Source: Proteromonas lacertae (lineage: Eukaryota; Sar; Bigyra; Opalinata; Proteromonadidae). From it: DNA of 64,000 nt. Below, one piece after another: positions 1 to 64,000 of the stretch. The first letter of the stretch is position 1. Every line of letters begins with the position of its first letter. Below the pieces are notes generated by a model. It ran no database searches and was not told where the DNA came from. It saw only the letters and a list, made by a program, of their open reading frames with translations. The position numbers and the translations under genes were made by a program. The stretch lies in contig NGBS01000901.1 in the NCBI GenBank assembly GCA_002245135.1, forward strand, positions 19,424 to 83,423, given 5' to 3'.

Positions 1-421
1 AATTAGTCTCATAGAATTTCAATATTTTATTTTCCTTAATTCCACTAATGTTTATTATATTCATCTTTCTAATACCATCTTTATGTTTCACAACTAAATC
101 TAACTCAAAATAACTCTTTTCAACTCTCTCATCTATCTATAGTATTTATATTACCATCATACTTCATAATCGGATTGTTCTGTTCTCTACAATACATCAT
201 TCATTGAATTATTCATTTTTATTGTTTTGAGCATATATCTACATAAATTGGTATTTACACACATATTCACTTTTCTAATCACATCAAATACAACATATTT
301 CATTAACAACTGAGAGATTTCACAAAATTCAAAGTTCTACATCACCTTCTAAAATCTATTATGAAATGAATCATCTATACATAGATATTCTTATATATTA
401 ATTATATTCTATATGTCATTC
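1..421. other. AT-rich spacer, no gene seen
   Basis: No reading frame of useful length or composition on either strand, and no splice-joined exons that I could assemble. It borders the left terminal inverted repeat of the mobile element. Confidence 0.6.
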
Positions 422-795
422 ATATAATAATGAATAATAAAGGGAAATAGCACAGTGTGCCATTTCCCTATATGTGTTTTTGATTCAAAAAAATAGCCGT
501 TTCAATGTGTGCTATTTCCCTATATTGTTTTTTCATCATTAGAAACGTTTTTAATGCATAATAAATATATCAATCGATTTCTCTATTTATGCTGGGCTCA
601 TATATGCCCTTAGTTTGACTTTCTGATCATAATCGAAATTTAATTTTCTTAAAAAAATTCAAAAAACAATGATAGATAGGATGGCCACCATACTGTGTGA
701 TATGACAACATATAGTGACCATCCTATATCAAATAAAACAAAAAAAAAATGAAGTTCAAGTCAAATCTTGAAACGAATGCTTTTTTCAAAAATAG
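422..795 (+). repeat. Left terminal inverted repeat
   Basis: Inverted copy of 1815-2189. It contains an imperfect 29-nt palindrome at 441-469, built from AGGGAAAT(A/G)GCACA facing its own complement. A further copy of that motif in inverse orientation lies near 508-528. A second hairpin at 680-724 has arms beginning GGATGG and ending CCATCC. Such internal palindromes are what transposase-binding or hairpin ends often look like. Confidence 0.8.
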
Positions 796-908
796 CTTAA
801 TTTCTTTTATAATTATTTTAAGGTGTTAATTAGCACACCATATAATTTATAAGTTATAATACTAACCCAAACAAAACAAAACAAAACCAATTCAAGATTC
901 ATTATGAT

Positions 909-1549
909 TTAATATTCTGATTGCCATTCTTCTTCTTCTGATTCAATAAGAAAATCGCGTTTTACTACTTCTTTACCATAAGAAAATAAATCTATAGTTT
1001 CTTTACCATAAGAAAATAAATCTACAGTTTCATTTCCATAATCAAATAAATTCACCACATTTTGTTGATTTACTTTATGTACTTCTTCATCAACAACTAA
1101 TATTATTGAATCTACATTCGATTCACAATTAACATTTCCTTTAACTTTATTTTGTTGTTCAAATTCAATAACTTCCACTACATTTCCGTATTCATCATCA
1201 TACTCTTGATTGTATCCATCAACAAAATCTCCATCCCCTAATTCAGTCATTGTATCAGATGTTAATGTTTTTAACGAATCATATATATAATCAATTGTTC
1301 TGTCAACCTAAGGAAATATATAAAGATAATGCATACAATTGATTTACATTTACATTTTTTGTATTGAAAGCAATATATAAACTCTTCCTTAAAATCCTTA
1401 TAATAGTCTTTTCTGAATTTTGGGTCTTTTATCCATATGCATTTGAATCTTTCTACGAGAAACTGTGGATGATGATGATTATAATGATGATGATGATGAT
1501 GACAACAAGTTGTTAAAGGTGGCATCCACCAAAAGAAAGTGCAGTACAT
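909..1549 (-). CDS. Acidic protein inside the TIR element, two exons, start uncertain
   Basis: A 29-nt intron at 1308-1336 (donor GTATGC, acceptor TTAG, phase 0) joins an upstream exon to the C-terminal exon. The upstream exon contains a basic/aromatic stretch including ERFKCIWIKDPKF. The C-terminal exon encodes a very acidic protein ending in EEEEWQSEY. Near the C-terminus are three tandem copies of a decapeptide of the type DLFSYGKETI. No catalytic motif is recognised. The upstream end given is the nearest in-frame ATG, but its first residues are His-rich and overlap the opposite-strand frame. The true start could be downstream, or an earlier exon may splice at the AG near 1466. Role in transposition is inferred only from position. 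Confidence 0.45.
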
Positions 1550-1710
1550 CTAAAGCTCCAAGATTCAAAAGAAAGAAGACCAATCAGAAAAGAAATTCAA
1601 ACAGAAAGGAAGAAGACACCAGTACAGAGGAAGATGAGGATAATAACTTGTCACAATTTATAGTAGATGATGATGATGATGTGGAGCCAGAGTACCAAAA
1701 TGATTATTAA
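1465..1710 (+). CDS. Small Asp-rich, basic-centred protein inside the TIR element
   Basis: An 81-codon frame with an Asp-run at the N-terminus, a Lys/Arg-rich centre resembling a nuclear localisation signal (PRFKRKKTNQKR) and an acidic Asp-run C-terminus. The composition is that of a small nuclear or DNA-associated protein. It overlaps the upstream exon of the minus-strand gene by about 85 nt, so the two may share a divergent promoter region or one of the overlapping ends may be wrong. It may also be only the last exon of a longer gene. No family recognised. Confidence 0.35.
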   Translation: MDDDDYNDDDDDDNKLLKVASTKRKCSTSKAPRFKRKKTNQKRNSNRKEEDTSTEEDEDNNLSQFIVDDDDDVEPEYQNDY

Positions 1711-1814
1711 TCTCTGGTCCTAATTGATTCAAATGATATATTGTGTTTGTGTGGGAGTGTTGTTTTCATAATTTACATAATTAATTAGCATTATAACAAG
1801 TCTTATAAGAAATA

Positions 1815-2189
1815 TCAATAATAGAAAAATAGATGCGTTTCAAAAGTGATTTGGCTTGAACTCTATATTTTGTTTTATTTGATATAGGATGGTCACTATA
1901 TGTTGTCATATCACACAGTATGGTGGCCATCCTATCTATCATTGTTTTTTGAATTTTTTTAAGAAAATTAAATTTCGATTATGATCAGAAAGTCAAACTA
2001 AGGGCATATATGAGCCCAGCATAAATAGAGAAATCGATTGATATATTTATTATGCATTAAAAACGTTTCTAATGATGAAAATACACTATAGGGAAATAGC
2101 ACACATTGAAACGGCTATTTTTTTGAATCAAAAACACATATAGGGAAATGGCACACTGTGCTATTTCCCTTTATTATTCATTATTATAT
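1815..2189 (-). repeat. Right terminal inverted repeat
   Basis: Reverse complement of 422-795, with the same two palindromic blocks. The right arm keeps TTTCCCT near its outer end at about 2164-2170. It differs from the left arm mainly in the inner ~50 bp and around a short A-run. Confidence 0.8.
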
Positions 2190-2450
2190 TCATTATTCAA
2201 AATTTAAATGAAATGGCTTGATTGAATCAAACTAATGTCGTTTCATTTCTTTTATCATTTTCATTGCATAGAAATATAATAACAGTATTTTATTAGTTAA
2301 TATAATAAGTGTATACAACACATAACCATAATCAAGAATAAATAAATCAATAATGTCATTTTCTCCTATTCTTTAATAAAGAAAATAAAATCAATAGAAT
2401 GAGGAATATCAACAACAAATAAACAATTATACATAATTATCATATATAAA
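2190..2450. other. Spacer between mobile element and giant gene
   Basis: AT-rich sequence without a supported frame. It includes the presumed 3' untranslated region of the minus-strand giant gene. Confidence 0.5.
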
Positions 2451-5400
2451 TTAATAATAATCAGAATCATATTTACTTTCTAAACTCTCTTTCTTCTTTT
2501 GACTTATATATAATTTATGAATTTCTTCACCTTCTTCACCTAAAAAGTCTAAATAGTTTTCATCTTCATCACTACTTAAATTATCACCATATAACTTCTT
2601 ATCTTCAATTATCATCTCTAATCTTCTCTCTTTTTCATCTTTTTCATTTTCTTTTAAACTGAAAGAACATAAACTCACTTTTCGATGCGGTTTTACATTA
2701 TTCGTATAATCGATTAAACTTCGAATATTTGGAACACAACCTTTCAATTCTTTGATTTCTCGTTTCATTGGAGGTAGTTTTATATCATATTCTTCTAAGA
2801 TATCTCTATTATCATTACAATATTTCATATTCATTTCCATTCGATCATTCACATTTTCACCATTTATTCCACCACATATTATCATTTCACGATCTTTACT
2901 ATTTATATCATTTTTATTTAATCCAATTGATAATAATCCATTTTCATTTACTATTTTGTTATTTTTATAATCAAATAATTCATTCTTCATTCGATCATTT
3001 AACATCTTTTCTTCTTCATCATCTTCATCTTTTGTTATATTCTCTTTCTTAAATATTAATTTATTACATTCACTTTCACTCGAAGATAAATCAGATTTAT
3101 GAATTAATTCTAATTCTCTTACTTTTATTATATTATTATTATTATTTCTCTTCATATTATTTATTTCTTTCTTACAATATATAAAATGTTCTAATATGTA
3201 ATCTACATCATATTTTATATCGAAATCTTCATCAATCTTATTTATAATAACCTCTTTATTTTCATTCTTTTCTTCTTCACTCATATCATTATCACCATTA
3301 TATTTCACATTTTCTTTCTTTTTATCATTTTCTTCTTCTATTTCTTCTTCTCGATTAGATATTGGAGATATTATTTCTTCTTTATTCACATCAGTATTAT
3401 CTATTACTATCTCATTTAATAATGGATAGTAATTTATTCTTTTACTCTTCTCCATATAATCAGTTGTTGGAGGTCTTTCGGATTTTACTCTCATTTCTAT
3501 TATTCCTTTCTTCTTCTCTTTCATTTCTAATGGTTTAAAACTATCATCTACATATTTTATCACACTTTCTACATCACGATTGGCTGGAATTATTCTACTT
3601 TTATTCTTAAATTCATTACTTCGATAGTTTGTTCCATTCTCTAATTTATCTTCAATCATTATTTCCATCATCTTTTCTAATTGTTTCTTTTTATTGATTT
3701 TTGGAACTTTTTTCACTTTTCTTTCTTCTGCTACTTCTTCTTCTTTTTCTTCATAATAACTATAATAACTTTCACTACTAAACGTTGAATCACTCTTTAT
3801 ATGAGGTAATCGATGAACTAATGTGTTTGATTTTGGTCTTACTGTATGATATGGAGTAGCTGTTAATCTTCGATCATACTGAACTGAACTACCTAATTCA
3901 ATCAATATTTCATCATCGATTTTATTATTCATTTTTTTACTCTTTCTACTCGCAGTTTTAATATATTCATTATTATTATCAAAAGTATCAGTTAAATCTG
4001 TAATAAATGTGTTTGAATTGTATTTTTTAGATTTTATTTCTTCCATTTCTTTATCATATGCTAAATCAGCGACAGATTTATTCATTAGTATTGGATGTTT
4101 ACCAGCTTCTAATAATTCTTTATTTCTTTGAACTTTTTCTCTCAATTCCTTCAATGGATCATACTTTTCTTCTTTTATTATTTTCTTTTCTTCTTTTTTC
4201 TCATATTTTATTGTATTTGTTACTTCTAAATCCTTTAATTTCTCATTTTGTACATTTATTGCTACTTGACTTAATACAGTTGGAACTGATTGACTTTTAG
4301 GTAAATATTTTTGATATTTTTTAATTGAATTTTCACATCTTAAAGTTATACTTTCTAATGGATATTCGAAACTTCCATTTTTCTTTTTATGTATATCAGG
4401 TAAAGTAGATTTACATTTTCTCATTGTATTAGCTGTATTAGCTGTATTAGGAGTAGTTGTTCTTGTTACTGTTGTTGATGACAATGGAGATACAGATACA
4501 GCATCTGTATTTGTATTTGTATTTGTATTAATTGTATTAATAGTTTCAAAATGTGTATCATCTTGTCTATTCAATGATAATGGAGTTGTTGGTGGAGATA
4601 TTGAAACTCGTCGAATATTTGTACAAATTGATATTCCCTTATTATCTTCACTCATTTTACTATTTTCTTCACTCACTTTTCCACTACAAACACTATTATT
4701 TGCAGTGGATAAAACAGTTGTATTTTCATCCACTGGATAAAAGGTAGAATCTTCTAGAAATCCTTGTTTTGCTACTACTTGTGAATATACAAATTTCTTT
4801 CTATGTTTCTTAGGGAATGGAGCCCAAATAATTTCATGATTATCTAAATAATGTAATGGTTTCAACGTATTCATTTGCTTATTTCTCATTCTCATCATTT
4901 TATTCAATTTGATTTGTTTTCGACTTTTTAGTTTGTTCTTACCAACAGTCTGTTCTTCTTCATCTTTACATTTTATTATGTTATTTCCATTAATTTCTAA
5001 TTCCTGTAATTCATGGTTAATACTTGGAGATGGATTTGTTGATAAGATTTCAGATTCAATTTCTTTCGTTATATCTGCTGAATTTATAGATCTTAAACTA
5101 TCACTAAATTCATTCTTTTGTTTTTGTTTAAACTGTTTTAGTGTCATTTCATAATCATGGATTTGTTTTTCTAAGTTTATATCATATTCATTCTTCAAAT
5201 TTTCATTTCTAAAATTCTCAAAGTCATCTTCTTCTAATTTTGGTTTATAACTATCAGTTATTGCACTCCACATGTGTAAACCATTTTCAACTGAATATTT
5301 AACTTCATATAAATTACTAAATGTTTCATAACTTGCAAATTTCTCACCATCTGGACGTAATACTTTCTTTGAATCTTCTAATCGATCTTTATATTTTAAT

Positions 5401-8400
5401 CGATTCATTAATACGACGAATATATTATTATTTCGCTGTAAACTATCCATTGATTTTACTAATTTTTGACTTTTCATTAATCGTATTTCTTCCTCAGATG
5501 GACCATTATCTACTACTTTACGGTTTCTACGTAATTTACTTAAAGGATTGTCAAAATAATCCCTTTTCTCTCTTTTACTATTCTCATCATTATTTTCTTC
5601 TATTGTCACTATGGGAGGACTATTTGGTCTCGAGTTTAGCTTGGATTTTCTTCTTTCTTCACCCATCATACTCATCCTTCTAACACCCATCAACTTCTTT
5701 GTTCCAGCTTTCAATTTATTCTTTCCACTTTCTAATTTATCATTCTTTCTTCTCGCTTCTAAGATTCTTAAAGCACTATGTTGTGGATTCTTCATATCTT
5801 CTTGTCTTATATCACTTATTGGTACAACGTAATTCTTTTTCTCTTCACATTTCCATTCTACTAAGTTTGGATCATGTACTGGACTTTCTCTAATATAATC
5901 ATCATTGTAATTACTACTACTATTATCATTTTCATCAAAATTGAAATTACTTTCACTTTTCTTAGTGGGCGATGGTGTATGTTTACGATTAGCAGCTGCT
6001 GTTGCTTGTATTAATCGACTTTTCCTTCTATCAGGACTTCTACCAGCACTACTTCCAGGTCTACTCCTTCCAGTCAAAGCTTCTTCTGCTTTCTCTTCTT
6101 CTAACTCTTTCTCTAACACTGGGGATGGCGGAATATATACTTTTAATTCTTTTTGTGTTTCTTTTGTCCATAAAACACGATCATTTCCAATGGATGGGAT
6201 TTCATTAGGATTCATATTCTTTCCAATATTTCCAAACTCAATTACTGGATCTTTAGAAGTATCATGAATTTCACTGATATATAATTTCTTATCAAAATCA
6301 ATCACTTTTTCTTCACTCAATTCTTTTTCTATTTTTTTCATATCTCCTTCGCCTTTGATTGGTTTTACTTCCACATCAATATCAATATCACCAATTCGAT
6401 CTTTTCTTTCATTTATAAATATTTCATTCAAAGATTCTTCATATAATGCTTTTAATTCAGCTTCTCTTTCATCAGCACTAACAAATCGATAAGTATCAAC
6501 TAAATTAATATTTTCAGCTTTATCTTTATCATCTAATTTCAATGTTCCATCCTTATTATAAATGTTAGTGTTATCTAGTTGAAACATTATTTGACTATCA
6601 TTATTTAATGATGATAAATTACCACCACCACCTGCATTATTCTGATTGAAATTCTTACTATCATTCGATACAATAGAATCATTTGATAAATCATTATTCA
6701 CAGTAGAAGTTGATGAAAATATACTACTCCTTGTACCAACACCATCTAATCTACCACCAATCATACTTTCTTTACGTTTATTATTATTATTATTATCAGG
6801 TAGAATAGAAGCACCAATTAAACTACTTTTTCTCTTATTTCCACCACCACTACCACCACTAGTAGTGTCTACTGTCATTTCACTTCCATTACTTACCATT
6901 GATGAAGTTCTTAACGACTCTTTTAATCTTTTACTCAACTCTTTTGTTTTTTGATAATGTGCTAATAAGATTTTCATTTGTTTGATTTCTACGATTATAG
7001 TTGATTTTACTTCAATCATTGAATGCATTTCATCTATATCTTTATCTAAATTCATCTTTCTACCATCAATCTCATAATGTTCATTGTCATTCTCTTCATT
7101 TTTCTCCATTAATTCGATTTTTTCATTTTTTATATTTTCTAACTCTATTAACAAATCACCAGCATTGTCTTTCAAATCGATTGGAATTTGATTTAAGATT
7201 TTCTGTTGTGCATTTATTTCTAATGTCAAGCTGGCTTGTTGTATCTCATAATTTCGAATATTCTCTTTCATTTTACTAATCATTAATTCCGCTTTATTTT
7301 GAACTATCTTCAAACCTTTAGCTCTTTCGCTGTTCTTACCATTTTCTTCAACTTCTTTATCATACAATTCAATTGATCTTGCCAATCTTTCTTTATATTC
7401 TTTTAAATTAACTTCACATTTTTCTAACTCTTCATCAATTTTCTTCTTCTCATTCACTTTCTCTTTAATTATTTTTCTAACAGATGTCTTTTGAATTGTA
7501 AATTTATTATGAATAGTTTGTAATTCAATTGCAATCTTATTCCCTCTAGAATCTAATTCATATATTCTCTTCTCTATATCATTGATTTTATTGGTTATAT
7601 CCAATAATCTCTTATCGCATTCTACTACATTTGTTTCTGTATCTTTAATTCCTTGTTTTAATTGTTTTATATCTTCATCATATTGGTCTATTATCTTCTC
7701 ACAATCATCAACAGTTTCAGTTTTTAATTTCTTTATTTCTTCTAAGAAAGAAACTTTATTCTTTTCAGTTAAATTACTACTGTTAATTATCCCTTCATAA
7801 TTAGGTTTATACATTATTGGTTCATTTACTTTAGCTCCTAATTGATTGGATATTTTCATCATTGATTTCCTTATATTTGCAGGTGTATTTGCTGCTTCAT
7901 TTAAAGCTTCCATACTTTTCTTAAATATTTCACTATTTCTCCTTAAAAATTCATAATTATTATATTCAGTTATAATTTCTATATCTCTCTTCATCATATT
8001 AGAAATAATATGCCTTCGACCATCAATTATTTTATTATTTGTAACGATCAAATTTTTTAAACCATGAGCATCCAATGATTTTAATTCTTTTAATTCTTCC
8101 TTTGCTTTGACATATTGATCCAACCACCAATGTATCTCACTATTATCATATGGATACTGTATTTCTGTAATCTCAAAATGATTCTTCTCCTGTTCTTCCT
8201 GTTCTTTTCGTCTATATAAAAACTCTAATGATGCTGTTCTCCATAAATATCGATAACTAAAATCTTTTCCTATTCTTTCAATATATTCATGATATTTATT
8301 AACTTCATAATCTGTAAATTCAAAGGCATTTATTCGTTTTAAATGTTCAAAAAATACTTCGTTTATTTCTTTAGAGTTTGGATTTGTATTTCCACCACAT

Positions 8401-10370
8401 AATTCAAGTGGAGTTTTTCCATTAATATCTTTCAAATTAATCAAACTTCCACATTCTAATAAATATCTAATTATTGGAATATAATCAATAGAAATTGAAG
8501 AATTGTAACAAGCCACATGCAATGGAGTTTGACGGTTTATATTTATACAATTCACTATATGACCCATCTCTTCAATCAAGCTTTTAACTCGAAGCAAATC
8601 ACAGGTTTGAACAGCGATATGTAAACTGGTATTGTGATTCTTATCAATCCATAAATGTGGGTTACTCACATCTTCTTTATCATTTTGTAATTTCCAATTT
8701 AATAATATCAAATCCATTCGATTCTCTAATCTAAATGAATTTGTTCTTTTCATTTCATAGCAGTTCCTTTTCGCCTCTTTAAACATTTCTTTACCATTCA
8801 AATGAAACAACAATCTTGGTAATTCACCACCATTTTTACTGTATATTCTATTCTTTTTTTTACATACTAATTCATGCCAATTATAAAAGATAGTTTTAGT
8901 ATGTTCAAAGCAAACTTGTCTTATATATAAATACCTCAACATTCTCCACTGATTTCTGTATTTATAATAATCTAACCATCTTCTAAAACAATAAATTAAA
9001 CGAAAATGATCACTATCATCTTTCCACCCAAATTGAGAAAGTAATGCTAAACTGATATTGTTTGATAATAATATATGATATATTCCAACCGTTCTAATCA
9101 TTTTTTGAGCTTTTAATCTTTTTCTCCATGTAAATAAACTGCTTTTCTTGTTTAATACATTACTTTTTAATTCTAAATAATTCTTATTCTCTCTCAATAT
9201 ATGACTTTTAGTTGAATAGTTCTTCCAACCACTAAAACATTTACTTAATCGTCGAATTCTATTTCCTCTTCCTCGACTTCTTTCTTTCCATTTTTCAAAT
9301 ACTTTTAACATTAATTTCATTGTGTAATGTTTTGTACTTTGACTGAATTGTTCTCTCATCACTTTGAGGATATGAACGAAACTTTTCCAACTTTTGAAAT
9401 ATCGACGAATATGTGCTTTTTGAGCTAAATCACTTAGTGAAAATTCACGAAGTTTACGACTCTATTAATAATAAAGAAATAGTATGGAAAATAAAAGGAA
9501 TAGAAGTGTATTAAAAAAGAATGAGTGTAAATAATCATTGATATATACTTGATATCTATTAATAAATCTTTCCCATTCACTTAATGGCTCTAAAAACACT
9601 GGTAAAGGTAATTCATTCTTCTTACAAATATGAAATACTGTCCATCTGTACCATATTTTAAATGATAATTTTTGTTTTTCTTTCAAATATACTAATTTCT
9701 TATGTTCTTTTATTATCTTTTCTCTTGTTGAATGTAACATCGCAATTGCTTTTAATCGATTGTTATATATCATTTTTACGAATTTCTTCCAATTATCGAA
9801 GTAATCACGAATATCAATTTCATTTGGTTTTAATTGTTTCTTTTCTAATTCTTTCTTTTTCTTCTCTTCTTCATCTTCTTCATCACTATCATTGTTATTT
9901 ATTACGATGTTCTTTATTCTGGATTTTCTTTCTATTTCTCTTAATTCTCGTTCTTGTGTTAATAAACTAAGTTCATGCTTTCGTTTCTCACGAATATATA
10001 CGTTGTAACTCCACCAACTACGAATCACATGGTCACACAGCTTTCGATTAAAGTGCTTCACAGATAACACGTAATTTCGCCAATCAATAAATATTAATAT
10101 ACAATTGTGGTGTTTTCGATTTATGTATCTCATAAATTTACGACGGGGGATTATCATTCTCCACCACGTTTGAATAAACACTATACTTTGACTACGACGT
10201 CTCTATTATTATATACTAATCATGCAAATTTATACTTCCAATTTGTAATGTTCTAAAAATATTCTGGTCTCTTCATCTTCTTTACTTGTGTCTTGATGGA
10301 ATGGAGCAAATATTTTGGGTTGCTTCATCATCATTTTTCTTTTATTCTTTATTTCTGCATCAGATAACAT
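2451..10370 (-). CDS. Giant IQ / Trp-repeat / ankyrin / coiled-coil protein (~2,599 aa)
   Basis: Three exons join cleanly: 10236-10370, 9549-10202 and 2451-9461, with introns of 33 and 87 nt, both phase 0, and a total of exactly 2,600 codons including the stop. The N-terminal quarter has an IQ-like motif (FIQTWWRMIIPRRKF) and many spaced W-containing helices of the type FxxWxxxxxxK, as in Sfi1 or IQ proteins that bind calmodulin or centrin. Around residues 535-630 are two to three ankyrin repeats (TPLHVACYNS, GKTPLELCGG). A long coiled coil follows to about residue 1,150, then low-complexity Ser/Asn/Glu-rich sequence to the end. The long third exon has no frame break. A centriolar or flagellar cytoskeletal role is plausible from the repeat types but is inference. 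Confidence 0.85.
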
Positions 10371-10600
10371 CTTCAAATTTAAATTACAAACTCATATACT
10401 GATTTTGAGAAAAATTAAAATAACGACAAAAGTTTGATCTGATCAAGCTTTTTATTATTATTTTTTCATTTATTGAATGAAATAAAGAATATATGATAAT
10501 TATGTTTGTATTATTATTATATGAATTATCAATGTAATTGATAAAAACTCTCATAAAGCACTTAATTAATCAGAACTAATTATTAAGAAAGAATAATTTC

Positions 10601-13600
10601 TTATTCAACATTAGAAAATTCTTCTGATAATTCTTTCTTTTCTTCTTCGGATAATCCATTCAATTTTATTACTTCTATTAAATTCAATGTTTCTATAAAT
10701 GATTTCAATTCTGATTTATCTATGTTTGCTTTTACTGTTATTGATAATTCTTTCAAACCTTTATAGATTGTTTTATTTTCTTTAATTAATTTCAATTCAC
10801 TTTCATTTAATTCATTTCCTATAAAATTTATTGTTTTAAATGTATATATTTCTTTTATTTTTTTATTATTAGTTTTAACCCTTTCTCACTCATTCCAATA
10901 TCTATTCAAATTTTAGATATTATATTATATTCATTATATACTTGATAGATTTAAAGATTCTGGATAATTGTGCTTATCCATTTTAACAAATATATAAAAA
11001 TATTCGTAAATTAATTCAACTCCTTCATCTCCAATTGGATTATCATGAATTGAAATATATTTTGCATAATAATTCATAGAATCTGTTAATTCTTTTAAAC
11101 CTTTGGAACTTATATGGTTATTCGATATATCCAGTGTTTTATATTCAATCTGTTTTATTAATTTAATATGAGAATCATTCAAATTCATATCTATTTCATA
11201 AGAAATTCTTGTTATATACAAGAGAAATCATTCTTTTTCCCATAATCATATGTCTATACAATATTGTAAATAATATTCCAATTCTTCATTTGTCCATGAT
11301 AAATTTTTCATTTGGACAAATTGACTATAATAATTATTTAATGACTTTTCACAAATTAATTTTAATCCTGCCATTCTTATATTATTTCCTTTTACACATA
11401 GTGTGTTACTTATATAAATCATATCAGTTATATCAGTTATATATATTGCACTTTCATCATCTATTGAAATGTTATTCAAATTAAATTCATTATCATGTTT
11501 AAATTTATCAAAATTATCAAGTAACAACTTTAAGCCAACATTACCTATTGGATTATCTATTTACATTATTATCAAATGATAATTGTTAGATAAATATACC
11601 ATTAACGCATAAATAGTCAATTCTAAAGAATTCATCTAGATTATTAATTAAATATTCAATTCCATCTGAATCTATATTATTGTGACTTATATCAAGTCGA
11701 TATATATGTTCATTGTAATTCTTTAAACCATCTACTATATACTTTAATCCATTTGAAGATAAGCCCATTTCTATTTGAAAATAATAAATTTCAATTGTGA
11801 TACTTGAACAATTTTTAAAATTATAATGCATTAAATGTAGATGTGGAGATAATATTTTTATTCCTTCATCTCCTATCTTATTTCCATTTAAGTATATACA
11901 TTGTATATTTGAAATAGAAGATAAATTATTAAACAATACTTCTACACTTTTAGATGTTAGATTATTATCTATACAATAGAAAAATATCAAATTATACTAC
12001 TCAAATCTAACTCTTTTATTGCTTCTAATTCATTTAATCTTAATGAAATTAATGATTTGAAGAAATCATCATCTATTTCTAAATTACTCAGATTTAATTT
12101 AGAATGATAATTATAATAACATTTGATGCAATTGATGAAATTTGGAATGTCTTTATCTATCAGTAATTCTTTATTTCTTCTATTATAAATAAATATTATT
12201 TTGCAAATAGGAGATTTGGATAATATGGCTTTTATTCCTCTAGAATGGATATTTCTGTTTTCGCTAATATCTATTCTCTCGAGATTTGGATATTTGTCTA
12301 ATTCTTCTGATAATAATATCATTGATTCATCATCAAGATCCATTCCTTTTAGATCCAGTTCATCATATTTGTTAATTAATAAATGTAAATATGGAAGTAA
12401 TAATTTGAAGCCTTTTAAGCCAATTGGATTATCTATTTCCTGAGAATAACATAGAATAATATATACATGTTAAATCTAAGTATTTCAATTTCATGAATGG
12501 AATTGATTTAACAAATGATTCAATAAAATGTATAGAAAGATTGTAGGAAAATAATTCTATTATTAGTAGATTAGTTAATCGACTGAAACATGATCCAAAT
12601 AATGACTGATATTGGAATGGAATATTTATGTCTATTTAAATATAAATAACAATTATTTTAAATCATACAACAATAAAGTTCTTTTGGATTTATTAGTTTC
12701 AATATTCAAAAGAAATAATCTATTCCTTCTTCACATAAACATAAACAATTTGGATTAATTTTGATAATAATATTACCTTTACAATATATATCAATGTTAA
12801 ATATTATCTTATCTAAATAACAATTTCTTCCATCTTTACATTGATGAATACAATGAATTTTTAATCTATCTTTTATTGATTTATCTTCTTTGTATAACTT
12901 CATTAATAATAATATTGATAATATTCTATCATCTGGATTATTATTGTAACATTCTATCAACACATCTAGAATTTCTTCCCATTTGTCTATTTTAAGACAA
13001 TATTCTCTAGGATATATTATTCGAAGTTTTACTACCAATTTATCATTTTCGCATAACATTTCTTTTCTTTCTTCACATATCATTAAATTGCTTTCTTCAT
13101 CTTTCAATATCTCACTTATCTTTATCATTTCTTTATTCAACTCTTTTATGCTTATTCGATTTACATTTTCTTTTATGAATATTTTGGATAGAATATTGGA
13201 ATATAATGGATTAGTTAATTCATCTCTTTGACATTTACATTTCATTATGTTATTCATTGTTTTAATTATATTATCATCTTCATTAAATGGTAATTTCTTG
13301 TTTGTTATTTCATACAATATACATCCAACTGACCAAATCACACTTACATCATTACACTCTAATCCATTCAACTCTTCTGGGCTTTTAAAGCATATGTGGT
13401 ATAAACTTGTATTTTCTTCTTTTCTTAATTTGTTTAAATTATAATCACATATCTTTACATCACCATCTTTTCCATATATTATGTTACTACTCTTCAAATT
13501 ACTTAATATTACATCATAATCACTCAATATCATCAATATAGCACATATTTCACTTATCATCTCACAAATATTATCTTTTGATAAAGAATCTTTATTTATC

Positions 13601-13845
13601 ACTTCTTCTAAATCTTCAAGGTAGTGTTTTCTTTCTAATTTCATCACATTATACCCGATTTCAATCACTACAAACGGGTATATCAAACTACTACAACTTT
13701 CTGACAAATAAGAATTTGTTTCAAGGAATTTCAATACTGTCTTTTCTTTCAATGCATCCATTACTATCATCTTTGTCATATTCTTTGTGTTTCTATTACC
13801 ATCAATGACTACTTCAGTTTCTTTTAAATCATCTCTTTCAATCAT
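10601..13845 (-). CDS. Pseudokinase fused to RI-type leucine-rich repeats (copy 1)
   Basis: The N-terminal ~250 residues have a protein-kinase fold signature: the GxxWSxGCxLYE helix is present as IWSVGCILYE and APE appears as SPE. The active site is degenerate. HRD reads LSN (residues ~114-116), DFG reads DYN (~134-136), and the usual Lys of strand beta3 is not evident. The C-terminal part is a series of LRRs of ribonuclease-inhibitor type (LxxNxIGxxGxxxL), split by many 26-68 nt introns that usually cut after the first base of the consensus Asn codon. Two breaks interrupt the model. One is an in-frame TGA after DYFF at ~12706 where the paralogue has Arg. The other is a one-base deficit in a T7 run at 10858-10864. 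A likely first exon at about 13912-13934 (MSLSNRARNNK...) does not join in phase. It may be a decaying gene or carry sequence errors. The intact-looking paralogue is at 54646-56978. Confidence 0.7.
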
Positions 13846-14102
13846 CTAATAAACATCAATATTCAATATACTGTATTCAGTATTAGTTAAATTTAATAAT
13901 AATTTATTATTTCTTGCTCTATTTGATAAAGACATTTTTATAACGATTTTTATTTCAATAATTTATTCGTTTCATTTTCATTTCTATTTTGAATTATCAA
14001 TCATTTTCATCTCTTTTCATTTATTTATTAAATCATTCACTAAATCATAAACACAAATTTTTAATAAAAATATTTTTAGAAGATAAAAACAAAATAAACT
14101 TT
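13846..14102. other. Spacer with possible first exon of the LRR gene
   Basis: Holds an ATG at about 13934 (minus) opening a 21-codon frame that ends at a GTATAT donor, probably the first exon of the pseudokinase-LRR gene. Otherwise AT-rich with no supported frame. Confidence 0.35.
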
Positions 14103-15141
14103 CTATATCATATCATAACCACTTGAACTTCCTGCAAAACTACTTTCCCCTATTATTGTCTCACCACTCAAGATTACAAATATTCGACTTCCTCGACCAC
14201 TACTCATATAAAACGCCCAGAAAAAGAATAAAACAAATTGAAAACCATAATCCCAGATTAAGATCACAATATAAGCTTTTTCAATATATAAACCTGAACT
14301 AAGATTCTATTCAAATTAATTATTATATATATATATATATACGAATAAAGCAGATGTTATGAACCACGCTTCATGTAATACAAAGAAATATAAATAGAAA
14401 TTCTTCTTTTCAGGATTTAATTCAGATCGATAAGTTGGAAATGCTTTTAAACCAAATAATATCGATAATATAAACCAACTAATACTCACTATTATTCCAG
14501 CCCAACTATAAAAGGGATTCTCATTTTTCTTTCTATAATATTATATTATTATAATTATATAATATATACTGAATCCAAATTTCATAAATTACAAATAACA
14601 TATGAGGAAGTAAATAAAAACAAATCATTAAGATTGGTAATACTACTTTACCTTTCGCAGATTGACTCACTCCCCAACCTTGACTTACTTCGCCTAAGAT
14701 ATAACACAGAATTGTCCAACAACAACAATATAATATCTCATATATTAACTAATTAATTAGATTTATTCTAATATACCTTGATTATTCCTATATCTTTTCC
14801 TGCATCACTAATAATTGTATAAATCAAACGAACTATTAAATAAATGAAATAAAATCCCATTGCAGTTAATAATGTCTATAATAGTAAATATATTACAATC
14901 TTATATTGTATACTTTAGCAAATAAATGAAACTTTCCTTCACTCTTCAGCTGAAGAACTCCTCGATAAACAAACACTGCAAAAATACACCATACTACCAA
15001 CCAGAACACAACAAATATTGTATCCTCTTGATCTTGTACTTTTGTGTTATCAGCCTATTAGTATGTTTAAAAATACAGATAATATACACTTGCATTCATC
15101 AACATCATGATCATGAAAAAAATAAGGCTACTCTTGTTCAT
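14103..15141 (-). CDS. Multipass membrane protein (about seven segments), six exons
   Basis: Six exons join in phase. The N-terminus is a hydrophobic leader (KSSLIFFMIMMLMNAS) followed by a short polar stretch. Hydrophobic helices follow, including FVVFWLVVWCIFAVFVYRGV, FYFIYLIVRLIYTII, WTILCYILGEV, VLPILMICFYLLPHMLFVIY, WAGIIVSISWFILSILF, LYFFVLHEAWFITSALF and VILIWDYGFQFVLFFFWAFY. The C-terminus is a short Ser/Gly-rich tail (SSFAGSSSGYDMI). The layout of leader plus about seven helices resembles eukaryotic receptor-like or transporter-like membrane proteins, but I cannot assign a family. It is divergent to nothing and lies tail-side of the GH35-like gene on the same strand. Confidence 0.7.
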
Positions 15142-15255
15142 ATCTGCAATTCAAGAAAGATTTTTAATCGAGCTAAGTTCAAGCAAAAATGACTGAAAAT
15201 AATTTTTCGCAAACCACAATACTAAAAAATAAAAAATACAACTTAAAAATAAATA

Positions 15256-17124
15256 TTATTTGCACAAAATATGTTCATCACCTGTATTTATATCACGAAC
15301 ATTGGATTTAGGAATTTCATCCAGTACAACCACATTATTATCATCTCCGTCATTTATCAACTTTCCATCCACAAATAAAGAACAATAAGGTCCTACATTC
15401 CAATATCTACCAATATTAAATCTATTGAAATAAACATGGCCTTTAATCCAATCTTTAAACAACAAATAAGTACTTTTATCATTTACACCATTTGTTAGAA
15501 TGTAACTGTTAATAACTGGACCATATGTTTTATTAGCAGCAATAATGCCTACCTTATTCTTTAATTTATTCATTTCTTTGTAATTGAGTGTAGCAATCTT
15601 ATCCATATCCATCACATAAATAGTAAAATTAGATACAGCTGCTCCATTTATTCTAAAATGATTAAATCCTTTCCATAACACTGAATCTCTTAAAGGATTA
15701 TCAATATAACCAACAGATTCTACTAATAAATCCAATATACCACTTTCACTACCTATATTCAACGTAACTGTCTTATTTTCATAGTTTAAAGATGTAATAT
15801 ACTTTGAATTATAATATACTATTAACCTATCATGTATATTCTGTACTGCAATTGTTTTAGATGTACTTGATGTTAATTTCGTCCTATACAATACATATAA
15901 TCCACTAGAACTAACATTCAACTCATTAAACAATAGTGTTGAAGAATTAGTAATGATTTTACTACTTATAGTATTTAGTATATCAAATAAATGAATAGAC
16001 TGTTTATAAACTAAACTACCATATCCTGATTTACTTCGGTTTGCGGGTATATATGGAAATGGTCCAGAAAATTCCCCCAGAAAATTTCTTAACTTTGTAA
16101 ACACCTCACCAGTATCACCATTCTCTCTGATAAATGTTTCATCGTAATAGACAGTATGATCGATCAAATAGGTGTTATTATAGAAATCAACTCCATTTTG
16201 ATTCAAGCCTAGGTTTGTACCACCTACTAATGGTTCAAGTATAATTGATACATTATAACTTAACATTTCTTGAAGTATGACGATTAATTTCGAAATATCT
16301 AAATGAGTAACATGTTTATTATAGAAATAGTTTGGACGATTAAATATTGTATATTTCATAACAATTGGTATATTTTTCTTCACTTTAAGTAATTCTGATA
16401 TACTTTTAGCAATATTCTGATTATCACCTATATTCATCGATATAGTTGGAAGTAAGTATGGTGTACTACCACATTTAATATTTAATTCTTTACTAATATC
16501 ATTTGTAAATATAATAGTTTCCTCATTTAAATTATGTCTGGTAATGTTGTATACACTATCTAAATATGTATCATCACATACCTTATAATCTCCAAAATGA
16601 GATTCGATTTGTATCATCAACACAGTACCACCATTTCCTTCACTATACAAATGAGGTTTTATAATTGGTAATAATGAATTAAAATACTGTTCTACAGATG
16701 ACATAAACCTTATATCTGAACTTCTTATTTTTGAATCAACTTCATTTGATAATAACCAAGGAGGTAAACCACCTAAACTGTATTCTGAACCAATGAATGG
16801 ACCTATAGATAGAATTACATACAAACCATGTTTTTCGATTAAATATAAGAATGAATCTAAATCTCCTGAGTCTGTAAAGTAATAGGTTGTTTGATTTGGT
16901 TGATGTAAAGCCCAAGGAACATTGACATATACTGTATTCACTCCTAATGATTTAACTTTAGAAATGTAATCTTCCCATGATCTATGGTATATAGAATAGT
17001 AATTCATCGTTCCTCCAAATATAATAAATGGAAGACCATCTAACAAAAATGTACTGTCTCTTATTTCAAATTTGGTACATAAAATTTTCACAAACAACAA
17101 CGATAAGATAAAGAAAAATAACAT
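15256..17124 (-). CDS. GH35 beta-galactosidase-like protein lacking catalytic glutamates
   Basis: A single 622-codon exon with an N-terminal signal peptide (LFFFILSLLFVKILC). It aligns over the whole GH35 catalytic barrel: LDGLPFIIFGGTMNYYSIY, SWEDYISKVKSLGVNTVYV, the GPFIGSEYSLGGLPPWLL segment, and GGTNLG plus YYDETFIRENGD toward the C-terminal end of the barrel. In active members such as human GLB1 the acid/base lies in VENEYG. Here the segment is IESHFG, with His176 at the catalytic position. The nucleophile segment (SEFYTGW in GLB1) is replaced by MKYTIFN at ~256-262, with no Glu. The substrate-contacting WxxHEP is WALHQP. C-terminal beta domains follow. I infer a secreted or lysosomal galactoside-binding pseudoenzyme. 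The fold assignment is firm; loss of activity is inference from motifs. Confidence 0.88.
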   Translation of the reverse strand: MLFFFILSLLFVKILCTKFEIRDSTFLLDGLPFIIFGGTMNYYSIYHRSWEDYISKVKSLGVNTVYVNVPWALHQPNQTTYYFTDSGDLDSFLYLIEKHGLYVILSIGPFIGSEYSLGGLPPWLLSNEVDSKIRSSDIRFMSSVEQYFNSLLPIIKPHLYSEGNGGTVLMIQIESHFGDYKVCDDTYLDSVYNITRHNLNEETIIFTNDISKELNIKCGSTPYLLPTISMNIGDNQNIAKSISELLKVKKNIPIVMKYTIFNRPNYFYNKHVTHLDISKLIVILQEMLSYNVSIILEPLVGGTNLGLNQNGVDFYNNTYLIDHTVYYDETFIRENGDTGEVFTKLRNFLGEFSGPFPYIPANRSKSGYGSLVYKQSIHLFDILNTISSKIITNSSTLLFNELNVSSSGLYVLYRTKLTSSTSKTIAVQNIHDRLIVYYNSKYITSLNYENKTVTLNIGSESGILDLLVESVGYIDNPLRDSVLWKGFNHFRINGAAVSNFTIYVMDMDKIATLNYKEMNKLKNKVGIIAANKTYGPVINSYILTNGVNDKSTYLLFKDWIKGHVYFNRFNIGRYWNVGPYCSLFVDGKLINDGDDNNVVVLDEIPKSNVRDINTGDEHILCK

Positions 17125-17191
17125 AATAGAATTAAAACAAGATTTGATTCCTGCTTGACTTAGATTTTATTGTTGTTTATCATTTTAAAAA

Positions 17192-17945
17192 ATGAACATT
17201 TTCTGCCTTATTATTGCTATGTTACTTCCTTATTTGACAATGTTCTCAGCATTGTGCACTGTTTTAGGATTTATTGGTATGTGGTACTTGTCATTGTTTC
17301 AATATCCTTTTGATTTTATAATGAAACAAAAAGTTTAACCTTTACACATAAATAAGTCCAGAATTAGATGCTGTTGAGATGGGAGAATTACATGTTGCGT
17401 ATTATTGTAGAATATTATTATTTATTTTAGATATATCACAACTGTAGGACCATTCAGCGAGATGGGTAAAGCATATGATAAATTAGGTAAAAATGATGGG
17501 TGAAGTATAATATATATTTATTCAATTATTGTATAAAATATAATAGCTTCCAAAAGGCAAACTCATCGATAAGGGATATGTTGATGTTTATCATACAAAT
17601 CCACAAAAATCTAAACCAGAAGAACAAAGATGGAGCAGTGGTATAATGTTTGAAGCAAAGGATGGAATAGAAGAAGATTTGAAAAAAGTTGGATTTGAAA
17701 TAACCACAATTAAAGCTCAAGAAGCCTTAAGATCAAGATTATATATGAGAAGTGAGTATTCTTATGTTGTGAATTCTGAAAGAATGAGTAAGAGCATGGT
17801 TAAATTCATTAAAGATAGTGGACTAAAGTGTGAATCTTCAATTGTTGCTATAAGTAGAAAAGATGATCCAACTCATTTAGACGTATTGTATTACCCTAAA
17901 GAAAAGGGATGGCTTGCAACTAGTATGGACACTTATGATAATTAA
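17192..17945 (+). CDS. TEX264-like protein, N-anchored GyrI-like domain
   Basis: About four exons. Exon 1 encodes a hydrophobic N-terminal anchor. The later exons give a GyrI-like domain with the TEX264 signature: HVAYYYITTVGPFSEMGKAY, then YVDVYHTNPQKSKPEEQRW, then SSGIMFEAKDG. The joins near 17412 and 17490-17560 are in phase if the acceptor AAAAG at about 17590 is used. The exon 1 to exon 2 junction (17282-17355) is ambiguous. In animals TEX264 is an ER-phagy receptor whose C-terminal tail binds Atg8. Here the protein stops right after the GyrI-like domain, so no such tail is seen. It is followed at 58 bp by another N-anchored protein on the same strand. Confidence 0.7.
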
Positions 17946-18002
17946 ACAATTTAAATATGTTGTTTTAATGACTTTCTGATTAGTCAAACATGTTTGTTCT
18001 AA

Positions 18003-18896
18003 ATGAATTCTAAAAAAATTATAATCTTCTCTACAGCTGCAATTGCTGCAGGAACTGCTATTTATTTTTATTTAGTATGTTTATTATTTTATGTTGTAGA
18101 GAAAGAAGCGATCTAAGGATCTTCCACCACCTCCTAATGGTATTTTAGCATATAGCATAATAATAGGAATTCTATTTGATAGTTATTATAGAATATTGTC
18201 ATATATCAATAGATCTATGGAAGAAATAGGAGTATAAAGAAGAATTATTGATATTTAGATGAAACTTCTGGATGCCAAATACCAGTTATTAACACAAAAT
18301 GCACAAGAGAGTAAAGTAAATGCAATGCTAGCCACTAAGTTCATGGAATACCTCAAAAAGATTTCAAATACTGTATTATGAAAGTAATCATGTATATAAT
18401 TGCATAGTATTATGAAAAATTCAATGTAACACCAGAACAAGTAGAAATCTCTCAAAAATACTATAATGATACAAAAGAACATCAACATTTAGTTCAATTC
18501 CTGAATAATTGTTATGCAAATGTAGTAGGAGATAAAGCAAAATATATTAAACCATCAGCAGAACTTACAGAGAAAGTAATATTCGATATTTATAACGAAA
18601 TATCAACTAAAACAATAGAAAAATATAAAAGATTAGTTTATAAATTTTATGAAAATAATGGAATTACAAAAGATAAGAAATGGAAGGAATTGAGTGAAGA
18701 AAATGAGAAATATAAATTATATTTTGATGAGAAATTGACAGATATTTCTAATGAAGTTTCATTTGATATATTAAATAAATATAATATTACACAATTAGAG
18801 TATGATTCTGCATTGCATAATTTCATTCAAAATCCTGAATTTGCTAGTAAATATCAGAATATTGTACGTAATTTATCTGAAGCAATTGATTTTTAA
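18003..18896 (+). CDS. N-terminally membrane-anchored helical protein, unknown family
   Basis: Five exons join cleanly, with introns of 25, 27, 27 and 35 nt. The first exon is almost entirely one signal-anchor helix (IIIFSTAAIAAGTAIYFYL), followed by a basic stop-transfer RKKRSKD and a Pro-rich linker at the start of exon 2. The remaining ~200 residues are charged, Lys/Glu/Tyr-rich and predicted mainly helical. No catalytic motif or known domain is recognised. The basic residues right after the helix favour a cytosolic C-terminal domain. All splice junctions keep the frame, so the gene looks intact. Confidence 0.7.
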
Positions 18897-18977
18897 TTTG
18901 TACTTTTCTATTCTAACATGTTTATTTTGTATTTATTAAAATAGGTTTGATTATTGTTTGAAAATTGAGAAAATTAA

Positions 18978-19528
18978 ATGAGTTATTTTTCAAAGGCTAT
19001 TACTAAATTTAACAGAATAAGTATATTTATACTTTTATTTTACTAGGCACTGTTGGTTTTAGAAATATCACATCTTTTACACCAGTAATTACTAGAAATA
19101 GTATTAGTTGTTATTTAAGTGTTTAGGTCGTAGTGTTTTCAATATTCATAACTCTGTAAGAATGTTTTCAAATGAAAATAAAGGAGATGATGGTGATGTG
19201 TTGACTTTAAAAGGACCAGATGGTAGAGCAATAAAAATATCAAAATCTGAACTTATCAACTCACTTTTTGGTGGAAGATGGTTGTTCAAATTGTCAAGAT
19301 GGGTGTTGTTGTGGTGAAAATCACAATGAAGAATGTAATAAACCAAAAGAATATGTTTATTATGCAAATATAGCTGATTCACATCACAGTGAGGGTAGTT
19401 GTGGATGTGGTTGTGGTTGTGGATGTCATAATGAAAATGAAGGCGAATGTTGTGGTGGAAGATGTGAAAATGAAGAAGGGTGTGGATGTGGTTGTGGAGA
19501 AGGTGGTTGTGGTTGTCATAATCATTAA
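18978..19528 (+). CDS. Mitochondrial-type presequence plus Cys/His-rich metal-binding-like protein
   Basis: Three exons with 26-nt introns. The first ~50 residues are Arg/Ser/Thr-rich, without acids and amphipathic, ending RNSRSVFNIHNSVRMFSNE. This resembles a mitochondrial or mitochondrion-related-organelle presequence with an R-M-F-S processing site. A short middle part (LTLKGPDGRAIKISKSEL) follows. The C-terminal ~80 residues are packed with Cys and His (CSNCQDGCCCGE, GCGCGCGCHNE, ECCGGRCENEEGCGCGCG, ending CGCHNH). One base must be dropped in the T5 run at 19265-19269 to join the presequence to the Cys-rich part. Read separately, the upstream frame stops at 19317. The composition suggests metal binding, as in metallothioneins, but no specific family is recognised. 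Confidence 0.65.
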
Positions 19529-19798
19529 TATCCATTAATAATATATAAACTTAACTCAAATCATTTTTTTTAACTGTTTTCTAATTTTAATACTTATTAT
19601 TTATTATATACATTATATAACTTAATAAATATCTTATTAAATCAAATACAAAATCATATTCAATTCAATTTATTATTTATATAAAATAATAAAAACCTCA
19701 AAAAACAAAAACACAACAATGAAAAAATACATCATAAATATAACATAAACAAAATAATGTAATATATATAAATAAAATAAATAATAATTAAATGTTAT
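19529..19798. other. AT-rich convergent spacer
   Basis: Lies between the 3' ends of two convergent genes. Nearly pure A/T with no supported frame; presumably holds both 3' untranslated regions. Confidence 0.5.
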
Positions 19799-21047
19799 TT
19801 ACTTCATATTATACATATCACTTATTCTAATAAATAATTCCTTCAACCCATCTTCATTATAATTCATCTTACCACTTATCATATAATAAATAATCTATAA
19901 AAATATAAAATAATGAATATATAAATATATATACAGTTAAAAAATCAATAGAATATTTCTTATTCATAAAGTAATTAACCATATTATTATTATTATCATC
20001 ATTTTTATTTCTATTGATAATTATTTCATATATTATCATTCCCATATTAACTATATCTTCTTTTATCATCAACTCAATTTCATTTCTATTAATTAAATCA
20101 AACCTTTCACTCTCTAACTCCTTGAAAAATAATGATAATTTGTATATATTATTATGTAAATAAATTGTATCTTTTCTTACTTCATAGTAATAATATTTAT
20201 TATTTCTTAAATAAATAATGGCTTTTAGAATATGTTTCATCATCCTTAATAATTCTTTTTCTGTAAATAATTCTTTCATTTCATTGGATAAATAATATTT
20301 TAGACAAACATCACAAATCTCTTGTTCAATGTAAAGATTACTTCCTTCTTTCCAACATGTAAAATATTTAACAATATGTTTATTGGGTGTTATATCAGAC
20401 ATCATCATTTCACTCATCAACTGTATCCTTCTGATGATTGAATCATTTTTTGATTTCTCTAATTTCACTTCTTTTATAGTGTAATTCATACCATCAAAAC
20501 GCTTTAAACATTTTGATAAGTTTCCATCTTCATATTGACCAATTACACTGATTTCTTCAAATTCGGTCATATATCTACACTCATTAGCTACTAATGGTAT
20601 TATTGCTGGTGACTGGGTTTCTAAGACATGGTTACGTCTTGCTGGTGTAGTGAATGGATTTGCATTGATTTTAAATGACTTTGTGAGTGTATCATTCTCA
20701 TTTAGATAGTCAAACTTAGACCCTCTTCGAAGAAAATATGGAGTTTTGGGGTTTGTTATACTGACCCTTCTTCTAGGCTTGGGAGATTGAGGATAGATGT
20801 AACTAGTGTCCATTTCTGAAGTATCTTCGATATTACTAAAGGATGGGTATTCCTCTTCCATCATTGAGTCTAATAAACGAATATAAAATCATATTATTAT
20901 ACTTTCTGTGGATGAAATCTCTTGCTTCTGTAAAATCTATAAAATGAAATATTTAGAGCATACTTTTCTTCTTTTAGAAGAGGGCGATTCGTATTTAGGG
21001 TTGTTACTTACATAGCTGTCACTAATTGATACTTGTAATCGATCCAT
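19799..21047 (-). CDS. Wee1-like pseudokinase
   Basis: Four exons join in phase, with introns of 27, 33 and 40 nt. The ~125-residue N-terminus is Ser/Pro-rich with TP/SP sites. The kinase-like domain matches the Wee1 family: KRFDGMNYTIKEVK around the beta3 Lys (~172), HIVKYFTCWKEGSNLYIEQEIC around strands 4-5, and a short C-lobe ending at residue ~370. The catalytic core is lost. The segment equivalent to Wee1 HMDIKPSN reads YYEVRKDT, so the catalytic Asp is Glu and the Lys and Asn are gone. The DLG/DFG site reads SLF. In eukaryotes Wee1 phosphorylates Cdk1 Tyr15. This protein could at most bind or scaffold. The splice-consistent frame argues it is not simply decaying. Confidence 0.75.
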
Positions 21048-21230
21048 TTTTGAAATGTTACAAACTATTTTGATGAAATTAAATATTTAAGTTAGTATAA
21101 CTCAATATATTAGATTTATCACGCTTTTGTTAATAGAATATGCTTCTATTAGGATATGTAGTTAAGAATAAATTTGAATAATTGGGTTATTGTTAATTTA
21201 TCTCTAAAATAGCACCGAATTTTTCAAAAA

Positions 21231-24132
21231 ATGATTTGCAGAGAATGGAATTTGACTGGAAGTTGTAAGTTTGGAAATCAATGTCATTATTTACATAATG
21301 CCAAATCAGCAACAGTGCCCAAGTATTAAGATATGTTTAATTTGATTTTCATAGTGATTTTGCTAAACAACCTCAAAGAGGTGAAGAAGGTATTTGTATC
21401 AATTTTTTGAATAAAGGGTTCTGTAAATTTGGTGAAAGCTGTAAGTATAAACATGAAAGACGTTCAACTGATGTTTCTCATCAACAACCATTACCTACAA
21501 GGCAAAATCCACCAGTTGTAATAAATAATTATTATCAACAACTAAGAGGTGGTATTAGACTTCCACAATCACAACAGCCAATTCAAAACCAAGCACAAGT
21601 CTGTATTACGGATGTAGCTCCAAGAATATTCCCTCCTCCAATATGTGAAGAGTTTTTTTACACCTCAAATTGCCGATATGGTGAAAGATGTAGAGCTTTC
21701 CATATATCTGAAAGACAATTGATTGAAATAAATCAGAACAATAAAATAAGCCAAAGAAATGTGATGAGAAATGATCCAAGAGGAATGATGAGTAATAATC
21801 AATATAATCAACCACAACAATCTCCCCAACAGCAACAACAACATCAACCTCCCAAACAATATCAACAACATGTTAATTATAACAAAGATACTCGTCAAAA
21901 TGCAAAACAAACTCATTCTTTACCAAGTGCAACAATAAATCCAAATGAAATCATCAATTTCTATAAAGAAAAGTCAATAGCAGAAATTAACAGTTTTACA
22001 GTGGATAATCTATCTAATTTTACACCAGATATTGAAGTACAAATAGCTACAGAGTTTTCAAATATAATTTCCAAAATCGATTACCAACACAATAGTCATA
22101 GAGGTAATAATAATAATAATAATATGAAACAGAAGTTATTGGCTTATTATAACTTACTAAAACTATTAATTGGAAGATATGGAATAGAATTCATAAATAA
22201 AATGAATTTTAGAAATATTCGATCTTTCTTGAGTAACTGCATAAATAGTGATATTGATATGAGTTATTCGACTGTTTTATATATTCAATTATTAGATAAT
22301 ATTCGAGTTAATCCAATGAAGATTGATAGTGAGAAGAGTGAAGAGGAGAATAGAAAGACTTGTGAGGAATATATAGAGAAATTTGGAAATAGATTATGTG
22401 GTATATATATTAATATTTTTATTTTTATCATTTTCTTTCTCTTTCTTATATATATATATATATATAGATGAATTTAAATCTTATAATGATGCTACACGAT
22501 ATGCAGATCACTTCAAATTAGATAGTTTAAAACAACGAATCAGCTTAATGAAACTTATCAATAATCCACATATTCAAATATATGAAATATATAAAGAATT
22601 AAAGAAATGCAATCAAAAGTTAAGAGAAAGGATTATAAATGAATTATTTAAAAAGAATGATTTTGGTGGTTATATAAGATTCTTTTCACATCTGTTTAAT
22701 ATTGAAAATAGTAAGGATTTTAGAAAATCTAATTATATTAATCAATATTTAAAAGTATATATATATAATTTATTTCTATTTTGAATAGTTATCTGAAGAT
22801 ATTGAAGTTAAATTCATCTCCACAGTCGATGATATCAATACCGAAGTTCAATTATTCTCGTCTTTCCCTTCATCTATGATTGTTGGATTTGATATGGAGT
22901 GGAAACCAGTAAGACAAGTTAATGTAAAAGAAGTACCATCCATACTTCAACTAGCAATCAATAAACATGTTGTAATTATAGATTTATTAGAGATCAGTAA
23001 GAATAACTTATGTATATATATATATATTTATTTTTACTGTTATATTTATTGCGTTATAGTTGATTCTATTACTTCATTGTTGAATGTTATTAGTGAAAAA
23101 CATATATTAACTGGAAGTGGATTGGATGATGATATGAAAAAATTGAAAGCACTTATTCCATCAATTAAAGATAAGAAATTCAATAGTATTGACTTCAACA
23201 AGCCAAATTTCTTAAATACTCTCAAAAAGTCGAATATAAAAATCAGTGGCAGTAGTTTACAGAATCTCTCCATCTCTTTAATTGGATGTAATTTAGATAA
23301 GAGTGAAACGATGAGTAATTGGGAAAATCGACCATTAACTGACAAACAGTTACAATATGCAGCTGTAGATGCTCATGTTGCATTGCACATCTGTGAAGAA
23401 GTATTTAAATTGAATGAAAGCATCAAGAATAGCTTGAAACTACCAGATAATGTAAAAGTGTTTGTCAATCAAGAAAATGATGAAATAATTGAACATAAAT
23501 GTTTGATTAGTGATAATGAAGAATATTCTTACAATGAAGAGATAATTGTTGATAACAGTAATACTCCTCCAATTCCTGATGAATTATTAGATTATTATGG
23601 TGAAAGTATTCCAAAGGAATGCTTTAAATATGTACCAGTAGATGAGAAACGTATGATTTTCGTAATTTATTTAAAATAGTATATAATGAAAAGGGTATTG
23701 CATATTTAGCTCAATTACTATCAAAATATTTCAATGTTTCAAAGGAATGTGTTAGTAAGACTGAAATGTATAATATAAAAGTATATTATGTATAGTTGGG
23801 ATGATAATGGAGCTATTCTCACTTGTATTAGTAAAATAGATGACAATGTCGAGACAATGGCAATATCAGCAGATTTCTCAAAACCAGCAGAAAAGATTAA
23901 AAAAGATGAATTGATTAAAAATGACTTAATCCCTTATAATCTACCAATATTGGATTTCTGTGATATAGAAAGTCAAATTCTTATATCCGATTCTCTTACA
24001 TTCAATAGGAATATGATTGTTTCTACTGGTTTTGATAATTGGTATATGAATATTGATTTGGACTATTTGATGGATTATAATGCTGATATCTGTGTATTAG
24101 ATAGTAGATATTTTGATAAGAAGAGATTTTAA
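21231..24132 (+). CDS. Triple CCCH zinc finger / 3'-5' exonuclease / YbaK-like fusion
   Basis: About seven exons, all joins in phase. Three CCCH fingers of spacing C-x8-C-x5-C-x3-H begin CREWNLTGSC, CINFLNKGFC and CEEFFYTSNC. A Gln/Asn-rich linker and a helical region follow. Then comes a DEDDy/WRN-type 3'-5' exonuclease: VGFDMEW (motif I, D and E), GSGLDDDMKKL (motif II), QYAAVDAHVALHI (motif III, Y and D). The last ~150 residues resemble a YbaK/ProX aminoacyl-tRNA editing domain: AYLAQLLSKYFNV, AILTCISKIDD, and an LPILDF...ILISDSL block ending YNADICVLD. Acidic exonuclease residues are present. The combination suggests an RNA-binding nuclease with a tRNA-related module. The role of the YbaK-like part is inferred from motif order only. 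Confidence 0.75.
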
Positions 24133-24229
24133 CATTATTATAGTAATATACAGTAATTTGCTTATCTAGAATTATAATTATAAGTAACAACAACAATAAC
24201 AATAATAATAGATAAAATAACAAAAATAT

Positions 24230-25069
24230 TTAAGATTGATTCTCTAGAAACGATATTGATTGTGATTTTATATAATTTTGGAATATTTGATATAATTCTT
24301 CACATCCTTCTTTAGCAAATGTTATTAAACTCTAATCAATAATAAAACATAGATTTTATAATACTTCTAATGAATCTAGTGGTAATCTAGAATTTAATTG
24401 CACGACTGAATATAAACCGGATTTTATTTGATATGCAATTGGCAGCACTGCGTTTTGTGATTTAACTTCCAAATGATTTAAATCTAAAACTGGTGTTTTA
24501 TTAATAAATCCAACTGTACATGACACTAGGAAATCTTTTAATGGAATTCCTGCATCTATAAGTGATAAGTTAACTGCATTTATGGCTGCAGAGAGTTGAC
24601 CTCCATCTGCTGACAATATCTGAATTGTTATAATTATTTCACATTGTGAGAAGAAGTCTGTAATTACTAGAGGTTTAAATGTCCTTTCTATTGTTTCTCC
24701 TATTTCTAAAAAGGCTGGTTCGTTCATTCGATGTACTTTCCTTTCTGAGGTTGCAAATGGTGCTTGAAATACTTCACATTTCATTGTTAAAGGATCGTTA
24801 AGATTTGAAGTAGAACGCATTCCTTTAAACTGTTTTGGACCTTTTCTATTGTTTGAATAATAATAACTTCAAAAATATATACACTGTTGCTAGTACTATT
24901 GTATTTCCCATTTCTAAGTATGCACTACCATCGGCTGTTTTTATTAGTCCAAGTTTGCATCTAATCCTTCTCATTTCCTTAGGTCGACGACCATCTATTC
25001 TAAGACCATTTACACCTATATATTCTAATTTACTCTATTTACATCATTAGAAAATAAAGATTATACCAT
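24230..25069 (-). CDS. RRP41: Exosome core subunit RRP41 (RNase PH family)
   Basis: Exon 1 is the start codon alone (25067-25069), followed by a 32-nt intron. The second exon starts SKLEYIGVNGLRIDGRRPKE, the hallmark RRP41/SKI6 N-terminus. Further exons give GSAYLEMGNTIVLATVKGPK, VFQAPFATSERK, SADGGQLSAAINAVNLSL and DAGIPLKDFLVSCTVG, all RNase PH fold motifs. The last exon adds a short helical tail ending FLENQS. The start is chosen because the only upstream in-frame ATG lies next to a GTATAA donor and gives the expected N-terminal length. RRP41 pairs with RRP45 in the ring of the RNA exosome and contributes to the RNA channel in nucleus and cytoplasm. The 5' end is 41 bp from the divergent glycosyltransferase gene. 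Confidence 0.9.
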
Positions 25070-25110
25070 TTCAATTATCAAGCCAAACCTCTATATTTTT
25101 TTTTATTACG

Positions 25111-27870
25111 ATGAAACTCATTCTATGCCTGATATTTATATGTTTAGTTATTGCAAAATACACTAGAAGTATATTAATTATGTAATAAAGCTAATAGAAG
25201 AATGTAAGGAAGCTATTCAGTCATTTCATCGTTTTATAAAGGAAATTGAGCCAAAAGAATATCACACGTAGAAATGCCATATATTATATTATTTAGATTA
25301 CATCCTTATTTTCCGAATTCTTTTGGTACTGTTTTAAATGCTTTATACTTTGCAAAATACAGTAAAGACACAACATTAATCATGATACAGAAGATAGAGA
25401 ATTTCGATGTATCAATTGGAGGATGTATAAAAGACAAAATAACAAAATCAGAAAAATTAGTGTTTATGGAGTTATTCAAGAATTTTCTAAACTTCCCACG
25501 TCTTCCATCTGCTATTCAGAAGAAGTTGATGATATTTGCATACAACCTAGATCCTTCAGATATAGGAGTGAAATATGTAACAGGTATTTATCTCCGTCAA
25601 ATGGATGAAGCAAAAATATCAACTGATTTGTTATTAGAAGTAGAGAAAGCATGATCCTGATTATAGAGAATTACAGTGTGAGCTAGGAATGTCAATACAA
25701 GCAGTATAAGTGTATTTATGTATAATTTCAATAGATTGGTGATTCAGGTCCAGCAATACCACATTATGAAAGATGTTTGAAAAATGTAACAGGAGATAGA
25801 AAATATCAAATTATGACAAACCTCGGCTTGGGTTATTTTGTATTTCTATAGTTAAAAATATATAATTGTAATATATAGCAAATTGGTGAAAGAAAGAAAG
25901 GATTAGATATAACACGTGAAGTATTAAAGAATAACTCGTCACCTAATACTTATGCTAATTTAATTAATTTATGTATAGAAGAACAGCTGTATGGAGAAGC
26001 AAATGATTTAATGAATGAAGCGCAGAGGTTATATATGAATGATCCAATATTAGATAATAGTTTGGTAAGACTAGAAATTATTAATTCTGAATATGATAAA
26101 GCACAACTTACCTATGATAGAATGTATATATATATTTATGTATTTATATAGTATAAACCGAACAGATAGTAATGCAGTTCGTCTTTCAGCATTGTCTATG
26201 ATTCCACAGGTTATGGAAAGTAATGAACAAATTAAAATGGTGAGAAATAATATTGAGGAGAAATTGACTGAATTAGAAAACAAACCCAAACAAGCTTTAA
26301 GGTATTAGATAAAATTTTCAATTTTTTTAATAGTACAACTTCAACTTCTGTTGATTTTGATAATATATTCTATCTGCCATACCATGGATATGATAATGAT
26401 AAAGATATAATTGAAAGATTCAGTAATATTTACCACGACTTATTTCCTGAGTTCAATTATACTGCTCCATTCATTAAAGAAAATCCTAATTATTTACCAA
26501 TGAAAGAATTAAACAGAAAAATCAAAATTGGATTTATATCTTCTTCATTTATTATTGATCATCCACATGCGTTGTTATTATCAGTATGTTATATTCTATT
26601 ATATTCAATTTATAGGGAATAATGAGATATTTACCTCGTTCACTTTATGATGTTCATATTTTCACATTCAAGAATTCAATTGACTTATCTAGTCAAGTAA
26701 AAAATACAAATTCTACGCTTCATTATTTAGTTGGTAATTTATATCCCTCGTTGCAGTTGTTTAATGAAATTAAATTAGACATTTTGGTATTCGCTGATAT
26801 TTTTAGTACAAAAACAGTATATAATATAGCACAAACACGAGTAGCACAAATTCAGGTGTTATTCTGGGGTAATCCAGTAACATCAGGTTTAATAAACATG
26901 GATTTCTTCATAACCAATGAGCTAATGGAATGTCCTGACAAAATCTTATCTCATTACACAGAACAACCCATTCAATTAGGAGGTTCTGGAATTTGGTATG
27001 AAGACATCAAGCCTCCAAGCAAAATCATGTCGAAGACCGAACTTGGTTTGAAAGAAACGGATATATTATTTGTTTGTATGCAAAGTAGTTATAAACTGCA
27101 TCCTGACTTTGATTATGTATTTAAAAGTATATTAGAAAAGGTACCAAACAGTTACATTCTAATGATTCATGCGTATTATATATATTTATAATTAATTATA
27201 ATATTTAGACGAGTGAATCGTTCTAATGAAATAATTCAAAATAGAATACGTAATTATTTAGGTCCATTTTTATATAAAAGAGTTATCGTCAAAGAACGAG
27301 TTAGTGGTCAAAATCCTTTCATTTACTTAGCTTCAGCAGGTGATGTGGCATTGCATCCATTTCCCTTTGATGGTAGTAAGACATCATTGGATATGTTAAT
27401 AGCTGGAGTTCCATATGTGACATTACCAACAGATTACTTAAGAGGAAGAATGGGGAAGGTATATTATCATATAATGGAATTAAATGAACTGTATATTTTA
27501 TAATATATTAATTTATTTTTTAGAATTGCAAATAATGTTGAAGATTACATCACTAAGTCTATCAAATTAGCTTTAGATAAACCTTACCATGACAAAATCG
27601 TTAAAATAATCAAAAGAAAACTACCACTTCTCACAAACAGGTTTGAGGTAGTTGATGAATGGAATACTTTCTTCTTAAGGATCATAGGAGTGCAAAATAT
27701 ATATAATGACACATTAATAGAGAATACAGTAGATGGATATTTAATTATGAATAATTATTCATTAGCTAATCAGTTTATTAACGATGGATTAATGTTTTTA
27801 CCATCTTCACCAAAGTTGCAGTTTTATAAAGGATTAATTCATATTGTAACGAGTGATAGATATAGTATAT

Positions 27871-27907
<37 letters not shown>

Positions 27908-29289
27908 TGCTGAAAAGAGGCTATTAGAATCATTAGATTTAGAACATAATTATTCTCGAGCTTTGACTTGGTATATTGCTTATTTACTCCATAATGAATT
28001 ATATGATGAGTTTATAAATTACATTCAAAAATTAGAAAATAAAAATTCAACAACATCAATTGGTTATATTAACATATTAACCGTTATAAATTATTTAAAT
28101 GACATACCTACAGCATATGAGAATATATTGAAATATACCCCTCTGAATGATGTTCATAGAGACTTTATACCATTTATATTGTGTTTTATACAAGTAGATA
28201 ATTATCCATCATACTTTGTATATATATATATATATATATTATATTTTATTTAATTTAATAGAATCTATATTATGAACATATCAAAAAGACATTACTTCCT
28301 TCAGTATATTCCAATTTAGACTTTAATATGATTTACAATTGGTTTGATAAGAAACCATTATTGACAAATCTATTGATTGGATTATTAGAAAGAATAAAAA
28401 GTATATATATATATATATAATATTAATAATATAAAAATGAATAGAAAACTTAAACTGTAATTATGACTTTCTTCATTTACCTCCTCCTTCAATCTTATCA
28501 AATAGTATTTCACCACCTAAACAGCCATCTTTTCATTTAATAATCTATTTTGATTTGTTATATAACAATAAACAATCGAATGAATATAGTGTAGCGTTTG
28601 AACACAATGTAAAGAATCAGTTTATTTCACATATTCATGTTTTAACTGATAATTTGTACAACTTTTCAACTTTTGAGAAATATTCGGAAGAACATTTTGG
28701 ATATAATAAAATCATACAAGTATATATATATATATTATTATTATTATTATTATTATTATATTAGACTATTCTTCCACACAAACCAACTTATTTCGATATT
28801 CTTCAATATATGAATAATTACACTTTAATCAATCATCAAATGCAAATGATCTTTATTACCTCTCAACCTGATGTTTATTTTGACACTTCACTAGGCTCAA
28901 TCTTTGGTACAGATTTGAATAATACTATTTATTCACTTTTGCCTTGGCAATATAAATCACAAAATGTTACTACAATGGAAGTGAAAATTGATGATTTTTC
29001 TGCATTTGTAGTTGCTGCTCCATTTTCAGATTTAGAGAAGGATATGTTTAAGTTAAAGTCAATGAAATGTGCTGAACCAGGAGTTATTCAAGCTGTTTTG
29101 CAATATTTTGAAAATGAGAGAAAATTTAGAATTATTAACCCTTCTTTACAGATTATTGCTCATCATTTACATTTGAATCAAGAAGCACTGTTGTATTATA
29201 ATATGAATGAGAAATTGAAGTTTACGAGGTATTATAAATTGAGTAAGATAAATTCAACTTATTTGAGTCAAGTAGTTGTTAAAGAATAA
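25111..29289 (+). CDS. Secreted-type GT41 (SPY/OGT-like) protein with TPRs and a second glycosyltransferase-like domain
   Basis: At least thirteen exons. The first encodes a signal peptide (KLILCLIFICLVIA). TPR-like helices follow (IPHYERCLKNV, NPNT-type spacing near 25.9 kb). The GT41 catalytic domain shows QIQVLFWGNPVTSGLINMDF, YTEQPIQLGGSGIWY and DVALHPFPFDGSKTSLDML followed by AGVPYVTLPTD. After a second TPR stretch, the C-terminal ~250 residues resemble a GT-A type domain: KPTYFDILQYMNN, then SQPDVYFDTSL in place of the usual NADIYFD, ending RIINPSLQIIAHHLHL. One base too many at the AAA of 25646-25648 breaks the frame after LLLEVEK; all other joins are in phase. GT41 enzymes transfer GlcNAc or fucose to Ser/Thr, usually in cytosol or nucleus. 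The signal peptide implies lumenal entry here. Confidence 0.8.
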
Positions 29290-29437
29290 GAAATGATTTA
29301 TTTTATTGTTTTTGTAGTTTAATTAATTAAAAAAAAACAATTATTAAACATTAAATTATTAATCATATTTACATATAATATCTAATATCTTATTTATTTT
29401 ACAAAATTTTTATTAATACATACACCTTACATATTAA

Positions 29438-30351
29438 TTACACTTCTATAACTCCATCTACAATCAATAACTCTTCATTCTCTTTCTTCTTCTTCACTGA
29501 TCTTACATATCTTATTATCACTGCTAATATTGATATAGTCAATATAAATCCCAATATATATATTGCACACACTGATATATCACATTCTACTTCTCTATCT
29601 TCATCTGTTACTAGTTTTGGCTCTTCTTCAAACTCTATTATACTTTCTGATGTGAATAAAGGGTTATTATCTTTCCTTTTATCCCATTTATATCCTTCTT
29701 TGTTATCTTCACAGAAATATATCAGTTTGGTATGTTGACATGTTGTTTGGTGTGATGGAACTAATACTTCATGACAGTAATATTTGGGTAAAATAAAAAC
29801 TTGTTTAAATTCGAAATTCTTACAAACTTCTAATACATCGATTCTGTCTATTGAAGTGCGATATTCTGAACAATATCTTTTAAAAGCAAAACTTTCATTT
29901 GTCAAAGGAACGAAAGATAGATTTAGTAATTTTAATCTAATCATCCAATTGACATCTATATATATGTATATTTTAGGTAAAGTAATACCATCATTAATTC
30001 CAGGTGATGCCAAATCATACACACCTTCTAGTTGACCATATGGCTGTGATTTACATTCTTTATCGTTAAATCTCCTTAATTCAACTCTTACAAGCACTTT
30101 ATCAATACTGTAACCATAAAATGTATATTCGATCCCATCTAGAAAATAGTCTTACCTAAAAATACTTGTGCAGTTTGATATGGAGTTTACAAAACCATAA
30201 AAATTAATATCTTTGTATGGTCTTACACTTGGACTTCCTACATCTTCAGTTTTGAATGTAGCACAGTTTACAAAACATATTACAACCTATTTAAGAATAA
30301 ATAAATGCTCACTGATATAAATAATACACAAAAGATGCTAAAAATCCTCAT
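29438..30351 (-). CDS. Type I membrane protein with Cys-rich ectodomain
   Basis: Three exons: signal peptide (FSIFCVLFISVVICFVNC), an ectodomain of about 190 residues, one membrane helix (VCAIYILGFILTISILAVII) and a short basic cytosolic tail (RYVRSVKKKKENEELL) ending IEV. The ectodomain has around ten cysteines, suggesting disulfides, and N-glycosylation sequons. The segment around 29950 (KIYIYI) could alternatively be a small intron, because GTATATTT-like and TATAG signals flank it. No family recognised; similar topology is typical of surface or lysosomal receptors. It is divergent from the debranching enzyme gene, 87 bp apart. Confidence 0.7.
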
Positions 30352-30438
30352 AATTATCGACTTTTTTGATGAAATAAACAATTCAAAAACACACAAAACG
30401 AATATATATTTTTTATACTTAAAACGATTTTTGTATAA

Positions 30439-32579
30439 ATGGATGGTGAATTCTACACTCAATATGGTAAACCTATTCCTTATGGTGTGACATATGATAA
30501 TAATGGATTTAATTTTGCAGTGTATGTAAAAAAGAATATAATATGCTTAGTTTTGTCTCAGGAGCAGATTACGTATTATTACAGATTTACTTTGATCCAA
30601 ACTCTGAACCATATATATTTCCTATGTTTTCAACTGTATGATTTTCACTTTTTATTGTTGTAATAGGGTTCTGTATATCATGTATGGGTTAATTTGCAAA
30701 ATATAAATAAATTTCAATACAATTTTCAAATTTCAAGGAATAATATCATTTATGAGTTAGCTGATCCATATTGTAATGTATCACCAAGACCTAATGAATG
30801 GGGTAATTCTCAATATTTAAACAGATCACTGTTTGTTCAGCGAGTTAATATAGATTGGGAAAATGACCAGCCTCCTAACCTTAACTATAATGATTTGATA
30901 ATATATGAAATGCATGTTGTATACATATTAATAATTTTCTATTTACTTGTAGAGAGGCTTTACAATGGAAGATAATTCAATTCCTTATCATCATAGAGGT
31001 ACATTTCAAGGAATAATCGATAAAATTGATTATTTAAAATACTTAGGAATAACAGCAATTGAATTATTACCAATATTCGATTTTAATGAAAATGAAGGTG
31101 GAAAAGAGTTGAAGAATTACTGGGGATATCAACCAATCAATTTCTTTTCTTTACATAATGCATATTGTTCAGTAGGTGAAGATGGATGTATATTGGAATT
31201 TCAAAATATGGTAAAAATATTACATCAAAATAGTATTTTTTTTTCATATCTTTATTTTTATATATTTTATAGATATTGAAGTAATATTAGATGTAGTATA
31301 TAATCACACAGGATATGATTGTTCATTATTAGGATTAGCTCCAAAACAATATTATATAGTAAAAGAAGAAGAAAAAACTGGTAATTTTCACCATTTAGAT
31401 TTCTCAGGTTGTGGAAATACAGTAAATTGTAATCATCCTATAACAAAGGAGTTAATAATGAATTCATTAAGATATTGGGTAATTAATATGCATGTAGATG
31501 GATTTAGATTTGATGAAGGAACAATATTATTGAGAAATTTAGAAGGAAATGAATATAATGATATAAATAATTCTCCAATCATTGAAGAGATAAGTTTAGA
31601 TCCAATTTTACAGAATATAAAGTTAATATTAGAACCATGGGATGCAGGTGGTTTATTTAAAGAAGGATGTTTGAAATATAATAATCGTTGGATGGATTGG
31701 AATGGCAATTTTAGAGATGATATTAGACAATTTATAGTGAAGAATGAAAAAGATTATCATAAGATATTTGCTAGTAGAATTGGTGGTTCTAAAGATATTT
31801 ATGGTTCTAGTTTAAGTCCTCATCATAGTATCAATTTTGTTACTTGTCATGATGGTTTTTCAATGATGGATCTATTATGTTATAATACAAAACACAATGA
31901 AATGAATCTTGAGAATAATAGAGATGGAAGTGATAATAATTACAGTGACAATAATGGAGTAGAAGGAGTAGAAGAAAATGAAAGAAACAATGAAATATTA
32001 AGTATGAGATTATGTAAAATGAAGAATCTATTTATCGGATTATTATTAAGTAGAGGAGTTGTTATGATTAAAATGGGAGATGAATATTGTCATACACATT
32101 ATGGAAATAATAATCCTTACAATCAAGATAATTATATTAATTATTTCCATTGGGATTTAATTAATAATAATAATAATAATTACAATAAAGAGATGATTAA
32201 TTTTGTAAGAAAATTGATTAAATTTCGTAAAGAGAATAGTGCTATTCATTTAGATGAATTTGTAAGTATTAATGATATTGAATGGTATAATAAAAAAGGT
32301 GAAAATACAATTTATTGGGATAATGAAGATAATAGCTTTTTATCTTTTAGTTATAAAGATAGTAATAAAAAAAAGTGTTATTATGTTGCTTTTAATAATA
32401 AAAAAGAAAGTGATACAATAGTTCTTCCAGAACATATGTACGGTGATGTTTGGTTTAGATACATTGATAGTTGTTTGCCATTTGGATATGATATTAATGA
32501 AGAAATGAATGAATATGTTACAGATGAATATGAAATGAATGGATATAGTTCTATTGTTTTAATTTCAATTGGTAAATAG
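30439..32579 (+). CDS. Isoamylase-type glycogen/starch debranching enzyme (GH13)
   Basis: Five exons join in phase. An N-terminal CBM48-like part (PYGVTYDNNGFNFAVFV) precedes a GH13 barrel with all four conserved regions. Region I is DVVYNHT. Region II is VDGFRFDEG with the nucleophile Asp. Region III is LILEPWDAGG with the acid/base Glu. Region IV is FVTCHDGFSM with the third catalytic Asp. The segment HNEMNLENNRDGSDNNYS is the isoamylase/GlgX-type insert around the substrate groove. It hydrolyses alpha-1,6 branches of glycogen or starch. No signal peptide is seen, so it is probably cytosolic. Its catalytic set is complete, unlike the GH35-like protein. The organism therefore handles a storage alpha-glucan. 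Confidence 0.9.
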
Positions 32580-32622
32580 AATAGAATATAGATTAAATAA
32601 TAAGAATATATTAACTGTTGGC

Positions 32623-33483
32623 TTATTTATGTAATTTATTAATCACCATCTCAGCTTCTCTTTCTTTCTTTTTTAAATATATAATTGGTTGTTCTAAAAT
32701 TTCATTCTTTCTTAGTTCTGAAAGTATTGATTTTAATTTTATTTCTCCATCATTTATTTTGCCTTGACAAGATGATCTATTTGATAATATATATAACCAA
32801 TAATCAATAATAATACATCGCATTTTTAGCTTTTTCCTTTATATTATCTATAATTCTTACTTTTCTATTTCTTTCAATTATTTTACTCTCTTTTTTAAAT
32901 AAGTCATTAAAAAATTTTACCACTCTATCATTCTGCAAATCTTCTTGTGAATAATATCTAACATGATTAACAATAGTTGTTATAATATCAACACAATCAT
33001 TGATTATTATTTCATCATCTTCATTACATAAGTCACAAAGTAAGGAATATACTATTGTAAAAGAATTAAACGGCAATAAACTTAAATCTTTATATTTTTT
33101 ATCTAACTGATTGTGCTTGTAGTATTTGATCTTATTTTTCATATCACCATTATTTCTATTACTCACTATATAAAAAAGATTCCTCACAATTTTATTTGAT
33201 AATATATTTCCTTGAGATATTAGATCACTGCATTTCCTATCATAACTTTTACTCTATTTTATATTATTATAACATAATTACATACCATCACTTCTACAAC
33301 TGATTTGTATGAAAAATCAATAATTGATGATTCATCTGATTCTTTTTCCTTTTTAATTTCTTCTAGTATAAATGAAAATGCAGATTGATAGAGTGAAGAA
33401 GATGGAATTTCGAAATTTTCATCCATCACATATTCCATTGATTCATCAACATAACTCTATTATCATTACAATAACATTAATAT

Positions 33484-33517
<34 letters not shown>

Positions 33518-36500
33518 CACTTAATAATTTGATAAATTCTTTGATTTCTATTTTTATATGTTTAAAGATATTCAAATATTTTAAATGATTCTTATGTAAT
33601 AATAGGAAGATTTCTATATAATATTTATAAGATAATAACTGATTTGAATTAGGTCTATCATCTAGACAATCTAATAATGGATTTAGTTTGTTTATTATTT
33701 CATTTTCTATTTCATTTATATTATCTTCCAACTCTTTTTCTTTTTCATTCATTTCGATCATTTTCTGAATAATCAATCATTATGTCAGAAAATTTATCAT
33801 TTATATTGAATTTCAGTTTTCTTTCTTTTATTAGATTATATAATATACATCCTTCAGATACACTTTCATATTTGTAATTCTCACAATTATTATTGTTATT
33901 ATTATTATCACTTTTACTTTTACTATCTTCATTTGATTTCGTTGATTTAAAGGTAATATTTTCTTTGGTTGTGTTATTATTATTGGTTTTACTGTTGAGA
34001 TTATCTTCTCTTTCTAATAAACTCAAATTCAATTCTTTATAATATGAATCATATTCTCTCATTTTAGATTTTATTGATTCTTGAATTATTTTGATTTTGT
34101 TTGTTCCACCTACTAATACACATTCTAATTGTTTCAATGTTATTGGATTTAAGTCTGAATCTTTGATTGTATTATCTATTAACTGATTTAACTGCTTTAA
34201 GAATCTAGAATCTTTCAAAATCTTATTGAATTCTTCTTTGGTTATTGATAAGTATTCTTTATTAATATCTAATATTCTTTTGATTTCAATAGTCATATCA
34301 TATATTTCATCTTGGCTGAATGATTCTTTAATCTGTTTTACTTCATTTAATAAATCTTTACTTATCTTTATATCATTTATTACCTCTTTTTTTGATTTTA
34401 TCTTATTTAATACTTCATGAACTAATAAATCATCTATTGTTGAACCATTTATTGAAGTGTCATAATGATGAGATAATATTTCTAGACCATTTATTGATTC
34501 TTCTTCATTTTCTTCATATACATTATCATCATCTACATCTTCATTATTTGTATATTTTACTATTGTGCAGTTACTATAAGATGAACCTATATCAATTATT
34601 AAACTATAATGTTCTTTCACAAAATTTTCTATATTTCGATATCCATAATTTATCGATGTTGATAAATAAGAAGGAATGATTTCTTTACATCTCAATCCAA
34701 TCATATTACAATATTCCATTATTAATATTCTTTTACTTTCATCGAAATATGAAGGAACAGATATTATTATGTCTTTTTTTACTTCTTCTTCTTCTTCTTT
34801 CTCTTCTGATTCAAAATCATTATCATTTTTATTATTCTCATTCATATTGATTATTTCTTTTATTTTACTTAATAACATTATATATAATTCATCTATTAAG
34901 AATATCTGTTTTCTATATTCATATTCTACTAGATATGCTATTCTATTGTTTTTTTCTTTTAATCTTATCGGTTTTAATCCAATTTTCTTTTCAAGATCTT
35001 TTTCAATATCATCATATATCCTACCAAAATATTGAGCAAAATTTGTAATGGCATTATTATAATCGTCATTTTCCACCAAATCATCAACAACATTTCCAAC
35101 ATATCGATAATTGCCTTTGAACAAAATTCCACATCTATATTTCAGTAGAATATTAAAAATAGATTAATATTATTATACGTTGTTTGTTCTTTGTGAGAAT
35201 CATTTAGTAATGGATATATTATTTCATTTATTCTATTTGTATCATAATAACATATTCGAATTGATTGATTTCCTATATCCACTCCATAACAATCACATAT
35301 TTTATAATTATGTTCAATCTTTAATGAATACATTTTTATCTTATTATCTATTTCCTTTCTTCTGCATTCTTTTAATTCTTTTTCTATTTCTATAATTTTT
35401 TCTTCTTTACCTTCATTCTTTCTCATCAATTCATTTATATTCTTCTTATCTATTTTTCTTTTCTTTTCTAATTCTAGTATTATTCTGTTATTCATTTCTA
35501 TTTTCTTCTTATTTTCCTCATCTTTTTTATTAAATATTTCCAACTCTTTTTCTAAATCTTTAATACTTTTTTCATTTTCTATATTTATATTTTGTAATTT
35601 ATTTACCTCCTTTGCTTTTTTATTTTTTAATTCTTTTATCTTTTTCTTCAACTCATTTATAATACTGTTCATTTCTACATTTTCTTCTTTTGCTGCAACT
35701 AATTCATTTGTTGTTTCTTTTATTTTCTTTTCATTATTTATATCTTTATCCTTCAATTCCTTAACCTCATTTTCTAAATCATTAATTTCTTTTAATCGTT
35801 TCATATAGTATTTTATTTTGTTGTTGTTTCTTTTATTTTCTTCTTCAGCTTTTTTTAATTCCTCTGCCATTCTTTTATTTTTCTTATCTTCAATTTCTTT
35901 TTTTCTTTTTAATTCATCAATCTCTTTTTTCTTCTTTTCTTCTATCTGTTTTATCTTTTCATTCAATTCAGATATTATCTTCTTACTATCTTCTTTTATT
36001 TCTTTTTCTTTTATCTGTAATTTCAACTGTTCAATTTCATTTTTGAGTTTTTTAATATCATTTTCTCTTTCTGGATTATTTAACATTCTATTTAGTTCAG
36101 TTATTCTGTTTTGAAATTCACTTAATTTTGATTTTAGTTCTTCTACAGATTTATCATCATCTCTATATTTTATTCTTCTTTGTATAATCATATACTTACC
36201 CAAATACTCTTCCATTTGCTTAATAATTATATCAATTTCTTTATTCTTTTCTTTTCTGTTAATCTTATTTAAACTAATATTATCTAATTTACCCTTACCA
36301 TAAGATAAAAAAAACTGACGAAATGATATTTCTTTATCTAATGCTATTAGTCTTTCATTTTTTATTGGAGGTTTTATAATCACACCTTTAATTGGTTTAT
36401 TTGTGTAAAAATCAATAGAAATTGTACCTTCACTCTCATCATAAGTAGATGGAATAAAAAAATATCCTCCTCTTGATATATGTGCTACTTCAGATACTAG

Positions 36501-39500
36501 AGGAATATTAATCCAGTGATAAACTTCATTTAATCTAAATAATGGTGATATATATGCATTGTCTTTTAACAGCTGTTTTGGAGATTTATATATATCATCT
36601 TTAAATAAATCTACATTAACACATACTCTTTCTGAAGGATTAAATACAATTATTAATTCAGTATTGTCTTCTTCAAATGTTACTGGAATTCTATAAAATG
36701 ATTATTAATATTGATTAATACATAGGATTATCATAGAAATGACGCAAGTTACTACAACCAGCATTTGTTCCGTCACTTTTTGACCATTTTCCATCATAAT
36801 GATAATGCAAATAACCTTCTCCTAATTCTGGACATCTTTCTACTTTTATATTACCTGGAGATTGTATTGTAAATGTGAAAGGTCCAAAAGTTGTTTCATT
36901 ATATACTAATAATTCTGCTATATAATTACCAGGAGTTAATGTGCTTAGATAAAGTTTACATGAATTACAAAAATAATCAGGATGATCAACTTCTAAACAT
37001 TTATTTTGATAATCATAATATCTTCCATTACCTTTATATATATTTATCATTACACCATCATCACAAGTCGTATGAAGGTATAAATAAAGATGAGTAGTTC
37101 TTTTAACCTCAATAAGATATTGAGGAGAAACAGTATGATGATTTTGACCTTTATTATTTTCTTTTGTCCATTCATCGTTAATGTCCAAATTAAAGTAATC
37201 AGTTATTCTAGAAATTCTAAATGAAGAAGAACCTCGAAATACTAAATTCATTGAAGCTGATTTATGAATTCTATTATATTTTAATAACATAAAAAATACT
37301 CATTAAAAAATGGAACTAATGTGTATTTACCTTTCTTCAATGTTATGGTTGATACACTATTATTCTTTGCTTGTATAGCTTCTCCTCTGATTCCTTCTTC
37401 AATATTAAATATATGATTTCCATCATTTTCAAATATTTGAAAAAAGGTTATATTATTAACTTCTTCGCAAGTACACACTAAATCACATAATTTTTCTAAA
37501 ATCTCAATACACCATTGATCATTTGATGGTTTATCTATTCTATTAGTTTTAATGATATAAATTAATTATACCTAATAATATTTTCAAATGTATTTTTAAT
37601 TCTTTGTCCTTCTCTCATTATAGATGCCGAATCTTTTGTAAGATCTAGTCCTATCATATGATAGTGGCTTTGAAGACCATATTGTGAATGAATAAGTTTT
37701 CATAATTTTCTCTTTTATGGTAAAAAAGAAGATTAAGAATATCAATAATATTTAATTATGTATATACAAAAAAGATATCAATCCAACACTAAGGTATAAT
37801 TCCCAGAATGTAGATTTTCACAAAATGAATAAATTGTATTATCAGTTTCTATTTTTTCATACTGATTTTCTGAAAATACAAGCTTTCCATTTGAATCAAA
37901 TAACAACATCACATATGAAAAATCATCATTTGATTTAAGTAAAACTCTTGTTGTTTTATTAATTGTCAATTTATATTGAGGTAATTGAGTGTAACTTCCT
38001 TCCTTTCTGCATTCTCCACCATCTTTTACATCTCCTGCGATCTTATATTCTATAAACTCATCTTCACACTTTAATAATGATAAATCAGTTACTATTGGAG
38101 ATTCTAATCTTACATGAATTTTACAATTGTTGTTGTTGTTTATTAAATAAGGAACAAACATATATTCACCTTTTTCTACTTCACATTCACAAGCATTCTC
38201 ATTAATCTGAATAACCATTCTTTTAATTGTATTATTATTGTCATCGCAATAAATTCTATTACCTCCTTTAAATAAAAATCCAGCTACTCTCTCATTTTCA
38301 CATTTCAAATAAATAAATATTTCTGTTTTTTCTTTTACTGCAATTTTCAATTGAGGTAGCATATAAAACAACTCTCCCATCAAGTTATAATCAGTTATCC
38401 AATCTAAACTTACTTGTCTATTATACTGAAATCTTTCCATAGGCAATGGTTTATGAGATATTATCATATTCTTACAAAACACCTATTATATCAATATACA
38501 TATACATTAATATTATACTCTTATAGTAATTGGTATTGGATATAAGTGATTTTCTTTTAAATAGGATACTATAACAAATTTTGATTTCTTATCAATGCAT
38601 ATTCTTTCCCCCCACACTTTTGATGGATTGTAAATTCTTTTCTATATTCAATATAACAATTTGATACTTATACTGTTGAAGGGTCTTTCACAATTCTTTT
38701 ACACTCTTCTCCTGTAATATCAACGAAGTTAATTAATTAAGATAATACTAAAGATATATTATGTTAAAGATATTTCAATGAAAATATTTATTACTGAATC
38801 ATTTTCATCTTTACTATGTCTTTCAAACTCAAAATATACTTCTCCATTATTACCTTCTTTTGGTGTAACTTCAAATGAATACTGATGTCTGAAATATACT
38901 TGGCTAGGCACGAATCTTGACAAAATATAATTGAAACTTTTATCATATGGATATATTTCTTTTTGATATGCAATAACTCTAAATAAATTACATTGATTAA
39001 GATAAATAATACATTCCATCACAATTATGCAATAATTTTTCATTTAAAAGAAACCAAGCAGCATTTACATGACAAAAACAATCAGCAGATTCTTCAGTAT
39101 AACCAATGTACTATTCCATAATAATAATCATACTATAGAATTACTTTTTTATGTCTATCATCCCATATATTATTATTAATATACCAAGGTCCTTTTATAC
39201 CATGAGCATTACCAACTAAAATCCACTTTTCACCTTTATATTCTCGATACTATAACAATACATAATAAACAAAATAACATACAGCTAATATAGCGTATCT
39301 ATGATTGTAACAATAAATACTTTCATCTAAATCTCCTTTTTCTTCTTTAACACTATCAAACGATGAAATAATTAATCCTTTACTATATAAATCATATAAT
39401 TCTTTCCATATTTCATCTAAGTTTTCTACCAATTCAGTTGAAGTATAATACCTACTTGCGCAACCAGTAAAACAGGATAATTCACAACTGAAATAATAAC

Positions 39501-40636
39501 CTGTGTAGAATACTTTTAATATCGCTTTCTCTAATAAACTAACCCACAATTCAGTTTGAAGTAATGATTGACCAATAAGCACATTAGCATTATCTTTGCC
39601 TATAAATTGCAAATCATCAACTATAACACTTCTATAACTACCATTGACATATAATTTAATAACATATTTACCATAAGGATTGTAAATTGGCCAATCGTCT
39701 TTGTTTTGTGGATATATCATATTCTTCAAATAGGTTGTTCCATATAATGCCATATGATTAGCAATTGCCATTACTGGCGAAATATTTGCACAATCTCCCA
39801 CAATCATTTGTTCTACAGATGGAGCTAAAAACCCATCTTTAACTACAACTTCTGGAACTACAGAATAAAACTCATGAGGTCTTCTCCAAACACCTTTATT
39901 TTCTTTTCTAATATCTTCAATTTTTCTATAATCAAAGTCATCATTGAAATATTCTTCGTCAGTATCAAATCTTGTATTATAAAGCTCATATTCACTAAAT
40001 ATATTGACCTGTACATCACCGATTGTAGAAGAATCTTTCAGTATTTTTGTTTGCTCATTTTCTTCTTTTTGATGATATATATATTTATCTTCTTTTGGAT
40101 ACGACTGTAAAAACTGTTTAACATTATATAAATAATTCTCTTTCTCTTTCTGATCTTCTTCTGATAAGCTGTTAGTAGAATTAAGCAGATCTTTTGCTAA
40201 ATTTAACAATCTTCGAGCTTCCAAGTTTTTTCCAGCCGATTTTAATGTCTGCGCGTATTCTAAACAGAATTTACCTTTCAAATAGTCCATTGGAGTTGTG
40301 AATACCTTATTTGGATAATTTAAAAAGCGATACTATAATTATACAATCTCTTATACATTATTAAGCTGATTCTCTGATTTACTATCAATTTCCTTGATCT
40401 TCTTCAGTATTTCAGATATACGGTTTATGTTCTTTTCATAACTATGAAAATAGATAAATAATACTTACTCAGGGTTTTGTGGATAAGCAGTCAAAACATA
40501 ATAGCCATATAAAGCCTGAAAATACAAGCTTCTGGCATATAACCACATCTCCTTCTTCTCCTTCTTTTCACCCTATGAATATATTTTAAATACATAATAC
40601 TTCTTTTATAAGTTTTTCTATGTCTTTTAAATTCAT
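32623..40636 (-). CDS. Calpain-type protease / coiled coil / Hsp110-like fusion (copy A)
   Basis: Read 40636 to 32623. The N-terminal helical region is MIT-like. A calpain-7-type protease core has Cys in VGDCANIS, His in YNHRYAIL and Asn in VGNAHGIKGPW. Calpain beta-sandwich (C2-like) modules follow (LPQYKLTINKTTRVLL, SPQYLIEVKRTTHLYL, HFYDNP). Then a ~250-residue Lys/Glu coiled coil runs in the same exon into an Hsp70/Hsp110 ATPase: YGVDIGNQSIRICYYD, VPSYFDESKRILIMEYC, LIIDIGSSYSNCTIV, LVGGTNKI. The exon 36.7-35.2 kb carries beta-sandwich, coiled coil and Hsp start without a break, and the next join (donor GTATAA at ~35.19 kb) is in phase. The C-terminal helical domain ends near 32623. Frame breaks occur near 39005 (T/A run), around 37.7 kb, and at 33757, where copy B lacks one base. 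Confidence 0.75.
33351..34247 (-). repeat. Gene-conversion tract 1, copy A side
   Basis: Visually identical to 41565-42460 except for one extra base at 33757. Both borders are abrupt: outside them the paralogues diverge strongly. It covers the distal Hsp110-like ATPase, a short intron and part of the C-terminal helical domain, intron (AT)n included. Confidence 0.85.
34390..34942 (-). repeat. Gene-conversion tract 2, copy A side
   Basis: Identical by eye to 42609-43161 over 553 bp. Separated from tract 1 by 142 bp that differ strongly in sequence and in length (148 bp in copy B). Confidence 0.85.
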
Positions 40637-40776
40637 TATAACCAAAATTTACACTCAAACCACGAACCTACGTCAAGCCAAAATTTCAATTTTTACAGTT
40701 GAATTAGCCAATAAGGAATAATCACTGATTAAATAAGTAAAACTTAATAATTAAATTAGTTATATTATCAAGGATA

Positions 40777-41697
40777 TTAATTATTCAACTTTTTTGTTTG
40801 ATTCTTCAAATTTTCAATCAAATAATCAACCTCTTTTTCTTTCTTTTCAATTTCTGATAATGGCTTGTTAATACTTTCATCATTATCTAATTCAGACAAT
40901 ATTAAGTTCAATTTAATGTTTATATCGTTTATAACTGTATTTGTATGATTTGTATCAACACATAGATATGTTGATGTATTTAATAATAATATGAACATTA
41001 TATATATATATATATATATATATACTTAGTAAATTCTATACACTCTTTTAAGTTAATTATCTTTTGTCTCTTTATATCTTTAATCACCATACACTTTTCA
41101 TTCAAATTTAAATAATTTAAATATTTCACTATTTTGTCAGTTTCTGTATTATTATTATCATCACTACTGTTATATTTTATATGAATAACTATTTTTGATA
41201 ATATATCAACACAATAATTGATTATATTTTCATCATTTTCATTACACAAATCACAAAGAAAAGAGCAGATGATTGGATAAGATTTTAATGATAGTTGATT
41301 CAAATAAGATAAATTTGTTGTTGGTGATTTGTTTTTGATTTTTTTACATATAAATGTCATTATATTCTTTGTTGGACTTGATTTTATATGAGATAATATT
41401 TTATCACATTTTGATAAATAACTGATTTTCTATTAACATTAATAATAATAATAAATATTATACCATATTCTCTACTATTGAATTATATTTAAAATCTATT
41501 CCATTTCTATTTCTCATTCTTCCACTTGTTGGACTTATTAAATCTCTTTCAGCTTTTTTACTTATTTTAATTTCTTCTAGTATAAATGAAAATGCAGATT
41601 GATAGAGTGAAGAAGATGGAATTTCGAAATTTTCATCCATCACATATTCCATTGATTCATCAACATAACTCTATTATCATTACAATAACATTAATAT

Positions 41698-41731
<34 letters not shown>

Positions 41732-44700
41732 CACTTAATAATTTGATAAATTCTTTGATTTCTATTTTTATATGTTTAAAGATATTCAAATATTTTAAAT
41801 GATTCTTATGTAATAATAGGAAGATTTCTATATAATATTTATAAGATAATAACTGATTTGAATTAGGTCTATCATCTAGACAATCTAATAATGGATTTAG
41901 TTTGTTTATTATTTCATTTTCTATTTCATTTATATTATCTTCCAACTCTTTTTCTTTTTCATTCATTTCGTCATTTTCTGAATAATCAATCATTATGTCA
42001 GAAAATTTATCATTTATATTGAATTTCAGTTTTCTTTCTTTTATTAGATTATATAATATACATCCTTCAGATACACTTTCATATTTGTAATTCTCACAAT
42101 TATTATTGTTATTATTATTATCACTTTTACTTTTACTATCTTCATTTGATTTCGTTGATTTAAAGGTAATATTTTCTTTGGTTGTGTTATTATTATTGGT
42201 TTTACTGTTGAGATTATCTTCTCTTTCTAATAAACTCAAATTCAATTCTTTATAATATGAATCATATTCTCTCATTTTAGATTTTATTGATTCTTGAATT
42301 ATTTTGATTTTGTTTGTTCCACCTACTAATACACATTCTAATTGTTTCAATGTTATTGGATTTAAGTCTGAATCTTTGATTGTATTATCTATTAACTGAT
42401 TTAACTGCTTTAAGAATCTAGAATCTTTCAAAATCTTATTGAATTCTTCTTTGGTTATTGTTAATTTTAAGTCTTCATTATCAAAATGTAAAAAATTGGG
42501 TATGCTAATTGCTACACTATTCACTTCTTCTTCACTTAATTTCTCTTTACCGATTTTTAATCCTGTGTATAATTTCTTACATTTTCTAATATCTTTTGTT
42601 ATTAATTCTTTTGATTTTATCTTATTTAATACTTCATGAACTAATAAATCATCTATTGTTGAACCATTTATTGAAGTGTCATAATGATGAGATAATATTT
42701 CTAGACCATTTATTGATTCTTCTTCATTTTCTTCATATACATTATCATCATCTACATCTTCATTATTTGTATATTTTACTATTGTGCAGTTACTATAAGA
42801 TGAACCTATATCAATTATTAAACTATAATGTTCTTTCACAAAATTTTCTATATTTCGATATCCATAATTTATCGATGTTGATAAATAAGAAGGAATGATT
42901 TCTTTACATCTCAATCCAATCATATTACAATATTCCATTATTAATATTCTTTTACTTTCATCGAAATATGAAGGAACAGATATTATTATGTCTTTTTTTA
43001 CTTCTTCTTCTTCTTCTTTCTCTTCTGATTCAAAATCATTATCATTTTTATTATTCTCATTCATATTGATTATTTCTTTTATTTTACTTAATAACATTAT
43101 ATATAATTCATCTATTAAGAATATCTGTTTTCTATATTCATATTCTACTAGATATGCTATTTTGTTTAATGTTCTGTTTAATCTTATAGGTTTTAATCCA
43201 ATTTTATGTTGAAGTTCGTTTTTCATTTCATCATCATATATTCTACCAAAATATTGAGTAAAATTTGTAATGGCATTATTATAGTCTTTATTATGCTAAT
43301 TAAAATAGAAATATTATTATTATACTATATCATCAACTACATTTCCTATACAACGATAATTGCCTTTGAATAAAATTCCACATCTATATTTCAATAGAAT
43401 ATTAAAAATTGATTGATATTATTATACGTTGTTTGTTCTTTTTGGTATTCATTCAATAATGGAGATATTGTCTCATTCATATTATCATAATAACATATTC
43501 GAATTGATTGATTTCCTATATCAACTCCATAACAATCACATATATTATCATCAATCACATCTTCTTCTTTATCTTCTTCTTCCTTCTTCTTCATTTGTTA
43601 TTGTTGTTGGTGTGAATAAAGGAGGAGGAGAATCATTCACAAAATGATTATGTCGATTAGTTGGTTTTAGAGGAGTTTTATATTCATAATTATCATTAAA
43701 TATTTGATTATCTTCATCATTATTCTCATTATTATAATGAGTGTTTTCTGTGTTATTGAAGTTATTATTATCTTCAAATTCATCTTGAAAAGAATCATTA
43801 TCATCATTATTATTCTCATTATTTCTTTTATTATTTTTGCTATGATGTTTATTGTTAGTGTTTGAGTTGTTGTTGTTATTTACCATCTCTTTTAATGTAT
43901 TAATCTCTTCTTCTATCTCTTTAATTCTCTTTTCATTATCATCGTTCTTACTTTTTAATTCATTTATTTCATTTTCCTTTTTATTATCTTTGTCATTTTC
44001 TGTTGAATAGGTTTGTATTTCAATATCATTCATTTTAGGCTTTTTCTCTTTTTCTTTTTCGTTTTTCTCTTCTAATACTTTTATCTTATCATTCAGCTCA
44101 TTTATATATTTGTCTTTTTTATTCATTTCTTCTAATGTTAAATTATTTTGGATTCCTACATCATTCATTTCTACTTTTCTTTCTTCTTGTTTTTCTTGAT
44201 GTTGTTTCAATATTTCTATTTCATTTTTAATTTCTATTATCATTTTATCTTTTTCTAATATGATTTCTTTCATATTCTCATTTTCTTTAATCAACTTATC
44301 TATAATATCATCTTTTTCAGTATTTTCTTCTTTCTTTTCATCTTCATCATCTTCATTTATATTTTCTTTCACTTTTAATTCTTCCATTTCATTTTCCAAT
44401 TCTTTTATTCTTTCTTCTTTTCTTTCTAACTCATCTTTCATCTCATCTAATTCTTTACCACTTGATGAATTATTTTCTTCAGTTTCATTAATTATTAAAT
44501 CATTATGATCTTCTAATATCGTTAATATTAATGAATCTATTTTACTTTCATTCATTATTAAAAATGATTCACTTTTATTTTCTTTGATTTTAAACTCTCT
44601 TTCTTCATATCTATTACGTTTTATCTCATTGCCATTTATCAACTCAAAATTCTCTAATTTACTTTCTTCTTCTTGATAGATTAGATTAATTGTGTTGATT

Positions 44701-47700
44701 GATGTTGATAAATTTACTTCTCTTTTGTTCTTCTTTTCTAATTCTTCATATTCTTCTTTTTCTTTTTCTTGTTGTTGTTTCAATATCTCTATTTCATTTT
44801 GAAGTTCAATTATTGTATTATCTTTTTCTACTATGATTTCTTTCATATTCTGATTTTCTTCATTCAAATCATCTATATCACCATTTTTTTCTCCTTCTTC
44901 TTCTTCCTCATCTTCCTCATCTTCTTGTTCATTCACTTCTTCATTATTCTCTTTACTCTCTTTTATTATTTTATCTATGGTGTTGTTGAGATTATAACCT
45001 TCATCATCATCATCTTCTTCATTTTCTTCTACACTTTCTTGGTTATTCTCTTTTTCCTCATTTTCAACAACATCATCTTCTTGCCGTTGTTTTAATATTT
45101 CTATTTCATTTTCCAATTCTTTTATTCTTTCATTTTTTCTCTCCAATTCATCTTTCATATCATCAAATTCTTTCCTTCTAGCTGTATCATACACTTCAAC
45201 TGGAAAATTATCTTCATTATCCATATATTCGTTATTACTATATCTAATTAACCAACCCAAATATTTAATCATCAATGCAATTCCATTAATTAATGTAAAA
45301 GGTTTCTTTATTTCATCACATTTCTCTCGATATTTCAATACATCCAAACATTCATATTCTATTTTTTGATTGCTTGAAATTAGTATTTCCTTCATATCAA
45401 ATGTGATATTAGGTTGTATTGGTACAATCACTAATGTATATTCTCCTTTCATTATCAAATTACATACATAATTATAGTTATTATAATTACTACAATAATT
45501 ATTGTCTTCATTATGGCCAATTTCTTTAAATGTATCTTCACTATGAACAATCTCTCCTTTTGAATTATACACATGTAAATTGAATAAATATTTGTCATTT
45601 TCATCATTAAAAGTGAAATATATTTCTCCATTTTCTTTTACATTTAACTTATATTGTGGAAATTGTGATAATGGACCACCATTTATATACTTATAATCAT
45701 ATTTATCAACTGTTAGAGTTGTATTAATCAATTCATTTCTTTTATAAATAAATCCATCAACTATTTCATCACTTAATATTTCTATGTTTATTACTAAATC
45801 ATTATCGAAATTATTCTCTTTGTTTCTAATATATGGTTGAATATAAAAGTATTCTTCTTTGCTAATAGACTTATAATAGCAATTTCTGTTCATAACATCA
45901 TTTAATGATTCTTCATTATTGCTATTCTTGACTTCTTTCACTATTCCTCCAATCATTTCATTTTCGCATTCCAATAATATCAAAACTTCAGTCTCAAAAT
46001 AAGAGTATATACATATATTGTCAGGTTTTGAATAACAATTATAATCTATTGAATAATTGAGTTTATATTTATATTCTGTAAATGGAATTCTAGATACTTT
46101 TAGATTCTTTCCATAAAAAGAATAAGAAACAGTTAATGGATATTTCTCATCATTATGAAATGAAGAAAACAATATATACTTTGAATTTTCATTAACTGTT
46201 ATATATTTATCAAATATTTTATAAAAATAATCTGTATATGATTTGGATGGAATAGTTATTTGTCTTTTTATATTCTCACTTTCTTCTATTTTACTAATAT
46301 CAACATGAATATATTCTTTTGACTGTTCTTCACTAATATAATCTTGTTCACACTCAATATACAACATACTTTCTCTGTTTTTATCAATTATATTCACTTC
46401 TATTAAACATTGATCTTTAAAATAATCAAGTGGTACAATTGATGGAATTGAAGTATGATAGGTGAAATACTTTTTATATATATCAGGCGAAAAAACACAT
46501 TGACTATTTATAAATAATAATAATACTAATTATATATATATACATAGAATCAAAATCATCAATAATATCTTCTATTTTTACCCACATCAAATTAACATAT
46601 CGATATATTTCACTCAACTCTTTATCATAACATAATACTCTATTATGAATATTATCACTCCAAATAACATCATTATTAGGATTTCCACTATACCAATATC
46701 CCTTTTTATGATGTGCATTTCCTAATAATATCCATTTCTCATCATTTACCATCTTCATCTATATATATATATAAATTAATATGAATAATATACTGATAAT
46801 ATGGAATGACGATGTGTATATGTTATTAATTCATCTTTTTGATTTTCTACATCTTTATTTATTGTTGATATTGTAGCAATACATTTCCCTCTATTAAATA
46901 ACTCATATATTTCATTCCATATTCCATTAATATTCTCTTTTAATTCTTCTTTATATGATTTACTACACCAACCAGTAAAACAGCTTAATTCATTTGTTAT
47001 CTTACAACCATTATAATACAATTTAGAAATAGCTTTTTCAACTAAAGTTACCCAAAATTCTTTATTTATAATAGATTCTGATAGAGTGGATATAATTCTA
47101 TCATCAACTGTAATACTTCTAAAACAGCCATTACAATAGAGTTTTATAATATATTTACCATAAGGATTGTATAATGGATTATTATCCTTATTAATTGGAT
47201 ATATAATATTCTGTAAAAAAGTTGATTTATGCAAACACATATGATTACTTATGCTCATTATTGTAGCTATTTTTTCACAGTCATTTACAGTAAGTTGTTG
47301 AATTGCTGGAGCAATAAACATATTTTCATCTTCATAGTTTGATATTATCTTTGGAATATAGTCTAATATGTAATAACTGTGCTTATATTCTTCATTATTT
47401 ATATTTGATACAACTTTCTTTCCATATTCGATTTCTTCATCATTAAAGAATGAATCTTCACTTTCATCTATTTCTTCATTCTCTATATCAAATTTAATAT
47501 CGTTTATGATTTCATTTTTATTAAATATTGGAGCATTTACTCCATTTATATTGGAGCATTCTTCTAACAATTTCTTTTCTTCATCACTTATTTGGTTATT
47601 AAAAACATCATCTTCAGTAATTCTTTTCTTCTGTTTTTCTTCTTTATTTGCTTCTTCTTTTAATATATTTATTTTTGTTATATATTCATCTCTTTTATTA

Positions 47701-48261
47701 CTATTTTCAAATATATAAATGATAATAAAAATACATTTCTTCTTCATTCAAGTTTTTACATATTTCAAACAATTTAAACGATTTATCTAACAATCTTTTA
47801 CATTCTGTTATGTTACCATATTTAAATAAGGTTTCAGAGTATTCATAGCAAAATATAGCTTTTAAATAACACAATGAAGGCTTTTTACGATTAAGATATG
47901 ATTCTGTAAGTAGTTTATTTGTAGTAAACACACCATTTTCATCAAACTAGCTTATGAATATATTTAATCTTTTATACACTAAATGTGACTTTATTGTCTC
48001 CTTTATTTTCTAATGATTCTAATTTTTCTTTTATCTCTACAATTTTTTGTTGACACATACTATAACTATTCAATAATAACGGATTTATACTCTGATTCAT
48101 CACATACTGAACTAAATGAAAGATAACACAACAGTGATTGAAAATAATAACACCTAGCGCTAGAATAGAGTTCCTGATCTCTTAATTCATCTGCCTAATC
48201 TCATTATAGAATCTAATTAACATACAATCTCAATATATTTATTGTAACGATAAAAATTCAT
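40777..48261 (-). CDS. Calpain-type protease / coiled coil / Hsp110-like fusion (copy B)
   Basis: Read 48261 to 40777, same domain order as copy A. The MIT-like N-terminus (ELYSSARCYYFQSLLCY) is followed by a protease core with Cys in VNDCEKIA, His in YTHRHSIL and Asn in LGNAHHKKGYW. From 47747 to 43569 all joins are in phase, so protease, beta-sandwich modules (FPQYKLNVKENGEIYF) and a ~550-residue acidic coiled coil are one gene. The Hsp110-like part starts at CDCYGVDIGNQSIRICYYD near 43555. It is in a different frame from the coiled-coil exon, which stops at 43569 (GRRR), overlapping an ATG at 43594. Copy A has the same junction in one frame, so a one-base problem in the GAA-repeat is likely. 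An alternative is two overlapping genes. The Hsp part reads open through 41697 and its C-terminal helices end at 40777. Confidence 0.75.
41565..42460 (-). repeat. Gene-conversion tract 1, copy B side
   Basis: Partner of 33351-34247. Identity extends through a noncoding intron, so it reflects recent copying and not protein constraint. Confidence 0.85.
42609..43161 (-). repeat. Gene-conversion tract 2, copy B side
   Basis: Partner of 34390-34942, covering the proximal Hsp110-like ATPase lobe (VPSYFDESKR to DDLLVHEVLNKIKSK). Confidence 0.85.
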
Positions 48262-48388
48262 TTTGATTATGAATTAAAAAAGCTTACACTTTATCTAACA
48301 GTCAAAATCATTTATAAAATAATAAAATATAATTAGCAGTATTATAGAATTTAAAATATGGTATATTTATCAACAAACAAACTCTCTA

Positions 48389-50857
48389 TTATAATTTATT
48401 GCTTTTGTCTTGAGTTTTCTTATCTTGCATTTGACTTTCCAACTCTTCAAACATCACTTTTCTCACTTCTTCAGGATACATTCCTTGAAGCTTCAAAATT
48501 TCCTCAATCGACAATGCCTTAGCATAATACTCATCTTGTATGTACAAATAAATCAAGCCATTATTTTTAATCTCTTCTATCACATATTCTTCTATCTTTT
48601 CAAACACTTTTATATCAAATGTCTTACTCTCCATATATTTCTGGTCAAAATCATTTACTATCTGTTCAGGAAGTGTCAATGGATGTTTTCCATCAGTTCT
48701 TATGAATTTATCGTATATATTTTTAATCTCATTTTCTAATTTTTCATGGGATAGATTAGAAGTTTTTAGATTCTGCAATCTGATCAGAAATTTTACCAAT
48801 TTGTGGGAAGTGTTTTCTTCTTTCTTGAGGCAAAGTACAAATCCTGCTACTTTTACTGGTGATTGTAAAATTTCTTCTAATAACAGTGATGGATCTGTAT
48901 AACGTGAAATATATTGAGGAGAATAACATATCTTACGATAAGCCTAACAATATATATTTACATTTATATTTATATTTATACAAAAAAAATAACATAAGAC
49001 CAAATAGCAACAATGGCAATAACAATTGTTAAAAATGTATAATTAGGAAGAATGGAAATTGATGAATATTCAGTTAAATCATAACTATATGCATAAGATC
49101 GGGTAATGAATAATAAATATAACACAACTGTAACTGATGATATTAATAATTGTTCTTCTGTTGGTGGAAGTGATTGTAAATATATATCGGAGACTGTTAA
49201 TAGGATATATAAACCTTGAAGAACCTAAATATAAATATAAATATATGATAATAGTAGAATTATAGAAAATGAGTAAAATTATAGAAATTTATATATACAA
49301 TTATAATAAAGACTATTCTTGATAATTCCACTTTATTACATATCTCCAAATTCATACTATATCCATTACCATTCATATATTTCTTAATTTCAACACTTTC
49401 ATCTCTTATATATAAACAATAAACAAAACTCATAAATAATGTCAAATATTGAGGAAATATAAATCCATAATACTCAAACGACACTTTCTTTCGACATACA
49501 GCGATATGATATAGGCATTTATTCAATAAATTCAATAAACTAATCAAAGCATAATAAATATACAACAATATATAGTATTTATAATATATACATAAACAAA
49601 GCAACTGGAGCTACAGATCTAATCATGTTAATTACCGTACAAATGTCTTTATTAGGTTTTGCATATAAGAAAAACACTTCACTTTGGATAATCATTACAA
49701 CTACCACTATAAATGAATAGGAAGATGGATTGGCGTTAATTAAGAATCTAAGATGCCTATACTTGTTGAGCAACAGTCTGGAGCATAGAATGAGGAAATT
49801 TATTACAAATACAATAATATTGATTATTAAAAATGTATAATCAAATTTATATTCTGAAATCTTTAACAACCATGGCCATTCATAAGGAAATTGAAATGAA
49901 CAGTTATTTTCATTTGAACATGTTTGATTATCCACAACAACCAATGTAATTGATCTATATACAATATAAATAGACAATTATAGAAAATATAGTCGTTTCA
50001 TACTCAGAAATATTTTTTTCAAGGATTTGAATTATTTCGTATTCTGAATATTTGTTGAAGTAAGGATAATTATCTTCAAAGCTGCAAAACATTGTATTGA
50101 ATGGAACACAAATTGTCTTTGTTAAATCACATTTTGGGTTTCTAACAGGACATAAATCTTCACTTAGCACATTTTTACTTCTACCATTTATCTTATCATC
50201 AGGATAACAGTTATATAACTCTGAAGAAGCTAATTAACATAATTTATTGATTTATACATTTAAAAAAGTCATCCAAGATACTACTAGTAAATGTATCTTC
50301 AAATAAACATATTTCTTTACTCACCATTTTTGTAGCTGTAATTTCACTCAATTTCTGTATTAAAATGCCTATTGACATTCCTTTGTATATATAATAGAAT
50401 ATTTTCTTAGATATCTCAAATCTTGAGTCTAATAAAACTTCTTCTTTCAACATTGAAATGTATTTTGTATAACGAGGAATAGTGAATTGATAAGCATAGT
50501 TTTGATCACCTAAATATTGAGGCAAAGTGTATGGTAGATTCTGAATGATATTTGTTTGAATAAAATGCCAACCAATAGGAGAGAAGTATTCATGTTCTAG
50601 AAAACAAAAATTTATAATAAAAAAAAATAAAATTAAAAAAAGAAGTGTGTTTTTATAATATATATACCATTAATTGTATCTTCCTCTAATTGTAATGCAA
50701 ATATTCCTTTCACATTTAACTTATTATCTCTAATGAATGACAATACATTTAATAAATCTGCATTGGGTGATGTTATAATTAATATTGATGGATTTAATGA
50801 CTTTAATTCATCAAATATTGTTTCAAATGTGTAATAGAATGAAACATCATCATAATC

Positions 50858-50894
<37 letters not shown>

Positions 50895-51878
50895 TTAAAA
50901 AAATATAATATATAATATATTTAATATATATATATACTGCATCATAAATTGTAGCAGTACAAATTTCATTCAAATCTTTACAATCATTATTATTATTACA
51001 ATTTCTACTATAAACATTTGAAGTCTAAAAAGTAATAAAATATTTTATAATTATTATTATTATACATCTTTATTAGAACATTTCTTATTCAATATTTCAT
51101 ATTTATATTCTTTACTCAATTCAATTATTTTCCTATTATAATACAAAGATAATGGATCTCTAGCATTTCCTATTACACTGATTCTTTTACTGTCTTTTAA
51201 TTTTTCATTTATATATTTCATTACGTTTTCTATTATCCTTTCTGGGTATGTATCTATTGATATTATTGGAGATGGATATGATATGTTAATTGATGTTGAT
51301 AAGGTGGTTATTAATCCAATATTACATGGATATTTTGAATTTTTGTATTTTGTCTTTAAATGATCAGTTACTGCTTTTAATACTCTGTAGGAACTTGGTA
51401 AAAATATAAAATGAGGTCTTTCTTCAGTTGGAAGTGAACATATTGAATCGACGAAATTTATGGAATTTTCTACTAATGATATGTCACTGCCATTTGACTT
51501 TGATAAGTAGAAACGAATTGACACGAATGTGGAACTAGAAATAACACAATTTTGAAGTTTTTATACTTTTCTTGTACTTCTTCAGACTCACAAAGTGGTA
51601 ATCCTTTTAATATTTCATTTACATGATCTCTCCAGAATAACAATCCAGCATTATAATAAATATCTAAATTAAAATAATATAAACAATACCATTCGAAATT
51701 CCATTATTATTTTCATCATGTAACGAAACTATTTTAATCACAGACGCAGAAGTGTATTCTTCAGGCAAATCTATCATTATGAAATCCTTCATCTATATAA
51801 TATATTGTCTTGCTATTATACACTGCAAATAACACATTTCAATATTAATAGTAATATTATTACTTGAATATAAGCCAT
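48389..51878 (-). CDS. Class-C-like receptor: periplasmic-binding-type ectodomain, 7TM, RGS domain
   Basis: About ten exons. The N-terminal exon is a signal peptide (AYIQVIILLLILKCVIC). A type-1 periplasmic-binding-protein-like ectodomain follows (DIYYNAGLLFWRDHVNEILKG, PHFIFLPSSYRVLKAVTDHL, PSILIITSPNADLLNVLSFI), then a Cys-rich linker (CPVRNPKCDLTKTICVPFN). Around seven membrane helices lie at ~49.9-49.0 kb, including FLIINIIVFVINFLILCSRL and YSFIVVVVMIIQSEVFFLY. The cytosolic C-terminus is an RGS-type helical domain: LLEEILQSPVKVAGFVLCLK, ENEIKNIYDKFIRTDG, VFEKIEEYVIEEIKNNGLIY, YIQDEYYAK. RGS domains accelerate GTP hydrolysis by G-alpha, so receptor and attenuator would share one chain. 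The family call is from motif layout and topology; ligand unknown. Confidence 0.7.
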
Positions 51879-51989
51879 AAAAAAGAAAAACGATAATAGA
51901 AAAACGACTATTTTTCTTTTTTATATTGGAATTATCAACAAACACAATACTCAATACATATATTTAAACATACAATTACATTATACTAT

Positions 51990-53092
51990 TTACATTTCAT
52001 TATTACTATTTGATTTAGGTAATACAGTAATTACTAAAGAATTCAGCTTTTGTCTTTTACAACTACTTCTTGTTGATGAATTAAATGACTTAGAACATAT
52101 GCTCATTCTTGATATTTTTTTACTCTCTTTCGTTGAATCTTTTTTCCAACTATTTTGCTTGCTATTATTGCTGCTATTATTCCGATTTAAGAATTGATGT
52201 GAAGGGAATGGTGATGGCCTTATATTCACCATATATCTTTTCTTTAATTCACATATTATCTGTTCACTCGAATAATCGTTTATATTTGGATAATAATCTG
52301 AATAAAAAGGATGTGGATTTCCTTTTATTTTTCTACTGATATAATCAATACAATTTTCTCTTGGCAATTCATTTATACTAGTAATTGGTCGAATTAAAGA
52401 ATCATAAAATGATTTTCTTGAATATATTAAACTATAATTATCAAATCCAATTACATTATTTATGATTAGCTTGCTTACAGATGATATTGTTTCAAAGCAT
52501 GAAGGATGAAATAAGATATAAGTTCGAAAATTGCTTATTCTTATTCTCTTTTCAGCTGTTCTTTCTGTTGAAGATAAAAACTCTGCTATTAACAGAGAAT
52601 TCGATTCTCTTGTACTTAGTTTATAAAAGAAATTATATACTTGTTCATCACTTAAAGTCAAATTACTACTTATTCCTGATATTGCAAATAGAATATTTAA
52701 AATATTACTTAGTGAAAATAATCCAAATATTAATATGAACAATAGATAGTCATTTATCTTTATTAAATTATCTAATGGTATATACAAAATAAATTATATA
52801 TATATATACTACAATAACTAAAGTAATCACGAAAAATTGGAAGACCTTCTATATCAATCAAATCATTTATATCTTCGATTAAAATAAAATCATTAAATGG
52901 TTTCTCATACCATTTACTTAAGTATTTCATTTGAATAAGCGAAATTTCATAATTTGACACTATTCAATTACAATTTATACTTACTATACTACAAAAGACA
53001 GTAGCTATTTTTCTGTTTATATCAGATAAAGGACAAAGCAACTCATTTTTTTTCAATTTCTTACCTCTGCTTAATGCATCTTGATACATCAT
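51990..53092 (-). CDS. Hypothetical protein, weakly EF-hand-like helical core
   Basis: Three exons join in phase. After a charged N-terminus (ALSRGKKLKKNELLC) come paired helices that loosely resemble the EF-hand layout of calcineurin-B-like proteins: LPIFRDYFSYC, then LLFILIFGLFSLSNILNILF, then SSNLTLSDEQVYNFFYKL. No intact calcium-binding loop of the DxDxDG type is visible, so calcium binding is unlikely. The C-terminal ~90 residues are Ser/Asn/Lys-rich and low in complexity (SSNNSKQNSWKKDSTKES). I do not recognise the family. It lies 112 bp upstream of the receptor-RGS gene on the same strand. Confidence 0.55.
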
Positions 53093-54645
<1,553 letters not shown>

Positions 54646-56978
54646 ATGAATGAAATGAAGGAGATAATAAAGCAGATACAACCGAATTCAGAAGTATTTA
54701 ATATATTGTATATATAATGAAAATAGATAAGAAGAGAAGTGAAATTGCTGAAATTTAAGAGTATATATGAAATAAAAGTATCAAATGACATAAAAATCAT
54801 AAAAATGTATGAATTGAAGAAGATTCCAAATAATAAATTGATGAAATATAAAGAGAATATGTTAATGATCGAAAATTTAAGTGATAAATATATGAAAAGT
54901 GAAATGAAAATGAGTGATGATAATAACTATGTAATGATTAATCGAAATAAATATGATATTGATTTAAAATATCTGATATACAATAGTGAAAATGAAATAT
55001 CCGTGAATGATGTGATATTATCAATATGTGAAAATATGAATATATTAAATGAGAATGAAATATATAATATGAATTTGAAAAGTTCCAATATAATAAATGA
55101 AAATGGTTTAATGAAAATGTGTGATATTAGTTTAAATGAATTGAGATGCGAAGATGAAATGAGAATAGAAATGAGTAAAATGGATTATATAAGTTATGAA
55201 GAATTGATTGGATTAGAATGTGATGAAGGAAGTGTGATTTGGTCAATTGGATGTATATTATATGAAATGATTTGTAAGAAATTACCTTTTAATGAAGATG
55301 ATAATATGAATAAAACAATGAACAACATAATAGAATGTAAATGGAAAGTAAAAATCTGTATAAATCCATTCTATTACAATATTCTATCCCAAATCTTCGT
55401 AAAAGAAAAATCAACTCGAATGAGTATAAAAGAGTTGTATAAAAAAATGATCAAAATGAGTGAAATGTGGAGAGATGAAAATAGTAATGTAATGATGTGT
55501 AAAGAACGAAAAGAAATGTTATTGAATATTGATTATTTAATAGAAATAATACCATTTAATTTTCAATCAGAATATTATCTTCAATATAATAGATATGAAA
55601 GTATAAATAATACTATAATTAATATTTGAATAGAAATTCGAGATTCATTGATAAGATCTTACAACAATAAACCTAATAATAGAATATTATCATTATTATT
55701 GATGATGGAATTATACAAAGATGATGAATCAATAAAAAACAGATTGAAATTTCAAATTTATCACAAATGTGAAGGATGTGTAAAAGAATGTTATTTAGAC
55801 AAGAAGATGTTTAATCTTCGACGTTTTTATGGTAGTATTTACATTGAATTAAGGGAGGGTTTTTGTTGTGAAGAAGGAATGAATTATTTCTTCAGGATAT
55901 TGAAGTTAATCAATCCAACACACTTCAATTTTTGTATAATTCTAATTATTATATTTGTATAGATTATCTATCAGTCAATAATCATCAATTATTATTTGGG
56001 TCTTTATTCTCTCAATTATCAAATCTACAAGAATTGGCTTTATTTGATTGTCATCTTACTTCTGATTTTGTTGAATCATTTGTTAAATCAATTCCATTCA
56101 TGAAATTGAAATATGTAAATCTTCGATGTATTAATTTGTTTTAATATTCCTTGAAATAGATAATCCAATTGGTCCAATAGGATTCAAATTATTAATTCCA
56201 TATTTACATTTATTAATTAGCAAATATAATGAATTGAATTTTTATAATATGAATTTAAATGATGAATCAATGATATTATTATCAGAAGAATTATATAAAT
56301 ATCCAAATCTTAAGAAAATAATAATTTGGAGTAATGATAATATCCATTCAAAAGGATTCAAAGCATTATTCGCCAAATCTTTTGTTTTTAAAATAAAATT
56401 TGATTTTAATATTAATAACAAAGAATTACTTATTGATAAAGATATTCCAGAATTAATCAAAAAAATCCAAGATGATAATTATAATTTATTATATTTATCC
56501 AAATTTCAAATTGATGATGATTTTTTCAAAGATTTTATTTTATTAAGATTAAATGAGTTTAAAAAAATAGAGGAATTAGATTTGAGTAGTATAATTTGAT
56601 ATTTTTCTATTGCTTAGATAATAGACTAACAAGTAAAAGTATAGAAATACTGATTAACAATTTATCTTCATTTCCAAATCTTAAACGTCTCAAACTATAT
56701 GGTAATGAAATTGGTGATGAAGGAATGAAAATATTATCTCCACATTTACATTTATTAGGAAGTTATATTGATTGTTTAAGTATATTTATTGTTGTGTATA
56801 TTATATAGATATGGGATTATCTTCAGTTGGATTGAAGTATTTAGTAGATGGGCTTAAGAATATTCATGAAGAGATTAATCTTGATATAAGAAACAATAAT
56901 ATAGATTTTGATGGAATAAATTACTTAGAGAATTTTATGAAAGAAAATAAAAATATAATTAAACACTATTGTTATTAA
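54646..56978 (+). CDS. Pseudokinase fused to RI-type leucine-rich repeats (copy 2)
   Basis: About seven exons, all in phase: MNEMKEIIKQIQPNSE, a 33-nt intron, then the kinase-like domain. HRD-K-N is NMN-K-N (NMNLKSSNII), DFG is DIS (KMCDISLNEL) and the structural helix is IWSIGCILYEM, so catalysis is very unlikely. A 33-nt intron inside the linker (near 55.60 kb) contains the TGA that splits the naive frame. The C-terminal half has RI-type LRRs such as LRYNPIGPIGFKLL, LDLSNNRLTSKSIEIL and LYGNEIGDEGMKIL. Four introns of ~29-32 nt cut the LRR region, each after base 1 of a codon and mostly at the consensus Asn. No frame break is needed, so this copy appears intact. Confidence 0.8.
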
Positions 56979-57118
56979 ATTGAAATAAAAATTATGAATT
57001 TCTTTAAAAGTAAAAACATAAATTATTCTAATGTTGTTTAAAATGATTATATAAATTCTATTAATGAATAACTAAATATTTATTTATTTATTAACAATAA
57101 CCAATTAATTTTAAATTA
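56979..57118. other. Short convergent spacer
   Basis: Convergent 3' ends of the LRR gene and the kinase-phosphatase gene; A/T only, no frame. Confidence 0.4.
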
Positions 57119-57827
57119 TTAAATATCAAAATCTATATCTTGATTTAATTTGTTATGATCAAAAAAGATTATTATTGCAGTTATATTATCATTAGAACCA
57201 CGCAATAAAGCTTCTTGAATTAAACTATCACAAGCATTTTGAAGATCATTTGTTTCATTGATCTTTTCTAATATAAAATTCACTACTTCTTGAGATGTCA
57301 TTGAATCATATAAACCATCACTTGCTATTACACAAAATATATCATCATTTATTAAGATTTCTTCACTTACATCAGGTTTCTATTCATTTATAATAATATT
57401 TATATATATATATATATATATATTCATACAACTGTTAATGGATCATCTAAAAATCTTTTTCTCCAACATTTTTCTTTTAACAATTTATATTCAATATCAC
57501 CAAATCCACGACTAACTCCCAATATTCCATTTAATCGATTATTTGTTACCCAACCACCAGCACTTTCAATTCTCAGCTTTTCATCTGGTAGAAACGGTTT
57601 GTGATCTTTTGTCAAATCAACTGCTTCACCATTCCTGCATAATACAACTCGACTATCACCACTATGACTTATATATAATGTACTTTGACGTAATAGCACT
57701 ACAGCTCCTGTACTTCCACTATAATCAATATGAGCTTGTTTGATTAGATTCTCCATATGATTTAAACATTTCTCACCACTTAAAATTGTACTACTATTAT
57801 TTATACTATGTTGGGATTGTTGTGTTA

Positions 57828-57861
<34 letters not shown>

Positions 57862-60800
57862 CATTGGATTTGGATTTAAACTATCACCTGATAATAATAA
57901 TAAATTATCTTTATCACTTTCACCATTTTCTTTCCCTTTTAATATCACATTTGCACTTTGGCTTCTACTGTTACTATCAGCTATTGATACTCGACGACTT
58001 TTATTATTCATATTACTTGGACTTATTATATTTGTTGGACTTACACTGATATTATTAATTGTTATAGATTGTAATGGAGATATTACATCCACCGATTTAC
58101 ATCCATATAAATCATAATTCATTGGTGATAAAGAATTACATTTCATTAAGATTGAATGATGATTTTCATTCTTTTTACGATTATTACAACTTTCTTCATA
58201 TTTCAATACTAATTTCTTATACAAATTTATATCTAAATCATTTACACTATTATTTATCCATTCTTTATCTAATTCTATAAATGTATTAGTTAAAGCATTT
58301 AAAGTATTTCTCATAAAATTCGGTTGTTCCATCAAAATTCGAGGGAAATTCTTACATAAAAATTCTGCACATTCACTTCCATTATGTCCATCAAATACTC
58401 CAAATAACCCTTGTTCTGTACTTACTTGTTTTGTATAATTATTATAATCCAATATACATAAATGACGATCTTCCATATAATTTGGTGAACCTTTTATTGC
58501 ACAAGTTGCTACTTTTATCATTAAACTATCATTACTCATCGTTGTACTGACATTCACTGTTCGAGGTAATACTCCTTTATATTTCGATACTTTACGATTC
58601 ACTAGTAAACTATCTACTAAATCTTCCATAAATAAATCACCACCACTTAAATTCTCTAATTCATAATCACTTTCTGAATCATTATCAGATAATGATGAAG
58701 CAGATCTTTGAGCTCGGCTTGTTCGTTTTAATGCTTTGTGAGTGTCAAACCTTCCTGCTGAACTTGATCGTTTCAAATGATTTCCACCATTTTCATTATT
58801 TATTATCACTTTATTATCACTTGTATTACTTAATCGATTTATTTTTATACTTCCATGTCGAATTAAATTCTTCCCTTTTTTCTTTTCTCGTTTTTCACTT
58901 CTTTCTCTCATTATTTGTAATAAATATTTACTTCTTTCACCTTTCCCTTTAGGTAATTCAAAGAACTTTCGCATCTGTTCTTCATAGGCTGTTTCCATCA
59001 AATCATTTGGATTTATTATGGATATTGAAGTACCACATCTTGGTCTTTGAATTGGACTTGTTATTTCACCTGCTGATTTACGATTCTCTCGACCTTTTGC
59101 AGTTTGTCTTACACAATCAACATAACTATTGAATCTTTGAGCTCGAGCCTTTTTACGATCACTTTTACTTTCATTTATTTGTTCTTCACCCACTGTATTA
59201 CTATTACTTCCATTTGTCATATCATTCGATTGTAATGAACCAGAAGAACAATATGATGATGGAGTTTGTTGTTGTTGTTGTTGTAAAGAAAAATCATCAT
59301 TTATTCCAAATATATCTTTATTACATTCATCTGGTTTGAATATCTGTTTTAATAATCCACTTGGTCTAGTTACTGTTGAATCTATTGCATTTCTCTTACG
59401 ATTTTGTTGTTGTTGTTGTTGTTGAATATGTGTTCGAGAATTTCGAATCCATTTCTCTAATCCATTGTGAAGTAATTCTCTTACTTTCCAATGATCTAAC
59501 GTTACTGGCATTATTCACTTCATCATCTGTTAAGATTAATTTGTGTTTATTTGTATATATTAATGGATTTATTCCACATTTCGTTGTCCAACGATGAACT
59601 CGAGCTTGATCTAAAGTCATTCGATTTTCTATTTCTTTGGTTAATAATTTGGTTATTAAATCTATCAAATCTGGATCTGTTCCTTTAGGAAATGAAGGTG
59701 TTTTGGAATGAATTGCTTGAAATAATTCTATTTGTGTACTACCAATAAATGGTGGTTCACCAAATAGAAAGTAATATAATGATATTCCCATTGCCCAAAT
59801 ATCACTCAATGGATTTATACTTGCTGAAGCTTCCCATAATTCAGGAGCCATAAAGGCAGGAGAACCATTCACTTTATTTTCACGAGTTAATCTCGAGATA
59901 CCGACGATTGTTTGTTGTGCTTCACCAAAATCACTGATTTTCACTTTTCCACTATTTGTTACTAGTAAATTTGATGGTTTTATATCACCATGAACGATTC
60001 CTTGTTGGTGTAAATATGTTAAACCTTGAATTATATCACGAAAATAACTCCAAGCAGTTTTTCTATATAAATCAATATAAATATAAATCACTATACAGTT
60101 TCTAAAGGTCGACATTTAATAGCACTTTCTGGTAAAGCAACTCCTCCTTCAACATGTTCTAATATCAAATAAACTTGATTACTTCGTGGATCATCTATTA
60201 CTTCATATAATCTAACTACATTTGGATGATTGAGTTTTTTCATTATTGCAATTTCTCTCATTAAACATTCATTTGCAGTCTATACATATAATAATAAAAT
60301 AAATAGAAATTTATATTTATACTGGATCAGTATGACCTGTTTTTATTGATTTATTTAATATTTTTATTGCATATTGATTTTTTTGAAGGATCTTCGCACA
60401 ATTCTACTTTACCATGAGCTCCTGCTCCTAATTTCTTTATTATTTTGTATTGATTGATATGTCTATTGCCACTTTGATCTACTTGTAACTTTAATAGATT
60501 TGTTTGTTCCATTGGTTTATCAATTGTTACATGTCGTTTTAATTTTGCATGAACATTTTCACCTATATCACAAGCTATTGTACTGTTCTTTTTTGCATTT
60601 TCTTGAGCTTCTCTTTCATGGGATGTTGTGGAATTTCGAGGTGATTCGTTTGTAAGCCAATCATATACTTCAGGATTATCACATTCTTCAGAACAATAAG
60701 ACATACCAACTGATCCTATTGATTGACGTGCATGTCTCCCACCTACAACAGATTGACCAATTGGTCTGACTGAAGGTTTTATTATATTGTTAGATGATGA

Positions 60801-60947
60801 TGGTAGATTTCGAGATGAATTCTGTTGACTTCCACCATTTTGATTTTTAAAAGCATTCTCATGTATATATAATTTCACTGTTTTAATTTCAACACCTGAT
60901 TCAAAAAAATTTGGAACAATCACAGGGCTAGAACCGGTACAACCCAT
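57119..60947 (-). CDS. CaMKK-like kinase joined to PP2C phosphatase, N-myristoylation signal
   Basis: Read 60947 to 57119. The protein starts MGCTGSS, a Gly2/Cys3 myristoylation-palmitoylation type signal. After a ~160-residue linker comes a kinase closest to the CaMKK group: YKIIKKLGAGAHGKVELCED, YAIKILNKSIKTGHTDP, EIAIMKKLNHPNVVRLYEV, HGDIKPSNLL (HRD is HGD), ISDFGEA, GSPAFMAPELWE, HRWTTKCG and a TDDEVNNA tail. A Gln-rich linker leads to a PP2C domain with all metal-site motifs: NYMEDRHL, GVFDGHNG, SGSTGAVV, SHSGDSR, SRGFGDIE, ASDGLYD, GSNDNIT. Single-base breaks at T7 60378-60384, T5 60058-60062 and near 59510 interrupt the joined frame. At the last, the kinase frame overlaps the PP2C frame by 116 nt. 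Two overlapping genes is the alternative. Confidence 0.75.
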
Positions 60948-61048
60948 TATTTTCTTTCCAGAATTCTAAATTCACGAAATATTAATAAGAATTAATAAAC
61001 AAACTGATAAAAAGCTTGAAGGCTTGTCATTCAACATTTTAGTTTTTA
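60948..61048. promoter_or_regulatory. Short divergent intergenic region
   Basis: Only ~100 bp separate the start codons of the kinase-phosphatase gene (-) and MCM5 (+), so both promoters must lie here or overlap coding sequence. No motif is identified with confidence. Confidence 0.4.
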
Positions 61049-63330
61049 ATGAATTGGGATTCAGGTGAGATTTATTATTCAGATCAGCATTTAGTAGATG
61101 CTAGCGAATCATCTACTTTAGAACCTTTACAAGCTCAAACAAAGTTTCAAGAGTTTTTAAGGGATTATCGTGAAAATAATGTTTATATATACCGGTATAT
61201 TTAAGTATAATTATATTTTCTTTTACTAGAAAATCATTATTGGAAAATTTCAACAGAGGTGAATATTTTGTAGAAATTGATTTAGCTCATTTAGGAATAT
61301 TCAACAATATTCTACTTGATGTATTACAGAGAGAGCCAAATTCTTATTTACCACAAGTACATCATATATAATGTTTATTTGTTCTTAATAGTTTGAAATT
61401 GCAGCTCAAAAAGTAGTGGAAGATGAATTAAATGTAGAAAATTCTCCCTCAATCAATGTATTATTAAAAAGTTCTCAAAGTTCAGTTTCAATCGATCATT
61501 AAATGTATAAATGAAATGAATTTTAATATTATATATATAAATAGGCAAATCATGTGAATAAACTAGTGAGTATTTCAGGATTAATAATCAGTGCATCTCG
61601 TTCAAGACCAAAAGCTATCAAAGTTGCAATACGTTGTTCAAATTGTAATTATTTAAAGTATATTCCAGTTCCATCTGCATTTGGAAATGTTCAATTACCT
61701 CGAAGATGTGATCGTCCTAGAAATGAAAATGAACAAGAATGTCCACTTGATCCATTTGTAATAGTAAGTGATAGAAGTGTTTATGTTGATCAACAAAGTT
61801 TAAAGTTACAAGAAATTCCTGAAGAAGTTCCAACAGGTGAAATACCTCGTCATATTTTATTAAGTGTGAATAGATATTTAGTTGATAAAGTCAGTCCAGG
61901 ATGTAGGGTAAAAATATTAGGTATTTCCAATGTGTTTAATGGTAAAGACACTTCAGTTAATGGAATTGGAATTAGAACTCCGTATATGAATGTTGTTGGA
62001 TTGAAATTAGAAAATGAAGGAAGAGGTAGAAGTGATGTTAATTTTACAAGTGAAGAAGAAAATGAATTTCTTCGAATGTCTAAAGATAAAGATATTTATG
62101 AAAAATTATGGAAATCAATAGCTCTCAAATTAGTGGTTCTTATACTGTTGATATGAAGAAAGCAATTTGTTGTTTGTTATTTGGTGGAAGTAGAAAAGTT
62201 TTACCTGATGGAATGAAATTGAGAGGTGATGTGAATGTGTTATTTTTAGGAGATCCATCAACAGCTAAAAGTCAATTCTTGAAATTTGTAGAAAAAATAG
62301 CTCCAATTGGTATATATACAAGTGGTAAAGGAAGTTCAGCCGCTGGTTTAACAGCAAGTGTAATAAAAGATAGTAATGGTGAATTCTATTTAGAAGGTGG
62401 TGCAATGGTATTAGGTGATGGAGGTGTAGTTTGTATAGATGAATTTGATAAAATGAGAGAAAGTGATCGAGTAGCAATCCATGAAGCAATGGAACAACAA
62501 ACAATATCAGTAGCAAAAGCTGGAATAACCACAATATTAAATAGTCGAAGTAGTATATTAGCTGCAGCAAATCCAGTTTATGGAAGATATGATGATAGTA
62601 AAAGTAGTAGTGAAAATATCGATTTTCTACCAACAATTCTAAGTCGATTTGATTTAATCTTTATAGTTCGAGATATTCGAAATGAAGAAAGAGATAAAAA
62701 TATGGCTCATCATATAATCAACATTCATTTAAATATGAATATGAATAATAATGGTGTAAATGATAATAATAATGAAAATGGAATAATAAGTAATGAATTA
62801 TTAAAGAAATATATAAATTACTGTCGACATAATTGTGCTCCTCGTTTGAGTAATGAAGGAATGGAAGAATTAAAAAATTATTATGTAAAAATCCGTGAAG
62901 ATGTTCGAATTAGAGCTAATGCTGAAGGAAGTGCCAATCCTTCAATTCCAATAACAATTCGTCAATTAGAAGCAATAATTCGAATAAGTGAAAGTTTAGC
63001 TAAGATGAGTTTAAATATGAATGCTAGTGTAGAGAATGTGAAAGAAGCGATGAGATTATTTAATGAAAGTACAATGAATGCATGTCGAAGTGGTTTAGTA
63101 TTAATGAGTGATAATTTAAGTGATGATTTAAAGAAACAGATAGAGAAAGCTGAGAATAGTATAAATCGTCGATTAAGTGTTGGTTCAATCGTAGTAGTTG
63201 ATAAATTGATAAGAGAGTTAGAGAATATAGGTTTAAATGGTTATGCAGTTCGTCGTGCTATTCAATTGTGATAAGTAAAGGAGATTATATAAATCAAAAC
63301 AACGAAAAAACAATGAAAAGATTAAAGTGA
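61049..63330 (+). CDS. MCM5: MCM5, replicative helicase subunit (three single-base frame breaks)
   Basis: Exons 1-3 give the N-terminal A-domain ([33 protein letters not shown]). The following exon gives [20 protein letters not shown] and a zinc-ribbon-like CSNCNY...CDRP...CPLD. The ATPase part has [13 protein letters not shown] (Walker A), [10 protein letters not shown] (Walker B), ILAAANPV (sensor 1) and [13 protein letters not shown] (arginine finger). The C-terminal winged-helix region ends with SKGDYIN and MKRLK just before 63330. In the MCM2-7 ring MCM5 sits at the 2/5 gate. Three one-base deletions are needed to keep the frame: ~61493 (before RSLN), ~62124 (SIA to QISGSYTVD) and ~63268 (AIQL to ISKGDY). 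The first would otherwise give a stop in exon 3 and the third a stop at 63271. All catalytic motifs are intact. Confidence 0.9.
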
Positions 63331-64000
63331 AAAATTGTAGTTTATTATTTGATTAATTTTGAATATTTGTATTATTATTTTGATATATAGTCATACATAT
63401 GCTTATATTACCTTAAAGTGAGTATTTCACTTTAGATAGTAATTAACTCATCTCCATACATCTTTAAAACAATTATTTTATCTAACTAATTGATAAATAT
63501 ATTGATTATTGATTATAAGATGGAAATAAAGCAAAAAAAATGAATTTCAATTTCAGAATGTTCTAGAAATTTCTTCATTTATTGTTTTTATAATTTTAAT
63601 TTTTAGAGAGATTAATTGTCACTAATTAGATATTAAAGATAAATAAAATAATTTATTAATCTCTTGAGAAAATAATAAATTAAATTAATTTATTAAACAG
63701 TTTTGCACAACAATTAAATACACTTAAGATTATAAAAATAAAAAAAAACAATCAAACCAGGAAATTTTTATCTATTTGAAGGACAAATACATGGATTTCA
63801 AAAACAGAAAAACAAATACCCTTAGTAAAATAAATGATATATTTTGTAAAAAATACAATTCCTTTAAATAAAATTCTTCATTCTGATACAATATTTTATC
63901 AATATAGAAATTTAACAAATAAAATTCAATTCTAAAAATGTTTAATGATTTAAAATTTGAATAACACGACTATTTAAAATATCTTCCAACAACCTATATT
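63331..64000. other. AT-rich spacer downstream of MCM5
   Basis: No supported frame. A small perfect hairpin (8-bp stem, 5-nt loop) lies at 63414-63434, about 85 bp past the MCM5 stop. Confidence 0.5.

Follow-up and report, generated by a model that had tools for sequence, protein, structure and literature searches.

Tandem Proteromonas lacertae genes with a calpain-type protease and an Hsp110-like domain, probably joined in a single chain in one copy

Does a calpain-type protease of Proteromonas lacertae continue, through a long coiled coil, into an Hsp110-like domain of the same polypeptide, and what could such a domain do there? The locus that raises this question lies in a window of 64 000 nucleotides, the whole stretch of DNA analyzed here (C369:19424-83423), in a genome of 50.2 Mb and 1181 contigs. 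The DNA has a G+C content of ~21-30%, and the introns are short, in most cases of the GTAT...TAG kind. As an earlier sequence-only reading had proposed, two genes with a common domain order, here called copies A and B, stand in tandem (Table 1), with only 140 nt between the end of B and the start of A; yet they are not simple duplicates, as the two proteases have 35% identity and do not form a sister pair in a tree, and their Hsp parts include tracts of 100% identity. Copy A, and B judging by its remains, would encode N-terminal helices, a calpain-7-like cysteine protease, several beta-sandwiches, a long coiled coil, an Hsp110-derived nucleotide-binding fold and a helical tail. For copy A taken alone, a single calpain-Hsp chain is fairly probable. 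The arrangement is probably a domain architecture new to the calpains, for which we infer a function below.

The same reading had known of no described calpain-chaperone fusion. Likewise, none of the papers listed in our searches of the open-licence literature described a calpain-Hsp70 architecture, which leaves its absence from print unproven. In a survey of 44 eukaryote genomes, Zhao and others (PMC3563603) counted 24 domains that occur together with CysPc, in 41 architectures, and Hsp70 is not one of the 24. None of the words hsp70, heat shock and chaperone occurs in the main text of PMC3563603, PMC4631099 or PMC13413365.

Table 1. Positions of the modeled features of copies A and B in the window
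Feature	Position	Strand	Details
Copy A, whole modeled gene	32623..40636	-	own splice model; start ATG at 40636
Copy A, N-terminal helical exons, MIT-like by eye only	40357..40636	-	no Pfam match at E<=1
Copy A, CysPc protease exons	39013..40332	-	Pfam Peptidase_C2 6.2e-16; predicted triad Cys256, His419, Asn439 of the model
Copy A, calpain-type beta-sandwich exons	36722..38978	-	tblastn to C751; Calpain_III 19.4 bits; frame break ~37.65 kb
Copy A, linking exon	35179..36690	-	open 1512 nt: end of last beta-sandwich, coiled coil, Hsp start (YGVDIGNQSIRICYY)
Copy A, intron from linking exon to Hsp exon, in phase	35135..35178	-	GTATAA...ATATAG; B has a 44-nt intron at the equivalent place
Copy A, Hsp110-like nucleotide-binding domain exon	33745..35134	-	HSP70 4.7e-20; Lys71 position Ala, Glu175 position Ser
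Copy A, range with two tracts 100% identical to B	33438..34932	-	60-column windows; one single-base gap; diverged block ~34.39-34.22 kb
Copy A, helical tail	32623..33744	-	past the one-base break ~33.75 kb, which is absent from B
Copy B, protease to helical tail	40777..48261	-	splice model; first exons 48261-47978 uncertain
Copy B, CysPc main exon	46776..47700	-	Peptidase_C2 2.3e-12; predicted triad Cys253, His408, Asn428
Copy B, beta-sandwiches, coil, Asn/acid-rich linker	43569..46503	-	one open frame, ends at 43569
Copy B, start of Hsp frame	43428..43594	-	ATG at 43594 overlaps the end of the coil frame; C818 locally in frame
Copy B, Hsp110-like domain and first helical tail exon	41697..43295	-	532 aa ORF; HSP70 7.6e-21; Lys71 position Thr, Glu175 position Ser

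The protease and its neighboring domains

Both copies match the profile of calpain peptidase family C2 and are predicted to be proteases. Peptidase_C2 scores 58.7 bits in A and 47.1 bits in B against a cut-off of 23.8, in each case within a single ORF, and the spliced domain of A alone reaches an E-value of 4e-18. The triad residues keep a conserved spacing in the two spliced models, in agreement with the initial assignment of a CysPc domain with Cys, His and Asn in place. In comparison with the paralog C751, three exons of the protease part of A give dN/dS values of 0.305, 0.306 and 0.325 (NG86), which points to purifying selection. When the joined 2094-aa model of A is scanned as a whole, HSP70 is found at 3.6e-21 and Peptidase_C2 is not among the families at E<=1, which we take to be a filter effect of biased composition. 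Of the three profiles expected at this locus, Peptidase_C2 and HSP70 were recovered from single ORFs of both copies, whereas the best Calpain_III score for the C2L/domain III beta-sandwich of A remains borderline, below the 21-bit cut-off. The N-terminal exons, previously described as MIT-like, are helical by eye, but the two N-terminal segments of A matched neither MIT nor any other Pfam family at E<=1, and a PDB sequence search with them returned no MIT chain.

The protease of A and B may be close to calpain-7. Like proteins of the calpain-7/PalB type (MIT-MIT-CysPc-C2L-C2L), the two copies have a papain-like CysPc domain with its triad, tandem beta-sandwiches behind it and helical N-terminal exons; they differ in the addition of the long coil and the Hsp110-like domain, and in that MIT is not recovered by profile. 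Human CAPN7 is described as being brought to midbodies by IST1 via its tandem MIT domains, with protease activity needed there (PMC10586806). A six-frame search of the genome for IST1 gave no match, and neither did its controls.

The coil that follows the beta-sandwiches has a hydrophobic period of 3.5 residues, which in A was reached by none of 200 shuffles on either measure; for B, 11 of 200 shuffles reached the maximum and none reached the mean. The stretch of B from protease through coil had been called one clean gene. It is indeed open across four short introns (GTAT...TAG or similar), but joining the first N-terminal exons (48261-47978) to it in a single frame failed by eye.

The Hsp110-like part

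The HSP70 profile is matched by a single ORF in each copy, and the best PDB sequence match of both Hsp parts is Hsp105, an Hsp110, as the name Hsp110-like had implied. The match of the joined A model spans positions 3-350 of the 599 in the profile, which is the nucleotide-binding domain (NBD) alone. Alignments of the A and B Hsp parts contain no beta substrate-binding domain, and the helical tail that follows the NBD has no profile match to a helix-bundle domain. In a predicted model of the B ORF, the NBD pattern extends to about residue 345 and is followed by helices with almost no strands; the mean pLDDT is 56, and most of the tail lies below 50. A fold search with this model yielded 231 PDB matches at E<=0.001 (best E 1.3e-17); the best 50 of the 231 are NBDs of the Hsp70 family, full-length Hsp70s, an Sse1 and a fusion of Hsp70 with Hip, and their TM values are just 0.27-0.45. 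The Hsp part is accordingly predicted to be an Hsp110-like nucleotide-binding fold without a beta substrate-binding domain.

In Hsp70, the gamma-phosphate is reported to be sensed by Lys71 (DnaK Lys70) and Thr13, and Mg2+ waters to be coordinated by Glu175 (PMC12406271). The equivalent of Lys71 is Ala in A and Thr in B; it is Lys in five of six related loci of the genome, the sixth (L047) not being found by the pattern. At the Glu175 position both copies have Ser, while the related loci have Glu in five cases and Asp in one. The Thr13 position is Asn as aligned by eye, and the fused NBDs carry Asn/Glu-rich inserts. Since the Lys71 and Glu175 equivalents are lost, an unfolding ATPase seems unlikely, and the suggested recognition or unfolding of clients by this part is further disfavored by the profile match to the NBD alone, the lack of a beta domain in the alignments and the few strands after residue 345 in a model of low confidence. 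With Hsp110/Grp170 proteins such as Hsp105 and Sse1, the part has the NBD in common and, by eye, DxG-type phosphate loops of the Hsp110 kind; it differs from them in the missing beta domain, the two lost positions and its place C-terminal to a protease. HSPA13/Stch likewise consists of an NBD without a substrate-binding domain (PMC9691929), but is a stand-alone ER protein with no protease fused to it.

Related modules occur elsewhere in the genome. A search with the Hsp ORF of B found 68 matches, including C624 (35%), C693 twice, C998 and C685, and the modules at the last three contigs seem to open at their own Met right before YGVDFG. At C624, a Ser-rich stretch lies upstream of the module, with an SPRY-like ORF further up that scores below the cut-off; this locus also holds the sole relative of the helical tail that was found (37 residues, E 7.8e-6). 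A protein search with the same ORF scored 7991 candidates and gave none at E<=1e-5, probably because it was swamped by Asn/Glu-rich words.

Joins, frame breaks and shared tracts

The uninterrupted exon said to link beta-sandwich, coiled coil and Hsp start in A is present and open over its full length. The ORF to which it belongs (36701-35142) contains the end of the beta-sandwich, ~300 coil residues and the start of the NBD (YGVDIGNQSIRICYY), and the exon enters the Hsp phosphate-1 loop YGVDIGNQS. The next join was also correctly read as in phase: once the 44-nt intron is removed in the splice model, phase is kept into the exon with the HSP70 match. As the protease-coil frame of A runs into the Hsp domain, no protein ending at the coil is possible from that frame. 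In B as assembled, the coil/Hsp join is out of frame, with the coil ORF stopping at 43569, the Hsp ATG at 43594 and the two frames overlapping. A single chain in both copies, as had been proposed, is thus borne out at the join by the continuous frame of A, but B breaks at exactly this point.

Two further frame breaks lie in A. In the splice model, the assembled frame of A comprises coding exons from the ATG to a stop at 33745, and the tail down to 32623 is open just in other frames or beyond the break at ~33.75 kb. This break is a one-base length difference from B inside an otherwise 100% identical A/B tract; the other in A, at ~37.65 kb, is a one-base difference from C751 and C283. A second assembled copy of B, contig C818, is 99% identical over window positions 47976-42231 and was alignable to B only downstream of 47976 in the comparison made. 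Between it and B there are 18 gap runs, among them 12 one-base gaps within the coil, a further run at the join and another in the Hsp part. The reading frame of C818 continues locally across the coil/Hsp join, but this is weak evidence in view of the many other one-base indels against B. For A, the genome search gave no second copy. Every assembled copy has a flaw somewhere along its length, and the assembly carries one-base errors.

At least 33 Peptidase_C2 matches were found in the genome. In the CysPc block, A shares 71% identity with C751 and C283, 48% with C1111, 39% with C1146 and 35% with B, while the nearest relative of B is C1111 at 40%. In an 11-row tree, A clusters with C751/C283 at a support of 92/98, and the partner of B is C1111 at 86/92; neither grouping is starred. 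A clade of the A and B proteases is rejected (p-AU 5.29e-5), with the caveat that B has an odd make-up, and a simple tandem duplication of the fused gene is disfavored on this ground. Like A and B, the paralogs C751, C283, C1111 and C1146 are calpains with beta-sandwiches and a coil; unlike them, none of the four has a match to the Hsp NBD or tail in the 9.9 kb searched for each (tblastn, E<=0.01). C751 and C283 end in a different block of ~100 residues, for which 4HBT_2, the best Pfam match in C751 (E 0.049), was not accepted.

In 60-column windows, the Hsp parts of A and B are 100% identical at ~34.93-34.40 kb and at 34.22-33.38 kb (one gap) and 52-80% identical between these tracts; most of the first exon is at 77-90% identity and the tail at ~40-80%. 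Because the identical tracts alternate with diverged blocks, we see here a sign of gene conversion between the tandem neighbors in their Hsp part. The overall pattern would fit either an old fusion that the paralogs have lost or the passing of the 3-prime half from one of the two tandem genes to the other.

Competing explanations and a possible role

Each copy could instead consist of two genes, one for the calpain and coil and a separate Hsp110-like gene with its own ATG just upstream of the Hsp domain. That ATG would encode the Met preceding YSLKIEH in A and would lie at 43594 in B, and the unbroken frame of A would be accidental or part of a dual-use transcript. The stop and the ATG at the join of B, the apparent Met starts of the modules at C693, C998 and C685, and the close spacing of genes seen between B and A all point in this direction, and a random joint is in frame one time in three. 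However, A has no stop with which a separate calpain protein could end before the Hsp domain, the overlapping frames of B leave no space for a promoter and an end signal, and C818 is locally in frame. We consider two genes per copy unlikely. Just as unlikely is that one or both copies died recently, the fusion having existed and now decaying through its frame breaks. Two breaks in A and one in B would agree with decay, as would fused NBDs in which active-site residues are lost and Asn/Glu-rich inserts gained; the dN/dS of ~0.31 in the protease part of A argues against it. The break at ~33.75 kb lies within an identical tract and C818 reveals many one-base errors in the assembly, and assembly error is therefore at least as likely as decay.

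Matches to RIB43A and IFT46 in the genome make it very likely that the organism builds cilia or flagella, and they would suit a chain that is a ciliary part, not a proteostasis enzyme, namely a calpain-like structural component of the central apparatus to which an Hsp70-type partner is fused. The best PDB sequence match of the A CysPc domain is FAP42 (7n6g, E 1.2e-9), and HSP70A of the same entry ranks second for A and fifth for B among PDB Hsp matches, though a PDB entry in common is weak evidence. When the joined A model was used to look for long relatives, with residues 225-560 scored, a search that reaches only proteins of ~1150-3660 aa with exact five-letter words in common gave three matches among 795 candidates, all of them androglobins. 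Androglobin and FAP42 are likewise long proteins with a calpain-like domain; their partner domains differ, and we know of no Hsp domain in either. Neither the kinase-like parts of FAP42 nor the globin part of androglobin is seen in A or B, and the kept Cys/His/Asn triad also speaks against a structural role. In Chlamydomonas, FAP42 and HSP70 are both reported as C1b/C1f parts, and FAP42 and androglobin as having the calpain-like domain in common, but the same study recovered no Hsp70 among the C1b/C1f-associated proteins of Tetrahymena (PMC8175508). A ciliary part is in our judgment somewhat more doubtful than either two genes or dead ones.

We tentatively favor, at a little under an even chance, one long chain with the Hsp110-like arm as a fixed adaptor and the calpain cutting nearby; the frame breaks in every assembled copy weigh against it. 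In this chain the coil would dimerize the protein, and the calpain part would make limited cuts in whatever comes near. The Hsp110-like part would no longer work an ATP-driven cycle and may act as a fixed adaptor or scaffold, either holding an Hsp70 face to face via the NBD, as Hsp110 does, or anchoring the protease within a larger complex. The Hsp110 Sse1p is reported to require ATP binding but not hydrolysis, and to hold Hsp70 NBD to NBD (PMC4753570); its grip also uses the helix-bundle domain, to which the tail found here has no profile match. The Hsp module may be used in several contexts of the genome, with tandem gene conversion keeping those of A and B alike. A recruited calpain whose own catalytically silent Hsp110-type arm holds an Hsp70 and its client beside the protease, allowing limited cleavage of proteins bound by the chaperone while the arm itself consumes no ATP, is the most doubtful proposal considered here.

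If the chain is real, calpains can acquire a chaperone-derived pseudo-ATPase, and the two genes would offer a direct test of Hsp110-type folds as adaptors without hydrolysis. It would also mean that tandem genes with low-complexity coils can share their C-terminal half by gene conversion.

Sequence identity between the tandem copies and related contigs

Copies A and B, the two predicted tandem calpain-coil-Hsp110-like genes, share tracts of 100% identity between window positions 34932 and 33438 of copy A and the corresponding part of copy B. These tracts flank a block, roughly 170 nt long and inside the Hsp70-type nucleotide-binding domain (NBD), where the two copies have diverged, a pattern that we read as patchy gene conversion. 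The other assembled copy of B, on contig C818 (L058), carries numerous one-base indels relative to copy B, and it no longer aligns with B upstream of window position 47976; this contig is poorly polished or chimeric. On contig C693 (L045), the related Hsp110-like gene has as its neighbor a frame in which units of the EVEVYxNxxGNEEWKEAKV type recur; judged by eye, these units are perhaps tudor-like.

Neighboring genes in the window

Several further genes were found in the window (see table). Open reading frames of hydrophobic make-up at 49260-49977 adjoin the RGS domain, with which they perhaps form a 7TM-RGS protein.

Additional features in the window and in the genome assembly (G000)
Feature	Location	Strand	Match
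2336-aa open frame with ankyrin repeats	window 2451-9461	-	4.7e-8
Glycosyl hydrolase family 35 beta-galactosidase	window 15256-17166	-	7.4e-63
RGS domain	window 48389-48943	-	E 4.4e-9
PP2C phosphatase	window 57424-59514	-	3.1e-38
MCM protein	window 62102-63271	+	MCM5 C-terminal model 1.1e-6
Two Hsp70 NBD matches, one 1021-aa open frame	G000:C139:253121-255514	+	profile 2-374 and 1-373
Hsp70 gene pair, opposite orientation	G000:C139:287584-289398 and 291849-293663		equal scores
Hsp70 gene pair, opposite orientation	G000:C1119:266625-268439 and 402578-404392		equal scores

The Hsp70 family across the genome

The Hsp70 family is very large in this genome, with at least 65 matches from a search in which 54 of the 365 first-look candidates were scored. 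The 1021-aa frame on contig C139 is a possible double-NBD protein, and the Hsp70 pairs on contigs C139 and C1119 are arranged as inverted duplicates would be.
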